From a virus: a stretch of DNA of 44,930 bases. Of the stretch, positions 1 through 44,930 are shown piece after piece (within the stretch, counting starts at the first letter, position 1; each line of letters opens with the position of its first letter). The translations under genes and the position numbers were made by a program. The DNA is taken from positions 1 through 44,930 of IMG/VR virus record IMGVR_UViG_3300030328_000378. The stretch is one strand, 5' to 3'. Under the pieces are notes generated by a model that was given only the letters and a program-made list of their open reading frames with translations, was not told where the DNA came from and did no database searches.

Positions 1-1
1 A

Positions 2-655
2 AATATTTATAACTCTACTCCACAGATTACAAAGATAGGTACTAAGATACAAAAACAAGAAACTTATGGCTGGGCTGAATTAAGTGAATCTGTTAAAGAT
101 AGTGCTGTTATAGGATATGATACAATAAGACAAGCTGTATTAGTATTCTTTTCTACTGATGCAAGTACACCAGAACATAGATGTTGGGCTTATTCAGCAG
201 GTACTAAGCGTTGGGATTTGTGGGACACAAGCCATAAGGTGTATGATGCCGTAGAGTCTAAGACTGGACACGCTATATTATTATTGTCTAATGGTCGTAT
301 ATGTAAATACTCTAGTGGTAGTAATAATAAAAACTGGGAGTGGGAGTCTAAGAAAATAGGCTTTGGAGAAGATACTATTGTCAAAAAATTAAGGTTAGCT
401 AAATTAGATGGAACTGCTAGGAACCATACAACCTTACAGTATAAAAGCGACTTAGAAGATGATGAGTGGCATAATGGTACTGATATAAGTAATAACTATG
501 GTTCTTCTTGGCAAGGTAGAGCTATTAAAGTAGACTCTGCTTATTCTAAAGTAAAGTGGTTCAAAGTTAGAGCTACTGCAACAAATAATATTACTGGTAG
601 TAATTACAAAGGTAATGCTGTTGGTATTATTTATAAGAGGAAGAAACCTAAGTAA
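2..655 (+). CDS. C-terminal part of a tail/hub structural protein (5' truncated)
   Basis: The reading frame is open from base 2 of the window to a TAA at 653-655, so about 217 residues of the C-terminus are present and the start lies outside. The visible part is rich in Trp, Tyr and Gly, with short strand-like segments such as RCWAYSAGTKRWDLWD and HAILLLSNGRICKY, which look like blades of a beta-propeller or beta-sandwich, and ends in a basic tail (YKRKKPK). Such ends occur in podovirus tail-hub or stabilisation proteins, but no family is firmly recognised. It is coupled to the next gene by a TAATG overlap. An ATG at 218 also lies in frame but is internal. Confidence 0.75.
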   Translation, partial: NIYNSTPQITKIGTKIQKQETYGWAELSESVKDSAVIGYDTIRQAVLVFFSTDASTPEHRCWAYSAGTKRWDLWDTSHKVYDAVESKTGHAILLLSNGRICKYSSGSNNKNWEWESKKIGFGEDTIVKKLRLAKLDGTARNHTTLQYKSDLEDDEWHNGTDISNNYGSSWQGRAIKVDSAYSKVKWFKVRATATNNITGSNYKGNAVGIIYKRKKPK

Positions 656-948
656 TGGCTAAAAGAAAAGTACAGAATAGAACTGAAAGCAGACCTGATG
701 TAAGTGATTTTAATCCATTCTCTGATGAGACTACAAATGCTTCAGGTGCAATACAAAGAATTATAGAAAAGGTATCAGAAAAAACTGACAAAGCTACAGG
801 TAGAGCTGAAAGAGGAAGTGAAACTGGTATTGGAGGCTCTATACGAGCAATAAAAGATAAAAGCGACTGGTATATTGAGATTAAAACAGCCGATGGATGG
901 ATAAGAAGTGATAGCTCAACTGCAAGTGGTTTTAAATTAAAAAAATAA
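655..948 (+). CDS. small hypothetical virion-region protein, 97 aa
   Basis: This gene begins at an ATG overlapping the stop of the preceding tail gene (TAATG), which implies translational coupling. The product is hydrophilic and mostly polar: a disordered N-terminal half rich in Ser, Asp and Asn, a short helix (residues about 32-48), and a C-terminal segment with Trp residues (SDWYIEIKTADGWIR) that may form a small beta-hairpin. There is no signal peptide or membrane segment. Position between tail and internal virion genes suggests a minor structural or assembly protein. I do not recognise the family. Confidence 0.7.
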   Translation: MAKRKVQNRTESRPDVSDFNPFSDETTNASGAIQRIIEKVSEKTDKATGRAERGSETGIGGSIRAIKDKSDWYIEIKTADGWIRSDSSTASGFKLKK

Positions 949-968
949 GTATATTAATGAGAGAGATA
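946..968 (+). promoter_or_regulatory. TAAGTATATTA / ATGAGAGAGATA element before gene 979
   Basis: The spacer before gene 979 contains TAAGTATATTA (946-956, including the previous stop codon) directly followed by ATGAGAGAGATA (957-968) and an SD-like AAGG. The same two blocks recur at 38220-38265, separated there by a strong hairpin. The second block acts at least as ribosome-binding sequence. Whether the first block is a late promoter is inference. Confidence 0.35.
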
Positions 969-978
969 AGGTGATATT

Positions 979-2010
979 ATGAGTTGGTTATCTAAAAAAT
1001 GGGACCAGTTATCTGGTAAAAACCAAAAAGTAAGTACTAATACTATAAAAAATGAGTACAATCAAGCGTTTGCTGGTGCTAGAAAGACATATGGTGCGTT
1101 AGAAGAACGTGGTATGGATATGATGGACCCAAATTCGCAGTTCAACATAGACCAGAAAGAACGTATGGAAGGTTCTGCGGCAGATGCGGCGGCTATGAGT
1201 TCACGTATGGCTGGAAGAAATGCGGCAATGGCTGGTGGTTCTAATGCGGCGTCTTTAGCGGCTCAAACTGCATCAGGTGCTAACCAAGCTCAAGCTGGAG
1301 CTATTGATTCTTATAATAAGTATTTGAGTGGAGCTATGAGCCAAGGTGCTGGGATGGCAAGTGGTGCCGCTAATAATATGGCACAAATGAACCAAACTCA
1401 AATGAATGCTATATCTAATCAAAGACTTGCTAATGCTCAAATAGATTCACAGGCTACAGGTTTAGCTACAAATTTACTAGGTAAGGGTATAGGTATGGCT
1501 TTTGGAATGCCTCCTATGCAAAAAGGTGGTCCAATAAACGAAGGCTTACTTAAAAGCGTTCTTACAGATGAGATGAATAGTGATGGTAAAAACAAACAAA
1601 GTTCTTTAATATATTCTAAAGGCTTTGAAGCTGATGAACATTATGACCCAGACACTGATGAAATGTGGGATTATCAAGAAGCAACTGGTCCAAAAACTGG
1701 TAAAGATATAATGTATACTAGAGGTAAAGATGGACAGTTAATAAAGCAATATACTAAGCATTATGGAGGTTTGCTATCTGGTGTAAGAAATTTTGCAGAT
1801 AGAATTAAAGGACCTCAAAGAGTTGATGAATTACCTGAGGGTTGGTCTCCTGCTGATATGGATAAAGAAGGAAGCGATTTGTATATGCAAGATGGTGGTT
1901 ATGTAGAAAGTGCTTATGGAAATAAAGGTGGTATGTTATCTCAAGTTGCTGGACCTGATGGAACACCTATGAACATTAGGACTAGAATAGGAGGACAGTA
2001 CGTTGGGTAA
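979..2010 (+). CDS. Ala/Gly/Met-rich internal virion protein
   Basis: A 343-residue protein starting at the ATG after AAGGTGATATT. Residues about 60-180 are a low-complexity helical region extremely rich in Ala, Gly, Met, Asn and Gln, ending in an apolar segment (LGKGIGMAFGM). The C-terminal half is charged and carries short glycine motifs: MQKGGPI, MQDGGYV and NKGGM. The same QxGGx pattern continues in the next gene. Amphipathic Ala/Gly-rich proteins upstream of a giant virion protein are typical of internal or ejection proteins of podoviruses, which interact with the host envelope during DNA entry. That role is inferred from composition and location only. It overlaps the following gene by 8 bases. 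Confidence 0.65.
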   Translation: MSWLSKKWDQLSGKNQKVSTNTIKNEYNQAFAGARKTYGALEERGMDMMDPNSQFNIDQKERMEGSAADAAAMSSRMAGRNAAMAGGSNAASLAAQTASGANQAQAGAIDSYNKYLSGAMSQGAGMASGAANNMAQMNQTQMNAISNQRLANAQIDSQATGLATNLLGKGIGMAFGMPPMQKGGPINEGLLKSVLTDEMNSDGKNKQSSLIYSKGFEADEHYDPDTDEMWDYQEATGPKTGKDIMYTRGKDGQLIKQYTKHYGGLLSGVRNFADRIKGPQRVDELPEGWSPADMDKEGSDLYMQDGGYVESAYGNKGGMLSQVAGPDGTPMNIRTRIGGQYVG

Positions 2011-4309
2011 TAAATACAGCCCTTACCCCGGAGACATAATTGACGCTAAGCTAGAACCCGGAGAATATGTACTTAATAGAAACGCTGTTAATGCAATAGG
2101 TGAAGAAAAGCTTGATGAACTAAATAATAAAATAGCACCAAGATTTCAAGATGGTGGTTCTGTTGTTATAGAGAGAGATGGTAAACCAACAGGTGCTAAA
2201 GAACCTGCGATGCCTTGGCGTCAGAAAGTTAATCAATTCCTTATTAAAAAAAGAATGGACCATCTGGGAAAGAAAGACCCTCAATTAGCTTATTTTATGA
2301 GTGATGAATACGCTAATAAAAAGTGGGGTGGTCCTACTTATGTTAAAGGTAAATCATCATCTAAATTTTATGAAGATGCTAAAGGTTCTGTAGATGATTT
2401 CTTACAAGAAAGCGAAGTTACTTTTAAAGATGGCAAATTAAAAGATGCTATAGTGAAATCAAGGTTTGCTGAAAAAGTAAGAAATGGTGAGTATGGTGAT
2501 GCTGAAATAGATGAATACTTCGGTCTTAAAACTAATAAGGGGGAGTACAACGTAGACCCTGCAAAATGGTATAGTAAGATTAAAATGGCTGAGGGTGGTA
2601 AAGTAGGTCCCGGAGAACAAGCAAGGTTAGAAGCTGAGCATATGAGACAAGCTCAACAGATGGCTCAGTTTGACCAGTATATGCACGACCAAGGAGTTCC
2701 TACTTCTATTAGGGATGATATACAATTACCTATGCAAGAAGGAGCTTTCTTTGATAAAGGAGATTTTGATAACTACTTAAGTCAGTATGTTAATTTGCAC
2801 GATATAGGTGATTCACAGGGGAGAGCCCCTTGGCAAAAAGGATATGGGGAACTTCCCGGTATTGGTATGGACCACGAGATTCCTAGTATGGGATTAACTG
2901 GCTCTGAGCAAATACTTTCAGCATTAAAAGCTGGTAACCTTAGTCAAATAGATGAGTATAACCCAGCAATAAAGAAAGTATTAAAAGACAATCCGAAGCT
3001 CGGCTTTGAATATAATAAGCAAATGGATGTACTAAGAGAGAAGTATGGTCCTAAAGATTTACCTAGATTAGATAGCGATATTGCTTATAATTCAGACGGT
3101 TCAATAAGCGATGCTGATGATGCTTATTTACAACATAAACTAGACGAAAGAGATAAGCATATTGAACTTAAAGAAAGAGCTAAATATTTAAAAGACAATC
3201 CTGAAGCAATGGCAGAACATCAGAAAAAACTTGATGCTCAGCCTTCTATGTATGACGGAATGGATGAACCTCTTAAAATGAAACCTGCTACAAAAAGAGA
3301 ACAAGTGTTAGCAGAGCTAAGAAAAGGTATGGCTGGCAATCAAGATAATCCTTATAAAATAGGTTCACCCGGAAAAGGTATTAAAAAACACTTTGATAAA
3401 CTAGAAAAGAAAGTAGCTCGTAAAGAAAAATGGGATGCTTGGAAGTCTAAAATGAAAAAGAAGATTGGGAGCTTTGATGATATGAAGACATCATATGAGA
3501 ATGTAAACAAAGCTAGGGCTATGTATGCAAAACAACAGGAGAAAGTAAAAGCCCAACGTGGTGGATATATGAGACCAGATGGAAAACAAGGTTACTTTTT
3601 AGGTGGTTTAGCGGCGGCGGCGGCTCCAGCATTGTTAGGTAAATTAGGATTAGGTGCAGGAGCGGCGACAGCAGGTGCAGAAGCCGTAGCAGGTGGAGCA
3701 GATGGAGGAAGTTTGTTAGGACAAGCAGGTAAGTTTGGAACAAACTATCTTCATAATGCTAAAGCTGGATTAGGACAAATGAGTAAAGGTTTAAAATCTG
3801 AAATGGGAAACTCTGGTAAATCTTGGGGTGGTGCTTTAGGAGACTTACTTCAAACTGCATCAATGGCTCAAGGTTTTTCTGGACCAGATGGACCAAGGAA
3901 ACCAACTCCTACAGCAGAGAATATGGGTATGGACCAAGTAGGTGGTGATAAAACTCCACCACCACCAAGCGATACAACACCAACTGATAAAACAACAAAT
4001 GAAACACCAACTACAACTGAAACAGTAGAGAATAATGCTAACGCAGTAAAAGAAGCGGCTAAAGTAACCGGTACTGAAGCGGCTGAACCAGTCTCTCAAC
4101 AGGGACAAGTTGGAGATGAAACATTAGTACAAACTCCAATTACTGGAATTATAAACCCTGATGGCTCAACAACTGAGATACCTGTTTTAAATGCAGATGG
4201 TCAAGTAATACCAAACCCAGTTGGACCTAGAAAGCAAGATGGAACATTTCAAAGGGGTGGACCAGTAACGCTTGAAGGTTTTATACAGCAATCTTGGAGG
4301 AATATGTAA
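2003..4309 (+). CDS. large internal virion / ejection-type protein, 768 aa, repeated GG motifs
   Basis: It starts with TTG at 2003, inside the end of the previous gene, where GGAGGA provides the SD. The N-terminus contains LEPGEYVLNRNAVNAIG, a motif often seen in phage structural proteins with repeated GG signatures. Motifs FQDGGSV, AEGGKV, AQRGGYM and FQRGGPV recur along the chain. Residues about 200-500 are charged and helical (many Lys, Glu, Met). Residues about 525-580 are apolar and Gly/Ala-rich, a possible membrane-interacting segment. A Thr/Pro/Glu-rich linker follows, and the C-terminus ends in another GG motif. Probably an internal virion or pilot protein; the GG sites could be protease processing sites. 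No enzyme domain is recognised. Confidence 0.65.
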   Translation: MGNKYSPYPGDIIDAKLEPGEYVLNRNAVNAIGEEKLDELNNKIAPRFQDGGSVVIERDGKPTGAKEPAMPWRQKVNQFLIKKRMDHLGKKDPQLAYFMSDEYANKKWGGPTYVKGKSSSKFYEDAKGSVDDFLQESEVTFKDGKLKDAIVKSRFAEKVRNGEYGDAEIDEYFGLKTNKGEYNVDPAKWYSKIKMAEGGKVGPGEQARLEAEHMRQAQQMAQFDQYMHDQGVPTSIRDDIQLPMQEGAFFDKGDFDNYLSQYVNLHDIGDSQGRAPWQKGYGELPGIGMDHEIPSMGLTGSEQILSALKAGNLSQIDEYNPAIKKVLKDNPKLGFEYNKQMDVLREKYGPKDLPRLDSDIAYNSDGSISDADDAYLQHKLDERDKHIELKERAKYLKDNPEAMAEHQKKLDAQPSMYDGMDEPLKMKPATKREQVLAELRKGMAGNQDNPYKIGSPGKGIKKHFDKLEKKVARKEKWDAWKSKMKKKIGSFDDMKTSYENVNKARAMYAKQQEKVKAQRGGYMRPDGKQGYFLGGLAAAAAPALLGKLGLGAGAATAGAEAVAGGADGGSLLGQAGKFGTNYLHNAKAGLGQMSKGLKSEMGNSGKSWGGALGDLLQTASMAQGFSGPDGPRKPTPTAENMGMDQVGGDKTPPPPSDTTPTDKTTNETPTTTETVENNANAVKEAAKVTGTEAAEPVSQQGQVGDETLVQTPITGIINPDGSTTEIPVLNADGQVIPNPVGPRKQDGTFQRGGPVTLEGFIQQSWRNM

Positions 4310-5946
4310 TGTCTGAAGTTAAACCAATGAACTTATCTGGAGTATCTCACAACCCTCTTCAAGGAGGTGCGGCGAGAGGACAGGTATCAGACAATTTTAG
4401 AGAAGCTGAAAGAATTAGATTAGCTAAAAGACAATTAGCAAATCAAGAACATCGCAGTGAACAACAGCTTATTATTCAAAAAGCTCAGTTCGGTATGCAA
4501 AAGCAAATGAATGAATACCGAATAAAAGCTATGGATAGAGCTGAAGAAGACTATCAAAAGAAAAAGTTAGCAGAAAATTATATATTCTCTAACTACCCAC
4601 AACCCGGTCAAAGAACTTTAGATAATTTTTTAAAAGATGGCTTAACATATGGAGTTGGTGGTTATCAAAAAGCTAAAGAGAAATGGGTAAAGGAAGTAGG
4701 ACCTCACAGTTGGCAAGCATTTGAAAAGCATTATCAAGGTTTAAAACAAGCAGAAATGCAGAACCTTCAAAACTCTATGATATATGACCCAAGAAGTAAT
4801 ATGACTGAAGGACAGCATCGTAAAAAATATCAAGAGATGTTGCAAAAAATGGACCCTGCTATGAGACAAAACTTTTTAAATAGTCTTGATGGGTCTACTA
4901 GACAAATAATTGAATCACAATTCCCAATGCACAAAGATGTTGGTAGAAGATGGGAAGACTTTGTAACTGATACTGGATTATGGGTAGGTGAAAATCCTAT
5001 TAAAACTACATTAGGTGGTGCAAGTGCAATTATAGCTACTGGTTTTGCTATGAGAAAGCAACCTGTTAAACTGATAAAAGCTCTATTTCAAAATGAAGGT
5101 AAAGTCACTGCAAATATGCCAGAGATATTTAAAAAAGCATCTATTAAAATGGGTGACAAAACTGGTAAGGGTGTTATATCTTTAGAGGATATAGATATAG
5201 CTGTAAAAGATGGAGCATTAACTAAGGGACAAGCAAAGATTCTTAAAGATGGTGGTAGAGTTGTACCTGAAATGTTTAAAGGTAAACCCGGTCCAGTTAA
5301 AGATTTTATAGGACCTGAAAGAGTTAGTCACAAAAACATACCAAAAGTTAAAGATGACATCAACGCCTTAATGAAAGATGGAGTATTAGACCAGAAACAC
5401 GCAGACCAGTTAAAAGGCGTCATTGATGATATAGTAAGGAAAGGCGATGATTTAACTAGCGAAACTGTTGGTAAATACTTAGCTAAAAAACCTGACCAGT
5501 TTAAAGGTTTAATTAAAAGTTTAGAACACGGAACTAGCTCTGGCTTAATGCAGAAACTAGGTGGTTTCAGTGCATCAGGAATAGTAAAAGGTATAGGTTC
5601 TTTAGGACTTGGATTTGCTGGTGCGGCGGCTTTAGAATCTGGATTTGAAGCTGTTGCAGGTGACGATAATCCAAATCAAGAAGCTTGGGGTGAAGTTGGT
5701 AGCATAGGTGGTTTTAATGTTGCGGCTGGTGCAACGGGTGCAATAAGAACTATACAGAATAAAATTAATACACACGGACTAGCTAAGGTTATGCAAATGG
5801 TTGCTAAAAAAGGTGGTCCTAAATTAGCCGCTAGACTAATTGCTAAAGGAGCTTTAACTGGCACTGGCGTAGGCAGTGTTGTTGGAGGTGCTATGTTAGC
5901 GGCAGAAGCGGCGTATATTGCATATCTTATATCTACAATGGAATAA
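4309..5946 (+). CDS. internal virion protein with hydrophobic C-terminal region
   Basis: The ATG at 4309 overlaps the previous stop (TAATG) and follows GGAGGA at a good distance, so it is preferred over an in-frame TTG at 4294. The 545-residue product has a Lys/Gln/Glu-rich helical N-terminal third, a central charged region, an apolar segment near residues 235-250, and a C-terminal Gly/Ala-rich stretch (about residues 415-545) with several apolar segments, ending in AAYIAYLISTME. This pattern suits a membrane-active ejection protein. It is followed after 13 bases by the giant protein, with which it probably forms an ejectosome-like set. No catalytic motif seen. Confidence 0.65.
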   Translation: MSEVKPMNLSGVSHNPLQGGAARGQVSDNFREAERIRLAKRQLANQEHRSEQQLIIQKAQFGMQKQMNEYRIKAMDRAEEDYQKKKLAENYIFSNYPQPGQRTLDNFLKDGLTYGVGGYQKAKEKWVKEVGPHSWQAFEKHYQGLKQAEMQNLQNSMIYDPRSNMTEGQHRKKYQEMLQKMDPAMRQNFLNSLDGSTRQIIESQFPMHKDVGRRWEDFVTDTGLWVGENPIKTTLGGASAIIATGFAMRKQPVKLIKALFQNEGKVTANMPEIFKKASIKMGDKTGKGVISLEDIDIAVKDGALTKGQAKILKDGGRVVPEMFKGKPGPVKDFIGPERVSHKNIPKVKDDINALMKDGVLDQKHADQLKGVIDDIVRKGDDLTSETVGKYLAKKPDQFKGLIKSLEHGTSSGLMQKLGGFSASGIVKGIGSLGLGFAGAAALESGFEAVAGDDNPNQEAWGEVGSIGGFNVAAGATGAIRTIQNKINTHGLAKVMQMVAKKGGPKLAARLIAKGALTGTGVGSVVGGAMLAAEAAYIAYLISTME

Positions 5947-5959
5947 ATAGGGGGTAGCA

Positions 5960-8900
5960 TTGGCTGAGCCAAAAGAATGGTCTCCAAAGATGGATGAGAA
6001 TCAGATTCGAGGAGTCATAGACCAATATGCTAAATTTCCAGAGCTGTTTAATGATAGAGATGATGATTTAGAATCTCTAGAAGAACACGCATATTATTAC
6101 AAAATACCTTTCGCAAGAAGTAAGGAACATCAAGACGGCTATTTAACTCGTATGATTAAACAGGCTGGTCGTGGATGGGCTGAAGGTTTCTCTACGTTAC
6201 CAATGGAAAAAGTCGATGACTTTATTGGTACTGATATAGGTGGAGCCCCAGAAGATACTCACGAAGCGATAGCACGTAACTTAGGTCATCTTGCAGGTTT
6301 TGTAGGTTATTTACCCGGAGCTAAGGCATTAAAGTTTTTAGGTGCTCGTAAAATAGCGGCTGGATTTCAAGCTATTAAAGGTAAGAGTGCTCCAATGTTG
6401 GCGGCTAACTTTGCTCAAAAGAAAGTCGGTAATGTTATTGAACCTTTTATAAAAGACTTACCCGACTGGGCTACTACTGGTGTCTTTGCAGACGCTACTC
6501 AAGGAGCTTTTCATTTAGGTACAGCTAGTGCAGTATCTAGTTGGACTCACGGAGTAGATGAGATGTTTCACGCCGCAGGTTTTGGAGCTGGTGCTGGAGC
6601 AGTATTTAGAGGTATAGGTAACCTTAAAGGATTTGGTGAGCGTTTACAACCTAGTCAATTAAAGCCTAATGGTAGTCCCAATATGAAATTATTAAGCGAA
6701 GGACAGAAGGCTGACCTAGCGGCGAGAACTATGGCAGGTGCCGCTTTTCAAGGTTTACCTAGTACTATACAAGGTGCTACTACAGAAGAACAAGTATACG
6801 CATATGCAATGGGTGCTTTCTTTGGCTATAAAGAAATGCCTTATCAAACTAGAACTAGTAGAGAATTTTTACACGAAAGCATAAAGAACGATAATGGTCC
6901 AGACCCAGAGATGAATCCTCGTTGGGGTAAGATGACTAAGGAAATGAAGGATGTTATCAAGACTGACTTTAGAGAATTTTTTGGAGAAGCAGAGTCTCAA
7001 CATTTAGTATACGACTTAATAAAAGGAAAAGTTGATTTAACGGATATTGAGAAATTAGCTGAAGAATATAGAACGGGTATGGAGATTGACCCTGTTACTG
7101 GTGAAGTGTATTCTAAATCACTTACTAAACAGGAAATAGCAGAGTATAAAGAAGCTTTTATAAAAGACCCTAGATATGATGAATCTCAAGACCTTGATAT
7201 GCACATACAAGATATTGTTGATATTCCCGGAAGGCTAATTGGTAAAGGTGGTTACATAGAACAAGTGTTTCCTGATATTACACCAGTAGATAGAATAAAA
7301 CTGGCAGATAATATATATAAGAAATGGAGTGGGTTACACAATGGAAACACAAAGAAACCGAAGCAGGGAGCAGAGCAAGAAATCGTTAAGCATATTGAAG
7401 CAGAGACTGGGCGAAAGCTGGATGAAAATGAAGTTGGATGGTGGAAACGATGGGCTGAAAACACAAGAAAAAAGCAATGGGTTGAGCAAATTGAGATTAA
7501 AGATGGCGAAGTTGGTATGCTTAATGGTAAGACGAACTCGGTAGGTAATAAAAAAGATTTATCTCAACAGAAAATGATTATAGAAGAAATCTATGAGAGA
7601 AATTATGAAAGCTTATATGGTACAAAGCCACAACAAGAATGGTTTAGAGTATTAGACCACGTTATATGGAAAGATAAAGAGTATGATTTAGGTAGAGCTG
7701 AAACAAATATCGCAAGACAACAGGAAGTTGAAATAAGACTTAATCCTGAGCTTGATGGTATGAAACGTAATGAAATTAAAAAAGCGGCAGAAGCAAACGC
7801 TGAAAGAATAATGGCTGAAAGCTATCGTAAACTTCACGATAAAATGAGAGAAGATGGTTATTATTATTACGGTGGTAAAGGCGATGCTAAGAAAATGTAC
7901 TTTGTTAAATTGCATCCCCTTATTGAAAATAATCCTAAGCTCGTAGGTAAGTTAGCAAAAGAATCTTTAAAGCAATTTAGACTAGCACAGAATAAGAAAT
8001 TCCCAGATAGAGTTACAAAAAATCAAGAAGCTTATTCTGAAAGTTATATAAGATGGAAGAATAGACCTGAAAACGTAGCTTTAAGCGACACAAAAGCACA
8101 GAAGATATATAAAGAGATGTATGTATCTAATATGCTATATGAATTAAGTAACAATGGTTACGAAGTAACAGACGTACCTTCTTTTGGTAAGAACTTTGCT
8201 AAAGTATTAGATGGTGGTAAATATATAAACGACCCTAAAGCATTTAATAAAAGGGCACAGATATGGTTTAACTCTGGTTTATCTGCCAACCCTAGAGAGA
8301 TAGAAGCTTATTTAAAAGAAAGAGGCGTTAACGATTTACAAGGTACAGGAAATAGTCAGAAAAAATTCCGGGTAGGGTTGTTTTCTGAGGCTGATTCTAG
8401 GTTTGAACAAGATAAGATAAAGTTATCTGATGGTGCAGAAGCATATCTTGAAGCATCTGATGGTGCTATACTTGCTAGAGAAGAGGTCATAGATGCCTTA
8501 AATTGGGACAAAGGTCTTCCAACCGATGGGAAGTTCAATAAATCATTTATCGTGTCTAAGGACCCTAAATTAGGAGCTTTATTAGGTAAGTATGGTATGC
8601 AGTTAGCTACACCAGAACTATCAGCTTATATGAAGAAGAGAGGTATACATATGTTGATACCTGATTCTGCGGCTAAACAAGTTGGTGAGCGTAAACAATG
8701 GGTAGGTGAGTTAGACTTAGTTCCTGATTTGATTAATAAGGATATGAAGATAGACTTCACTGGTACACTGTTTAATGTACCTATAAGAGATTTTAGAACT
8801 GTTATGTCTGAAATCACTACACAAAAGTATTTAAAGAAAGTACAGTTACCTAAACAGATGTATTCTGTTTTATCAGCATTTGGATATAAGAATATAAATA

Positions 8901-11900
8901 GAGAATCTATTATGGAGATGTATGACACTCTTTCTAATAGAGCTATAATGGGAACTGAAGAAGGTAAAGCTGTACTAGCAGAATATAAAAACAATAAAAG
9001 TAAAGAAAATATTAAGAGAGTTGTAGATAATATAGAAGAGATACCGATAAATGAGCTATTTGATATATTAAGAAGTCCAAATAACCCTGAGTTATCACAT
9101 AAGATATACGAAAAGATAATGAAATTAAACCACGAATACGTTGCAAGTCTAGCTGAAGAAGGTGAGATGTCACGTAATGAAATGGATAGATATAAAGAAG
9201 GTGTTGCAGATTTTGAAAGCGTAGTTGAAAGATTAAACAGAGTATTCCCAGAGGGTTCTGTGGGTGCCTATATGCACAAGTTCTCTAGAGATTATCGTAT
9301 GCAAGCAATGCGTAATTATGTAGTACAGAAAATCACTAAACCTAAGATTGATAATAGTGCATCATCAAGAATGAGACCTTGGGAAGTTGGATTACAATTA
9401 CCAAATAAAAAGACTTCAGAATTAAGAGATAATCAAAACATATTTTTCCTTGACAATAACTTTAGAGACTTAGTTATTAGAGACTCAATGTTTAAGAAAG
9501 GCAGGATTACCTTAGGAGAGCTGTGGGACACCCGTGCTGATTATAAAGGAGCATTGAAAGAAAAGGTTGACGACATACTGATGGGGACCGTAATGAGAGT
9601 ACCGATGGATTCGATTAGTGGTGCCCACAGCTTAGAATTTGCTGGGTTTACTGGTGTAAAAGGTTATGGAAGTTTACTACATCCTAGAAGTATGAAAGCG
9701 TTAGGTGGTGCTGATTTAGACGGAGATAAAGCATTAATATTCTTTGGTGGAGAGTCTCACGGGTTCAGAAAATCCTGGCGGGAGATGTATGCAAGTCAGA
9801 AAAATGAGTACGTTGATAAAGCTACGAATATGGAGAAGCATAATAAAAATGCTGAAGACCCAATGGATGGTTTAACTTATGGTGAAAAACTTGCTATGAG
9901 GGACCCAGAACTACAAGCTAAAAGTGTTCATCAAACATCTCAATATTCTCCTTACTGGAGAGAGTTTATGAGTAGTGGTGCTTATCAAGGTCGTGAACAT
10001 CTTGGTACTGCTGTTACACAAAGGATGGCTATCTTAGGTGCTTATAATAGTTTAAGAGAGGCTGGTAACAATTATAACTATGATAAAGTTAGAATACGTG
10101 ATAATCAAGGTAATGATGTATTAGACAAGAATGGTAAACCTATATTTGAAAATGTTATAATGGGTAAAGATTTCTATAGTGTACCTTATTATGATTCATA
10201 TGCTAATGGTGGTAAAGGTCAGCTTAGAAGAATATTATTTGAAACTAAAAATACTGAACAAGATTTACAAAGATTTAGAGAAATGTCCAGAGCGGCGATT
10301 GCGTTAGGCTCTGACCCTATGGATGAGATGGGTATTCGTGGTGAGAAGTTTGGTCCTATGATACTTGACACCTTATTTAAATACAAAGTGTTTGATGTTG
10401 TAAAAGGTAAGACAGTTATGACTGAAGGTTCTAAAGCTGAAACTGCATCAGTTAACTCTGGTAGGGCTGATTATCTTAAAAAGAAAGGGTTACACAGTAC
10501 ATTTAATGAGTTAAATAGATTACTATATGGTAAAAATCATAATGATAACAGAAGATGGAACTATTCTGAAATAGCTGGTGGTGTAGAAAAGTTTAACTAT
10601 ATGCCTGCTGAAGCTAAAACTACCTTTCTACCTATGTTATCTAAAAGTATGAGAGGTATTGACTGGTCTGATAATGTATTCAGAAGAGTTAATGAGGGTA
10701 AATTAAATCAAATATACTTTGACCATAGAGAAGCCGTAGGTAAAAGTGACTGGTTAAAAGATGCAATGGGCAGAGAAACAATGTCTACTGTAATGGGTAA
10801 CTTTATTAAAAGAATATATGATAAGAAATTGTATACAAAAGAAGGTTTAGAAGCACTTGCTAATAGTGAAAAAGACTTTGTTGAATTTATAAGTGAAATG
10901 CAAGTAACTAAATTAGGCTTAGAAAAGCCTGTTATGGGACAGATACCCCGCAGTTTTCAACCTATACGTCAGTTTGATTATAACTATAGAAGAGCTTATT
11001 TGGAAAACTTAGTATTAAAAGGAGAAGATTTTTTAATTAACGATATTAGCGATATGGCATCTTTAAAAAGTATTACTGATGTTGTAAACAGAGGTAAGAT
11101 TCCTAGTGAAAGAATATCTGAAATACACGATAAAGTAGATGATATTAAGAATCAATCTGTTTGGAAAGCTAAAGAAAGGAGAAGCTTAGACAATGTCCTT
11201 AACGTCACTGATGCTGATGCTAAACAAAGCAAGGCAGTTAAACAAGCTCGTGAAGCGTTCGGAATTGATGATAAAGGTAGTGCGAAAATTGACCAAGTCC
11301 AAACGGACCAGTTAATACGAGACTACAAGATAAAATTATCACAACCTGAAAAAGACCTATTTGATATGTTATATATAGGTACATATTCTAAAGGTAATAA
11401 AAAGAAATTAGAGGCGGCTATTGAGCTATCTCATATTCCTAATCGTAGAAGAGATGCAGAGTTCTTATTTAAAATGTTAAGAAATACATCTTTAATGCGT
11501 GCTGGTCTCAGTTCTAAAGAAATAAGCGATGCTAGTCTGAAAGAGTTCTTTAACAATTATGAAGCCTTAATGAAGAGAACTAATCTTGAGTTAACTGAAT
11601 CACAGAAAAAGATTCTTACTAGAGAAGTAACGCCAGAAGATGTTACATCTTATAGAGATGAAGCTGGTAATATTGTAAAGAATGAATTAATAGATGGTCA
11701 AAACTTATCTGAAACTGATAGACTATACCTTGATGATATTGCTCCTTTTGTAGGATTACAAGAAGGTAAGATTAAAGACCCTGTACTAAAGCAAACTTAT
11801 TACAATTTAAAAGAACACTTAGACCATTACCATAACTTAGATGTAAGAAATTTAAATGGTTTATTTAGAGGTTTATTTAAGAAGAATTTAAATCAAGCTA

Positions 11901-14764
11901 ATAAAATGGATTTACAAACATTAGATAGATACCTAATGGATATGCGTACTGGTACTTGGTTTCAAAAGACAATGGACTGGATGACTGGTAAATCTAAAAA
12001 CCCTGAAATTAAAAGAGCTTATTATTGGATGTTTCCTAAAGCTATTAATAGAGACTTAATGAGAGAACCAGCAATGATGGAGTGGGTTGAAGATGTTGGT
12101 CCATATAAAGATAAGCTTGGTAATACTATAGAAAACGCTAGAACTGTTAGACCTACTGCTGTTATTGGAGAGATACAACAATTATCAGCACGTACACAAG
12201 AACTTTCTATGCAAACATTTGAAAATGAAGTAGGTGAATTTAGAGACGCATTAAGACCTTATGTATCTGCACTTAAAGATGGCGATGTCTTATTTCAAAT
12301 AGCTGTAGCTCAAAGAGAGCTTGGTTATATGAGAAACAAATTAAGACCTAGATTAAAAGGTTCTTCTTCTAAGTTAACTGAAGCTGAAATGCCTTACATT
12401 GAAAATTGGAACGCTGTTAAGGGCACTTACGATAAAATTAAGGGTGAGCAATACGTTATTCCTCTGGAAGGAGGAAATGTAAAGATGACCGGTGAGCAGG
12501 TTGTTAATAAGATTAATAACATTATTACTAGAGCTAATACAGTTACTCATAGATGGTTACAAGGTAATCAAGAGTCTGTTAATAAATGGTTAAAATTATC
12601 TGAAGATAAAAATGGTAATGTTACTTGGAAAGGATTAGATAAATTAAGAGTAAAGTTTCACGATTACGTTAATGATACTGTACGCCGTAACAAGTCTATT
12701 CCTATTGAAGAGCTTGGTATAGATGGTATTAGACAAATAGCTAAGCGTATACTTATTAGTCAAACTCCGTTTAGATTAAGGAATCCTAAATCACTAGCTG
12801 AACAACGTAGGAACCTAGAGATAGCGTCTTTCGACCCTACTGGAGACTTAGGTGCTGAATACTACTATCCTCATATGTCTTTCAATAGAAAGTTAGCTGA
12901 TAAAAAACTTAGAAGTGCAATTAAAAGAGTTGTAGAAGATTCTACGTTAACACCTGAAGAAATTACTAGAGAGGTAAAGAAGATTAATTACCAGTATAAA
13001 CAACTTACTGGTGACTTTATGGCTAAAGATGAAATGGGTGAAAACTTTGACATAATGCAAGAAGCTTTAGTAGAACAAGCCTCTAAAAAGAAATTAAAAG
13101 AGAAGACTATTTTAGGTAGCAATTTAAAAAAGGTTGGTAATCAATTTAGTCGTGAAGCACATATAGGTGGTTGGGACCTTAATCCAGAAGCTTATGAATC
13201 TTATATGAAAAACGCTATTAATACATTTTATAAACAAGCAATGCAGGTTACTGCAAGAACTGCAATGCACAACTTTAATAATACATTCTATAGAACTACT
13301 AAAGATGGAGACTTAACTGGTGCTTGGATGAATTTCTTTAAACTTTATACTCAAAGTGCTATGGGTTACCCTACACATATACCTGAAAAAGTTATGAATG
13401 ACCCTAAGATGAAGATAAAAGGCACAGCTTATAAGTGGTTAGCTGATAGTACAGCTAAGAAAAGAATTGATTATATGAAGAAAAGATTAGGTGTTGGTCG
13501 TAAAGAGCTGGAAAAATGGAACTTAGATGAAACTGTTATTGATGAATTAAGTGGAACAGAATACACTCAGTTGCAAGGTTGGGGTGCGTTAGAAGCTAAA
13601 TGGCAATTAGCATCGTTATTAGCTCACCCTAAAAGCTCTATTGCTAACCTATATGGTGGTACAGTACACACTTGGATAAGTGCAGGCTATGATAACCTTA
13701 AGAAAGCTAGAGATTTTAACTATCTACGTACAAATATTAATCCTAAATGGAAAAGTATGAAAGATGTTGAAAAATGGATGCAAGAATTAGGTATCATTGA
13801 AGAATTTTTAATTCACGAAGCTGGACTTAATCCTCAACTTAAATCAAAGAAGACTCAAGCATTTGTCAGTGACGCTATTAAGAAGATTAAAAGAGACCCT
13901 AATATGTCTGACGAAAGCTTACTGCAATTAAGTAAAAAGTATGGTTTAACAGACAGAGCATTTGCGGCGGCAAGTTCGTTTATGCGTGTACCTGAAAGAA
14001 TTTTAAGACGTGATTCATTTATGGCTCACTACTTACAAGCAAAAAACAAATTCGGTGGAGCAATCAAGGATTACAACTCGCCATTCCTTATTAATATGGC
14101 GAAGCGTGGCGTTAAGGGAACGCAGTTCTTGTATTCTGCACCGTACAGACCTTTATGGACAAATAGTACTCTGGGTAGGGTGTTCAGTCGTTTCCAGCTA
14201 TGGAGCTGGAACTCCGTTAGGTTCAGAAATGATGTAATAAGGCGTGCATATATTGCAGGGTTTCAAGAAGGTACTCCTGAATTTGAGACTTTTAAAAGAC
14301 TTGCAGTTGCAGATTTATTTATGTTAGGTATGGCTAATATGTTTCAATATAGTTTATTTGAAAACGCATTACCTGCACCTTGGAATTGGTTCCAAGATAC
14401 TGCTGATTGGTTAATGGGTGATGAAGAAGCTAGAGAAAGAGCGTTCTATGGCTCTGCTATAGGTCCTGTTCAAGCAGTAACTCCTCCAGCATTACGTTTA
14501 TTACCACCTATGTTTAAGTGGATGATGAGTGACGATGCTAGTGAATTAACCGATTACTACTTGTGGACCATACCACCATTCGGTAGATTAGCACGGGATA
14601 TAGTAGGACCCGGCGGTATGCTAGAAAATCCCTACTATTCTATAACTAAATTTACTGGTATGCCTGTAATGCAAGCCGCTAAGTTAATAAAAGGTGAAAA
14701 ACCTAAAGCACGCAGAGGTAAATTTGACTACTCAGAGGAGATTGAAGAAGATGCCAATGCCTAA
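5960..14764 (+). CDS. giant virion protein (2934 aa) with double-psi beta-barrel RNA polymerase-like core
   Basis: TTG start after AGGGGGT. Near residue 1252 the chain reads GGADLDGDKALIFF, preceded by MRVPMDSISGAHSLEF and LHPRSM. This follows the order of the multisubunit RNA polymerase beta-prime active site (R-P-T-x-H, LHP, ADFDGDQMAVH), with D1252, D1254 and D1256 as presumed Mg ligands. Upstream, ASDGAILAREE (near residue 834) and K858/K861 could belong to the partner beta-type barrel, as in single-chain enzymes of the YonO and crAss-like gp66 group. Residues 1-240 contain Gly/Ala-rich apolar stretches. The last 500 residues resemble C-terminal regions of large polyvalent phage proteins. 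Residues about 1340-1370 could be a bridge-helix analogue. Size and position among virion genes suggest packaging and injection. The polymerase function is inferred from one strong motif and its spacing. Confidence 0.75.
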   Translation: MAEPKEWSPKMDENQIRGVIDQYAKFPELFNDRDDDLESLEEHAYYYKIPFARSKEHQDGYLTRMIKQAGRGWAEGFSTLPMEKVDDFIGTDIGGAPEDTHEAIARNLGHLAGFVGYLPGAKALKFLGARKIAAGFQAIKGKSAPMLAANFAQKKVGNVIEPFIKDLPDWATTGVFADATQGAFHLGTASAVSSWTHGVDEMFHAAGFGAGAGAVFRGIGNLKGFGERLQPSQLKPNGSPNMKLLSEGQKADLAARTMAGAAFQGLPSTIQGATTEEQVYAYAMGAFFGYKEMPYQTRTSREFLHESIKNDNGPDPEMNPRWGKMTKEMKDVIKTDFREFFGEAESQHLVYDLIKGKVDLTDIEKLAEEYRTGMEIDPVTGEVYSKSLTKQEIAEYKEAFIKDPRYDESQDLDMHIQDIVDIPGRLIGKGGYIEQVFPDITPVDRIKLADNIYKKWSGLHNGNTKKPKQGAEQEIVKHIEAETGRKLDENEVGWWKRWAENTRKKQWVEQIEIKDGEVGMLNGKTNSVGNKKDLSQQKMIIEEIYERNYESLYGTKPQQEWFRVLDHVIWKDKEYDLGRAETNIARQQEVEIRLNPELDGMKRNEIKKAAEANAERIMAESYRKLHDKMREDGYYYYGGKGDAKKMYFVKLHPLIENNPKLVGKLAKESLKQFRLAQNKKFPDRVTKNQEAYSESYIRWKNRPENVALSDTKAQKIYKEMYVSNMLYELSNNGYEVTDVPSFGKNFAKVLDGGKYINDPKAFNKRAQIWFNSGLSANPREIEAYLKERGVNDLQGTGNSQKKFRVGLFSEADSRFEQDKIKLSDGAEAYLEASDGAILAREEVIDALNWDKGLPTDGKFNKSFIVSKDPKLGALLGKYGMQLATPELSAYMKKRGIHMLIPDSAAKQVGERKQWVGELDLVPDLINKDMKIDFTGTLFNVPIRDFRTVMSEITTQKYLKKVQLPKQMYSVLSAFGYKNINRESIMEMYDTLSNRAIMGTEEGKAVLAEYKNNKSKENIKRVVDNIEEIPINELFDILRSPNNPELSHKIYEKIMKLNHEYVASLAEEGEMSRNEMDRYKEGVADFESVVERLNRVFPEGSVGAYMHKFSRDYRMQAMRNYVVQKITKPKIDNSASSRMRPWEVGLQLPNKKTSELRDNQNIFFLDNNFRDLVIRDSMFKKGRITLGELWDTRADYKGALKEKVDDILMGTVMRVPMDSISGAHSLEFAGFTGVKGYGSLLHPRSMKALGGADLDGDKALIFFGGESHGFRKSWREMYASQKNEYVDKATNMEKHNKNAEDPMDGLTYGEKLAMRDPELQAKSVHQTSQYSPYWREFMSSGAYQGREHLGTAVTQRMAILGAYNSLREAGNNYNYDKVRIRDNQGNDVLDKNGKPIFENVIMGKDFYSVPYYDSYANGGKGQLRRILFETKNTEQDLQRFREMSRAAIALGSDPMDEMGIRGEKFGPMILDTLFKYKVFDVVKGKTVMTEGSKAETASVNSGRADYLKKKGLHSTFNELNRLLYGKNHNDNRRWNYSEIAGGVEKFNYMPAEAKTTFLPMLSKSMRGIDWSDNVFRRVNEGKLNQIYFDHREAVGKSDWLKDAMGRETMSTVMGNFIKRIYDKKLYTKEGLEALANSEKDFVEFISEMQVTKLGLEKPVMGQIPRSFQPIRQFDYNYRRAYLENLVLKGEDFLINDISDMASLKSITDVVNRGKIPSERISEIHDKVDDIKNQSVWKAKERRSLDNVLNVTDADAKQSKAVKQAREAFGIDDKGSAKIDQVQTDQLIRDYKIKLSQPEKDLFDMLYIGTYSKGNKKKLEAAIELSHIPNRRRDAEFLFKMLRNTSLMRAGLSSKEISDASLKEFFNNYEALMKRTNLELTESQKKILTREVTPEDVTSYRDEAGNIVKNELIDGQNLSETDRLYLDDIAPFVGLQEGKIKDPVLKQTYYNLKEHLDHYHNLDVRNLNGLFRGLFKKNLNQANKMDLQTLDRYLMDMRTGTWFQKTMDWMTGKSKNPEIKRAYYWMFPKAINRDLMREPAMMEWVEDVGPYKDKLGNTIENARTVRPTAVIGEIQQLSARTQELSMQTFENEVGEFRDALRPYVSALKDGDVLFQIAVAQRELGYMRNKLRPRLKGSSSKLTEAEMPYIENWNAVKGTYDKIKGEQYVIPLEGGNVKMTGEQVVNKINNIITRANTVTHRWLQGNQESVNKWLKLSEDKNGNVTWKGLDKLRVKFHDYVNDTVRRNKSIPIEELGIDGIRQIAKRILISQTPFRLRNPKSLAEQRRNLEIASFDPTGDLGAEYYYPHMSFNRKLADKKLRSAIKRVVEDSTLTPEEITREVKKINYQYKQLTGDFMAKDEMGENFDIMQEALVEQASKKKLKEKTILGSNLKKVGNQFSREAHIGGWDLNPEAYESYMKNAINTFYKQAMQVTARTAMHNFNNTFYRTTKDGDLTGAWMNFFKLYTQSAMGYPTHIPEKVMNDPKMKIKGTAYKWLADSTAKKRIDYMKKRLGVGRKELEKWNLDETVIDELSGTEYTQLQGWGALEAKWQLASLLAHPKSSIANLYGGTVHTWISAGYDNLKKARDFNYLRTNINPKWKSMKDVEKWMQELGIIEEFLIHEAGLNPQLKSKKTQAFVSDAIKKIKRDPNMSDESLLQLSKKYGLTDRAFAAASSFMRVPERILRRDSFMAHYLQAKNKFGGAIKDYNSPFLINMAKRGVKGTQFLYSAPYRPLWTNSTLGRVFSRFQLWSWNSVRFRNDVIRRAYIAGFQEGTPEFETFKRLAVADLFMLGMANMFQYSLFENALPAPWNWFQDTADWLMGDEEARERAFYGSAIGPVQAVTPPALRLLPPMFKWMMSDDASELTDYYLWTIPPFGRLARDIVGPGGMLENPYYSITKFTGMPVMQAAKLIKGEKPKARRGKFDYSEEIEEDANA

Positions 14765-14921
14765 TCACTGTGCAGAATGCGACAAACCATTAGAAAATAC
14801 TGATGGTTGGATATGTGAATCCTGTCAAGAAAAAGAGAAAAGAAAAAAAGTTTATACTGGTGATACCGGTGAACCTATGGACTGGTTACCTTCTACTAAA
14901 GGTGGTGAAAATAGAAGATGA
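14751..14921 (+). CDS. small zinc-ribbon protein
   Basis: The start is placed at ATG 14751, which has GAGGAGATTGAAGAAG just upstream; an in-frame ATG at 14694 lies deep inside the giant gene and is unlikely. The 56-residue product has CAEC near its start and CESC about 17 residues later, a four-cysteine zinc ribbon, followed by a basic helix (KEKRKKV) and a short polar tail. It overlaps the end of the giant protein gene by 14 bases and the next gene by 4 (ATGA), so all three are co-translated. Two-CxxC proteins of this size often bind nucleic acid or act as assembly factors; the actual role is unknown. Confidence 0.7.
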   Translation: MPMPNHCAECDKPLENTDGWICESCQEKEKRKKVYTGDTGEPMDWLPSTKGGENRR

Positions 14922-16501
14922 AAGCTGTTGGTAAAGTATTAAGCGAAGCCCTTGAGAAATATGGTCCAGATGGATTCAGTCAGGGTATGCGTAAATCTGC
15001 ACGAGAACTAGTAGAAGATGTAAATATGAAACAGGTAGGTATTGGTGCGGCTTTAGTTGCTCCACCTGTAGCTGGTGCATTACAAGAGAGTGAAACTGTA
15101 GACTTTACAAGTGATACTGCAAAAGACGCATATCGTACTATAGGTGTAATTGGTGGGACCTTAGCTGGTGCGTTAGCGTCTCACAAAGCAATAAAAATGG
15201 CAGGAAGATTAACACGTAATCAACCTTGGAAAAGAACTGATGTTACTAAATCTTTTATGGAAGGAATGGACAACACCTTAATGCCTAATGTCCTTGCACC
15301 AGAGAAAAAAGCAAGTTTTTATGCTGGTCAACCATTAAAAGCTGTATTAGAAGAAGGTTATTCAGCCTCTAAAAGAGCTGTAAGTAGACTTGTTAATCCT
15401 AAAGAGAGCATAGCGGCTAAAAGAACTGGTTTAAATAAACGTCAAGTTGAATTAGCTGATGATTTTGATAGACTTTTAAAAGAAGAGTCTGATGCTATGC
15501 GAAATATGACCTATAAAAAAGGTCAAAGAGGATATGTTACTGAATTAAAAGGGATAACTGATAGAATTAAACAAGGTATTAAGGTATTACACCATAAATA
15601 TATCAATGATTTTAGCAACGCTGGTATATTTAAAGACTATTATGACCTTGAAACACCCCTTGCTGATTATGCAAGACGCTTTTTAACGCCTACTACGTAC
15701 CAGAATCTAGTAAAAGATGCGGGTATACCCGGTAATATTGGTAAAGAAGCCCTTACTAATATGTTAAAAGTGCAAGGATTTAAAACTCCTGTAGATAAAA
15801 TGAAGTATCTTCAGTTAAATACTAAGGGTGTGAAGATGGGTGATATGTTAAGAGACATTCAATGGGACCCACGTTCGTATAAACTGTTTACTAAAATGCA
15901 AGACGTTACTGATATGACCAGAAAAGAGGTTATTAAAGAGATGGAAGAAGTATTTGGTAGGGGTGCAGTTAAAAAACTTAAAGGTTCTTCTCAAAAACTA
16001 CAGATTATAATGTCTCCTAAGTATAAAAGTAATTTTGATTGGGGTGGTAGTGCAGGTTCACTTATATGGGACCCCAGAAAGCCCGGTAAAATGCAATTCT
16101 TTGGTACTGATGGTAGAGACTTATTTGGTATGAAAGCTGGTGATGACATTATAAATGTATCTCCTTTCAAAGAAATAAGCATTCCTGAAATTAAAAAGAT
16201 AATTGAAAAAGCTGATAAAACTCCTAATGTTGTGCCTGTTAAACGTAAACGCCGCACTGCTAAAGAGTATGAAAGTATGAGCGATAAAGAAGCTAAACAA
16301 GTTATCAACCGTTCTAGAATGATTAGCAATGAAGATTACGAAGCCTTACAAAAGATTCCTGAAACATATAGAAAAGCTTATAAAGACCCTATAACAATGA
16401 AAGAATTAGCTGAATTTGCTGGTACTAGGGGAGCATTAATTGCCGGTGGCGTTGGTGGTTTCTATGGTACTTATGCCTTAGCTGATGAAATATTAGAATA
16501 G
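14918..16501 (+). CDS. 527-aa hypothetical virion-associated protein
   Basis: The ATG overlaps the zinc-ribbon stop (ATGA). The product is basic and mixed helical, with two Gly/Ala-rich apolar segments near the N-terminus (around GIGAALVAPPVAGAL and TIGVIGGTLAGALA) and one at the C-terminus (RGALIAGGVGGFYGTYALA). The middle (residues 150-430) is Lys-rich with scattered Gly-Trp segments and no recognised catalytic motif. The apolar ends and the position directly after the giant protein suggest another injected or inner-virion protein. It is the last gene of the plus-strand block, followed by a terminator 25 bases later. Confidence 0.65.
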   Translation: MKAVGKVLSEALEKYGPDGFSQGMRKSARELVEDVNMKQVGIGAALVAPPVAGALQESETVDFTSDTAKDAYRTIGVIGGTLAGALASHKAIKMAGRLTRNQPWKRTDVTKSFMEGMDNTLMPNVLAPEKKASFYAGQPLKAVLEEGYSASKRAVSRLVNPKESIAAKRTGLNKRQVELADDFDRLLKEESDAMRNMTYKKGQRGYVTELKGITDRIKQGIKVLHHKYINDFSNAGIFKDYYDLETPLADYARRFLTPTTYQNLVKDAGIPGNIGKEALTNMLKVQGFKTPVDKMKYLQLNTKGVKMGDMLRDIQWDPRSYKLFTKMQDVTDMTRKEVIKEMEEVFGRGAVKKLKGSSQKLQIIMSPKYKSNFDWGGSAGSLIWDPRKPGKMQFFGTDGRDLFGMKAGDDIINVSPFKEISIPEIKKIIEKADKTPNVVPVKRKRRTAKEYESMSDKEAKQVINRSRMISNEDYEALQKIPETYRKAYKDPITMKELAEFAGTRGALIAGGVGGFYGTYALADEILE

Positions 16502-16525
16502 TCGGTTCCTTTTACAAGACGGTTT

Positions 16526-16560
16526 AAAAAAAAGGGGCACTTGTAAGCACCCCTTTTTCC
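16526..16560. terminator. bidirectional intrinsic terminator between convergent blocks
   Basis: A run of eight A is followed by GGGG, a 12-base loop region and CCCC with five T. Read on either strand, a GC stem extended by A:T pairs is followed by a U tract. It sits exactly between the last plus-strand gene (ending 16501) and the last minus-strand gene (ending 16566). Confidence 0.85.
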
Positions 16561-16565
16561 TCTTT

Positions 16566-16772
16566 CTAACCCACAATGGGCACTACACAGTTGTCGTAGT
16601 ATTGGCAACCGGAGATAACCGTGCAATCTTTTCCTGCTTTTTTTGTATTCAATATTTGTCGCAAGCCTACTCGTCCGTCTTTCATTCTTTTTGTTTCTAT
16701 TATAACACCTAGACACTTGCCAACATCGTAGTTGGCACAATGTTTTCTGGCTTTTTGTTCTAAGTTCTTCAT
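16566..16772 (-). CDS. small cysteine-containing hypothetical protein, 68 aa
   Basis: The start at 16772 is preceded by AAGGTG; an upstream in-frame ATG at 16793 lacks an SD. The product has four spaced cysteines in HCANYDVGKCLG and GKDCTVISGCQYYDNCVVP, plus a Lys/Arg-rich centre. The Cys arrangement suggests a small metal-binding or redox fold. It is the terminal gene of the minus-strand arm. An overlapping frame at 16471-16740 is a shadow. Confidence 0.6.
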   Translation of the reverse strand: MKNLEQKARKHCANYDVGKCLGVIIETKRMKDGRVGLRQILNTKKAGKDCTVISGCQYYDNCVVPIVG

Positions 16773-16821
16773 ATTACACCTTGAATATAACACTTTTAAG
16801 GAACACGGGGTGTCCGGCTTT

Positions 16822-16932
16822 CTAAGCAGACGAATCCTCTTTCACGTAGTCGGTTTTATTAGCTACTGGCTTCAACCCCGTTGAGTTCCTAGGCTTAATT
16901 CTAAAAGACACCTGACGCCAACCATTTTTCAT
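16822..16932 (-). CDS. possible 36-aa basic peptide
   Basis: Within the 306 bases between the genes at 16772 and 17079, a short frame starts at ATG 16932 behind AAAGAGA and runs 36 codons to TAG. The peptide is basic in its first half (KNGWRQVSFRIKPRN) and acidic at its end. The orientation matches the arm. There is no other support, and the stretch around it (16933-17078) holds only short inverted repeats such as CGAGG/CCTCG near 16975. Confidence 0.3.
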   Translation of the reverse strand: MKNGWRQVSFRIKPRNSTGLKPVANKTDYVKEDSSA

Positions 16933-17078
16933 TTGTCATTCTCTTTCTTTTTCAGAATACAGTATCGCTAGGAACGAGGGTCTTCCTCGCAATGAATCCA
17001 TTATTGCTACTCTGCTTCTTCACTCGAGCAACCGTTAGGTTACAAACTCGAGAATGTTAATGAGGTGTCTTTTATTTC

Positions 17079-17573
17079 TTAATCGCAGTTACTACCGGGT
17101 ATACACTTTGTTGGTGCTGATAACGGACTATCGTTTTCATCTCCCGGGTCGTGAGGACTATGGTCCATAACCTTATTGATTGGGTTATCTGTTTGACCTA
17201 TTCTTTTATCATCCTCGTGCGTCCAATTACACGATTTCTTCATTCTAATAATAAGGTCGTGTATTTCATTGGCTGTAGCTTGTGCATTTTCTCTCCAAGA
17301 CTCTTCGTGTATTGCGTGTAAGCCTTTAAAGATGTACATTAAATCGTTCACCTCTACTTTGGCTGTTTTTGATTGCTTTTCTTCACGGTCTGCTTGTAGT
17401 TCTAATGTATAAGCTGTTAAGTAAACTGTTAAATCTAAAACTTCATCTACTGCTTCATCTATGTTTGATAGATTACGCTCACGTCTAATAGGTACATCTC
17501 TATTATATTCTTCGTGTCCCTTTTTCAGTCGTGCTTGAATCAGTTCTATTATTTTATCGTTAACTAATCCCAT
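17079..17573 (-). CDS. MazG-like nucleotide pyrophosphohydrolase-type protein
   Basis: A 164-residue protein with a clear SD (AAGGAGG) and a TAATG overlap with the HNH gene before it. Residues 16-60 show the all-alpha NTP-PPase pattern: E21-E22, then E44-x-x-D47, matching the EE-x(12-28)-ExxD metal site of MazG/dUTPase-type enzymes. A second helical region follows (residues 75-115). The last 40 residues are polar and Pro/Asp-rich with no predicted fold. MazG-like proteins hydrolyse nucleotides such as (d)NTPs or ppGpp and are common in phages, where they may lower alarmone levels. The substrate cannot be told from sequence. Confidence 0.6.
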   Translation of the reverse strand: MGLVNDKIIELIQARLKKGHEEYNRDVPIRRERNLSNIDEAVDEVLDLTVYLTAYTLELQADREEKQSKTAKVEVNDLMYIFKGLHAIHEESWRENAQATANEIHDLIIRMKKSCNWTHEDDKRIGQTDNPINKVMDHSPHDPGDENDSPLSAPTKCIPGSNCD

Positions 17574-18037
17574 TAGTATCGTCCTCCTTTTGCCAGTTTA
17601 CGCATCACGTAACTACTTAGTTCTTCTGGCAAATCTGAAATTAATTGTATTAATACCACAAAGTCTTGCTCGTCTAATGGACCTTTACGTGTATTGCAGG
17701 TCCTGCAAATCAACTGCAAGTTTTCCTTTGTAGTAACTCCTTGTTTAGAAAGAGGTATAATATGGTCACAAGCTATTGTTCTAAATGTCAACTGCTTGTC
17801 ACAATAGGTACACCCCTTTCCATAAACATCGTAAAAGAGTTCACGTATTTCTTGTGCAGAAATGTTAAACTCAACTTCATACTTTTCTGAACGTCTTTTT
17901 AAAGAGCTTCTTAAACTTGACATCTTAGATGACAATTTCTTATAAGCTTTCTGCCAGTATGTTCTGTGTACTGGTTCTAAGACTTTCTTAAAGTGGTTTT
18001 TATCCAATAGGTTCTGTGAAGAACTTTCTTTTCGCAT
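17573..18037 (-). CDS. HNH endonuclease
   Basis: A 154-residue protein whose C-terminal half carries a complete HNH/zinc site: C76-x2-C79, D91-H92 (CDHIIPLSKQG), N106 and C111-x2-C114 (ICRTCNTRKG). The N-terminal 55 residues are basic and helical, suited to DNA binding. HNH enzymes of this small type nick or cut DNA and occur as free-standing homing endonucleases or as packaging-associated nucleases. Here it sits in the early arm, away from the terminase, so a homing or host-DNA role is more likely. Its start overlaps the preceding gene by 25 bases and has only a weak SD. Confidence 0.85.
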   Translation of the reverse strand: MRKESSSQNLLDKNHFKKVLEPVHRTYWQKAYKKLSSKMSSLRSSLKRRSEKYEVEFNISAQEIRELFYDVYGKGCTYCDKQLTFRTIACDHIIPLSKQGVTTKENLQLICRTCNTRKGPLDEQDFVVLIQLISDLPEELSSYVMRKLAKGGRY

Positions 18038-18224
18038 AAGGTGTATCTAACCATTTCCGTCTTAATTGTGCTCGTTTCCTTAGTTGTTGCAACCTTACTG
18101 ATGCGGCACTATCGGGTTTAATTCGACCCTCTTTCATCATATCTTCGTACAACTTTATTAATCCACCTAATGAAAGGTGCTTATCTGGTGCTTTAACCAG
18201 CTTTTCTGTTTCCACGATTTTCAT
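18000..18224 (-). CDS. hypothetical 74-aa basic protein
   Basis: I place the start at ATG 18224, which overlaps the stop of the upstream gene (ATGA) and has GGAGAAG before it; an ATG at 18236 is possible. The product is short, helical and very basic at its C-terminus (RLQQLRKRAQLRRKWLDTPYAKRK), suggesting nucleic-acid or membrane-surface binding. No family is recognised. Confidence 0.6.
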   Translation of the reverse strand: MKIVETEKLVKAPDKHLSLGGLIKLYEDMMKEGRIKPDSAASVRLQQLRKRAQLRRKWLDTPYAKRKFFTEPIG

Positions 18225-18430
18225 ACGCTTCTCCATAATTTAACTATTCTTGAGTATAAGCCCTTACGAGGTGTAACCCCATTAAGTCTATCTAACTTAT
18301 TCTCGATTCTGTTTAGTCTGACTACAATGCTTAAGAAAAAGCAAAGCATAAAGAATACATACGCTTCCCACGCTAGTAAGAATGGTACTGTATTTTCCAT
18401 TACACTGTCAAAATAGAATTTCCAATTCAT
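18221..18430 (-). CDS. small single-pass membrane protein
   Basis: Starts at ATG 18430 behind AAGGAATAAAAG. The 69-residue product has one strong hydrophobic segment (residues about 17-39: FLLAWEAYVFFMLCFFLSIV) followed by a positively charged helix and tail, so it likely inserts with its basic C-terminus in the cytoplasm. It could be a holin-like or superinfection-related protein, but there is no lysis gene beside it, so function is open. It overlaps the next gene by four bases. Confidence 0.6.
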   Translation of the reverse strand: MNWKFYFDSVMENTVPFLLAWEAYVFFMLCFFLSIVVRLNRIENKLDRLNGVTPRKGLYSRIVKLWRSV

Positions 18431-18454
18431 CTTTTATTCCTTATTTATTATAAT

Positions 18455-18521
18455 AAGGCGAAGGTAAAAGGATGCTAGACAGGAATACCCATACCTGTTC
18501 TGGCTATAAAACCCTCGCCTT
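18455..18521. other. stem-loop element in intergenic gap
   Basis: In the 106-base gap between the membrane and HTH genes, AAGGCGA (18455-18461) pairs with TCGCCTT (18515-18521), enclosing an ACAGG/CCTGT inner stem. It may be an RNA processing site or small structured RNA; it is too irregular for a tRNA. Confidence 0.35.
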
Positions 18522-18536
18522 ACTACGTTGACGATG

Positions 18537-18746
18537 CTAAGCTAAACTATACTCAGCATATTTATTACCCGTATGAGCCTTGACTCTTTCCATAATAACA
18601 TTATGTCCATCAGCTCTTATACTATGTATAACAGCCGCAAGTCTAAAGCATCCACATCTGTTTAATGCCATCATTGGTGTAACTTTTACACCTGATTCCA
18701 GCAATTCCAGAATTACGGTCTTTTGTGATTTATTATTTCTAGGCAT
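18537..18746 (-). CDS. small helix-turn-helix / winged-helix protein
   Basis: A 69-residue protein with SD GGAGGAT. The pattern (SQKTVILELLESG, then ALNRCGCFRLAAVIHSIRADGH, then a C-terminal beta wing ending KYAEYSLA) matches small phage helix-turn-helix proteins of the HTH_39 type. It may regulate one of the phage promoters. It overlaps the membrane-type gene at 18713 by about 34 bases, yet both genes have good SD sites. Confidence 0.7.
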   Translation of the reverse strand: MPRNNKSQKTVILELLESGVKVTPMMALNRCGCFRLAAVIHSIRADGHNVIMERVKAHTGNKYAEYSLA

Positions 18747-18910
18747 CTATTCCTATCCTCCATAATTAAATGTAGTTCTGTTCCAAAGTTGTAAACATTG
18801 AATAAAAAGACTACCCCATCGTTATTTACTACAATCCCTAGTTGTATAAACCTTAAGAATGTAATAACAATTCCACCAACAGGGAAACAAATATCTAAAA
18901 GAAATCCCAT
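18713..18910 (-). CDS. small hydrophobic hypothetical protein, 65 aa
   Basis: Starts at ATG 18910 after a strong AAGGAGG and touches the end of the Gp157-like gene. The first 30 residues are hydrophobic (FLLDICFPVGGIVITFLRFI), consistent with one membrane segment. The rest is mixed and ends in a basic tail. The SD supports expression even though the 3' end overlaps the HTH gene. Function unknown. Confidence 0.5.
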   Translation of the reverse strand: MGFLLDICFPVGGIVITFLRFIQLGIVVNNDGVVFLFNVYNFGTELHLIMEDRNRCLEIINHKRP

Positions 18911-19440
18911 TAGGACCTCCTTACCCGTTTTACCTTTGCTATTCTGGCACCGGGGATATCTACTCCTTGAGTCATCTGCGTACGCATAGCTTTCTTATCA
19001 ATGTGTTCAGTTTCTTTAATGTATTTATAGTTTTCAGGAACCATTACTTCGTTCGTAATAACTACTGGACCATAGGTTTCAAAAAGTTTATATCTGGCAG
19101 TGTCTGTTTCGTAGACGCCGTCAGTCCCAACTTCTTGAATTACCATAGGTATCAAGGTTTCATTAAAGTATTTCTTTAACGATTCTGTAGCTTTCCTTCT
19201 AACTGATAAACGCTGTTGTTCTTTCTTCAGAGCTTCGATTTCTGCATCAATTAAATGCTGTTTTCTATCAATATCCAGCATAAAGTGGTCAATGCCATCG
19301 ACCTTTCTACTGATGTCTTTTTTAGTAACTTCCATAGCACTAGTTAATACCAATGCTTCGTCTTCATCTGCGTATTGTAATTGCATATCCAAATCAATAA
19401 AGTCACCTATCAGTTGTCTAGTAGTTTTCTTTTCAGCCAT
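18910..19440 (-). CDS. Gp157-like siphovirus-type protein
   Basis: The start at 19440 (MAEKKTT) has AAGGAG eight bases upstream and is preferred over an in-frame ATG at 19461. The 176-residue protein has a central coiled coil (residues about 45-90, with KEQQRLSVRRKATESLKKY) between a polar N-terminal helix and a C-terminal beta/helix region with PENYKYIKETEHIDKKAMR and a basic end. This order matches the Gp157 family found beside Sak/SSB recombination genes in many phages. Gp157 has been linked to phage resistance in Streptococcus, but its biochemical role is unclear. Confidence 0.75.
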   Translation of the reverse strand: MAEKKTTRQLIGDFIDLDMQLQYADEDEALVLTSAMEVTKKDISRKVDGIDHFMLDIDRKQHLIDAEIEALKKEQQRLSVRRKATESLKKYFNETLIPMVIQEVGTDGVYETDTARYKLFETYGPVVITNEVMVPENYKYIKETEHIDKKAMRTQMTQGVDIPGARIAKVKRVRRS

Positions 19441-19585
19441 TCTTAGTCTCCTTAACTGCATTTTCGATGATTAACTCAAGTTCCTTACGCATACTGCGTT
19501 TATTCTCCTGAGCTCTTTTTTGTAATTTGAGTTTAACCTCTGGGTCAACCTCTGTCTTGACGACTTGTTTAAAGGGAACTGGCAT
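19433..19585 (-). CDS. Arc-like ribbon-helix-helix protein, 50 aa
   Basis: A short gene easily missed because of its length. ATG at 19585 follows CCAAGGAGGCAAA, and TGA overlaps the Gp157-like start. The product fits a ribbon-helix-helix dimer: strand VPFKQVVK (residues 3-10), helix A (15-27), turn NKRSM (28-32) and helix B RKELELIIENAV (33-44). The loop plus ELELIIENA resembles Arc/MetJ repressors. It lies between the primase-helicase (17-base overlap) and the Gp157-like gene (8-base overlap). Probably a transcriptional repressor of phage promoters. The GGTAATTT repeats in the control region near 29744 are one candidate target, by inference only. Confidence 0.75.
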   Translation of the reverse strand: MPVPFKQVVKTEVDPEVKLKLQKRAQENKRSMRKELELIIENAVKETKNG

Positions 19586-21365
19586 TTTGCCTCCTTGGTA
19601 ATCTGAAAGATGGTGTCCAATTCAATTCGACATCGAATAAATCACCATCACTGTTTTTGAATAATGAAACAGTCTTTTCCGTGGAGTCTTGCTTTCCATT
19701 TATACCTATTACTTTACGAGATGCGTTCTCTATCGCACCTGAGCCTTTACCAGCATATATGTCAAGAATTTGATTTCTCGAATACTCTCTGGCTACTTGA
19801 GATATCTGTATAATAATGATATCCATATTGACTGCTAGGTTTGATAAATAATGAGATATATACCTCACTTGTTCATACTCTCCTCGTATATTACCCGGTG
19901 TTTCTACTAAGTCTATGTAATCAACAACCACTAAATTAGGCTGTAAATCACGTATAGTCTTTTGTATCATATCGGGCGTAGGCGAGACTGTTTGTATGTT
20001 TAAATGCTGTAAGTACTTATTGTAGTTCTCACTGACATACTTGTAGTTCGCTGTAACATCGTCTTTAGACATCCCGCTAACAATTTGTTGGTTACGTCTG
20101 TGCATATACCAACCACTAAGTTCTAGTGAAAGAAATAAAGTAGGGATTTGCCATTCCTGTTTTATCTCATCGTTAGCGAAATCATAACCTAAGGCTATGT
20201 TCTGTGCTAAGGCTGTCTTATTAGCACCAGTAGGACCGAATATAGTTACCAGTTCACCCGGATATATATTACAATCTCTATCATTTAAGCCAAACATCTG
20301 TGCAAGATTTATCATCTTACCAGTAAAGTCTGACTCCAGCCTATCTTCTAACTCGCCTTGCAGGTCGTTAGCTGTTTTTATTTCCACTAGATAATCCTTA
20401 TTCTTAAAATGAACACACTTAGGACTACATACCTTTGCTAACAATTCATCGTGACAACCATATTTATATCCATAATTATAGGTACTTTCGACCTTATCTA
20501 TAACTATTTGTGGATTTAGCTGATTATCGTTCCAATGTAGCAATGCCGATTTAGTGGCATCTGATGGTATTCCATTCCGTCTAAAATGTGACGCTATTCT
20601 CAACAAAGTATGATTACGATTACCTTTGTTAGGTCCATCGTTGTACAGCTTTTGTACGCACGGTACGACATTACTAGGTTCGTTAATCTTGTTCATACTT
20701 CTAACTTTAGGAACATTTACTTCAATGTAATCATTTAATGATTCATCACCCCATAGTTCGCTTTGACCAAAGTCAAGACGTCTATCTGATGCTAATTCTA
20801 TTATCTGTTCACACTTATAAGTAAGTAGTTCGGTATCTGTTAAAGGTATTTTAAATAGCGATGATTTCACATTTAGTGTATGTGGTAATCTTATAATGGA
20901 TGTTCTAGTATAAACGGCAGGGTCTGGGTCAAATTCATTTAGTAGCTTCATCATTGTACCCTTTACAATAAAAGGTAAATCTGGGCTAGGTTTAAATCCA
21001 AAGCATTCTGCTGATAAGTCTATGTGATAACCAGTACCACTATAGTATATAGCATAATTGCCATCCTTTAAACTCAATTCCTTATTTAAATAATTAAGGA
21101 TTTGCTGTGTTCTAACCAACGTGTATTCATCTGAGTCTTGACCTCTGTCTATGTCAATAGGCACAGTATTTATATATCTTGTACCGAGAAAGTTCTTTAT
21201 AGAACCATTGGCTTTAATAAATGCTAAAGCCTCATCATCATATCGGTAAACTGACTTATAAACAGCCTGTGTGGCTCCTTGTTCATAAACTATATCCCAC
21301 ATATCATCTAGTGGAACGAGAGTCCCCCGTTTTGAGGGACTCCCGATTGCCATTTCAACAAACAT
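19569..21365 (-). CDS. bifunctional primase-helicase (AEP primase + DnaB-type helicase)
   Basis: A 598-residue protein with two enzymes. N-terminal AEP primase: D71-x-D73 (VPIDIDRG), SGTGYH (residues 109-114) and RLPHTLN (159-165), the usual motifs I-III. A PriCT-like helical region (GNRNHTLLRIASHFRRNG, about 248-265) and a Cys cluster (C304, C313, C317) follow. C-terminal RecA/DnaB helicase: Walker A GPTGANKT (377-384) and Walker B LVVVDYIDLVE. It would prime and unwind the replication fork. It starts at an ATG in a TAATG overlap with SSB and has no SD of its own, so it is translated by coupling. No DNA polymerase lies in this window. Confidence 0.9.
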   Translation of the reverse strand: MFVEMAIGSPSKRGTLVPLDDMWDIVYEQGATQAVYKSVYRYDDEALAFIKANGSIKNFLGTRYINTVPIDIDRGQDSDEYTLVRTQQILNYLNKELSLKDGNYAIYYSGTGYHIDLSAECFGFKPSPDLPFIVKGTMMKLLNEFDPDPAVYTRTSIIRLPHTLNVKSSLFKIPLTDTELLTYKCEQIIELASDRRLDFGQSELWGDESLNDYIEVNVPKVRSMNKINEPSNVVPCVQKLYNDGPNKGNRNHTLLRIASHFRRNGIPSDATKSALLHWNDNQLNPQIVIDKVESTYNYGYKYGCHDELLAKVCSPKCVHFKNKDYLVEIKTANDLQGELEDRLESDFTGKMINLAQMFGLNDRDCNIYPGELVTIFGPTGANKTALAQNIALGYDFANDEIKQEWQIPTLFLSLELSGWYMHRRNQQIVSGMSKDDVTANYKYVSENYNKYLQHLNIQTVSPTPDMIQKTIRDLQPNLVVVDYIDLVETPGNIRGEYEQVRYISHYLSNLAVNMDIIIIQISQVAREYSRNQILDIYAGKGSGAIENASRKVIGINGKQDSTEKTVSLFKNSDGDLFDVELNWTPSFRLPRRQNASSL

Positions 21366-21985
21366 TAGAACGGTGCTGAGTCGTCCGTGCTGTTTGTCAT
21401 ACCACCATTGGCAACTGGTGGCACTACCCCTGCTTCCACCTCTTTGATAAGATTCTTAGACTTCATAAAGTTAATATAACCTTCGATGTCCTTCTTACCA
21501 GTATCGGTGTTAGCTACCAACTTAGGAAATACAGTGGTATATGTCTTGGTAGGGTCTTTACGACCTTGTTCCTTGTACAAATACGCAATGTAATCTGTTG
21601 TTGGGTTAAGAGTATCGGTGACGTGGTTGATATTCAGGTGATTGACTAAGTCAATGCTGTTACCATCCCCATCTACCATCTCTCCTTGTACATTAGGTCC
21701 ACCATCGAAACCGATAGTGTCGAAAAGCCAATAAAGTCTCTTCAATAATGTGCAAGTTTTGATATTGCCGTTAGGTTCTCTGTCAAAAGACCCAGCAAGC
21801 TTCATTTCCTGAGGGTATTGCGAGTCTTCTACTTTTAAAGTAGCAACAAGATAAACATCAGCCCAGTCAAACTGGTCCGATTTATCCTGCCAATCAAGAA
21901 TACCTACGGCACAATATCCTAGCCACTTTGAACCACCTCCAGAAGAAGTGTCAATGTCACTAGGGCGAAAACGAGTATTACTCAT
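21365..21985 (-). CDS. single-stranded DNA-binding protein
   Basis: A 206-residue protein with a beta-rich N-terminal two thirds containing aromatic and basic residues. The C-terminal linker is flexible and acidic and ends in STDDSAPF. That DD-x-x-PF tip is the hallmark of bacterial-type SSB tails, which bind partner proteins. It starts at an ATG overlapping the Sak4-like stop (ATGA) with GGAGGAAGA upstream, and its stop overlaps the primase-helicase start. Position between recombinase and primase fits SSB function. The core differs from the E. coli fold at sequence level, so the assignment rests on the tail and neighbours. Confidence 0.75.
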   Translation of the reverse strand: MSNTRFRPSDIDTSSGGGSKWLGYCAVGILDWQDKSDQFDWADVYLVATLKVEDSQYPQEMKLAGSFDREPNGNIKTCTLLKRLYWLFDTIGFDGGPNVQGEMVDGDGNSIDLVNHLNINHVTDTLNPTTDYIAYLYKEQGRKDPTKTYTTVFPKLVANTDTGKKDIEGYINFMKSKNLIKEVEAGVVPPVANGGMTNSTDDSAPF

Positions 21986-22842
21986 TCTTCCTCCTTGTAT
22001 TTTAGGATTTCGTTAGATATAGCACTATACTCAAACGGGAGTATCTTCTGAGCAAGAGGTTTTAGTCGTGAACCGACTACTCTCTCGTCATACGCCTCAA
22101 ATGAGATATAATACTTTCCATCGTCTTTAGACGCTGTTGTATAACCAATAACGTCAGCTTTAGCGGCTAAGCTATAGCCAAGACCTCGAGGAAGTTCTGG
22201 TGCTAATTGTACCTTTCCGTCTTGCATCTGAGATGTTTTGGAATGACTGACTAACACTAGGTTTCCGCCTTTCTTTTTCATTAGGTCTTGAAAGCGTTTA
22301 AGAACATCTAGGTTTTTACGCCTAGCTTTGCCCCAATCGGCTCCCCATTGACCTTCTCCCATAGCAGTGATTCCTAACTCATTAATGACTGCAAATTCTA
22401 TCCATTCATTAACTTGTCCTATAGTATCAATTACTATGGTGTCATACGGCAAGTTGTCCCACTCTTTAGCAAACCAGTTATATATCTCTATCATAGAATA
22501 TACATCTTGTGGTTTACCTTTATCTTCGCCAGAACGATGCTTAAAGCCACGCTCATTTGAAGGGACGACTTCTTGTTTAGGTTGACCATTTTCAACCACT
22601 TGTTTTCCATCCTTCATTACAGGACGGATAGGTGGGTTCAGACTTGTACAGGTAACTACATTAGCATTGTTAACAAAGTCAGAGCCCAAGTCAGTGTCGA
22701 TGATTATTACACCTTCACTGCCTAGTGGGCTCCACTTTGAAACTGCTGTAGTTTTTCCTGTTTTAGGCTGACCTATGATTAAGTATGTCAATCCCGATGG
22801 CATTGCTGTCCAATCGGTCGAGACTTTCCTTACTTGTATCAA
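21982..22842 (-). CDS. Sak4-like RecA-fold recombination ATPase
   Basis: A 286-residue ATPase: Walker A GQPKTGKTT (residues 24-32), Walker B TIVIDTIG near residue 135, and a sensor-like LVLVSHS near 205. The compact single-domain RecA fold next to SSB and a Gp157-like gene is the usual setting of Sak4 single-strand annealing recombinases. Start is TTG at 22842 with a perfect AAGGAGGT six bases upstream. Its first 80 bases overlap the end of the E1 gene in another frame, an unusually long overlap. Confidence 0.8.
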   Translation of the reverse strand: MIQVRKVSTDWTAMPSGLTYLIIGQPKTGKTTAVSKWSPLGSEGVIIIDTDLGSDFVNNANVVTCTSLNPPIRPVMKDGKQVVENGQPKQEVVPSNERGFKHRSGEDKGKPQDVYSMIEIYNWFAKEWDNLPYDTIVIDTIGQVNEWIEFAVINELGITAMGEGQWGADWGKARRKNLDVLKRFQDLMKKKGGNLVLVSHSKTSQMQDGKVQLAPELPRGLGYSLAAKADVIGYTTASKDDGKYYISFEAYDERVVGSRLKPLAQKILPFEYSAISNEILKYKEEE

Positions 22843-23560
22843 TAGATACCTCCTTACTTGTTACAGGTTTAATTAAAGTACCAAATTCTACCATATTTGG
22901 GTTCAGGCTGGTCCAAATATAGTCATAATATACAAGCTGTGCAACTATATTATATACTTGTGCCAATCCTAATGATACAATATGATTCGTAGCAAAGACT
23001 GTGTGTTTCATACTACAAGGTGCTTGTGGTACAGTATGCGTGGGTACCCAGTGCTTATCATAGACCTCTATGTGAGCTGGAGTGCACGTTACCATCTCTA
23101 CACTAGTGGCACCCATACGCAAGTCAATGAAAAATGACCTATCCCATACAGGATGTGCCCAGTATTCGTGAGCTGTCTCTTTCCATTTGTTGAACACCAT
23201 TCTTCTTGATTCCATATCGTCAGTGCAAACTATCATTTTAGAGGTAATCTTATCGCTTATGCCAAAGTTCTCCATTGGTATAAACTCCTGCCAGTCCTCT
23301 GCGTATCTCTGGAACAACCCTTGAGCTGAATCACGCTTAGCGTTACCACTTTCATCAAGTGGATATGCTGTGGTACTTAAATTATGGTCCTCTATAACGT
23401 CTCCGTCATAACCGATAACTTTGTGCCAACCCATCATAGCTAAACCTTGTATTAAGAATGAGCCAATGCCACCCAATCCTACTACTGATATTTCATTTAA
23501 CTGCTGTAACGGTACTAAATCCTTATTTCTAAGGAATCTTGTTTTTATTTTACTTCCCAC
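22763..23560 (-). CDS. E1-like (ThiF/MoeB) adenylyltransferase
   Basis: A 265-residue Rossmann-fold activating enzyme. The ATP loop is GLGGIGS (residues 28-34). The next strand ends GYDGDVIEDHNL, the E1 D-x-D-x(4)-N signature (D52, D54, N60), with K75 nearby as presumed ATP ligand. VCTDDMESRR (D114/D115, R119) matches the E1 CxD motif, and DLRMG follows. C182 (PQAPCSM) is a candidate catalytic cysteine; no CxxC zinc pair is seen. Start is GTG at 23560 with AAGGAG, inside the end of the upstream gene. Expected role: adenylate the C-terminal glycine of the Ubl at 26764 and pass it to the E2. Dedicated E1-like enzymes in PRTRC, Bil and CBASS systems are the nearest known analogues. Confidence 0.85.
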   Translation of the reverse strand: MGSKIKTRFLRNKDLVPLQQLNEISVVGLGGIGSFLIQGLAMMGWHKVIGYDGDVIEDHNLSTTAYPLDESGNAKRDSAQGLFQRYAEDWQEFIPMENFGISDKITSKMIVCTDDMESRRMVFNKWKETAHEYWAHPVWDRSFFIDLRMGATSVEMVTCTPAHIEVYDKHWVPTHTVPQAPCSMKHTVFATNHIVSLGLAQVYNIVAQLVYYDYIWTSLNPNMVEFGTLIKPVTSKEVSIDTSKESLDRLDSNAIGIDILNHRSA

Positions 23561-23982
23561 TCGACAAACTCCTTTAACATTGCGTGTGCCGCTTCTTCCG
23601 AACCGAACATAGCAACGTCCTTTATGCGTGTAGCTTCTTCGTAAAGCTTATTACGCTGGGTTAAAATACTATTGTTTTCTTTCTGCATATCATCTGCAAG
23701 TTTCTTTTTAAACTCTACATAACCTTTTAACATAGGTTCTATATCAATACTTCCTAATGAACTACCAGACCAAGCTGATTCAGGTCCACTATTTAATACT
23801 AAATCAATCGCTTCCCATATTTTAGCTATTTCTTGAGGGTATCTAATTTCCCCATTAGCCAAGCCCATCTTAGCGATTTCTTTATTACCGGCTGAAGAAA
23901 CATCTTTCAACTCGTTAACTTTCTGTGCAGTGATTTCATCAATCCTATTACAGAAATACTTCTTTTGTGGTACAGTCATCAT
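23545..23982 (-). CDS. helical hypothetical protein inside the Ubl cassette
   Basis: A 145-residue, mostly helical protein with a coiled-coil-like C-terminal half (EFKKKLADDMQKENNSILTQRNKLYEEATRI is spread over about residues 90-120) and an apolar central helix. It starts at an ATG with AAGGAG, after a 294-base non-coding stretch, and overlaps the E1 gene by 16 bases. It has no Cys-rich or enzyme motif. Its place between JAMM and E1 genes suggests a partner, adaptor or substrate of the conjugation system. Function unknown. Confidence 0.7.
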   Translation of the reverse strand: MMTVPQKKYFCNRIDEITAQKVNELKDVSSAGNKEIAKMGLANGEIRYPQEIAKIWEAIDLVLNSGPESAWSGSSLGSIDIEPMLKGYVEFKKKLADDMQKENNSILTQRNKLYEEATRIKDVAMFGSEEAAHAMLKEFVEWEVK

Positions 23983-24019
23983 AACTGTGTTCTCCTTATT
24001 TTATTTATTAAGACAATGA

Positions 24020-24147
24020 AACAATGCTCCCTCCTACTATCCATTGGACGGTGGAGATAACACTTCCGTGTGAGAATGTGATAAAAAACACACTGGGAAT
24101 CAAAGAACTCCTGTGTTCAACTTCATACTTCGGTCAGGAGCATTGTT
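24020..24147. other. candidate structured element, 11-bp closing stem
   Basis: In the gene-free stretch 23983-24276, AACAATGCTCC (24020-24030) is the perfect inverse of GGAGCATTGTT (24137-24147), enclosing 106 bases with shorter inverted repeats (CTCC/GGAG, ACAC/GTGT, GAAC/GTTC). Such a multibranch layout suggests a structured RNA or leader. The strand is not certain. Confidence 0.45.
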
Positions 24148-24170
24148 ATGTATGTGAAAGGAATAATGTC

Positions 24171-24244
24171 GGGGGCTAGGCGGCGGCGTTTAACTCGCTG
24201 TCGTAAATTTGGGATGCGACCAAAATTCAGAGCAACCCAGCCCC
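24171..24244. other. candidate structured element, tRNA-sized three-way junction
   Basis: GGGGCT/AGCCCC closes a 73-base unit. On the plus strand, GCGGCGGCG pairs with CGCTGTCGT through three G-U pairs (24180-24204), and AATTTGG pairs with CCAAAATT. It is tRNA-sized but lacks T-arm and anticodon-arm logic on either strand. The wobble pairs favour a plus-strand RNA, opposite to the surrounding genes. Confidence 0.35.
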
Positions 24245-24276
24245 TTAATCAAATATACACTAAAACATTCATTATA

Positions 24277-25164
24277 TCAATAGAAATTCCTTCCTAGTGC
24301 ATCTATAAACGAATGCGGGTCTATATTTGGACATTTCTTACGGCATTCTTCGATAAAGTCGTGATATGTCATCTCTGCATTCATAAACATTTCGTGCAGT
24401 TCTGTCATTACCTCAGTCTCTTTATCCGATACCTGCGTTTCCCGGTCCCAACTCAATGACTGAGTGTTCCCGTTTTTTTTAGCAGGTTCTTCAGGGGCTT
24501 CTTGTCCGTGGACACCCCAACCTCTACCGTAACCATAGCCACCGTGATAACCACCGAAGGCAGAGATTTGATTAGTCCCAGAGTTAACGTAGGTAATCTT
24601 ATTCTCTTTCTTCTTAGCTTTCTCTATCTTAGTAGCCTCTTGTTTCCATTCCTGTGGAATGTCAACCTTTATAACTGGTGTTATTACTTCACCCTCTACC
24701 AAGTTTGTAAACCCAAACTGGTCTTTATACGTAAGGCAACAATCAAATGGTTCTCCACTTGACGCTACGACTGTACTAAAGAATATACCATCTTTGACGG
24801 CTTGGTCTTTAGCTGTGTCTTTATCTGTCCCTGAAAGGAACGCACCCATAGTATGATGAGAATGTATCAATCCTAAGAAACAGTCCTTTAAATCAGGAAA
24901 CCTTTTATATATCTTGGGTAATAGTTTACCCATAGCGTCTCCGTCTAGTTCTGTTTCTGTTCCGTGACCTAAATGTATAGGCTTAAAGTATTGCAAGCTA
25001 ACTTCAACTGGGAAGTTATCTTCGTCAACCTTATCTATGCTATACCACGCAGGTCCACTCCACTCTACCTTCTTAAACCTAGAAAGCAGATAATTGATTT
25101 TGTTCTGAATCATTTCCGAAATGTGTATCTCGAACTTTGATTCGCTTGTGCTTGTCTGTTGCAT
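24277..25164 (-). CDS. JAMM/JAB-family metalloprotease of the Ubl cassette
   Basis: A 295-residue protein with a complete JAMM zinc site: E34 (KVEWSG) and H101-S-H103-x7-S111-x2-D114 (HSHHTMGAFLSGTDKD). JAMM proteases cleave after the C-terminal glycine of ubiquitin-like proteins, either maturing the precursor or removing conjugates. The C-terminal third is Gly-rich (FGGYHGGYGYGRGWG) followed by a helical tail. ATG at 25164 has GGGAGG upstream and lies inside the E2 gene, an 86-base overlap. It probably trims the Ubl tail (SG|LA) and/or reverses conjugation. Confidence 0.9.
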   Translation of the reverse strand: MQQTSTSESKFEIHISEMIQNKINYLLSRFKKVEWSGPAWYSIDKVDEDNFPVEVSLQYFKPIHLGHGTETELDGDAMGKLLPKIYKRFPDLKDCFLGLIHSHHTMGAFLSGTDKDTAKDQAVKDGIFFSTVVASSGEPFDCCLTYKDQFGFTNLVEGEVITPVIKVDIPQEWKQEATKIEKAKKKENKITYVNSGTNQISAFGGYHGGYGYGRGWGVHGQEAPEEPAKKNGNTQSLSWDRETQVSDKETEVMTELHEMFMNAEMTYHDFIEECRKKCPNIDPHSFIDALGRNFY

Positions 25165-26680
25165 TTAACAACCTCCCTGAGCTGTAGTTATGAATTGCTT
25201 TGGTGTAATTCTCGATACCAATACTGGTGAAATGGTCACAATACTTCGTCAATGTTTCACCTTTATTCATATCCTCTTTAAAACCACGCACAAAGTTGAT
25301 TAGACCTTGTGTTTGTTTGTATGAATCACTCTCGTTAAGAAATGAGGAATCTCCATCATAAAGACTGATGAATGTTCTCATTGCCTCAAAAGGAACGAAC
25401 AAATCGTCCTGCATTCTACCCAGATACCAAGCAATGTCTTTCTTGGCTGTGTCTTCATCTATCGCTCTTTTAAATCTATCGCCTGTAACATTGTTAACTA
25501 TTCTCTGGTATGCAAAGATTTGTGTCCAGTCTATTGATGTCTCATCGTCATTACTTCTCGTAGTGCACTTGTGTTTACCATCATCAATACACCTTTTGAT
25601 TAACTGAGTGGGTGGTGGCATACTGCTACCTGACCTATACCAAGGCTTAGTTAAATACATCTGTGGTCTAGATGTCAATGCCTCGGTTGCTAATGCAGAG
25701 TTATATGGGTCTGGTGTACCCAATGCTGTTTTAATCTGGTCCATAGAAACATAGTATATGTCGTTCATAAAGTTGAAAAACCTATCTGTCTGTTTAAATA
25801 GCTCATCCTCTGTATCTTTCTCAATATAAGTATTTAGCACACTTCCGTAATACAAATCCATTAACCTTGGTGCCCAAGTATTATCGAAATCATATAACGA
25901 TGCGAATCCTATACCTTGATGTTCATTAGAGATTAACCAGCGTGAAAAGTTTCCTCTTCGAGGTATTCTGCCATCATTACCAGAGTACTTATAGTCTCTA
26001 GTTGCTACAGTATACCATAACTGCTTATTAGCCATATATGTCCCGAAAGACATACCACTCTTAAACCACGCTGGTAGTCTACGATAATCTCCGTATACCG
26101 AATTGATATTCCAGAAGGCATCGTTTGACGTCCAAGTATTTAAGAATGATTTAGCAACATTTACCAGTGAAGGTATATGTCCACCTGATATAGCTGAAGA
26201 CCAAGCTCCTGCCCATCCACCTAAACAAGGCTCACCAGATTCCCCGATATGAGGATGTGCTGGTATATCACAACGTAATTGTGTTGAACCTTGAAACATT
26301 AGTTGATGAGAGTTTTCAGGTCTCCAAGCTTTCATTTGTGACTGCATTAGCTTGTCAAATATAGGTGAACCTACATCATCGCCAGATAACACTAGTCTTA
26401 CATCAGTTGGGTGAAGGTTGTTAAATAATAAGGAATGAGAAGGTAGAGTATAATTAACGGTACCCCTGAACTTAGGTTTACCAACTCTTACCAGAAATTC
26501 CTTTCTTTTAACACCATCTCTGTTAACAAACTCCCAAGTATGATGTATATCGCACTTTTCCATTAGGTGGGCGGCGAACTCCCTTGCTTCCTTATGGTCC
26601 CAGCCAGTTTTGTTCTGGTAAATCCAGTTGGCTTTGACCCATTCGGTCACATACTGTTTGATTTTCATCAAGTTGCTCAT
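25079..26680 (-). CDS. E2-like (UBC-fold) conjugating enzyme with long C-terminal extension
   Basis: A 533-residue protein with a striking E2 active site: H142-P143-H144 ten residues before C152, then CLGGWAGAWSSAIS. Classical E2s have HPN ten residues before the Cys, then CL, then WS-x-A eight to eleven residues later, so spacing and residues agree (HPN is HPH here). This makes C152 the likely thioester cysteine. Residues 1-135 supply the earlier beta-sheet of a UBC fold. Residues about 200-533 are unassigned, rich in Trp and Tyr. SD AGGAG precedes the ATG. It is one of the largest genes of the arm and overlaps the JAMM gene by 86 bases. PRTRC-B/Bil-type E2 proteins are the nearest known class. 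Confidence 0.85.
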   Translation of the reverse strand: MSNLMKIKQYVTEWVKANWIYQNKTGWDHKEAREFAAHLMEKCDIHHTWEFVNRDGVKRKEFLVRVGKPKFRGTVNYTLPSHSLLFNNLHPTDVRLVLSGDDVGSPIFDKLMQSQMKAWRPENSHQLMFQGSTQLRCDIPAHPHIGESGEPCLGGWAGAWSSAISGGHIPSLVNVAKSFLNTWTSNDAFWNINSVYGDYRRLPAWFKSGMSFGTYMANKQLWYTVATRDYKYSGNDGRIPRRGNFSRWLISNEHQGIGFASLYDFDNTWAPRLMDLYYGSVLNTYIEKDTEDELFKQTDRFFNFMNDIYYVSMDQIKTALGTPDPYNSALATEALTSRPQMYLTKPWYRSGSSMPPPTQLIKRCIDDGKHKCTTRSNDDETSIDWTQIFAYQRIVNNVTGDRFKRAIDEDTAKKDIAWYLGRMQDDLFVPFEAMRTFISLYDGDSSFLNESDSYKQTQGLINFVRGFKEDMNKGETLTKYCDHFTSIGIENYTKAIHNYSSGRLLNATDKHKRIKVRDTHFGNDSEQNQLSAF

Positions 26681-26718
26681 TGCGACTCCTATTTAATTTA
26701 ATCTTTTACTCTCTTCAT

Positions 26719-26750
26719 CAGTGGGGAACCCTTGCGAGTCCCCCTTACTG
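26719..26750 (-). promoter_or_regulatory. stem-loop between Ubl and E2 genes
   Basis: On the minus strand CAGT-AAG-GGGGA pairs with TCCCC-ACTG around an 11-base loop, in the 83-base spacer between the Ubl stop and the E2 start. It could attenuate or protect mRNA so that Ubl exceeds E2. No U tract follows, so full termination is unlikely. Confidence 0.45.
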
Positions 26751-26763
26751 AATCTCTATTCGC

Positions 26764-26970
26764 TTACGCTAGTCCTGAAGTTACCTTATCAGTCACGAAT
26801 GCAACGAAATCATCATCTCTGAGATTTGTATTAGCTTCCGCTTTCTTTGCGTTCACGTTAATTGTGGTGTTGTCTAATGACATACCCAATGCTTCAGCTA
26901 ATCCTGCTGGATTGTCTGCTTCCATTGTCTTCACTACACCACCAAAGGTCTGTACTAGTACTTTTGCCAT
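26764..26970 (-). CDS. ubiquitin-like (beta-grasp, ThiS/MoaD-like) protein
   Basis: A 68-residue protein with AAGGAG eight bases before its ATG. Two N-terminal strands (KVLVQTFG, VVKTMEA), one helix (NPAGLAEALG) and a C-terminal half INVNAKK...LRDDDFVAFVTDK follow the order of ThiS/MoaD and prokaryotic Ubl proteins, where an N-x-x motif and D-D-x-V-x-F precede the C-terminal glycine. It ends VTSGLA: a glycine followed by two residues, which a JAMM protease could remove. It lies directly after the AT-hook gene and upstream of E2, JAMM and E1, which is the strongest support. Likely the modifier attached to target proteins. Confidence 0.75.
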   Translation of the reverse strand: MAKVLVQTFGGVVKTMEADNPAGLAEALGMSLDNTTINVNAKKAEANTNLRDDDFVAFVTDKVTSGLA

Positions 26971-26971
26971 A

Positions 26972-27202
26972 TTAGGCTCCTTTGACGTTAAGAGGTTTTG
27001 AAGATTGCTTACGAGGACGTCCTCTCTTGGGCTTGTTCAATGCCGTAGCCCTACCATTCTCTAAAGCAAGTTCTAATTCATTCAATTTGAATGTTATACC
27101 GTTTAATCTACGTTGGTGTGCTCTTATCTGATACCATAAGGCATTAGTTGCACGTTTCCAAGGCATAAAGATATACTTTATTATTCGTACTATTTTTCGC
27201 AT
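26972..27202 (-). CDS. small basic protein with AT-hook
   Basis: A 76-residue protein with SD AAAGGAG. The N-terminus is a short hydrophobic/basic helix (VRIIKYIFMPWK). The middle is a helix with mixed charge (LNELELALENG), and the tail holds KPKRGRPRKQ, a typical AT-hook (GRP core) that binds the minor groove of AT-rich DNA. Its stop is one base before the Ubl start, so it forms the front of the Ubl operon. It could recruit the conjugation system to DNA or be a substrate (many lysines). Both ideas are inference. Confidence 0.65.
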   Translation of the reverse strand: MRKIVRIIKYIFMPWKRATNALWYQIRAHQRRLNGITFKLNELELALENGRATALNKPKRGRPRKQSSKPLNVKGA

Positions 27203-27241
27203 AAATGCGTCTCCTTTTATTAGGGTTAATTGAAAATTTAA

Positions 27242-28033
27242 TGAGTGTAAACACTAGCTAGTTCTAGCATTCACTAGTCCTTCCATCTGCGTCCATCACC
27301 ACTACGTAGAGACTTTTTCATCCGACAGTTGCAGTTCACGGATTTATCATCTCGTCTGTGTCTCTTGGGTAACTATTATGTTAGGTCAGTGCATATCCTC
27401 TGATACGCAGTTTACACTCATATTTAATAATTTATAAGGGTGCAAGGGGGATTGAACCTTCACAGTTTTGAGCATAGCTCTTATAGTGATTACCCCCCTA
27501 TTACAGGTTATATTGTTTATTGCCCTTTCGGGTCACGTTCACATCTACTCATTTATCCTCTCGGATGCACGGCTACGACTAAGGTGTGTTAAACCCGGTA
27601 TCGTATCACATATCTTTACAAATTACTCTGTATTAGACTGTCAACCTACTAGCAAGTGACTACAGACGATAACGCTCGCCTATCACTTTATGATGTCCCG
27701 TTTTACCAAACTTGTTATCTGTTTAGTTTCCGTAACGTACAACTACCCTTGACGGACTGCCTATGACCCCTTTGGCTCTTTGACAGTAAGGCACCCTATT
27801 AACTTCCCAGCTAATAGACCACGCTCATAGTTGCCCTAGAATACCCGCTTGGTTCAGGTACTTTCCTAGGCTTTGCAACGTGAATATACTTGGATGTACG
27901 GTCCTTGTCTACTCACTCCCTTAATATATGAAATCTTATTTAAAATAGAGTACTAGCTCTTACACGTATCGCTGAAGGCTATTAAACTGTTTAACCAGCA
28001 AGTGCTTACTTAGATGCCGATGGTCTAGTACTC
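27242..28033 (-). ncRNA. candidate large structured non-coding RNA (about 790 nt)
   Basis: Between genes at 27202 and 28045 lie about 840 bases without a credible gene. The minus strand holds many nested helices: an 11-bp stem (27242-27252/27410-27420); TGCGTATC-AGAG-GATATGCA (27390-27409); AGAGAC/GTCTCT (27308-27313/27359-27364) enclosing ATCCG/CGGAT; 8 bp at 27445-27452/27492-27499; CCC-GAAA-GGG (27523-27532) and ATCC-GAGA-GGAT (27555-27566); a nested hairpin 27654-27688; an 8-bp hairpin 27796-27817; a bulged hairpin 27833-27871; and a 10-bp stem 27946-27955/28024-28033. GNRA loops and G-U pairs are valid only on the minus strand, so this is RNA read with the arm. Size and phage context recall GOLLD/ROOL ornate large RNAs, but no sequence match is claimed. 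Confidence 0.7.
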
Positions 28034-28044
28034 TGTGGGTTGGA

Positions 28045-28236
28045 TTATTGTTCTTCTTCCAAGAGGGAACCCATATCTTCTGGGTCAACAACGTGCTCAC
28101 AGTCTTCGCATATAATGCCTAGCTCGGATGTATCTGATTCTGACGAACCGTACTCTTCGAACAGTGTATTTGGACTGGCACAGTTAGGACACTCATAAGG
28201 TGATGCGTCCCCTCCTGTTGGCATTGAATTAATCAT
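28045..28236 (-). CDS. small acidic zinc-ribbon protein
   Basis: A 63-residue acidic protein with CPNC (residues about 16-19) and CEDC (residues about 44-47), a two-CxxC zinc ribbon, followed by an acidic tail ending LLEEEQ. It overlaps the upstream membrane gene by 8 bases. It lies between the small-gene operon and the large structured RNA. Function unknown. Confidence 0.65.
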   Translation of the reverse strand: MINSMPTGGDASPYECPNCASPNTLFEEYGSSESDTSELGIICEDCEHVVDPEDMGSLLEEEQ

Positions 28237-28417
28237 TTTGGTTATCAGTTAAAGCCTTTTGACGCCAGTATTCAACCTGTTTGTCTAAATGCTCTACTTG
28301 GTTTACGTGATATCTTGCTACCATTATAAGCACGAATGTACTAATTAATAACAACATATAACCAACTACTAATAGTAAATCCAAGTAGTCTGATAAGAAT
28401 AAGTAACCGTCTATCAC
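28229..28417 (-). CDS. small membrane protein with coiled tail
   Basis: A 62-residue protein, ATG in a 4-base overlap with the previous stop. Residues about 10-35 are a single membrane helix (LLLVVGYMLLLISTFVLIMV), followed by a charged helical tail (VEHLDKQVEYWRQKAL). This layout, anchor plus cytoplasmic or periplasmic coil, resembles spanin-like or lysis-control proteins, but there is no partner to confirm it. Confidence 0.6.
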   Translation of the reverse strand: MIDGYLFLSDYLDLLLVVGYMLLLISTFVLIMVARYHVNQVEHLDKQVEYWRQKALTDNQND

Positions 28418-28659
28418 GATATTCCTCCTTCTATTGAAACTATAAATGGTCCATCTTCGTCAACATCGACATCCCAGCCTTCTGCTATCGCCAGTTGTTC
28501 AATGTAATCATCGGATTCTTTTAACTTCTGTTCTAATGAATGTTCATACTCTGCGAGCATCATATCCAGCTCTTTTAATGTATACTTCATTAGCTCTTGC
28601 TCAGATAGCTGAAGCACCTCACTGAGATGCTCCAACCATTGAGATTTGACCTTACCCAC
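28414..28659 (-). CDS. helical acidic hypothetical protein, 81 aa
   Basis: Starts with GTG at 28659 overlapping the stop of the preceding 38-aa gene (GTGGGTAA). The product is two helices rich in Leu and Glu (WLEHLSEVLQLSEQELMKY and a helix with SLEQKLKESDDYIEQL), followed by an acidic end (DVDVDEDGPF). No family recognised. It begins a run of three overlapping small genes. Confidence 0.6.
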   Translation of the reverse strand: MGKVKSQWLEHLSEVLQLSEQELMKYTLKELDMMLAEYEHSLEQKLKESDDYIEQLAIAEGWDVDVDEDGPFIVSIEGGIS

Positions 28660-28768
28660 AGGTCGGACTGATAATTCTACGAGCTCTCTTATAAGCTCCG
28701 TATTGGGTGTTAGCTCTGACGGTAATGAGCCTACCGTTAAATATAAAGTGCCACTTTGGTTTCTTCAT
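28652..28768 (-). CDS. 38-aa basic protein
   Basis: ATG at 28768 follows AGGAGA six bases upstream, and TAA overlaps the next GTG start. The product KKPKWHFIFNGRLITVRAN then TQYGAYKRARRII resembles short phage proteins with a W-x-F-x-F-N-G-x-x-x-x-V-x-A core (a beta-hairpin plus basic helix). It is below usual gene-finder length but the SD and overlap support it. Confidence 0.65.
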   Translation of the reverse strand: MKKPKWHFIFNGRLITVRANTQYGAYKRARRIISPTCG

Positions 28769-28810
28769 ATTGTTCTCCTATTCATTTAGGGTTAATAAAT
28801 CTAAAATGGT

Positions 28811-28879
28811 GCACTGCAACGCTCAATTAAGAGAGAGATAAGGATGGATGCGGAGTCCACCTGTGAGCTATTGCAGTGC
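28811..28879. other. stem-loop, 9-bp perfect stem
   Basis: GCACTGCAA (28811-28819) is the inverse of TTGCAGTGC (28871-28879), extended inward by GCTC/GAGC, in the 121-base gap between two small minus-strand genes. Structured mRNA spacer or small RNA; strand uncertain. Confidence 0.45.
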
Positions 28880-28889
28880 TAGTAAAACG

Positions 28890-29045
28890 TCACTTCCTCT
28901 TGCGATGAACAGTGACACTAGAAAAGGCTTGCTTACCAGTTCTAGTCTTGACACCCTTAATTGGGGTCTTGATTACTACCATTTCCATAGTAGCATTATG
29001 AGATATAACTTGTATAACTCGATTATCTGTCTTCTTCTTAGACAT
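28890..29045 (-). CDS. 51-aa basic hypothetical protein
   Basis: ATG at 29045 follows a strong AGGAGG. The product is very basic at both ends (SKKKTDNR and HRKRK) with a beta-rich middle (VIQVISHNATMEMVVIKTPI, then VKTRTG). Small basic proteins of this sort may bind nucleic acid. It is flanked on both sides by stem-loops (28811-28879 and 29149-29195). Function unknown. Confidence 0.65.
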   Translation of the reverse strand: MSKKKTDNRVIQVISHNATMEMVVIKTPIKGVKTRTGKQAFSSVTVHRKRK

Positions 29046-29148
29046 ACTTCCTCCTGTTATTACAGTTTACGTTAATCAAATCTTGTACACCAGTTTACCG
29101 ATTCCTGTATCAGTGGGTGTGATAAAATAATGGTACTCGTACGGCGGG

Positions 29149-29195
29149 CTCGTGTGTGGCTACCCACCGGAATACACCAGTGGGTAACGCACGAG
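29149..29195. other. strong stem-loop downstream of gene 29209
   Basis: CTCGTG/CACGAG (29149-29154/29190-29195) plus TACCCAC/GTGGGTA (29161-29167/29180-29186) form a two-part stem with a 12-base loop, 14 bases after the stop of the 99-aa gene. No U tract follows, so it looks more like a stabilising or processing element than an intrinsic terminator. Confidence 0.5.
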
Positions 29196-29208
29196 TTTGA
29201 GTGTCAAC

Positions 29209-29508
29209 CTAGAGCATAGCTCCAAGGTCAACGTACTTACGTGTATCAGGTCGAAGCTCGACTGAATTTGACTTCCTTGGAAGTTGCAGTCCTTGCTTAG
29301 ACGTGTACATCGTTCCGGCTTGCCGAACCGTAAGTATGAACACTGAACCGTTGAGTTCAATGCTCTCGCCGTTGTACTTCTCGAATGCTTGCACATCCTG
29401 AGAAGACACGTCGCCTGTGAGCCAGTACTTGACTCGTTTGACGCCTGCGGCATCCGTGTATTGTACCTCGCTCCAGAGAGCCTTGAATTTCTTTATAAGT
29501 GCATTCAT
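29209..29508 (-). CDS. first gene of the minus-strand arm, 99-aa hypothetical
   Basis: The start is placed at ATG 29508 (MNALIKKFK), preceded by AAGGAG at about 12 bases; in-frame ATGs further up lack an SD. The protein has an N-terminal basic helix, then a beta-rich region (KRVKYWLTGDVSS, GSVFILTVRQAG) and a polar end. As the first gene after the divergent control region it is probably expressed earliest, a place often taken by host-takeover or anti-defence proteins. Codon use here looks more GC-rich (CGT, GAG, CTG) than in the structural genes. No homology recognised. Frames at 29160-29453 and 29538-29738 are shadows. Confidence 0.6.
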   Translation of the reverse strand: MNALIKKFKALWSEVQYTDAAGVKRVKYWLTGDVSSQDVQAFEKYNGESIELNGSVFILTVRQAGTMYTSKQGLQLPRKSNSVELRPDTRKYVDLGAML

Positions 29509-29547
29509 AATGTGATTTATCTCCTTGTGTAATGCTGTTAGAAAGAA

Positions 29548-29719
29548 TGATACCAAGTATGTTTACTGCTTGATATCACAACTAGCAGGGGAATCGCACC
29601 ATAGGACAGCGTCCAGTTAGCACGGCGTGATGGGGAGGCTGACCGTTGATGCTTGATAGAATCAAGCTCAACAAGCCTCGGACCCCACACCCGTGAAAAC
29701 GGACGGGGTACGGTGCAAT
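29548..29719 (-). ncRNA. structured leader upstream of the first minus-strand gene
   Basis: Read on the minus strand: ATTGCACC/GGTGCGAT (29712-29719/29593-29600) encloses ACCCC/GGGGT with CCGT/ACGG, and a long hairpin GAGGCT + GTTGA-GCTTGAT / ATCAAGC-TCAAC + AGCCTC (29635-29679). A 10-bp hairpin TGATATCAAG/CTTGGTATCA (29548-29578) follows. Most wobble pairs suit the minus strand, though one loop reads GAAA only on the plus strand. It sits between the control region and the first gene, so a regulatory leader or small RNA is likely. Confidence 0.5.
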
Positions 29720-29743
29720 GTATATCACGTACTCCCATTCTAC

Positions 29744-29806
29744 GGTAATTTTCAAACCTTTTTTGGTAATTTACTATTTCACCTTATTTTAATATTTCTG
29801 TAATTT
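29744..29806. promoter_or_regulatory. divergent control region with GGTAATTT direct repeats
   Basis: The AT-rich stretch between the minus- and plus-strand blocks carries GGTAATTT at 29744-29751 and 29765-29772 (21 bp apart, two helical turns) and a third near-copy TGTAATTT at 29799-29806. This looks like an operator array. No convincing sigma-70 boxes are seen on either strand. Confidence 0.45.
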
Positions 29807-29811
29807 TTTTT

Positions 29812-30036
29812 ATGATAAAAATACTAATTTTAGTCTTTTTGGCTGGGAGCGTCACGCTTAATATGGATTCCGACCACAACGTCTCTGTATTTGATGATAT
29901 TGTTGCAGTTAACGACTCTACAAAGCATCAGTATGTTAATGTAAGAGAGGGTGAAAACTGGTGTTGGTTACACAATCGGTGGGAGAATGTTAGGATTGTA
30001 CACTCAAGTCTAGAAGCAGATAACAAAGAATTATAG
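29812..30036 (+). CDS. small secreted-type hypothetical protein
   Basis: A 74-residue protein starting at ATG 29812 with only a T tract and no SD upstream, so possibly leaderless. The N-terminus looks like a signal peptide (KILILVFLAGSVTL) followed by an acidic region and two Trp/His-containing segments (WCWLHNRWENV). It may be exported. It is followed by 159 gene-free bases that contain a small hairpin (AGTTC-GCTA-GAACT) before the next gene. Confidence 0.5.
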   Translation: MIKILILVFLAGSVTLNMDSDHNVSVFDDIVAVNDSTKHQYVNVREGENWCWLHNRWENVRIVHSSLEADNKEL

Positions 30037-30195
30037 CCAATTCCATTAAGTGGTTGCTGTAGAAGCACCTATAGGCATTGTCTTAAAGAAAATACTAACT
30101 ATTGCATCTCCTTATTATACTTATTACATTATTAGTATATTTTGTGGTTAGTTCGCTAGAACTGATTTAAATAAATAAGGGGAAGTCGGCACTAA

Positions 30196-30879
30196 ATGGG
30201 TAACACTATTGATATTAGTCAGTATTTAACTGACGACAATAAGCTTAATCACACATTGGTGTGGGAGGAACTAGCAAATATGCAGGGATTCCAAGCTGAA
30301 GTCAATAGGGGTAAACGATATCACGATATAATGGAGGCATATGGAAGACATAAAGAAGATATTCAAAAGAATAGCAAGAATAGTGTACCTATATCTACGT
30401 CTACTAGTGAACATAGGGACAATATACATAGGAATACCAGCGAGAAGGTGGTTAAGGAAAGTATTAAAACACCTATAACAGAGCAATCTGTATGTGACTG
30501 GATAAATAAACAGACTGGTACTAAATTCACACTTACTGGGGAACAGTATTCTAGTTATGATGCTGAAGAACCCAGATATATAGCAGAAATCAAGATTCGT
30601 GGTAAACATTACGATGATTGTCTTATAGAGTGGGATAAATATATGGCTAATAAAGGCTGTTCAGAGATAGATGGTAAGGATTTCCTTTATATAGTCGTTG
30701 TAAGTCCTAATATATATGTATTTAACATAACACGCCTTAATAATAAAAAATTCAACTACAAATGGGAAAGCCGTAAACTGCCAAGAAATACAGCATTTGG
30801 TGGTGAAGAGGATAAGATTGACAAGAAGATAGGGTACATACACGTTAGTCAAGCTAAGGTTGTACCTTGTTCAGCGTAA
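30196..30879 (+). CDS. hypothetical protein with PD-(D/E)xK-like segment, 227 aa
   Basis: First long gene of the plus-strand late block. ATG at 30196 lies 14 bases after a weak AGGGGA. The N-terminal 100 residues are polar and low-complexity. The C-terminal half is compact: YDAEEPRYIAEIKIRG places an Asp ten residues before E-x-K, the pattern of PD-(D/E)xK nucleases, followed by a helix (DDCLIEWDKYMANKG) and a strand FLYIVVVSPN. Its place just upstream of the packaging genes would suit a DNA-processing role. The nuclease call rests only on that local pattern. Confidence 0.5.
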   Translation: MGNTIDISQYLTDDNKLNHTLVWEELANMQGFQAEVNRGKRYHDIMEAYGRHKEDIQKNSKNSVPISTSTSEHRDNIHRNTSEKVVKESIKTPITEQSVCDWINKQTGTKFTLTGEQYSSYDAEEPRYIAEIKIRGKHYDDCLIEWDKYMANKGCSEIDGKDFLYIVVVSPNIYVFNITRLNNKKFNYKWESRKLPRNTAFGGEEDKIDKKIGYIHVSQAKVVPCSA

Positions 30880-31664
30880 CAATTAACCATAAGGACGTTG
30901 GTCCTACTGATTATATAATATATACAGAGGAAGAAGCTAAAATAGCTAGTATTCCTTATAAACATTGGCAGAAATCTGAAGAAGGAGAGTATGCCCTTAC
31001 CGATGATGAATATGTAGCACGCCTAATTAAGAAAAAAGAGTATGAAGCCTCAGATGGAAGAAAGTCCTATTATTTTAGGTTTCCTTTTGGCTATATTATG
31101 TGGGATTCTAAATATCCTAAAAAGAAACTTAATTGTGGGGGTAGGGTTACCAACACCACTATGAGTGGAAAGAATTGGCTCGAAGTCAGATGTAATTCCG
31201 ATGATTACCAAGACTTAGCCTTTTGGGCGGCAGTTACGGAAAACCGTGATGTTGCTATTGATAAAGTATATGGTAGTGTAAGCGTAAGTAAGAGACGTAA
31301 GCTTAAACGCCATATGAGAACGGAGACATTTAAAACTATGAAAAGAGATGAGGCACAGAAGATGCTGGCTTCCAATATGATGGATGCGGACTATTTCATT
31401 GAATTAATGAAGAAGGGTGTGGAAATAGCACTTGAAAAGAAAGATGTTAATGGAATAAGGGGTTTCGTTAATGATGGTATGGAAATACACGGAATGAAAG
31501 ATAAAGAAACAGTAACTGTTACTGATAAGCTTGAAGCCGTCCAGACCAGAGCACTTATAGATAATATCAATCAAGAAGAGAATAAATTGATTGCAACTAG
31601 GAAAAAGGAGGTTCCTATTGAAGATAGCATTGCAGAACATTCAGACGCCGATAAAGAAGACTAG
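30867..31664 (+). CDS. 265-aa protein at the terminase small-subunit position
   Basis: TTG start at 30867 within the end of the previous gene, with AAGG upstream. The N-terminal half is mixed with several aromatic residues (YYFRFPFGYIMWD). Residues about 145-230 are helical and charged (RRKLKRHMRTETFKTMKRD, then MKKGVEIALEKKDVNG). The last 40 are polar and acidic. Two genes before the large terminase is the usual place for the small terminase subunit, which recognises DNA and forms an oligomer, but the classical HTH is not obvious. Its end overlaps the oxygenase gene by 47 bases. Confidence 0.5.
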   Translation: MFSVTINHKDVGPTDYIIYTEEEAKIASIPYKHWQKSEEGEYALTDDEYVARLIKKKEYEASDGRKSYYFRFPFGYIMWDSKYPKKKLNCGGRVTNTTMSGKNWLEVRCNSDDYQDLAFWAAVTENRDVAIDKVYGSVSVSKRRKLKRHMRTETFKTMKRDEAQKMLASNMMDADYFIELMKKGVEIALEKKDVNGIRGFVNDGMEIHGMKDKETVTVTDKLEAVQTRALIDNINQEENKLIATRKKEVPIEDSIAEHSDADKED

Positions 31665-32211
31665 ATTTGACCTTTGGTATATAGTCAGGAATATGCTTCA
31701 CGAAGAGGAATGTGAAGATGTAATTGAGCAAATGAAAGAATTACCCATAAGTACTGCTGAAACTCTTGCTGGTATAGATAAGAATTATAGAGACAGTATG
31801 ATTAAATGGGTCCCACAATATAATACAAGTTCTTGGAAGTGGTTATATTATAGAATATGGAAATGGGCTAAGATAGCTAATGATGATAACTGGCATTTTG
31901 AAATACAAGGTTTTAAAGATGCTCCACAGTATACTGAGTATAACTATAAGGATGAAGGTCATTATGACTGGCATCAAGATTGTGGTGGTGAAGGTATAGA
32001 CCATAGAAAGATTAGTATGTCCTTAATATTAGAAGAGTGTGATAAAGGTGGGGAATTAGAATTAAAGACTGGAAGGACTAATACACCAGTTCATTTAAAT
32101 AAAGGTGATGCAGTATTCTTTCCATCTTGGATGTTACATAGAGTAAAACCTGTATTAGCAGGTCATAGAACTAGTTTAGTATCGTGGATATCGGGACAAC
32201 CGTACAGGTAG
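31618..32211 (+). CDS. 2OG-Fe(II) oxygenase, prolyl-hydroxylase-like (PKHD type)
   Basis: Start at TTG 31618 with a perfect AGGAGG six bases upstream; the open frame from 31591 is longer but less likely. The 197-residue protein has the 2-oxoglutarate-Fe(II) facial triad H119-x-D121 (YDWHQDCG) and H174 (LHRVKPV), with R184 (GHRTSLVSW) for 2OG binding, in a double-stranded beta-helix. Members of this family hydroxylate protein side chains and are known in marine phages near structural genes. Target unknown; capsid or host proteins are possible. Confidence 0.85.
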   Translation: MKIALQNIQTPIKKTRFDLWYIVRNMLHEEECEDVIEQMKELPISTAETLAGIDKNYRDSMIKWVPQYNTSSWKWLYYRIWKWAKIANDDNWHFEIQGFKDAPQYTEYNYKDEGHYDWHQDCGGEGIDHRKISMSLILEECDKGGELELKTGRTNTPVHLNKGDAVFFPSWMLHRVKPVLAGHRTSLVSWISGQPYR

Positions 32212-33701
32212 ACACTTTCGAGCAAAAATGGGCAGAAGAAAATGCCCTGAAAAAGCTTAGGAAGGACATAGGTCTATTTGGAAGAACTATGTTTCCTACT
32301 GCTTTGAATAAGGATATACCTCCTTTTCATAACGAGATTTATAAATCCTTGGCTGATGTGTCTAAAAGGCGGGTATTGATAGCGGCTCCTCGTGGAACTG
32401 CTAAAAGTACCGTGACCTCCTTGATTCTACCCCTTCACAAGATAGCCTTTAAACCATCAGCCGAGGACCTCTTTATAGTTATTATCTCTGAATCACAATC
32501 TCAGAGTATAAACTTCTTATCAAGAATTAAATATCATTTAGATAATTCTAATAATTTTAAACAAATGTTTGGAGACTATGGTGCAACAACAGCAAAAAGA
32601 TGGACCAACAACGACATTGTACTCGCTAATGGTGCGAGGATTATTGCTGTTGGGACTGGTCAGCGTGTACGGGGGTTTATTGAAGGTGATACTCGTCCTA
32701 ATCTCATTATTATAGATGACTATGAATCGGAATTGAATGCGGCTACAGCAGAAGGAAGAGCGAAGAATAGGAAGTGGGTTACGGAAGCAGTAATCCCTTC
32801 CTTGTCGGATGATGGAAGGGTGGTTATGATTGGTACTGTTATTTCTGAAGATTGTTTCTTATATTGGGCTAAGGAATCCCCAGCTTGGAATGTTTTATGG
32901 TACGCTATTTATGGGGATGATGGTAAAAGCATTTGGGAAGAACGCTTCCCCGAGGAGAGAATCCTACAGATTAAGTCTGAGTTTGAATCAGTCGGTAATC
33001 TTAATGGTTTTTATCAGGAGTATATGAATGAAGCACAGTCACCAGACAACGCACCGTTTAAACCACATTATATTAAACTACATCATTATACCTATAAAAG
33101 AAAGGACGGACAAAATCTTCTTAGTAGGTACATTGATGGCGAAGAAACTCTTAAACCTGTCGACATTTATTGTGGGATTGACCCTGCTAGTAGCTTATCT
33201 GCTAGGAGCGATTTCTTTGTTATTGCTACTATGGCTGTCGATGGTGACGGTAATAAGTATATTGTCGATATTCTCAGGGATAAGCTTGACCCTGCAATAC
33301 AGCCAGCAGAGATTATTAAGATTTATAAAAAGTATAAACCTAGAAAAATGAAAATTGAGACAGTGGGCTACCAAGAGGCACTGAGGAGTAACGTAAGAAA
33401 GATGATGCTGGACGAGGGGTTATATATACCCGGACTCGAAAAAGGCATAAAACCAAGACAAAGAAAATCCGAAAGATTGTTGTCCTTGGTTGCCCCGCTC
33501 GCAAGAGGAGAGTTTTTCTTTAGGAATGAGGATATACACGCTCAACAAGAGTTCTTATCCTATCCAAGAGGAAAACACGATGATATATTAGATGCTGTAT
33601 ACTACGCTATAGATGGAGTTAAACCTTGTAGGCGTAAAGAATACATTGATGGAGAAGTTAAAAGTAAACCAAGAAAAATACTTGACTGGATGACAATGTA
33701 G
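32184..33701 (+). CDS. terL: large terminase subunit
   Basis: A 505-residue packaging motor. N-terminal ATPase: Walker A APRGTAKST (residues 68-76) and Walker B LIIIDDYES (about 174-182). C-terminal nuclease of the RNase H-like type: GIDPASSL near residue 330 gives the first acidic residue and KHDDILDAVYYA near the end the last (D-D/D). GTG start at 32184 overlaps the oxygenase by 28 bases without a clear SD. It cuts concatemers and drives DNA into the prohead at the portal encoded next. Confidence 0.95.
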   Translation: MDIGTTVQVDTFEQKWAEENALKKLRKDIGLFGRTMFPTALNKDIPPFHNEIYKSLADVSKRRVLIAAPRGTAKSTVTSLILPLHKIAFKPSAEDLFIVIISESQSQSINFLSRIKYHLDNSNNFKQMFGDYGATTAKRWTNNDIVLANGARIIAVGTGQRVRGFIEGDTRPNLIIIDDYESELNAATAEGRAKNRKWVTEAVIPSLSDDGRVVMIGTVISEDCFLYWAKESPAWNVLWYAIYGDDGKSIWEERFPEERILQIKSEFESVGNLNGFYQEYMNEAQSPDNAPFKPHYIKLHHYTYKRKDGQNLLSRYIDGEETLKPVDIYCGIDPASSLSARSDFFVIATMAVDGDGNKYIVDILRDKLDPAIQPAEIIKIYKKYKPRKMKIETVGYQEALRSNVRKMMLDEGLYIPGLEKGIKPRQRKSERLLSLVAPLARGEFFFRNEDIHAQQEFLSYPRGKHDDILDAVYYAIDGVKPCRRKEYIDGEVKSKPRKILDWMTM

Positions 33702-33718
33702 TTCGTAAACTCACCCCA

Positions 33719-35890
33719 ATGGCGTACGTAGAGAGAGAAGACGAAGTCCCTGAGGACATTGTCGAAAAAACACAATCACTATTTAAATCTTATTCTAATA
33801 AAAGAGAGCTTTGGGCTGAACAGGCTCAAGAAGATGCTGAATTTCGTTTAGGAAGACAGTGGACTCAAGAACAAGAAAAGACTTTACTTGAGAGGGGTCA
33901 AGCACCTCTTGTAGTAAACAGAATCCATCCAGCAGTAGAAGCCGCAAAGGCACTTCTTACTTCAGGAAAACCACAATTCAGAGTATCACCGAGAGAAGAT
34001 TCCGACAATAAAGTAGCACAGGTCTTCAATGGTTTACTAGAATATATGTGGTACATATCAGATGGGACTCAGGCACTCCGCAACTGCATAGACGACTACT
34101 ATACGATGGGTATGGGAGCTATGATGGTTTATATTGACCCCTTAAAAGATTATGGACGTGGTGAAGTTTGCATTCACGATGTTGACCCACTAGACGTATA
34201 TGTAGACCCTAATTCAAGAGATAGGTTAGCAGAGGATGCTGAAAACATTATAGTTAGTCGTATGTTCACTAAAGAACAAGCTCAAGCTATGTACCCACAA
34301 TATGAGGATGCAATTAAAAATGCCCAGTCTGATTTACATACTGATAGACCCACTACAAGAAGAGTTGATGATAAAGGTATTGTGTTTCCAGAAGATACTG
34401 CCACAAAAACTGATATTAATTTTGGTGATAGCTCCGAATATATAAGAGGTTACGAGCGTTACTATAAAGTATGGGTTAAACGATTCCACGTAAAAAACAA
34501 TATAGAAAAGCGTGAAGAAGTTTTTATTGAAGATGAAATGCAAGAATACTTAGCAAGACCTGCTGTAAAGATAAATGGGCAACCTATTACAGACCCTCAA
34601 AAAGCACAAGGTATGATAGCACAAGTTATGCAACAATATGAGCAGGCGGCTCAACAAGCAGAGATGGAAGGTAAAGATGCCCCACCAATGCCAAATATTG
34701 AGGAGATAACGCACGCAGATTTAATTAACGAAGGTTTAATTGAGACCGTGTCGGTTCCAGTTCAAAGGGTAAAACAGTGCGTCATAATGGGAGACCAATA
34801 TCTCTACTCCCGTATATTACCTATGGAACACTATCCGATTGTTTTGTTTATGAACATTCACACAAGAACACCCTACCCGGTTTCTGATGTTCGGATGGTT
34901 AAAGATATGCAAGAGTATATTAATAAGACACGGTCTCTTATAATTGCACACGCTACTACTAGTACAAATACAAAGATTTTAATACCAAGTGGTTCTGTAG
35001 ATATGCAGGACTTTGAACAAAGATGGGCTCAACCGGGAGTTGCAATAGAAGTCGATATGGATTCTGGAGCACCTCAACCAGTTCAGCCTACACCATTACC
35101 TAATACATTATATCAGAATGAGCAAGTTGCTAAACAAGATATTGACCACGCATTAGGTTTATATGAATTAATGCAGGGTAATGCACAAGCGGCACCTCAT
35201 ACATATAAAGCTACTGTTAGTTTAGATGAATTTGGTCAAAGAAAGATTAAATCTAAGTTGCAAGATATAGAAACTGGATTAGTAAGAATGGCAAAAGTTG
35301 CTATTCCATTAATGCAACAACTATATCAAGCAGAAAAAGTAATTAGAATAGTACAACCTAATAATAGTTTAAGTGAAATAGCTATTAATAAGAAGTTATA
35401 TGATGACAAAACTGGCGAAGTGAGTGTAATGAATGATATATCCAGAGGAGCTTTTGACGTTGTTGTTGTTACAGGTTCTACATTACCAACTAATCGTTAT
35501 GCACAGCTTGAAATGTATATGGATGCTTATGAAAAAGGTATTATTGACAAGAGGGAAGTTCTAAAGAAAACAGAAGTGTTTGATATGGAGGGAATCTTGG
35601 AGAGAACAGATTTAGTTGGACAATTACAGAGCCAAGTTAAGCAACAGCAAGATGAAATTAAGAAATTAAAAGGCGATATGCAGACACGTGAAAGAGAAGT
35701 ATACCACGCTAAGCAAAGAGCTGAATTAGAAAAATTTAAGTCGGACCTTGATAAAACCTCAACCCAGTCGAAATCGGCAGGCAGGTTATTCGAGAAACGC
35801 CTTGATGACGCCCTTGGACAGGTAAAGAGCGAAGTACGGTCCGCCGTAGCTCAAAGTAAAAAAGAAAGTAGCACCTCTAAGTCCAAATAG
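33719..35890 (+). CDS. portal protein
   Basis: A 723-residue protein directly after the large terminase and before scaffold and capsid. Its middle has the strand/helix pattern of P22-type portals (RTPYPVSDVRMVKDMQEYINK, then LIIAHATTSTNTKILIPSGS) and a long C-terminal coiled coil (QSQVKQQQDEIKKLKGDMQ) ending in a polar, Ser-rich tail. Length fits P22-like portals (about 725). Twelve copies form the ring at one capsid vertex through which DNA passes and to which the tail adaptors bind. Confidence 0.85.
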   Translation: MAYVEREDEVPEDIVEKTQSLFKSYSNKRELWAEQAQEDAEFRLGRQWTQEQEKTLLERGQAPLVVNRIHPAVEAAKALLTSGKPQFRVSPREDSDNKVAQVFNGLLEYMWYISDGTQALRNCIDDYYTMGMGAMMVYIDPLKDYGRGEVCIHDVDPLDVYVDPNSRDRLAEDAENIIVSRMFTKEQAQAMYPQYEDAIKNAQSDLHTDRPTTRRVDDKGIVFPEDTATKTDINFGDSSEYIRGYERYYKVWVKRFHVKNNIEKREEVFIEDEMQEYLARPAVKINGQPITDPQKAQGMIAQVMQQYEQAAQQAEMEGKDAPPMPNIEEITHADLINEGLIETVSVPVQRVKQCVIMGDQYLYSRILPMEHYPIVLFMNIHTRTPYPVSDVRMVKDMQEYINKTRSLIIAHATTSTNTKILIPSGSVDMQDFEQRWAQPGVAIEVDMDSGAPQPVQPTPLPNTLYQNEQVAKQDIDHALGLYELMQGNAQAAPHTYKATVSLDEFGQRKIKSKLQDIETGLVRMAKVAIPLMQQLYQAEKVIRIVQPNNSLSEIAINKKLYDDKTGEVSVMNDISRGAFDVVVVTGSTLPTNRYAQLEMYMDAYEKGIIDKREVLKKTEVFDMEGILERTDLVGQLQSQVKQQQDEIKKLKGDMQTREREVYHAKQRAELEKFKSDLDKTSTQSKSAGRLFEKRLDDALGQVKSEVRSAVAQSKKESSTSKSK

Positions 35891-35917
35891 AGCCTACAAA
35901 GTGAAAAGGAGATAACT

Positions 35918-36856
35918 ATGGAAGAAGCTTTCGCTCCGGCAACGGACACCGAACAAGCAACCCCACCGGTTACTCAAGATGAGGGAATGACTCCTGAAAG
36001 TGCATTTGATGCAACTCAGGATAAATCGAATCTAGTAGAAGAATTTTTCCGTGCAAATAAGGTTGAAGAACCTGAAGCCCAACCTGAGCCTTCCCCAGTG
36101 GAAGTAACCCCAGAAGCGGCAACGGCAGAACCTACTGATGTTGATAACGATGTCAAGCGTTACCAATACTGGCAAAGTGAGGCTGATAAAGCTCGTAACG
36201 AAAAAGAAGCATTGGAGTCTCGACTTCAAGCTTTGGAACAGCAACAAGCACAACCTCAGCCAGAAAACGTAGAACCAGAAGCAGAACAGTTCCCTGACCC
36301 ACCACCTAAGCCAGCAAAGCCGGCTGGGTATAGTAGGCAGGATGCTATGGATGACCCTAGCTCTACATCAGCTCAGTATCTTGACGCAGTGGACCACTGG
36401 CGTGATAATATGGATGAGTATAATCGTTTACACACCCAATACACACAGGCAGTAGTTCAAGAAGAGAGAGAAAAGATTGTAAAAGAGAGAGATGATATTC
36501 TAAGGCAACAAGCTGAACAACAGCAAATACAACAGAATATGCAACAAATGGGTGAACACCTTACTAAGACATATGGAGCCAATCAACAAGAGATTGACCA
36601 ATTTGTTAAGGTAATGGACGACCCCAAGAATATAACTGTTGATAATTTGTTTCAGCTTTTTAGAATGCAGAATGGCACAGGACAAGCTCCTGTTACCCAA
36701 ACTGCTCCAAACGAAAGTTTTGAACAGAGGAAAAGAGCTCAAAGTGTACCAAGCCCTATGGGTGTAGTACCTTCTCAAAATTCTCAACAAAACGGTACTG
36801 ATTCAGTAATGGACTCTATGATTAATGATTACAAAACAAAGAATCCTTTCGGTTAA
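35918..36856 (+). CDS. scaffolding protein
   Basis: A 312-residue, Glu/Gln/Pro-rich protein with a central coiled coil (ARNEKEALESRLQALEQQQ) and long low-complexity stretches. Low-complexity acidic helical proteins between portal and major capsid protein are typical scaffolds, which guide prohead assembly and then leave. AAGGAGATAACT precedes the ATG. Its stop codon lies within a stem-loop (36841-36862). Confidence 0.8.
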   Translation: MEEAFAPATDTEQATPPVTQDEGMTPESAFDATQDKSNLVEEFFRANKVEEPEAQPEPSPVEVTPEAATAEPTDVDNDVKRYQYWQSEADKARNEKEALESRLQALEQQQAQPQPENVEPEAEQFPDPPPKPAKPAGYSRQDAMDDPSSTSAQYLDAVDHWRDNMDEYNRLHTQYTQAVVQEEREKIVKERDDILRQQAEQQQIQQNMQQMGEHLTKTYGANQQEIDQFVKVMDDPKNITVDNLFQLFRMQNGTGQAPVTQTAPNESFEQRKRAQSVPSPMGVVPSQNSQQNGTDSVMDSMINDYKTKNPFG

Positions 36857-36862
36857 GGATTC
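36841..36862 (+). promoter_or_regulatory. stem-loop over scaffold stop codon
   Basis: GAATCCTT (36841-36848) pairs with AAGGATTC (36855-36862) around TCGGTT, overlapping the scaffold stop and lying just before the capsid SD. It may be a processing or stability element that separates scaffold from capsid expression. Confidence 0.45.
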
Positions 36863-36883
36863 CATTAATAAGGAGAATACTAA

Positions 36884-38209
36884 ATGGCTAATGCTTTTAG
36901 TAACAGTACTGGTGTAGCACCTCAGGGTGTAAGCATCAACGACTCCCGCCGGATTTATAATTTCGGTGAGAGGGTATCTGAACTTGCTCCACAGCAATCT
37001 CCGTTCTTTGTATATCTAAGTAAAGTTGCGAAGGAGTCTACTGACGACCCCGTTTTCAAATTTCTTGAACAACGTCATCAGTGGCAACGCAGAAACTTTG
37101 TTGTACAAACAGACGGAGCCGCCGTGTCAAAAGGTGCAGATACATCTTATAAGATTACTTGTGATTATGACAAGTATGGTAATAGTGTAGCATCTGCCGC
37201 ACCTCAATTCTTAATTGTTGGACAAGTGCTTAGAATAGCTGGTAAAGCTGTTAAAGTTAAGTCCATCGAGAATATCGGTGATGGTGTAGGAGCCGCATAT
37301 GATGGTGGTAATACTGCCGCTAACAAACTCACAAGGACTGACATTACTGTCACTGCTTTAGAAGCTATCGCTGAAGCCGATATCGAAACTGGAGCAAAAG
37401 GACAAGTAATTGGTAGTGCTTGGGGTGAGGGAACAAACGACCCTGATGGCTGGAAAGACGAGCTATACTCTAGGGAAGGTTATTGTCAGATTTTTAAAAC
37501 TGGCATTCAGCTTTTCTCTGGTACAGCTTTGGCTACTCGCTACAGAGGGCGTCCTGATGAATATCGCAGAGTATGGGCTGATAAGCTAATGGAACACAAA
37601 ATGGACATTGAGCACGCTATGCTCTTTGGAGTTGGTGCTTCTAATGCTGAAGCGGCTGGCGATGCACCTATTAGGTACACTCACGGTTTAGTCCCTTACA
37701 CAGAAGCTAATGGAAAAGTAATGACTATGTCTTACTCTTCATCAACTTATGACACTTTTATCGACCATATGGAGTCTTTTTTCGCTCCTGAGACTGGTAA
37801 CAGTGGAGACAAGTTGGTACTTGCTTCTAGAAAAGTAATGGCTTGGCTACAGAAGTTAAGCGGCGATGGTTTCTTAAAGAACACTGTTGGAACTTCTCAA
37901 TACAACCTAGATGTTCAAAACATCAAAGGTCAGTTTGGGCACGAAGTTACAAAGGTTAATACAATCTTTGGTAACCTCCACTTTGTTGCAGAACCACTTT
38001 TCAGAAACCAAGATGAAAATATTGCTTTGGCAGTAGACTTGGCTAATGTTAAGTATCGCCCATTGGTTGGTAATGGTGTATCAAGAGATACTCACATTAT
38101 GACTAATGTTCAGAATAATAACGTAGATGGAAGGAAAGATATGATTCTAACCGAAGCCGGTTTAGAGATTAGCTTACCTGAAACTCACGGTATTCTGAAG
38201 TGGTCTTAA
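36884..38209 (+). CDS. major capsid protein
   Basis: A 441-residue protein with an SD AAGGAG, directly after scaffold. The N-terminal part (ERVSELAPQQSPFFVYLSKV) and the middle (REGYCQIFKTGIQLFSGTALATRY) look like HK97-fold coat proteins of the P22/N4-like or SU10-like groups, with GLVPYTEAN and the C-terminal ILTEAGLEISLPETHGI segments typical of such coats. Position and length are the main evidence. It will be the most abundant virion protein, and strong hairpins flank its gene. Confidence 0.85.
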   Translation: MANAFSNSTGVAPQGVSINDSRRIYNFGERVSELAPQQSPFFVYLSKVAKESTDDPVFKFLEQRHQWQRRNFVVQTDGAAVSKGADTSYKITCDYDKYGNSVASAAPQFLIVGQVLRIAGKAVKVKSIENIGDGVGAAYDGGNTAANKLTRTDITVTALEAIAEADIETGAKGQVIGSAWGEGTNDPDGWKDELYSREGYCQIFKTGIQLFSGTALATRYRGRPDEYRRVWADKLMEHKMDIEHAMLFGVGASNAEAAGDAPIRYTHGLVPYTEANGKVMTMSYSSSTYDTFIDHMESFFAPETGNSGDKLVLASRKVMAWLQKLSGDGFLKNTVGTSQYNLDVQNIKGQFGHEVTKVNTIFGNLHFVAEPLFRNQDENIALAVDLANVKYRPLVGNGVSRDTHIMTNVQNNNVDGRKDMILTEAGLEISLPETHGILKWS

Positions 38210-38228
38210 TCTGATTGATTAAGTATAT

Positions 38229-38254
38229 TATGGGGGGTCTTCGGACCCCCTATA
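38229..38254 (+). terminator. 11-bp UUCG hairpin after the capsid gene
   Basis: TATGGGGGGTC pairs with GACCCCCTATA around TTCG (one G-U). It is very stable but followed by TATGAGAG rather than a U tract, so it may act as a partial terminator, an RNase III site or a stabiliser of capsid mRNA. TAAGTATATTA (38220-38230) precedes it and ATGAGAGAGATA (38254-38265) follows. Confidence 0.6.
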
Positions 38255-38266
38255 TGAGAGAGATAT

Positions 38267-39346
38267 ATGAGCTTTAGTACTAAAATACAAAACTACACTA
38301 ATAGTGTATCTAACGAGACTGTTGCAGATGCCCTGAAAAAAGGGCTTGATTTTGTAATAGGAACCGTTAACAGCCTAAATCCAGATATGCTTAGGCTGTT
38401 TGCTTATAAGATAGACTTAAACACAAATACTGGTGAAGATATAGATTGGGAGAGATTATTCAATCTATCATACCTTATTGATGTAAAAAGGGCTGGAAAG
38501 TTTTGCAGACCTGTATCAGATAGAATGGCATCTGATTTAGGGGACACTACTAGTATATACTATGCACTAGCTTCTGACCCTGCTTATTTTTTAGACTCAC
38601 AAGGTAGAATTACAATAAAACCAGCTACTAGTACTTCTGCTAAAGGAGAGCTTTATGGAGTCCCTCTTTCTAATGGCAGAACAATAAATGATAGTGCTGA
38701 AACAGTTACAATAACTGGTTGGAATCAAAATGGGATAAGTTATATTGGTGTGGCTAATCAACATTTTCCTTTGGTATTTCAAGAATTAATGATATTACAC
38801 GCATCAGAATGTATACTTATGGAAAGACTTGCAGATTTTAGAGCAAAACTACCAACAGATTTAGATGCAGATACAACACCATTTGATGCAATAGCAGATA
38901 TAGATGCTAGTATTACTTATACTTTTCCATCAAGTGATTTCCAAGATGCAGTAGATAAAGCTAAAAATTTAATAGATGGCACTACAATGGGTGGTGACAC
39001 AGAGAATGAAAGTGCTCAATACTGGTTAGCTGATGAAGATGAAGATATGGTAGCATCTACATTAAGTGTAGCTGGACAAGAACTAGCTAGAGCTAATTCT
39101 TATTTATCAGAGTTTAATGCTGAAATAAATGCTAAAGTAACTGATAAGGGTCAAGAATTAAAAGAATTTCAAGCCAACCTACAAAAGAAAATGTCGTTAT
39201 TTGATAAGCTTATTTCAAAGATTACTGTTGATTATCAATGGGCACAAGGTCAATTACAACTGATTGGTCAGAAAAAACAAGAATTTATTCAGACTAATAT
39301 ATCTATAGGTCCTACAGGAGACCCAGAGAAGGAGTCAAAGATTTGA
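38267..39346 (+). CDS. structural protein with coiled-coil C-terminus
   Basis: A 359-residue protein whose ATG follows GAGAGAGATAT. The N-terminal 240 residues are a mixed fold with several Tyr/Phe strands. Residues about 270-340 are a long coiled coil (ELARANSYLSEFNAEINAK, then ELKEFQANLQKKMSLFDKL), ending in a polar tail. Proteins with an EFQAN-type coiled coil are common beside capsid genes of marine phages. Likely a head-tail joining or neck protein. Its end overlaps the next gene (ATTTGA). Confidence 0.7.
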   Translation: MSFSTKIQNYTNSVSNETVADALKKGLDFVIGTVNSLNPDMLRLFAYKIDLNTNTGEDIDWERLFNLSYLIDVKRAGKFCRPVSDRMASDLGDTTSIYYALASDPAYFLDSQGRITIKPATSTSAKGELYGVPLSNGRTINDSAETVTITGWNQNGISYIGVANQHFPLVFQELMILHASECILMERLADFRAKLPTDLDADTTPFDAIADIDASITYTFPSSDFQDAVDKAKNLIDGTTMGGDTENESAQYWLADEDEDMVASTLSVAGQELARANSYLSEFNAEINAKVTDKGQELKEFQANLQKKMSLFDKLISKITVDYQWAQGQLQLIGQKKQEFIQTNISIGPTGDPEKESKI

Positions 39347-39636
39347 AGCTAAAAGAAATGATTGATAGAGTAAAACAACATCATCCTGATATGGGTGAAG
39401 TAGAAATAATAAGGAGTTTAAACGATGCCTTAAATGATTTTGGTTCAAGAACAGAAATGATAGAATCTGTTGACCAGTTTAATATTCAAGCAGATGATGG
39501 AACTGGTACAAGTTTTAAAGCTGGACGTAGAGTTTATCTATTAAAAAAGCATATTATTAAAGTAAAATCCGTAGATTACGATGGTAAAGCAATCAAGAAA
39601 TTATTGAATAGACCAATAGAGAGAGACTTGATATAA
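39343..39636 (+). CDS. head-tail adaptor-like protein, N-terminal half
   Basis: TTG start overlapping the previous stop. The 97-residue product starts with a helical hairpin (MIDRVKQHHPDMGEVEIIRSLNDALNDFGS, positions 6-35 by eye) and a strand-rich end (GRRVYLLKKHIIKVKSV). This is the N-terminal half of the usual phage adaptor fold, which bridges portal and tail. The next gene looks like the other half. TAATG couples the two. Confidence 0.65.
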   Translation: MKLKEMIDRVKQHHPDMGEVEIIRSLNDALNDFGSRTEMIESVDQFNIQADDGTGTSFKAGRRVYLLKKHIIKVKSVDYDGKAIKKLLNRPIERDLI

Positions 39637-40103
39637 TGGAAAGAGCAAATATAAGTCTAAGCCAAACAGTATGGTGGATAGAGAGAGATAGTGTTTGTAT
39701 AGTATATTACGATGCAGGTTCTGGTAAGTTTATTAACCACACCGATACAAATAAGGTAGTTTCCTTATTATATATACAACGTCCCGATAAGTTTCTCATA
39801 CCGGGTGAATCACCTGAAAGAGATGGTTTTTCAGCAGATGATACTTATTTAGGCACAGTATTAGGTGCTGATGCAAAAGTAACAGAAGCTACTTATTTAA
39901 CCCAAGAATGTGAGATACCAGAGCAATTTCACGAAACTTTAATTAACCGAGTAATAGCTAATGGCTATGAAAGAAAAGTTGAAACTATACCACTAGCTAA
40001 TCATTTTCATCAAAAATATGAAGCTGGAGTAAAGAAAGGAAGAGGATATTCTTTCAGAGGAAGAGATGGTTCAACTATAACTAGGGTGCAGATAGATTAT
40101 TAA
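39636..40103 (+). CDS. head-tail adaptor-like protein, C-terminal half
   Basis: ATG overlaps the previous stop (TAATG). The 155-residue product has an N-terminal beta-rich region, then CEIPEQFHETLINRVIANGY and LANHFHQKYEAGVKKGRG, the C-terminal helices typical of adaptors. Together with the previous gene it may be a split adaptor. Its stop overlaps the next start. Confidence 0.65.
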   Translation: MERANISLSQTVWWIERDSVCIVYYDAGSGKFINHTDTNKVVSLLYIQRPDKFLIPGESPERDGFSADDTYLGTVLGADAKVTEATYLTQECEIPEQFHETLINRVIANGYERKVETIPLANHFHQKYEAGVKKGRGYSFRGRDGSTITRVQIDY

Positions 40104-40318
40104 TGTCAATAACATTTAATGCAATAAATAAAACTTTTAATGAACTAAATTATTCTTTTACTAATATAGTACTAGGTGCAGTCTTATTTGGTACAAAGTC
40201 TGTAAGAGTTAAAAAATTAAGTGCACCAGTGTTAACAAGGGTTAAACAACCTGTTGCACCGGTATTAACAAGAGTCGTTCAACCAGCGGCTCCAACATAC
40301 ACAAGAGTGGGAAGATAA
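40103..40318 (+). CDS. 71-aa protein with tandem APVLTRV repeats
   Basis: ATG in a TAATG overlap. The N-terminal 35 residues are a mixed helix with apolar face. The C-terminal 33 are three tandem repeats of a roughly 11-residue unit: APVLTRVKQPV, APVLTRVVQPA, APTYTRVGR. Proline-threonine-arginine repeats suggest an extended, flexible linker or tail part. Coupled to the next gene by TAATG. Confidence 0.65.
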   Translation: MSITFNAINKTFNELNYSFTNIVLGAVLFGTKSVRVKKLSAPVLTRVKQPVAPVLTRVVQPAAPTYTRVGR

Positions 40319-40659
40319 TGGCGGGAAGTTTATCAAGTCCTAATTTAGTTAAGGACGTATATACAAAATTAGTATGGTATAATACATCAGATGGAAAATT
40401 CTATAGAGATGATGGCTCTAATGATGTAGAAGTACTACCTGACTTAGTTCAGGGAAATATTTTGAAACACCAAACTGGCAGTACAGTTAGTTCTGGAAAT
40501 CTGTTTCAAATACTTAATAATAGCACAGAAGTGTTCTCTGTAGATTTTGAGGGAGCAGTGCATTTGAAACCAAGAACATCGGCACCAACAGACAATGCAG
40601 AGGGTACTATATATTATAATAGTTCTGAAGAATCGTTGATGGTGTCCGTAGAAGAATAG
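40318..40659 (+). CDS. small fibre-associated or trimer-head protein
   Basis: A 113-residue beta-rich protein (TKLVWYNTSDGKFYRDDG, ILNNSTEVFSVDFEGAVHL, EGTIYYNSSEESLMVSV). Repeated Y-x-N-x-S strands with charged turns look like tail-fibre or fibre-cap material. It ends 11 bases before the large fibre gene, whose RBS is AGGAGAGAGATA. Confidence 0.6.
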   Translation: MAGSLSSPNLVKDVYTKLVWYNTSDGKFYRDDGSNDVEVLPDLVQGNILKHQTGSTVSSGNLFQILNNSTEVFSVDFEGAVHLKPRTSAPTDNAEGTIYYNSSEESLMVSVEE

Positions 40660-40669
40660 GAGAGAGATA

Positions 40670-42172
40670 ATGGCAAAAGTCTGGAAAAAGCTCCAACGTG
40701 CGGACGGCGACTTTACAGGTACTATTGATGGGACCTCGGCAGGTGACGTTAAGACGGGAGCTGCCGCTGGAACATCAGCAAAAACAATAACCGATGCGGC
40801 GTTTGATAGTAGTGTAAAACTAAAAACAGCAAATGCCCAAGACGGGATGATTAACTCTAATACAACAGCAGGTGATGTTGGATTAGGTAACGTAACAAAC
40901 GAATCTAAGGCAGATATGTTTGCATCACCAACATTCACAGGAACAGTTGTAGGTGTAGATAAGGATGCAGTAGGTTTAGGTAACCTAGTAAACTCAAGGC
41001 AAACTCAAACTTTTAGACAAGATGGAATACCTACAGCCGCCGCAGTGGGCGATATGTGGATTGACACCAACGATGATAATAAGCAATACAGAGCCGCCGC
41101 AGTAGGTTCAAATGAAATAAAGTCAGGCGAATGGGAAGCTATTACTCCTGCTAAAGGAGCTGTTGGTCTATCAAATGTTGCAAACGAAAGTCCAACTACA
41201 TTAAAAACTACAATGTCACTTAATAATGTAGACAATAATTCTACAGCAACTATATTAGGTGGAACATTAACTGGTGCAGTTTCTAACTCAGCTACAGTTG
41301 GTGGTACAGCCGCTTCTACAGTAGCTTCAGGTGCCGCAGACGGTGCAACTGCTAAAGGGATTACTGATGATGCTTTTACAGATGATGGTGGAACTCCAAA
41401 GCTTAATACAGCTAATGCTAACGATGCGTTAAAGAATGACCAAATATCTTTATCAGCTTCTGGTGGTACAGTAACTCTAAATGGAGCATCATCTACTAAT
41501 AAAACCTTTACTAAGTCCTCTATAGGTTTATCAAGCGTTGAAGATAAAAGTCAAGCTGATATTCTTGGAGGTGATTTAACAGGTACGGTAAATAGTGTTG
41601 CAGTAGGAACTGTAACTACAGGTGCCGCCGCAGGTACGACTGCAAAGACAGTAACTGACGCCGCTTTCGATAGTAGTAATAAGTTGAATGTTGCTAATGC
41701 TAATGATGGATTGAAAAACTCTGTAATTAGTATATCAGCTAGTGGTGGAACTGTAACAGTAGCTGGAATTGGTGGAGGTAGTAATAATACCTTTGGCAAA
41801 ACAGAAGTTGGATTAGATAAGGTTGTAAACCAAAAAGTAGCAGTAGTAAGTGGTAAGATTCAGTTAGATGATGCTGACCAAACTCTTGATGCTGATACTA
41901 TTGGTGGTGAAACTAAAGCTGATGTTAAATCTGCCGCAGTTACAACAGCTACAAGTAACATTGTAGGTACATCACCGGGTGTGTTAGATACGCTTACTAA
42001 GATATCATCATCACTGGGTAACCAATCTAATGCTTATAATGCACTAACTACAAGTATAGGAACTAAAGCAGTAAAGCCAGTAACTATATCTGACCCAAGT
42101 GCAACACCATCAGATGATGTTGGAGTTCAAGGGATTTATAATGATGAGCTTTATGTAGTACAGGATGTATAA
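40670..42172 (+). CDS. tail fibre protein with VGLGNV repeats
   Basis: A 500-residue fibre. It begins AKVWKKLQRADGDFTGT, which is nearly identical to the start of the fibre at 43133. Several repeats of VGLGNVTNESKAD/FTGTV form the shaft, typical of trimeric beta-fibres. Ala-Gly-Thr-rich spacers (GAAAGTSAKTITDAAFDSS) occur repeatedly, a signature of duplicated segments. The C-terminus (PSATPSDDVGVQGIYNDEL) is short. Ends in a TAATG overlap with the next gene. Receptor-binding role inferred. Confidence 0.8.
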   Translation: MAKVWKKLQRADGDFTGTIDGTSAGDVKTGAAAGTSAKTITDAAFDSSVKLKTANAQDGMINSNTTAGDVGLGNVTNESKADMFASPTFTGTVVGVDKDAVGLGNLVNSRQTQTFRQDGIPTAAAVGDMWIDTNDDNKQYRAAAVGSNEIKSGEWEAITPAKGAVGLSNVANESPTTLKTTMSLNNVDNNSTATILGGTLTGAVSNSATVGGTAASTVASGAADGATAKGITDDAFTDDGGTPKLNTANANDALKNDQISLSASGGTVTLNGASSTNKTFTKSSIGLSSVEDKSQADILGGDLTGTVNSVAVGTVTTGAAAGTTAKTVTDAAFDSSNKLNVANANDGLKNSVISISASGGTVTVAGIGGGSNNTFGKTEVGLDKVVNQKVAVVSGKIQLDDADQTLDADTIGGETKADVKSAAVTTATSNIVGTSPGVLDTLTKISSSLGNQSNAYNALTTSIGTKAVKPVTISDPSATPSDDVGVQGIYNDELYVVQDV

Positions 42173-42711
42173 TGGCTAAGGAAATAAAAAAATACAAGTT
42201 GAAAGACTTGCATACAGGTATTCCAAGCGATGGACATTGGGGTATATCAAAGGAACTTACAGGTAAGGACTATGACTATGCCCCTTTAAAAGACAACTTG
42301 GTTGGCGAAGGCTATAAACCTGAAAAATACGATTACATTTGCGTTGATGATGCTAGTGATGTAGACGGAAAAAAGAATGTTAAGTATGGTGGACGTAGAG
42401 TTTGGTTAATGCAAAATGATATGAGTATGGACCAAGAAACTGAAATTGATTGTGAAGTTATCACAGACGAAGAATGGCAACAACAACAATGTGATAAACT
42501 TGGTGTTCAGGACTTTATGTGTAAATGGGATGAAGAAAAACAAGAAATGATTCCACCAAAGAAAACAGTAAAAACTCATAGTGATATAGATGTAGATGTG
42601 CAACCCCTTATTGATTATCATAAGCAAAATCCAAATATACCGGGCTATGACTATGATTTTGAATTTGAGGAAGGTGGTAAAAAATACAAGATTGATGCAG
42701 GAAAATCATAA
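42172..42711 (+). CDS. 179-aa fibre-region hypothetical protein
   Basis: ATG overlaps the fibre stop. The product is acidic, rich in Asp, Glu, Tyr and Lys, with a compact N-terminal part (WGISKELTGKDYDYAPLKD) and a C-terminal Asp/Glu-rich region. Between two fibre genes, it could be a chaperone or connector for fibre assembly. No family recognised. Confidence 0.65.
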   Translation: MAKEIKKYKLKDLHTGIPSDGHWGISKELTGKDYDYAPLKDNLVGEGYKPEKYDYICVDDASDVDGKKNVKYGGRRVWLMQNDMSMDQETEIDCEVITDEEWQQQQCDKLGVQDFMCKWDEEKQEMIPPKKTVKTHSDIDVDVQPLIDYHKQNPNIPGYDYDFEFEEGGKKYKIDAGKS

Positions 42712-42965
42712 TGTCTTTTTGGAAAGACGCTAGGAAAAAGTTAAAGGAAGATAAACCAAAAGAAGAAGTGGTAGATTTACAAGCTAAACTTTCTAAGTTA
42801 GAGTTAAGTGATATAAATTATATTCATAACTTAATGGTAGAGAGAACCTATAGGGGAAAGGAACTTGAACAAGCTACAACGACTTATTTAAAAATAAAAT
42901 TCATTAAACAAAGCTTAGAATATCAAGGAGAGCAAAATGAGCAAAAAGAAACTGAAAATAGTTAA
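42711..42965 (+). CDS. 84-aa helical hypothetical protein
   Basis: ATG in a TAATG overlap. Highly charged helices (DARKKLKEDKPKEEVVDLQ, then LSKLELSDINYIHNLMVERTY) predicted as a coiled coil. Probably a small assembly factor for the neighbouring fibres. Its end overlaps the next gene by 29 bases. Confidence 0.6.
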   Translation: MSFWKDARKKLKEDKPKEEVVDLQAKLSKLELSDINYIHNLMVERTYRGKELEQATTTYLKIKFIKQSLEYQGEQNEQKETENS

Positions 42966-43140
42966 GTGTACTACTCAAGAATTAGAAGCAGTATGCACTT
43001 TATTATCCAATGTAGAAGTTAAAGTAGTTGAGGGTAAGTGGGTATTTGATATGCACTCAAAGTTTAAAAAAGCATTTGAAGAGGCGGCAGAAGCCGACCC
43101 TGAATACGGACAAGTAGAAGAGGGTGAAGTAGTTGGGTAA
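42937..43140 (+). CDS. 67-aa hypothetical protein
   Basis: ATG with AAGGAGAGC upstream. The product has a basic N-terminus (SKKKLKIVK), a helical middle with one strand (VVEGKWVFDMHSKFKKAFEEA) and an acidic end. The stop overlaps the following fibre start by 8 bases. Function unknown. Confidence 0.6.
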   Translation: MSKKKLKIVKCTTQELEAVCTLLSNVEVKVVEGKWVFDMHSKFKKAFEEAAEADPEYGQVEEGEVVG

Positions 43141-44930
43141 AGTTTGGAAAAAACTACAAAGAGCTGATGGAGATTTCCAAGGTACTTGGGATGGTGTCCA
43201 AAAGTCCAATGTATACCATACATCTAATAAGCCTACTAAATCTGATGTAGGTCTTAGTAATGTAGCAAATGAAGACCCTGCAACATTAAAAGCGACAATG
43301 TCGCTAGATAATGTAACTAATGAGTCTAAAGCTACTATGTTTGCTAGTCCCACGTTTACAGGTACTGCAACTGGCTTAGATAAGGCTAGTGTAGGACTGG
43401 GCAATGTAGACAACTCCTTATTTGCATCAGATGGTAAATTTAAAGGTGCTATTACTAAGTCAGATGGAACAGCAGTCTTTGACCCTTCAGATGGTAACTT
43501 TACAGGTAAAATTGCTGGTGGTACAGCTTCTGATATTAAGTCCAAGGCAGAAGATGCTAAAGACGCTGTTGATGGTAATAAGTCAATTACTATGGTAGGT
43601 GGTTCGTTAAGCATTGGTAATCCAACTAATGGCGTATATCCATTTAGCGTAGATGGTAATGGTAATCTTAAAATACAGGACGATGAATTTCAAGCATTAG
43701 CAAATGGTACTGTTAATTGTAAAGGTAATTTTACTATTGAGCAAGATGCTAATGGTGATTCAAAAATTGAATTAGCAGGAGATGGTTCTGGTTATGCTAC
43801 AGTATTAGTAAATGGTGCTAATCCTACATTCGACCTTGGTGGAGCAACACCACTTGGGACATCAACACTTTATTTAAAAAGAAAACTGGACTCTAATCAG
43901 TCTAGAATACAATTTAGAACAGGAACTGGTACTACTACTAATGAATTAAATATTGGAGTATCTAATAATACAATTAATGGTAGGAAAGACCAATATGCAA
44001 TACACTATGGACCAATATGGAGTACTGGTACAGCTCACGAAAGAGGTTTATCATTTGACCACGATGGTAAGATGGGAATGTATGCTAATACTAAAACAGT
44101 AGATGGCTTTACGTTTGGTAGCGATGGTGATAACAAACACGTTTATATTAAGGATGGTGGCTTAGGTGTTGGTACTACTTCTATATCTGATGGAAATGTA
44201 AATGTATCAGGAACAGTAACAGCAAATGCTTTCAGTGGAGATGGTTCAAGTTTAACAGGTATAACTGATACTAATACAACTTATTCAGCTAGTACAGGTC
44301 TTACATTAAGTGGTACTGCATTTAGTATTTCTAATAAGGGTGTAGATACTAATCAATTAGCTAATGGTGCTGTTGAAAATGGTAACATAGGTGCTGATGC
44401 AGTTACAGGTGCTAAAATCGCAGATGATGCAGTAGATACAGAACATATAGCGGCTGACGCTATTGGCGAACCTGCTTTAAATGTATCTGGTGGTAGCACT
44501 GGCGATATACTTATAAAGAATGCTTATCAAGGTGGGGGTCTTTCTTGGAATAACTCATATAAAAGACGCAACTTATTCCAATTTAGTGCAAGGATGTATA
44601 CTAGATATAATTACTGGTATTACCCAAGTACTACATATGGTGTTAATAATACAACTTGGAGTAGTACACTAAGCAGTGCTACTACAGCTTCATCTTGGAA
44701 TGTTGGTTATCAAGGATTTATATATGTTCCTTATGCTTGTACTTTAAAAGAATGTTATTTTGTTGGTGATGTTAGTAATTCAGAAACATATGAAATAAAG
44801 TTATTAAAAGGAACACCTACTTATAATAGCACTACGGCTACAAGTTTATCAGCAATAAGTGTTCATAGTGGTGCAGTCGTTTCTGGCAGAAGAGTTAGAT
44901 TAGGTAGTTCTAGTCTTAGTACCTCATTAG
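43133..44930 (+). CDS. second tail fibre protein (3' truncated by window)
   Basis: TTG start at 43133 with GAGGG upstream; the frame stays open to the window edge, so at least 599 residues. It begins GKVWKKLQRADGDFQGT, closely like the fibre at 40670, and shares VGLSNVANE/DNVTNESKATMFASPTFTGT repeats. Later parts include NQLANGAVENGNIGADAV and KIADDAVDTEHIAADA, repeats common in phage fibres, then a different beta-rich region (TRYNYWYYPSTTYG). Likely a second receptor-binding fibre or host-range variant. Confidence 0.8.
   Translation, partial: MGKVWKKLQRADGDFQGTWDGVQKSNVYHTSNKPTKSDVGLSNVANEDPATLKATMSLDNVTNESKATMFASPTFTGTATGLDKASVGLGNVDNSLFASDGKFKGAITKSDGTAVFDPSDGNFTGKIAGGTASDIKSKAEDAKDAVDGNKSITMVGGSLSIGNPTNGVYPFSVDGNGNLKIQDDEFQALANGTVNCKGNFTIEQDANGDSKIELAGDGSGYATVLVNGANPTFDLGGATPLGTSTLYLKRKLDSNQSRIQFRTGTGTTTNELNIGVSNNTINGRKDQYAIHYGPIWSTGTAHERGLSFDHDGKMGMYANTKTVDGFTFGSDGDNKHVYIKDGGLGVGTTSISDGNVNVSGTVTANAFSGDGSSLTGITDTNTTYSASTGLTLSGTAFSISNKGVDTNQLANGAVENGNIGADAVTGAKIADDAVDTEHIAADAIGEPALNVSGGSTGDILIKNAYQGGGLSWNNSYKRRNLFQFSARMYTRYNYWYYPSTTYGVNNTTWSSTLSSATTASSWNVGYQGFIYVPYACTLKECYFVGDVSNSETYEIKLLKGTPTYNSTTATSLSAISVHSGAVVSGRRVRLGSSSLSTSL

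Follow-up and report, generated by a model that had tools for sequence, protein, structure and literature searches.

A giant protein of uncultured phages contains a predicted two-barrel RNA polymerase core within a proposed virion ejection protein

The window analysed here is the whole of IMG/VR virus record IMGVR_UViG_3300030328_000378, a 44,930-base stretch from an uncultured phage that lacks end repeats. On its plus strand, positions 5960-14764 encode a giant protein of 2,934 amino acids, which we propose to combine a virion RNA polymerase with an ejection-type protein. Its TTG start is supported by the resemblance of the first residues, LAEPKEWSP, to the consensus start of its relatives, MAxPxxFxP. 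The gene is the last of a cluster of large open reading frames (ORFs) on one strand, which is also the strand of the terminase, portal and capsid genes. Upstream lie a 768-amino-acid ORF (2003-4309, plus strand) with a weak match to a PHROG tape-measure family (E = 2.9e-4) and, directly adjacent, a 550-amino-acid ORF (4294-5946, plus strand) that can be judged by position only; both are proposed to encode co-ejected virion proteins. A preliminary description of this DNA had called the upstream genes ejection-type, which their position supports but family matches do not, as none could be assigned to the upstream neighbours. The 527-amino-acid ORF of unknown function directly downstream on the same strand (14918-16501) has homologues, by tblastn, in 48 of 163 fetched loci.

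The head genes follow further along the plus strand, with a terminase large subunit (32184-33701; phrog_38, E = 1.8e-94), a portal protein (33719-35890; phrog_156, E = 2.9e-82) and a major capsid protein (36884-38209; phrog_1328, E = 6.6e-22) that matches capsid proteins of Roseobacter, Vibrio, Caulobacter and Microcystis phages. The portal falls into the PHROG of P22-like portals, in agreement with the P22-like head module inferred earlier. This organization recurs across the family: at least two same-strand ORFs of at least 350 amino acids precede the giant gene in all 42 distinct loci that extend far enough upstream, and the 19 large contigs of the family all contain the polymerase core, in one copy each, while 18 of them contain portal and terminase genes. 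A T7-fold single-chain RNA polymerase (PF00940) is absent from the window and from 18 relatives, while the T7 positive control was recovered at E = 9.9e-110.

The leftward gene block encodes a DnaB-like helicase-primase, Sak4, a Gam-like protein and an HNH/endonuclease VII. Despite the helicase-primase and Sak4, no DNA polymerase gene was recognised among the window ORFs searched, and the record possibly lacks part of the genome. A 2OG-Fe(II) oxygenase (31,591-32,211, plus strand; phrog_61, E = 1.2e-29) is encoded immediately ahead of the terminase gene. Three minus-strand genes within 22,763-26,970 may form a phage ubiquitin-like conjugation operon, comprising a ThiF/E1-like protein (22,763-23,560; E = 3.7e-9), a Prok-JAB-like protein (24,277-25,164; E = 2.9e-4, below the cut-off) and a 68-amino-acid ORF of beta-grasp appearance (26,764-26,970; ThiS E = 0.095).

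A single-copy, strongly conserved noncoding element at 29,590-29,752 separates the leftward operon from the rightward terminase and head operon. Its invariant core, CGTACTCCCATTCTAC(R)G(Y)AATTTT, is preceded by approximately 140 nt that carry conserved AGCAGGGG, TCAAC, CCCC and GTGAAAACG pieces, and the core 15-mer is present in 53 IMG/VR stretches, most of which have the same flanks. The element has no Rfam match, and its automatic consensus fold comprises four pairs only, without covariation; it could be a packaging site, a structured RNA, or a promoter or leader used by the packaged polymerase. A clustering of contig ends approximately 500-650 bases from this 29.7 kb element was discarded, because unrelated matches of the same scan show equal spacing. 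On the minus strand, 27,203-28,045 comprises 840 nt without a long ORF, of which 27,488-27,928 is 73% identical to one relative (L185); the stretch folds better than 20 of 20 shuffles (z = -2.2), has no match in Rfam and is possibly a large noncoding RNA. No repeated promoter-like motif that exceeded chance-like repeats emerged from a scan of the DNA upstream of the leftward genes.

The giant protein carries the layout of an RNA polymerase active site at residues 1212-1264 (MRVPMDSISGAHSLEFAGFTGVKGYGSLLHPRSMKALGGADLDGDKALIFFGG), with aspartates at 1252, 1254 and 1256. The pieces MRVPMDSISGAH...LLHPRSMKALGGADLDGDKALIFF sit where the preliminary description, which had identified the motif in ORF 5960-14764 from the sequence alone, had placed them. 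Within it, DLDGD (residues 1252-1256, 9713-9727) is the proposed Mg2+-binding catalytic loop, and the succession RxP ... LLHP ... DxDGD marks the core of a proposed beta-prime-like barrel, DPBB-A (residues ~1208-1262, 9581-9745). In the first alignment, residues 1201-1265 form one of the most invariant blocks of the family, and 1205-1265 rank top within the N-terminal two thirds, which argues that the motif did not arise by chance. Since a motif-seeded search selects for the motif itself, we scored conservation on loci obtained with C-terminal seeds and counted only the 55 that reach the site. All three aspartates are kept in 55 of 55, as DxDGD in 54 and as DLDAD in one; this sole exception is L170. 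Variable aspartates would have refuted the initial assignment, which is instead borne out on this point.

Conservation extends to the other predicted elements of the core. Lys861, Lys877 and Lys906 are invariant (alignments A2 and A4) in the proposed beta-like barrel DPBB-B, whose approximate limits (residues ~836-947, 8465-8800) are inferred from model strands; that these lysines face the active site is not established. The pattern G-R..LG.AV is invariant in the 37-residue proposed bridge helix (residues ~1331-1367, 9950-10060), an assignment inferred from the model. Some family members contain insertions around these elements. The L008-L012 group has a GNAT acetyltransferase-looking insertion within the proposed beta-like barrel region (alignment A1 columns 154-300), and L007 (9299-11944) has a large insertion directly after DLDGD. 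In alignment A4, the cpYpsA/SLOG family PF12694 is matched by one member other than L007 (E = 5.4e-16), and a DprA-like PHROG by one member.

The AlphaFold2 model of residues 620-1680 (7817-10999), computed with 58 family sequences as input, reached a pLDDT of 89.1 and a pTM of 0.87. With Foldseek against the PDB, only three matches have E values below 0.001, namely phi14:2 gp66 (3.2e-8) and two QDE-1 entries, and the further matches listed are cellular RNA polymerase chains. VIA-align 2 placed QDE-1 at Z 15.5 (506 residues, 4.8 A) and RDR2 at 14.5, followed by P32 gp64 (12.2), P74 gp62 (11.9), gp66 (11.6, 632 residues) and P23-45 gp96 (10.6); lower matches are beta-prime-type subunits, aligned mostly from model residue ~500 onward. 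In BFVD, the models closest to the core are the unnamed A0A516LW39 and A0A516LAI4 (22-26% identity), with crAss-like proteins next. The DxDGD loop lies between a model helix (623-628) and strand (638-643), and the bridge-helix-like helix (712-748) comes after it. The barrel limits and the bridge helix represent our reading of the model without a measured superposition, and catalytic geometry was not measured. The absence of a double-psi barrel around D1252-D1256 would likewise have refuted the earlier assignment; a barrel fold that matches RNA polymerases is predicted there. By prediction and comparison, residues 620-1680 thus appear to form a complete single-chain two-barrel polymerase core with both barrels, the DxDGD loop, the lysines and the bridge-like helix, the activity of which is inferred.

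The kinship with crAss-like polymerases that the preliminary description had suggested holds at the level of the fold and also in an in-register profile alignment. Comparing the family with a profile built from gp66 and eight relatives, hhalign returned a score of 51.9 (E = 1.5e-4 for a single comparison) over 315 columns in one order, as against at most 26.1 for 40 column shuffles, 18.8 for the reversed profile and 23.1 for the C-terminal half of the giant protein. The alignment runs from the lysine block SAAKQVG (K906), placed on SAvKVG of the crAss gp66 proteins, to DxDGD, with RVPMDS on RIPNQG and GGADLDGDK on TGSDFDIDK. Neither gp66 nor gp96 as a single sequence found the giant-protein family, and tblastn gave no match at the level of gp66 homology. 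The sequence homology to gp66 proteins is therefore detectable, with the methods used, only with profiles on both sides.

Other sequence searches leave the family isolated. Single-sequence and profile searches of the giant protein against Pfam, PHROGs and PDB sequences gave no match, and as a result such genomes are annotated without a polymerase. Family profiles against PDB sequences still gave none, the giant protein matched nothing in 50,697 named-phage records, no relatives were found in 84,980 species genomes (GTDB species), and the divergent members L093 and L086, used as queries, found no named phage either. The cultured phages with a related capsid (CRP-810, Kuura and VS-ABTNL-3) were rejected as carriers of the giant protein for want of a match, and no DxDxD was found in their proteins of 1.4-2.0 thousand residues. 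Within viral contigs, by contrast with these null results, seeds outside the motif yielded 13 relatives with 36-65% identity, motif seeds 132 and C-terminus seeds 261, all of them in viral contigs, and relatives are present in at least 130 such contigs. We found no description of the family in the literature searched, a statement that does not extend to the tables of the survey of viral two-barrel polymerases mentioned in PMC10770324, which may list it.

Outside the core, the giant protein consists of regions of a different nature. Residues 1-619 (5960-7816) are family-conserved, Gly/Ala-rich and of unknown fold, and no clear transmembrane helix is seen in them on a Kyte-Doolittle scale. The membrane-type ends attributed to the protein at the outset find no support, the best 19-residue Kyte-Doolittle stretch reaching at most 1.22 against the usual cut-off of 1.6. 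The C-terminal half (residues 1740-2934, 11177-14761), proposed to be an ejection or inner-core part, is modelled as all-helical with moderate confidence (pLDDT 72, pTM 0.65). It is conserved as strongly as the core, without having a polymerase fold, and residues 2550-2850 are the most conserved segment of the entire protein. Among 961 PDB chains, its top three matches are T7-type inner-core proteins, 7eyb_I (Z 6.3), 9jyy_I (6.2) and 9vvp_L (5.3), the last of which is the E1004 core; Z scores of 5-6 are under the safe level of the tool for helical models. Weaker matches in BFVD include 'protein inside capsid D', 'internal protein D' and large polyvalent proteins. No sequence link to T7 gp16 was found, since a profile that combined it with five relatives scored 22.0, within the range of the shuffles (up to 25.9). 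The designation of this half as gp16-like is thus suggestive only and depends on a predicted structure.

The interpretation that we strongly favour is that the giant protein is a single-chain DPBB DNA-dependent RNA polymerase residing in a virion ejection protein and injected for the early genes, even though data on its activity, on the virion proteome and on promoters are lacking. In podovirus-like form, it most likely corresponds to the tape-measure fusion of P23-45. Packaging in the virion, which is inferred from gene position and architecture and has not been shown, we consider highly likely; early transcription by the giant protein is likewise inferred, and we regard it as probable. Given the polymerase core in the giant protein, the phages of this family probably deliver an RNA polymerase of their own to the host cell. 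The large proteins encoded next to it would join the helical C-terminal half in an internal core that leaves the virion together with the DNA. The polymerase would then arrive in the cell no later than the genome, remain attached to the entry channel and carry out transcription of the first phage genes without need of the host polymerase, the use of promoters at this step being an inference. A coupling of transcription to entry has been proposed for P23-45 gp96 and suggested for crAss-like and N4 fusions (PMC10770324), and transcription of the first genes independently of the host polymerase has been shown for gp66 of the crAss-like phage phi14:2 (PMC7886860).

An active two-barrel polymerase need not be injected, and could instead be produced inside the cell after infection, as are YonO and P23-45 gp64, with the fusion serving some other use. 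Non-virion two-barrel polymerases exist and match the model well, as the Z scores of P32 gp64 and P74 gp62 attest. We nevertheless hold this to be unlikely: the known non-virion forms are short, at 592-593 residues for those aligned here, whereas nearly all untruncated members of the present family have 2.8-3.6 thousand; the giant gene is one of several large ORFs clustered on the strand that also carries the head genes; and a C-terminal half as conserved as the core, without a polymerase fold, is not what such a reading would suggest. The high rank of QDE-1 and plant RDR2, both copiers of single-stranded templates, leaves room for an enzyme that acts on RNA or single-stranded DNA, in primer synthesis or RNA copying, and not as a transcriptase of double-stranded DNA. 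Against this, gp66, gp96 and gp64 are grouped together with these enzymes and are regarded as transcriptases (PMC10770324, PMC7886860), and the phage encodes a primase-helicase-like protein of its own, so that we give a QDE-1-like activity very little weight.

Least plausible of all is that the protein is a large polyvalent or ejection protein in which the polymerase fold persists as a relic with a structural or DNA-binding role only. The polyvalent proteins among the BFVD neighbours of the C-terminal half and the extra domains inserted in family members would be compatible with this, but a relic would lose the three aspartates, which are retained in every relative covering them, in a loop block that is among the most invariant. 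A broader form of the preferred reading, that of a virion-injected transcriptase, can be advanced only tentatively, as we hold it with somewhat less than even confidence: that short-tailed phages of the environment share a separate and widespread family of virion RNA polymerases, whose fusion to the DNA-ejection core couples transcription to genome entry, and that this family arose independently of the P23-45 fusion and is structurally near the ancestor of the eukaryotic RNAi polymerases.

Comparison with known systems places the protein among several precedents. Like T7 gp16 (internal virion protein D), it is the product of the last large gene of what is proposed to be an ejection cluster, and the three best PDB matches of its C-terminal half are of the T7-type core, whereas sequence-profile support is absent and the Z scores are low for a helical model. 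The virion RNA polymerase of N4 is a packaged protein of approximately 3,500 residues, similar to the giant protein in size class and logic; it differs in having the T7 fold, of which no example was found in the window or in 18 relatives. QDE-1 and RDR2 have the highest structural Z scores of all, yet share only 10-11% identity in the aligned part and are cellular enzymes that use a single-stranded template and have no virion part. Similar to the giant protein, phi14:2 gp66 (PDB 6vr4) has two barrels in a single chain of giant size, but with DFDID in place of DLDGD; LLHP precedes the motif only in the present protein, and the C-terminal halves differ. The crAss-like phages themselves have genomes of approximately 100 kb, in contrast to contigs of approximately 40-56 kb with a P22-type portal in this family; the window encodes such a portal together with the phrog_38 terminase, crAss marker genes not having been searched individually. 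P23-45 gp96 (PDB 8h2m) also joins a two-barrel polymerase, with DFDGD and a Z of 10.6, to a virion protein that enters the cell envelope (PMC10770324). Its partner, however, is the tape measure in the tail of a long-tailed phage, and its polymerase is N-terminal, while the polymerase here is central and is followed by an all-helical C-terminal half.

A virion two-barrel polymerase within a giant fusion protein is thus already known from crAss-like phages and P23-45. What is new is a family unseen by the sequence libraries used, associated with P22-type portals, fused to another kind of partner and widespread in viral metagenomes. Part of the family may already figure in the survey mentioned in PMC10770324. 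It would add another phage-carried two-barrel polymerase family to those of the crAss-like phages and P23-45, make a physical coupling of genome entry and early transcription through the ejection apparatus testable, and broaden the known sample of the phage group that is thought to have given rise to the eukaryotic RNAi polymerases.

Follow-up and report, generated by a model that had tools for sequence, protein, structure and literature searches.

Does a phage carry a ubiquitin-like conjugation pathway of its own and, if so, which part of its cycle does the pathway serve? Ubiquitin-like conjugation in bacteria has been studied mainly as host machinery, borne on host genomes and plasmids, and several of its forms act against phages. 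The window analysed here is the entire IMG/VR record IMGVR_UViG_3300030328_000378, a linear stretch of 44,930 bases whose source virus has been called a marine phage. A cassette on its minus strand (22763-26970) encodes a ubiquitin-like modifier (Ubl), an E2-like protein, a JAMM protease and an E1-like adenylyltransferase. A sequence-only reading had proposed that the phage thereby owns a conjugation pathway, a proposal that conservation, gene order, predicted folds and active-site spacing now support well. Very probably, the cassette encodes a reversible Ubl conjugation pathway that forms part of the replication operon, near-core in a large lineage of phages.

On the plus strand, the terminase, portal and capsid genes occupy the right part, and long genes without an assignment, a weak tape-measure match among them, occupy the left. 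The central minus-strand operon of the window includes HNH/endonuclease VII, Gam-like, primase-helicase, SSB-like and Sak4 genes. The cassette lies directly upstream of the genes for a Sak4-like ATPase (21982-22842), an SSB-like protein ending in DDSAPF (21365-21985) and a primase-helicase (19569-21365), all on the minus strand and assigned from PHROG and Pfam matches and gene order; this replication block (19569..22842) is always downstream of the cassette. In transcription order, the genes upstream of Sak4 encode a 76-residue ORF (26972..27202, minus strand), which is conserved and adjoins the Ubl gene in most relatives, followed by the Ubl, the E2-like protein, the JAMM protease, a 145-residue helical protein and the E1. 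The helical partner (23545..23982, minus strand) is recognised by its conserved motifs MTxPQKKYF..RID and ATRIKD..MFGSEE; its gene is real, as had been proposed, though some relatives lack it and it is thus dispensable there. A structured RNA element with a three-way junction (24158..24246, minus strand) lies between the JAMM and helical genes and matched no Rfam family. All five ORFs read from the sequence alone were found at their proposed positions, and so were the 68-residue length of the Ubl, H142-P-H144 and C152 of the E2, E34, H101-S-H103, S111 and D114 of the JAMM protease and GLGGIGS of the E1. The E2, the Ubl and the helical protein were assigned to no named family in searches of Pfam, PHROGs, NCBIfam and PADLOC. 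No CD-NTase was recognised near the cassette, and no E3 was recognisable for this pathway.

The Ubl (26764..26970, minus strand) is a beta-grasp modifier by its AF2 model, its Foldseek matches and its C-terminal motif. The model (pLDDT 86) is a confident beta-grasp of the order beta-beta-alpha-beta-beta, and its best PDB matches in Foldseek are SUMO, ubiquitin, TtuB and Mth1743 (prob 1.00). In Pfam, the window Ubl matched only ThiS, below threshold (0.095), as did 17 of its 26 relatives, and a scan of bacterial and archaeal genomes with the Ubl gave no match. The functional C-terminus is predicted to be Gly66 (codon 26773-26775), which is followed by the two-residue extension LA; the window protein has a single terminal Gly, in SG and not GG. 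In 36 full-length viral loci, the Ubl ends in an invariant KV(T)SG (K-V-x-S-G) and then 0-3 residues, which are LA, SK, S, C, LV, K, SCS, N, R or none, and further relatives add the tails A, LTA, LSQ and SIALA. The C-terminal stretches fall into 24 kinds, and in all full-length kinds between 0 and about 6 residues come after SG. In remoter relatives, the protein stops exactly at NNKVGG or KTGG, or else at GGAA, at SGIVS, or at KSGG plus SY, C or SSC. An active end at the Gly and a dispensable tail would leave just such a picture: Gly66 is invariant, and the tail after it varies and has 0-3 residues in most members. Of the cassette genes, that of the Ubl evolves most slowly; it differs from its counterpart in locus L001 by 9 synonymous codon changes and 0 amino-acid changes.

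The JAMM/JAB metalloprotease (295 residues, 24277..25164, minus strand), whose start overlaps the end of the E2 gene, would be the enzyme that removes this tail. It was assigned from its motif and from a Pfam Prok-JAB match that lies just under the cut-off (2.9e-4). The zinc motif of JAMM/MPN+ proteases, an upstream E and then HxH-x7-S-x2-D, is present as E34 and H101-S-H103-x7-S111-x2-D114 (24823..24864, minus strand). S111 and D114 are conserved in 82/82 sequences and H103 in 79/82; the motif is intact in 102 of 117 distinct ORFs, the remaining 15 being short or split pieces at contig ends or insertions. The protease is catalytically intact even in loci L020, L023, L105, L114, L175, L177 and L181, where the Ubl already ends in a bare Gly. 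This rules out a role in maturation only, so that the protease must have a second job, for which deconjugation is the natural candidate.

The E1-like protein (265 residues, 22763..23560, minus strand) has a ThiF fold and passes the Pfam ThiF cut-off (3.7e-9), and its profile matched only the E1/ThiF superfamily in the PDB, namely the E1s of NEDD8, ubiquitin, SUMO and UFM1, ThiF, MccB, PaaA and Cap2. The Rossmann adenylation set (GxGGIG, DxD, Asn, Lys, Asp and the N-terminal Arg) is present, and most of it is kept in 78-84 of 84 sequences; C182, K75, D114 and R119 are conserved in 84/84, down to crAss-like phages. The acidic motif noticed earlier exists, but its true spacing is D52-x-D54-x-x-E57-D-H-N60, with one residue more than had been stated. 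Eukaryotic E1s have catalytic-Cys and ubiquitin-fold domains, whereas the phage E1 is a single domain without either and without CxxC zinc motifs; its Cys182 is encoded at 23015-23017. Its scores stay below the named-family cut-offs for ThiF (27.6 vs 159 bits) and MoeB (12.3 vs 376.6 bits), and a scan of bacterial and archaeal genomes with the E1 gave only remote ThiF-like matches and one phage-like contig.

The assignment of the 533-residue protein (25079..26680, minus strand) as an E2 is drawn from its motif and a weak fold match, with conservation and profile searches beside them. Its layout comprises a UBC-like domain (about residues 41-206), a hypervariable all-helical region (207-514) and a disordered, conserved tail. 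The putative active site, H142-P-H144-x7-C152-x7-W160 (26201..26257, minus strand), has the HPx-x7-C-x7-W arrangement of the E2 superfamily; HPH, C152 and L153-G154 are invariant in 37/37 distinct homologues and W160 is found in 33/37. When the profile of the UBC region was compared with 177,635 PDB sequences, the top two matches were UBE2W entries, at borderline E values of 0.024 and 0.031, aligned on HPH..CL..WS. Compared with the PDB, the predicted structure (pLDDT 83) gave a single coherent cluster of matches, the UEV domain, a UBC fold, of TSG101/Vps23, and this match is weak (prob 0.82, E 0.38, TM 0.43 to target). Pfam UBC was matched by 0/29 members, and a tblastn search with the E2 returned no match among 50,697 phage records. 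The sequence-only reading had tied its case to profile matches to ThiF and UBC and to conservation of the catalytic residues. The ThiF match was found and the residues are conserved, but the UBC profile match did not reach significance, the best being UBE2W at E=0.024. Taken singly, the motif, its spacing, the profile ranking and the weak fold match are modest evidence; combined with the partner genes, they favour an E2 as the best reading of this protein.

The resemblance to UBE2W is confined to the core. In UBE2W-family E2s the active site comprises HPH83-85, Cys93 and Trp101, and HPH is described as a signature unique to the Ube2w family (PMC4630614). As in UBE2W and UbcA1, HPH replaces HPN in the phage protein, and the Cys comes 10 residues after the first His and the Trp 8 after the Cys (PMC4630614). 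Beyond this core there is no measurable homology, and, unlike UBE2W, the phage E2 has a helical C-terminal region of 310 residues and a partner E1 of the ThiF type. UBE2W is the known E2 for N-terminal ubiquitin (PMC9527308), and by analogy the phage enzyme could possibly tag N-termini or other non-lysine sites.

The two halves of the phage E2 evolve very differently. Region 41-206 is conserved, with 20-79% identity to relatives, whereas region 207-514 falls to 9-20% in most; outside the closest relatives, the figures are 20-59% for the UBC part and 9-40% for the helical part. A match of the helical region to BUD31 in a search of the E2 profile against PDB sequences (E 0.004) was rejected as a composition artefact of the coiled region. 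Conservation returns in the last residues, while the adjoining helical region is no longer recognisable between relatives; the disordered tail ends in QxxhxxF in 30/45 distinct proteins. In pattern, this ending resembles clamp-binding or PIP-box peptides, and the tail is a possible clamp-binding element.

Comparative data came from about 200 loci, nearly all the relatives being metagenomic contigs. Related phages share the gene order of the window: with Ubl, E2 or E1 as seeds, it is fixed as ORF76-Ubl-E2-JAMM-(helical)-E1-Sak4-SSB-primase. Wherever the contig spans the locus, members of the main clade have an E2-like protein with invariant HPH and Cys. A second survey was seeded from the primase-helicase, in order to avoid the bias of cassette-gene seeds. 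It found the E1 on every contig with enough upstream sequence, and the JAMM gene where covered, except in L178-L180, in which the replication genes are present and the cassette is absent. Pairwise distances of the four cassette genes track those of the primase (Mantel r 0.77-0.91, 0/500 permutations, 28 loci). Given this presence in the primase-seeded survey and this correlation of distances, the cassette is near-core and vertically inherited in the phage lineage, and not sporadic cargo.

In crAss-like phages and in phages of Flavobacterium, too, homologues of the E1 and JAMM genes stand together with their order preserved, and candidate Ubl and E2 genes flank them. In crAss001 (gp76-gp79 being the whole set) and the Flavobacterium phage Fpv1, the E1 is homologous to that of the window (31% identity, E 1e-15), and the E1 and JAMM genes follow a Ubl-like gene and a gene in the E2 position. 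The neighbours of the set in crAss001 are primase, uracil-DNA glycosylase (UDG) and nuclease genes, and a UDG gene also lies beside the set in Fpv1. Homology of E1 and JAMM is solid. The Ubl and E2 counterparts are suggested by position and motif and, for the E2, by a weak fold match as well. The upstream protein is beta-grasp-like and has KSG or KSGG, but in most crAss-like members the SG is followed by 110-140 residues and in others by few, against 2 in the window Ubl. The protein in the E2 position contains a Cys within YxHSH..C-x-G, a motif unlike the HPH of the window E2. Its homology to the window E2 was not significant (hhalign, 3.8 and 12.7%), and a BFVD match of the window E2 to a crAss-like protein (prob 0.84) supports the link weakly.

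Several known systems share parts of this design. Like the phage set, Bil (BilABCD) encodes Ubl, E2, JAB and E1 as separate genes in one operon, and its JAB processes a Ubl precursor to a C-terminal Gly (PMC11354881). However, BilA has two beta-grasp domains, in contrast to the single Ubl domain of 68 residues in the phage (PMC11354881); BilB has a downstream CEHH motif, whereas the phage E2 has HPH upstream of the Cys; and BilD combines inactive and active adenylation domains with a Cys domain, whereas the phage E1 has one domain. In the survey by Iyer et al. 2006 (PMC1779556), the PRTRC or type 6d operon has the same component list in one operon, Ubl, JAB, E1, E2 and an alpha-helical protein, but its E2 is without the upstream His. 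The PRTRC models scored below their cut-offs on the phage proteins (PRTRC_ThiF 24.0 vs 144.75 bits, PRTRC_A 12.6 vs 101.8 bits). Type II CBASS also joins a ThiF-fold E1 with E2 and JAB functions, and Cap2 is among the E1 profile matches; however, E1 and E2 are fused in Cap2 and separate in the phage. The set stands apart from Bil, PRTRC and CBASS because it lacks their defining features. By this comparison it is prokaryotic Ubl conjugation, but phage-borne, linked to replication and with a UBE2W-like E2 signature. The only phage entries in the accessible part of the 2006 survey are Ubl/JAB pairs of lambda-type tails (PMC1779556). No report of a phage-encoded E1-E2-JAB-Ubl operon was found in the literature, which was covered in part, and this absence is no proof of novelty.

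Sequence and prediction support the components with their active sites, a Gly end that is processed or already bare, the conserved order and the co-inheritance; on this basis, the conserved pathway is probably functional, and we infer thioester transfer, conjugation and the kind of target as follows. The JAMM protease would trim the Ubl tail of 0-3 residues and expose Gly66, which the ThiF-type E1 would adenylate with ATP, probably passing the Ubl on via Cys182. The E2 would take the Ubl as a thioester on Cys152, at its HPH active site, and transfer it to an amino group of the target, from which the JAMM protease would take it off again. The fast-evolving helical part of the E2 could act as a substrate reader. 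The target may well be a protein of replication or recombination, from the phage or its host, as the gene neighbourhood of the cassette suggests. A link to replication or repair had been proposed earlier, and it draws on that very stable neighbourhood and on the possible clamp-binding tail; a replication-linked target is a tentative reading. A more specific and rather unlikely picture extends to many kinds of tailed phages, those of the crAss-like gut group included. It is that of a switch like SUMO or ubiquitin acting at the replication fork, in which a UBE2W-type (HPH) E2, recruited via its C-terminal QxxhxxF tail, would place a single Ubl on N-termini or lysines of replication proteins and the JAMM protease would remove it. 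In eukaryotes, PCNA and its partners are modified in a comparable way.

Conjugation has to be weighed against sulfur transfer, in which the E1 would activate a ThiS/MoaD-like Ubl for thiocarboxylate chemistry, such as nucleotide or tRNA thiolation, and no protein would be tagged. The ThiS-like sequences of the Ubl family, the presence of TtuB and Mth1743 among the fold matches and the ThiF-like size of the E1 fit this chemistry. It is nevertheless highly improbable, given that sulfur carriers need no E2 and the main clade conserves an E2-like protein with its HPH and Cys, that the ThiF and MoeB equivalog cut-offs lie far above the E1 scores, and that the genes flanking the cassette include no recognisable sulfurtransferase or thiolation enzyme. 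Modification of the virion, in which the Ubl would decorate structural proteins during morphogenesis, has a precedent of sorts in the lambda tail-assembly pair TAPI/TAPK, a Ubl domain with a terminal Gly plus a JAB (PMC1779556). That pair belongs to a structural operon and is without E1 or E2, whereas the phage set includes both and would perform real conjugation; moreover, the cassette sits in the minus-strand replication operon and not in the plus-strand structural arm, linked to Sak4, SSB and primase across the lineage and to primase, UDG and nuclease in crAss001. We consider a role in assembly unlikely.

Counter-defence genes are usually sporadic and located in variable regions. The near-core status of the cassette, its fixed order and its co-inheritance with the primase therefore argue against a pathway that exploits, mimics or reverses a host conjugation defence of the Bil or CBASS type, which the sequence-only reading had also considered and which is now disfavoured. 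The PADLOC E1-E2 models point the same way: in the cassette they align with part of the E1's ThiF fold only, and not with the phage E2. The helical part of the E2 does evolve very fast, like conflict genes, and tagging by host Ubl systems reaches both virion parts and defence proteins (Hor et al. 2024 and Jenson et al. 2023, cited in PMC13288928); even so, counter-defence is rather improbable. Still less probable is a defence against superinfection, in which the pathway would sabotage competing phages: Bil-type conjugation does keep other phages from assembling (Hor et al. 2024, cited in PMC13288928), but such a defence would be expected as accessory cargo and the cassette is near-core and embedded among replication genes.

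If the preferred reading, a phage-encoded reversible conjugation pathway, is true, phages use protein tagging for their own cycle, by a pathway that is near-core in the replication operon of many of them and has homologous E1 and JAMM genes in the cultured crAss001 and Flavobacterium phages. The locus would then provide a phage model for finding targets and a minimal E1-E2-JAMM set with a rare HPH active site, useful for studying how an E2 chooses between lysines and N-termini.

The E2 of the cassette ends in a disordered C-terminal tail (window 25082-25117, minus strand) that terminates in EQNQLSAF, a QxxhxxF terminus that is retained in 30 of 45 relatives, counted as distinct proteins, despite divergence of the region before the tail. 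On sequence, this tail resembles the consensus of clamp-binding or PIP-box peptides. The divergent proteins at the E2 position of L175, L177, L181, L183, L199, L070, L075 and L083, all loci related to the window, share a motif of the HP[YF] kind, then a variable insert and, past it, a Cys that is conserved, and the Ubls that partner them end in a bare GG or in KSGG followed by at most three residues.

The gap between the JAMM gene and the helical gene contains a conserved structured RNA (window 24158-24246, minus strand), which forms a three-way junction closed by the stem GGGGCU/AGCCCC. In related loci, this stem is replaced by GUGGGUUAAG/CUUAACCCAC (L004), GGGCACGG/CCGUGCCC (L141) and GGGCAUGG/CCAUGCCC (L135), all of them compensatory with respect to the window. 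GGUUGCUCU is kept within the RNA, with AGUUGCUCU as the L004 version, and a search of Rfam for this RNA gave zero matches.

Some crAss-like and Flavobacterium phages have a split JAMM gene (L041, L006, L039, L052 and L064). The L041 gene is interrupted by a group I intron (5504-5763; Rfam E 1.4e-14), and the interruption in L006 lies immediately 5' of the catalytic HSH codons. In L040 (3689-4892), an HNH-like gene parts the Ubl from its extension.

A Patescibacteria MAG (L200, 8992-9948) has a 70-aa Ubl-like ORF with a KNGG end after an E1-like gene, a pair that is possibly a separate cellular Ubl system. L208 (6603-9657), labelled as a Verrucomicrobia MAG, carries HPHISNNDFCLGG E2-like, JAMM and E1 genes, adjoined by HNH-like and SSB-like genes, and is likely a phage sitting in a bacterial bin.

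Elsewhere in the window, PHROGs gave no match for the 2,934-aa ORF (5960-14764), and neither PHROGs nor Pfam matched the SSB-like protein (21365-21985, minus strand), whose C-terminus, DDSAPF, is similar to the C-terminal tips of bacterial SSB. The Sak4-SSB-primase block of cassette carriers is the same in three phages from which the whole cassette is absent (L178, L179 and L180), and these phages are natural controls for the role of the cassette.
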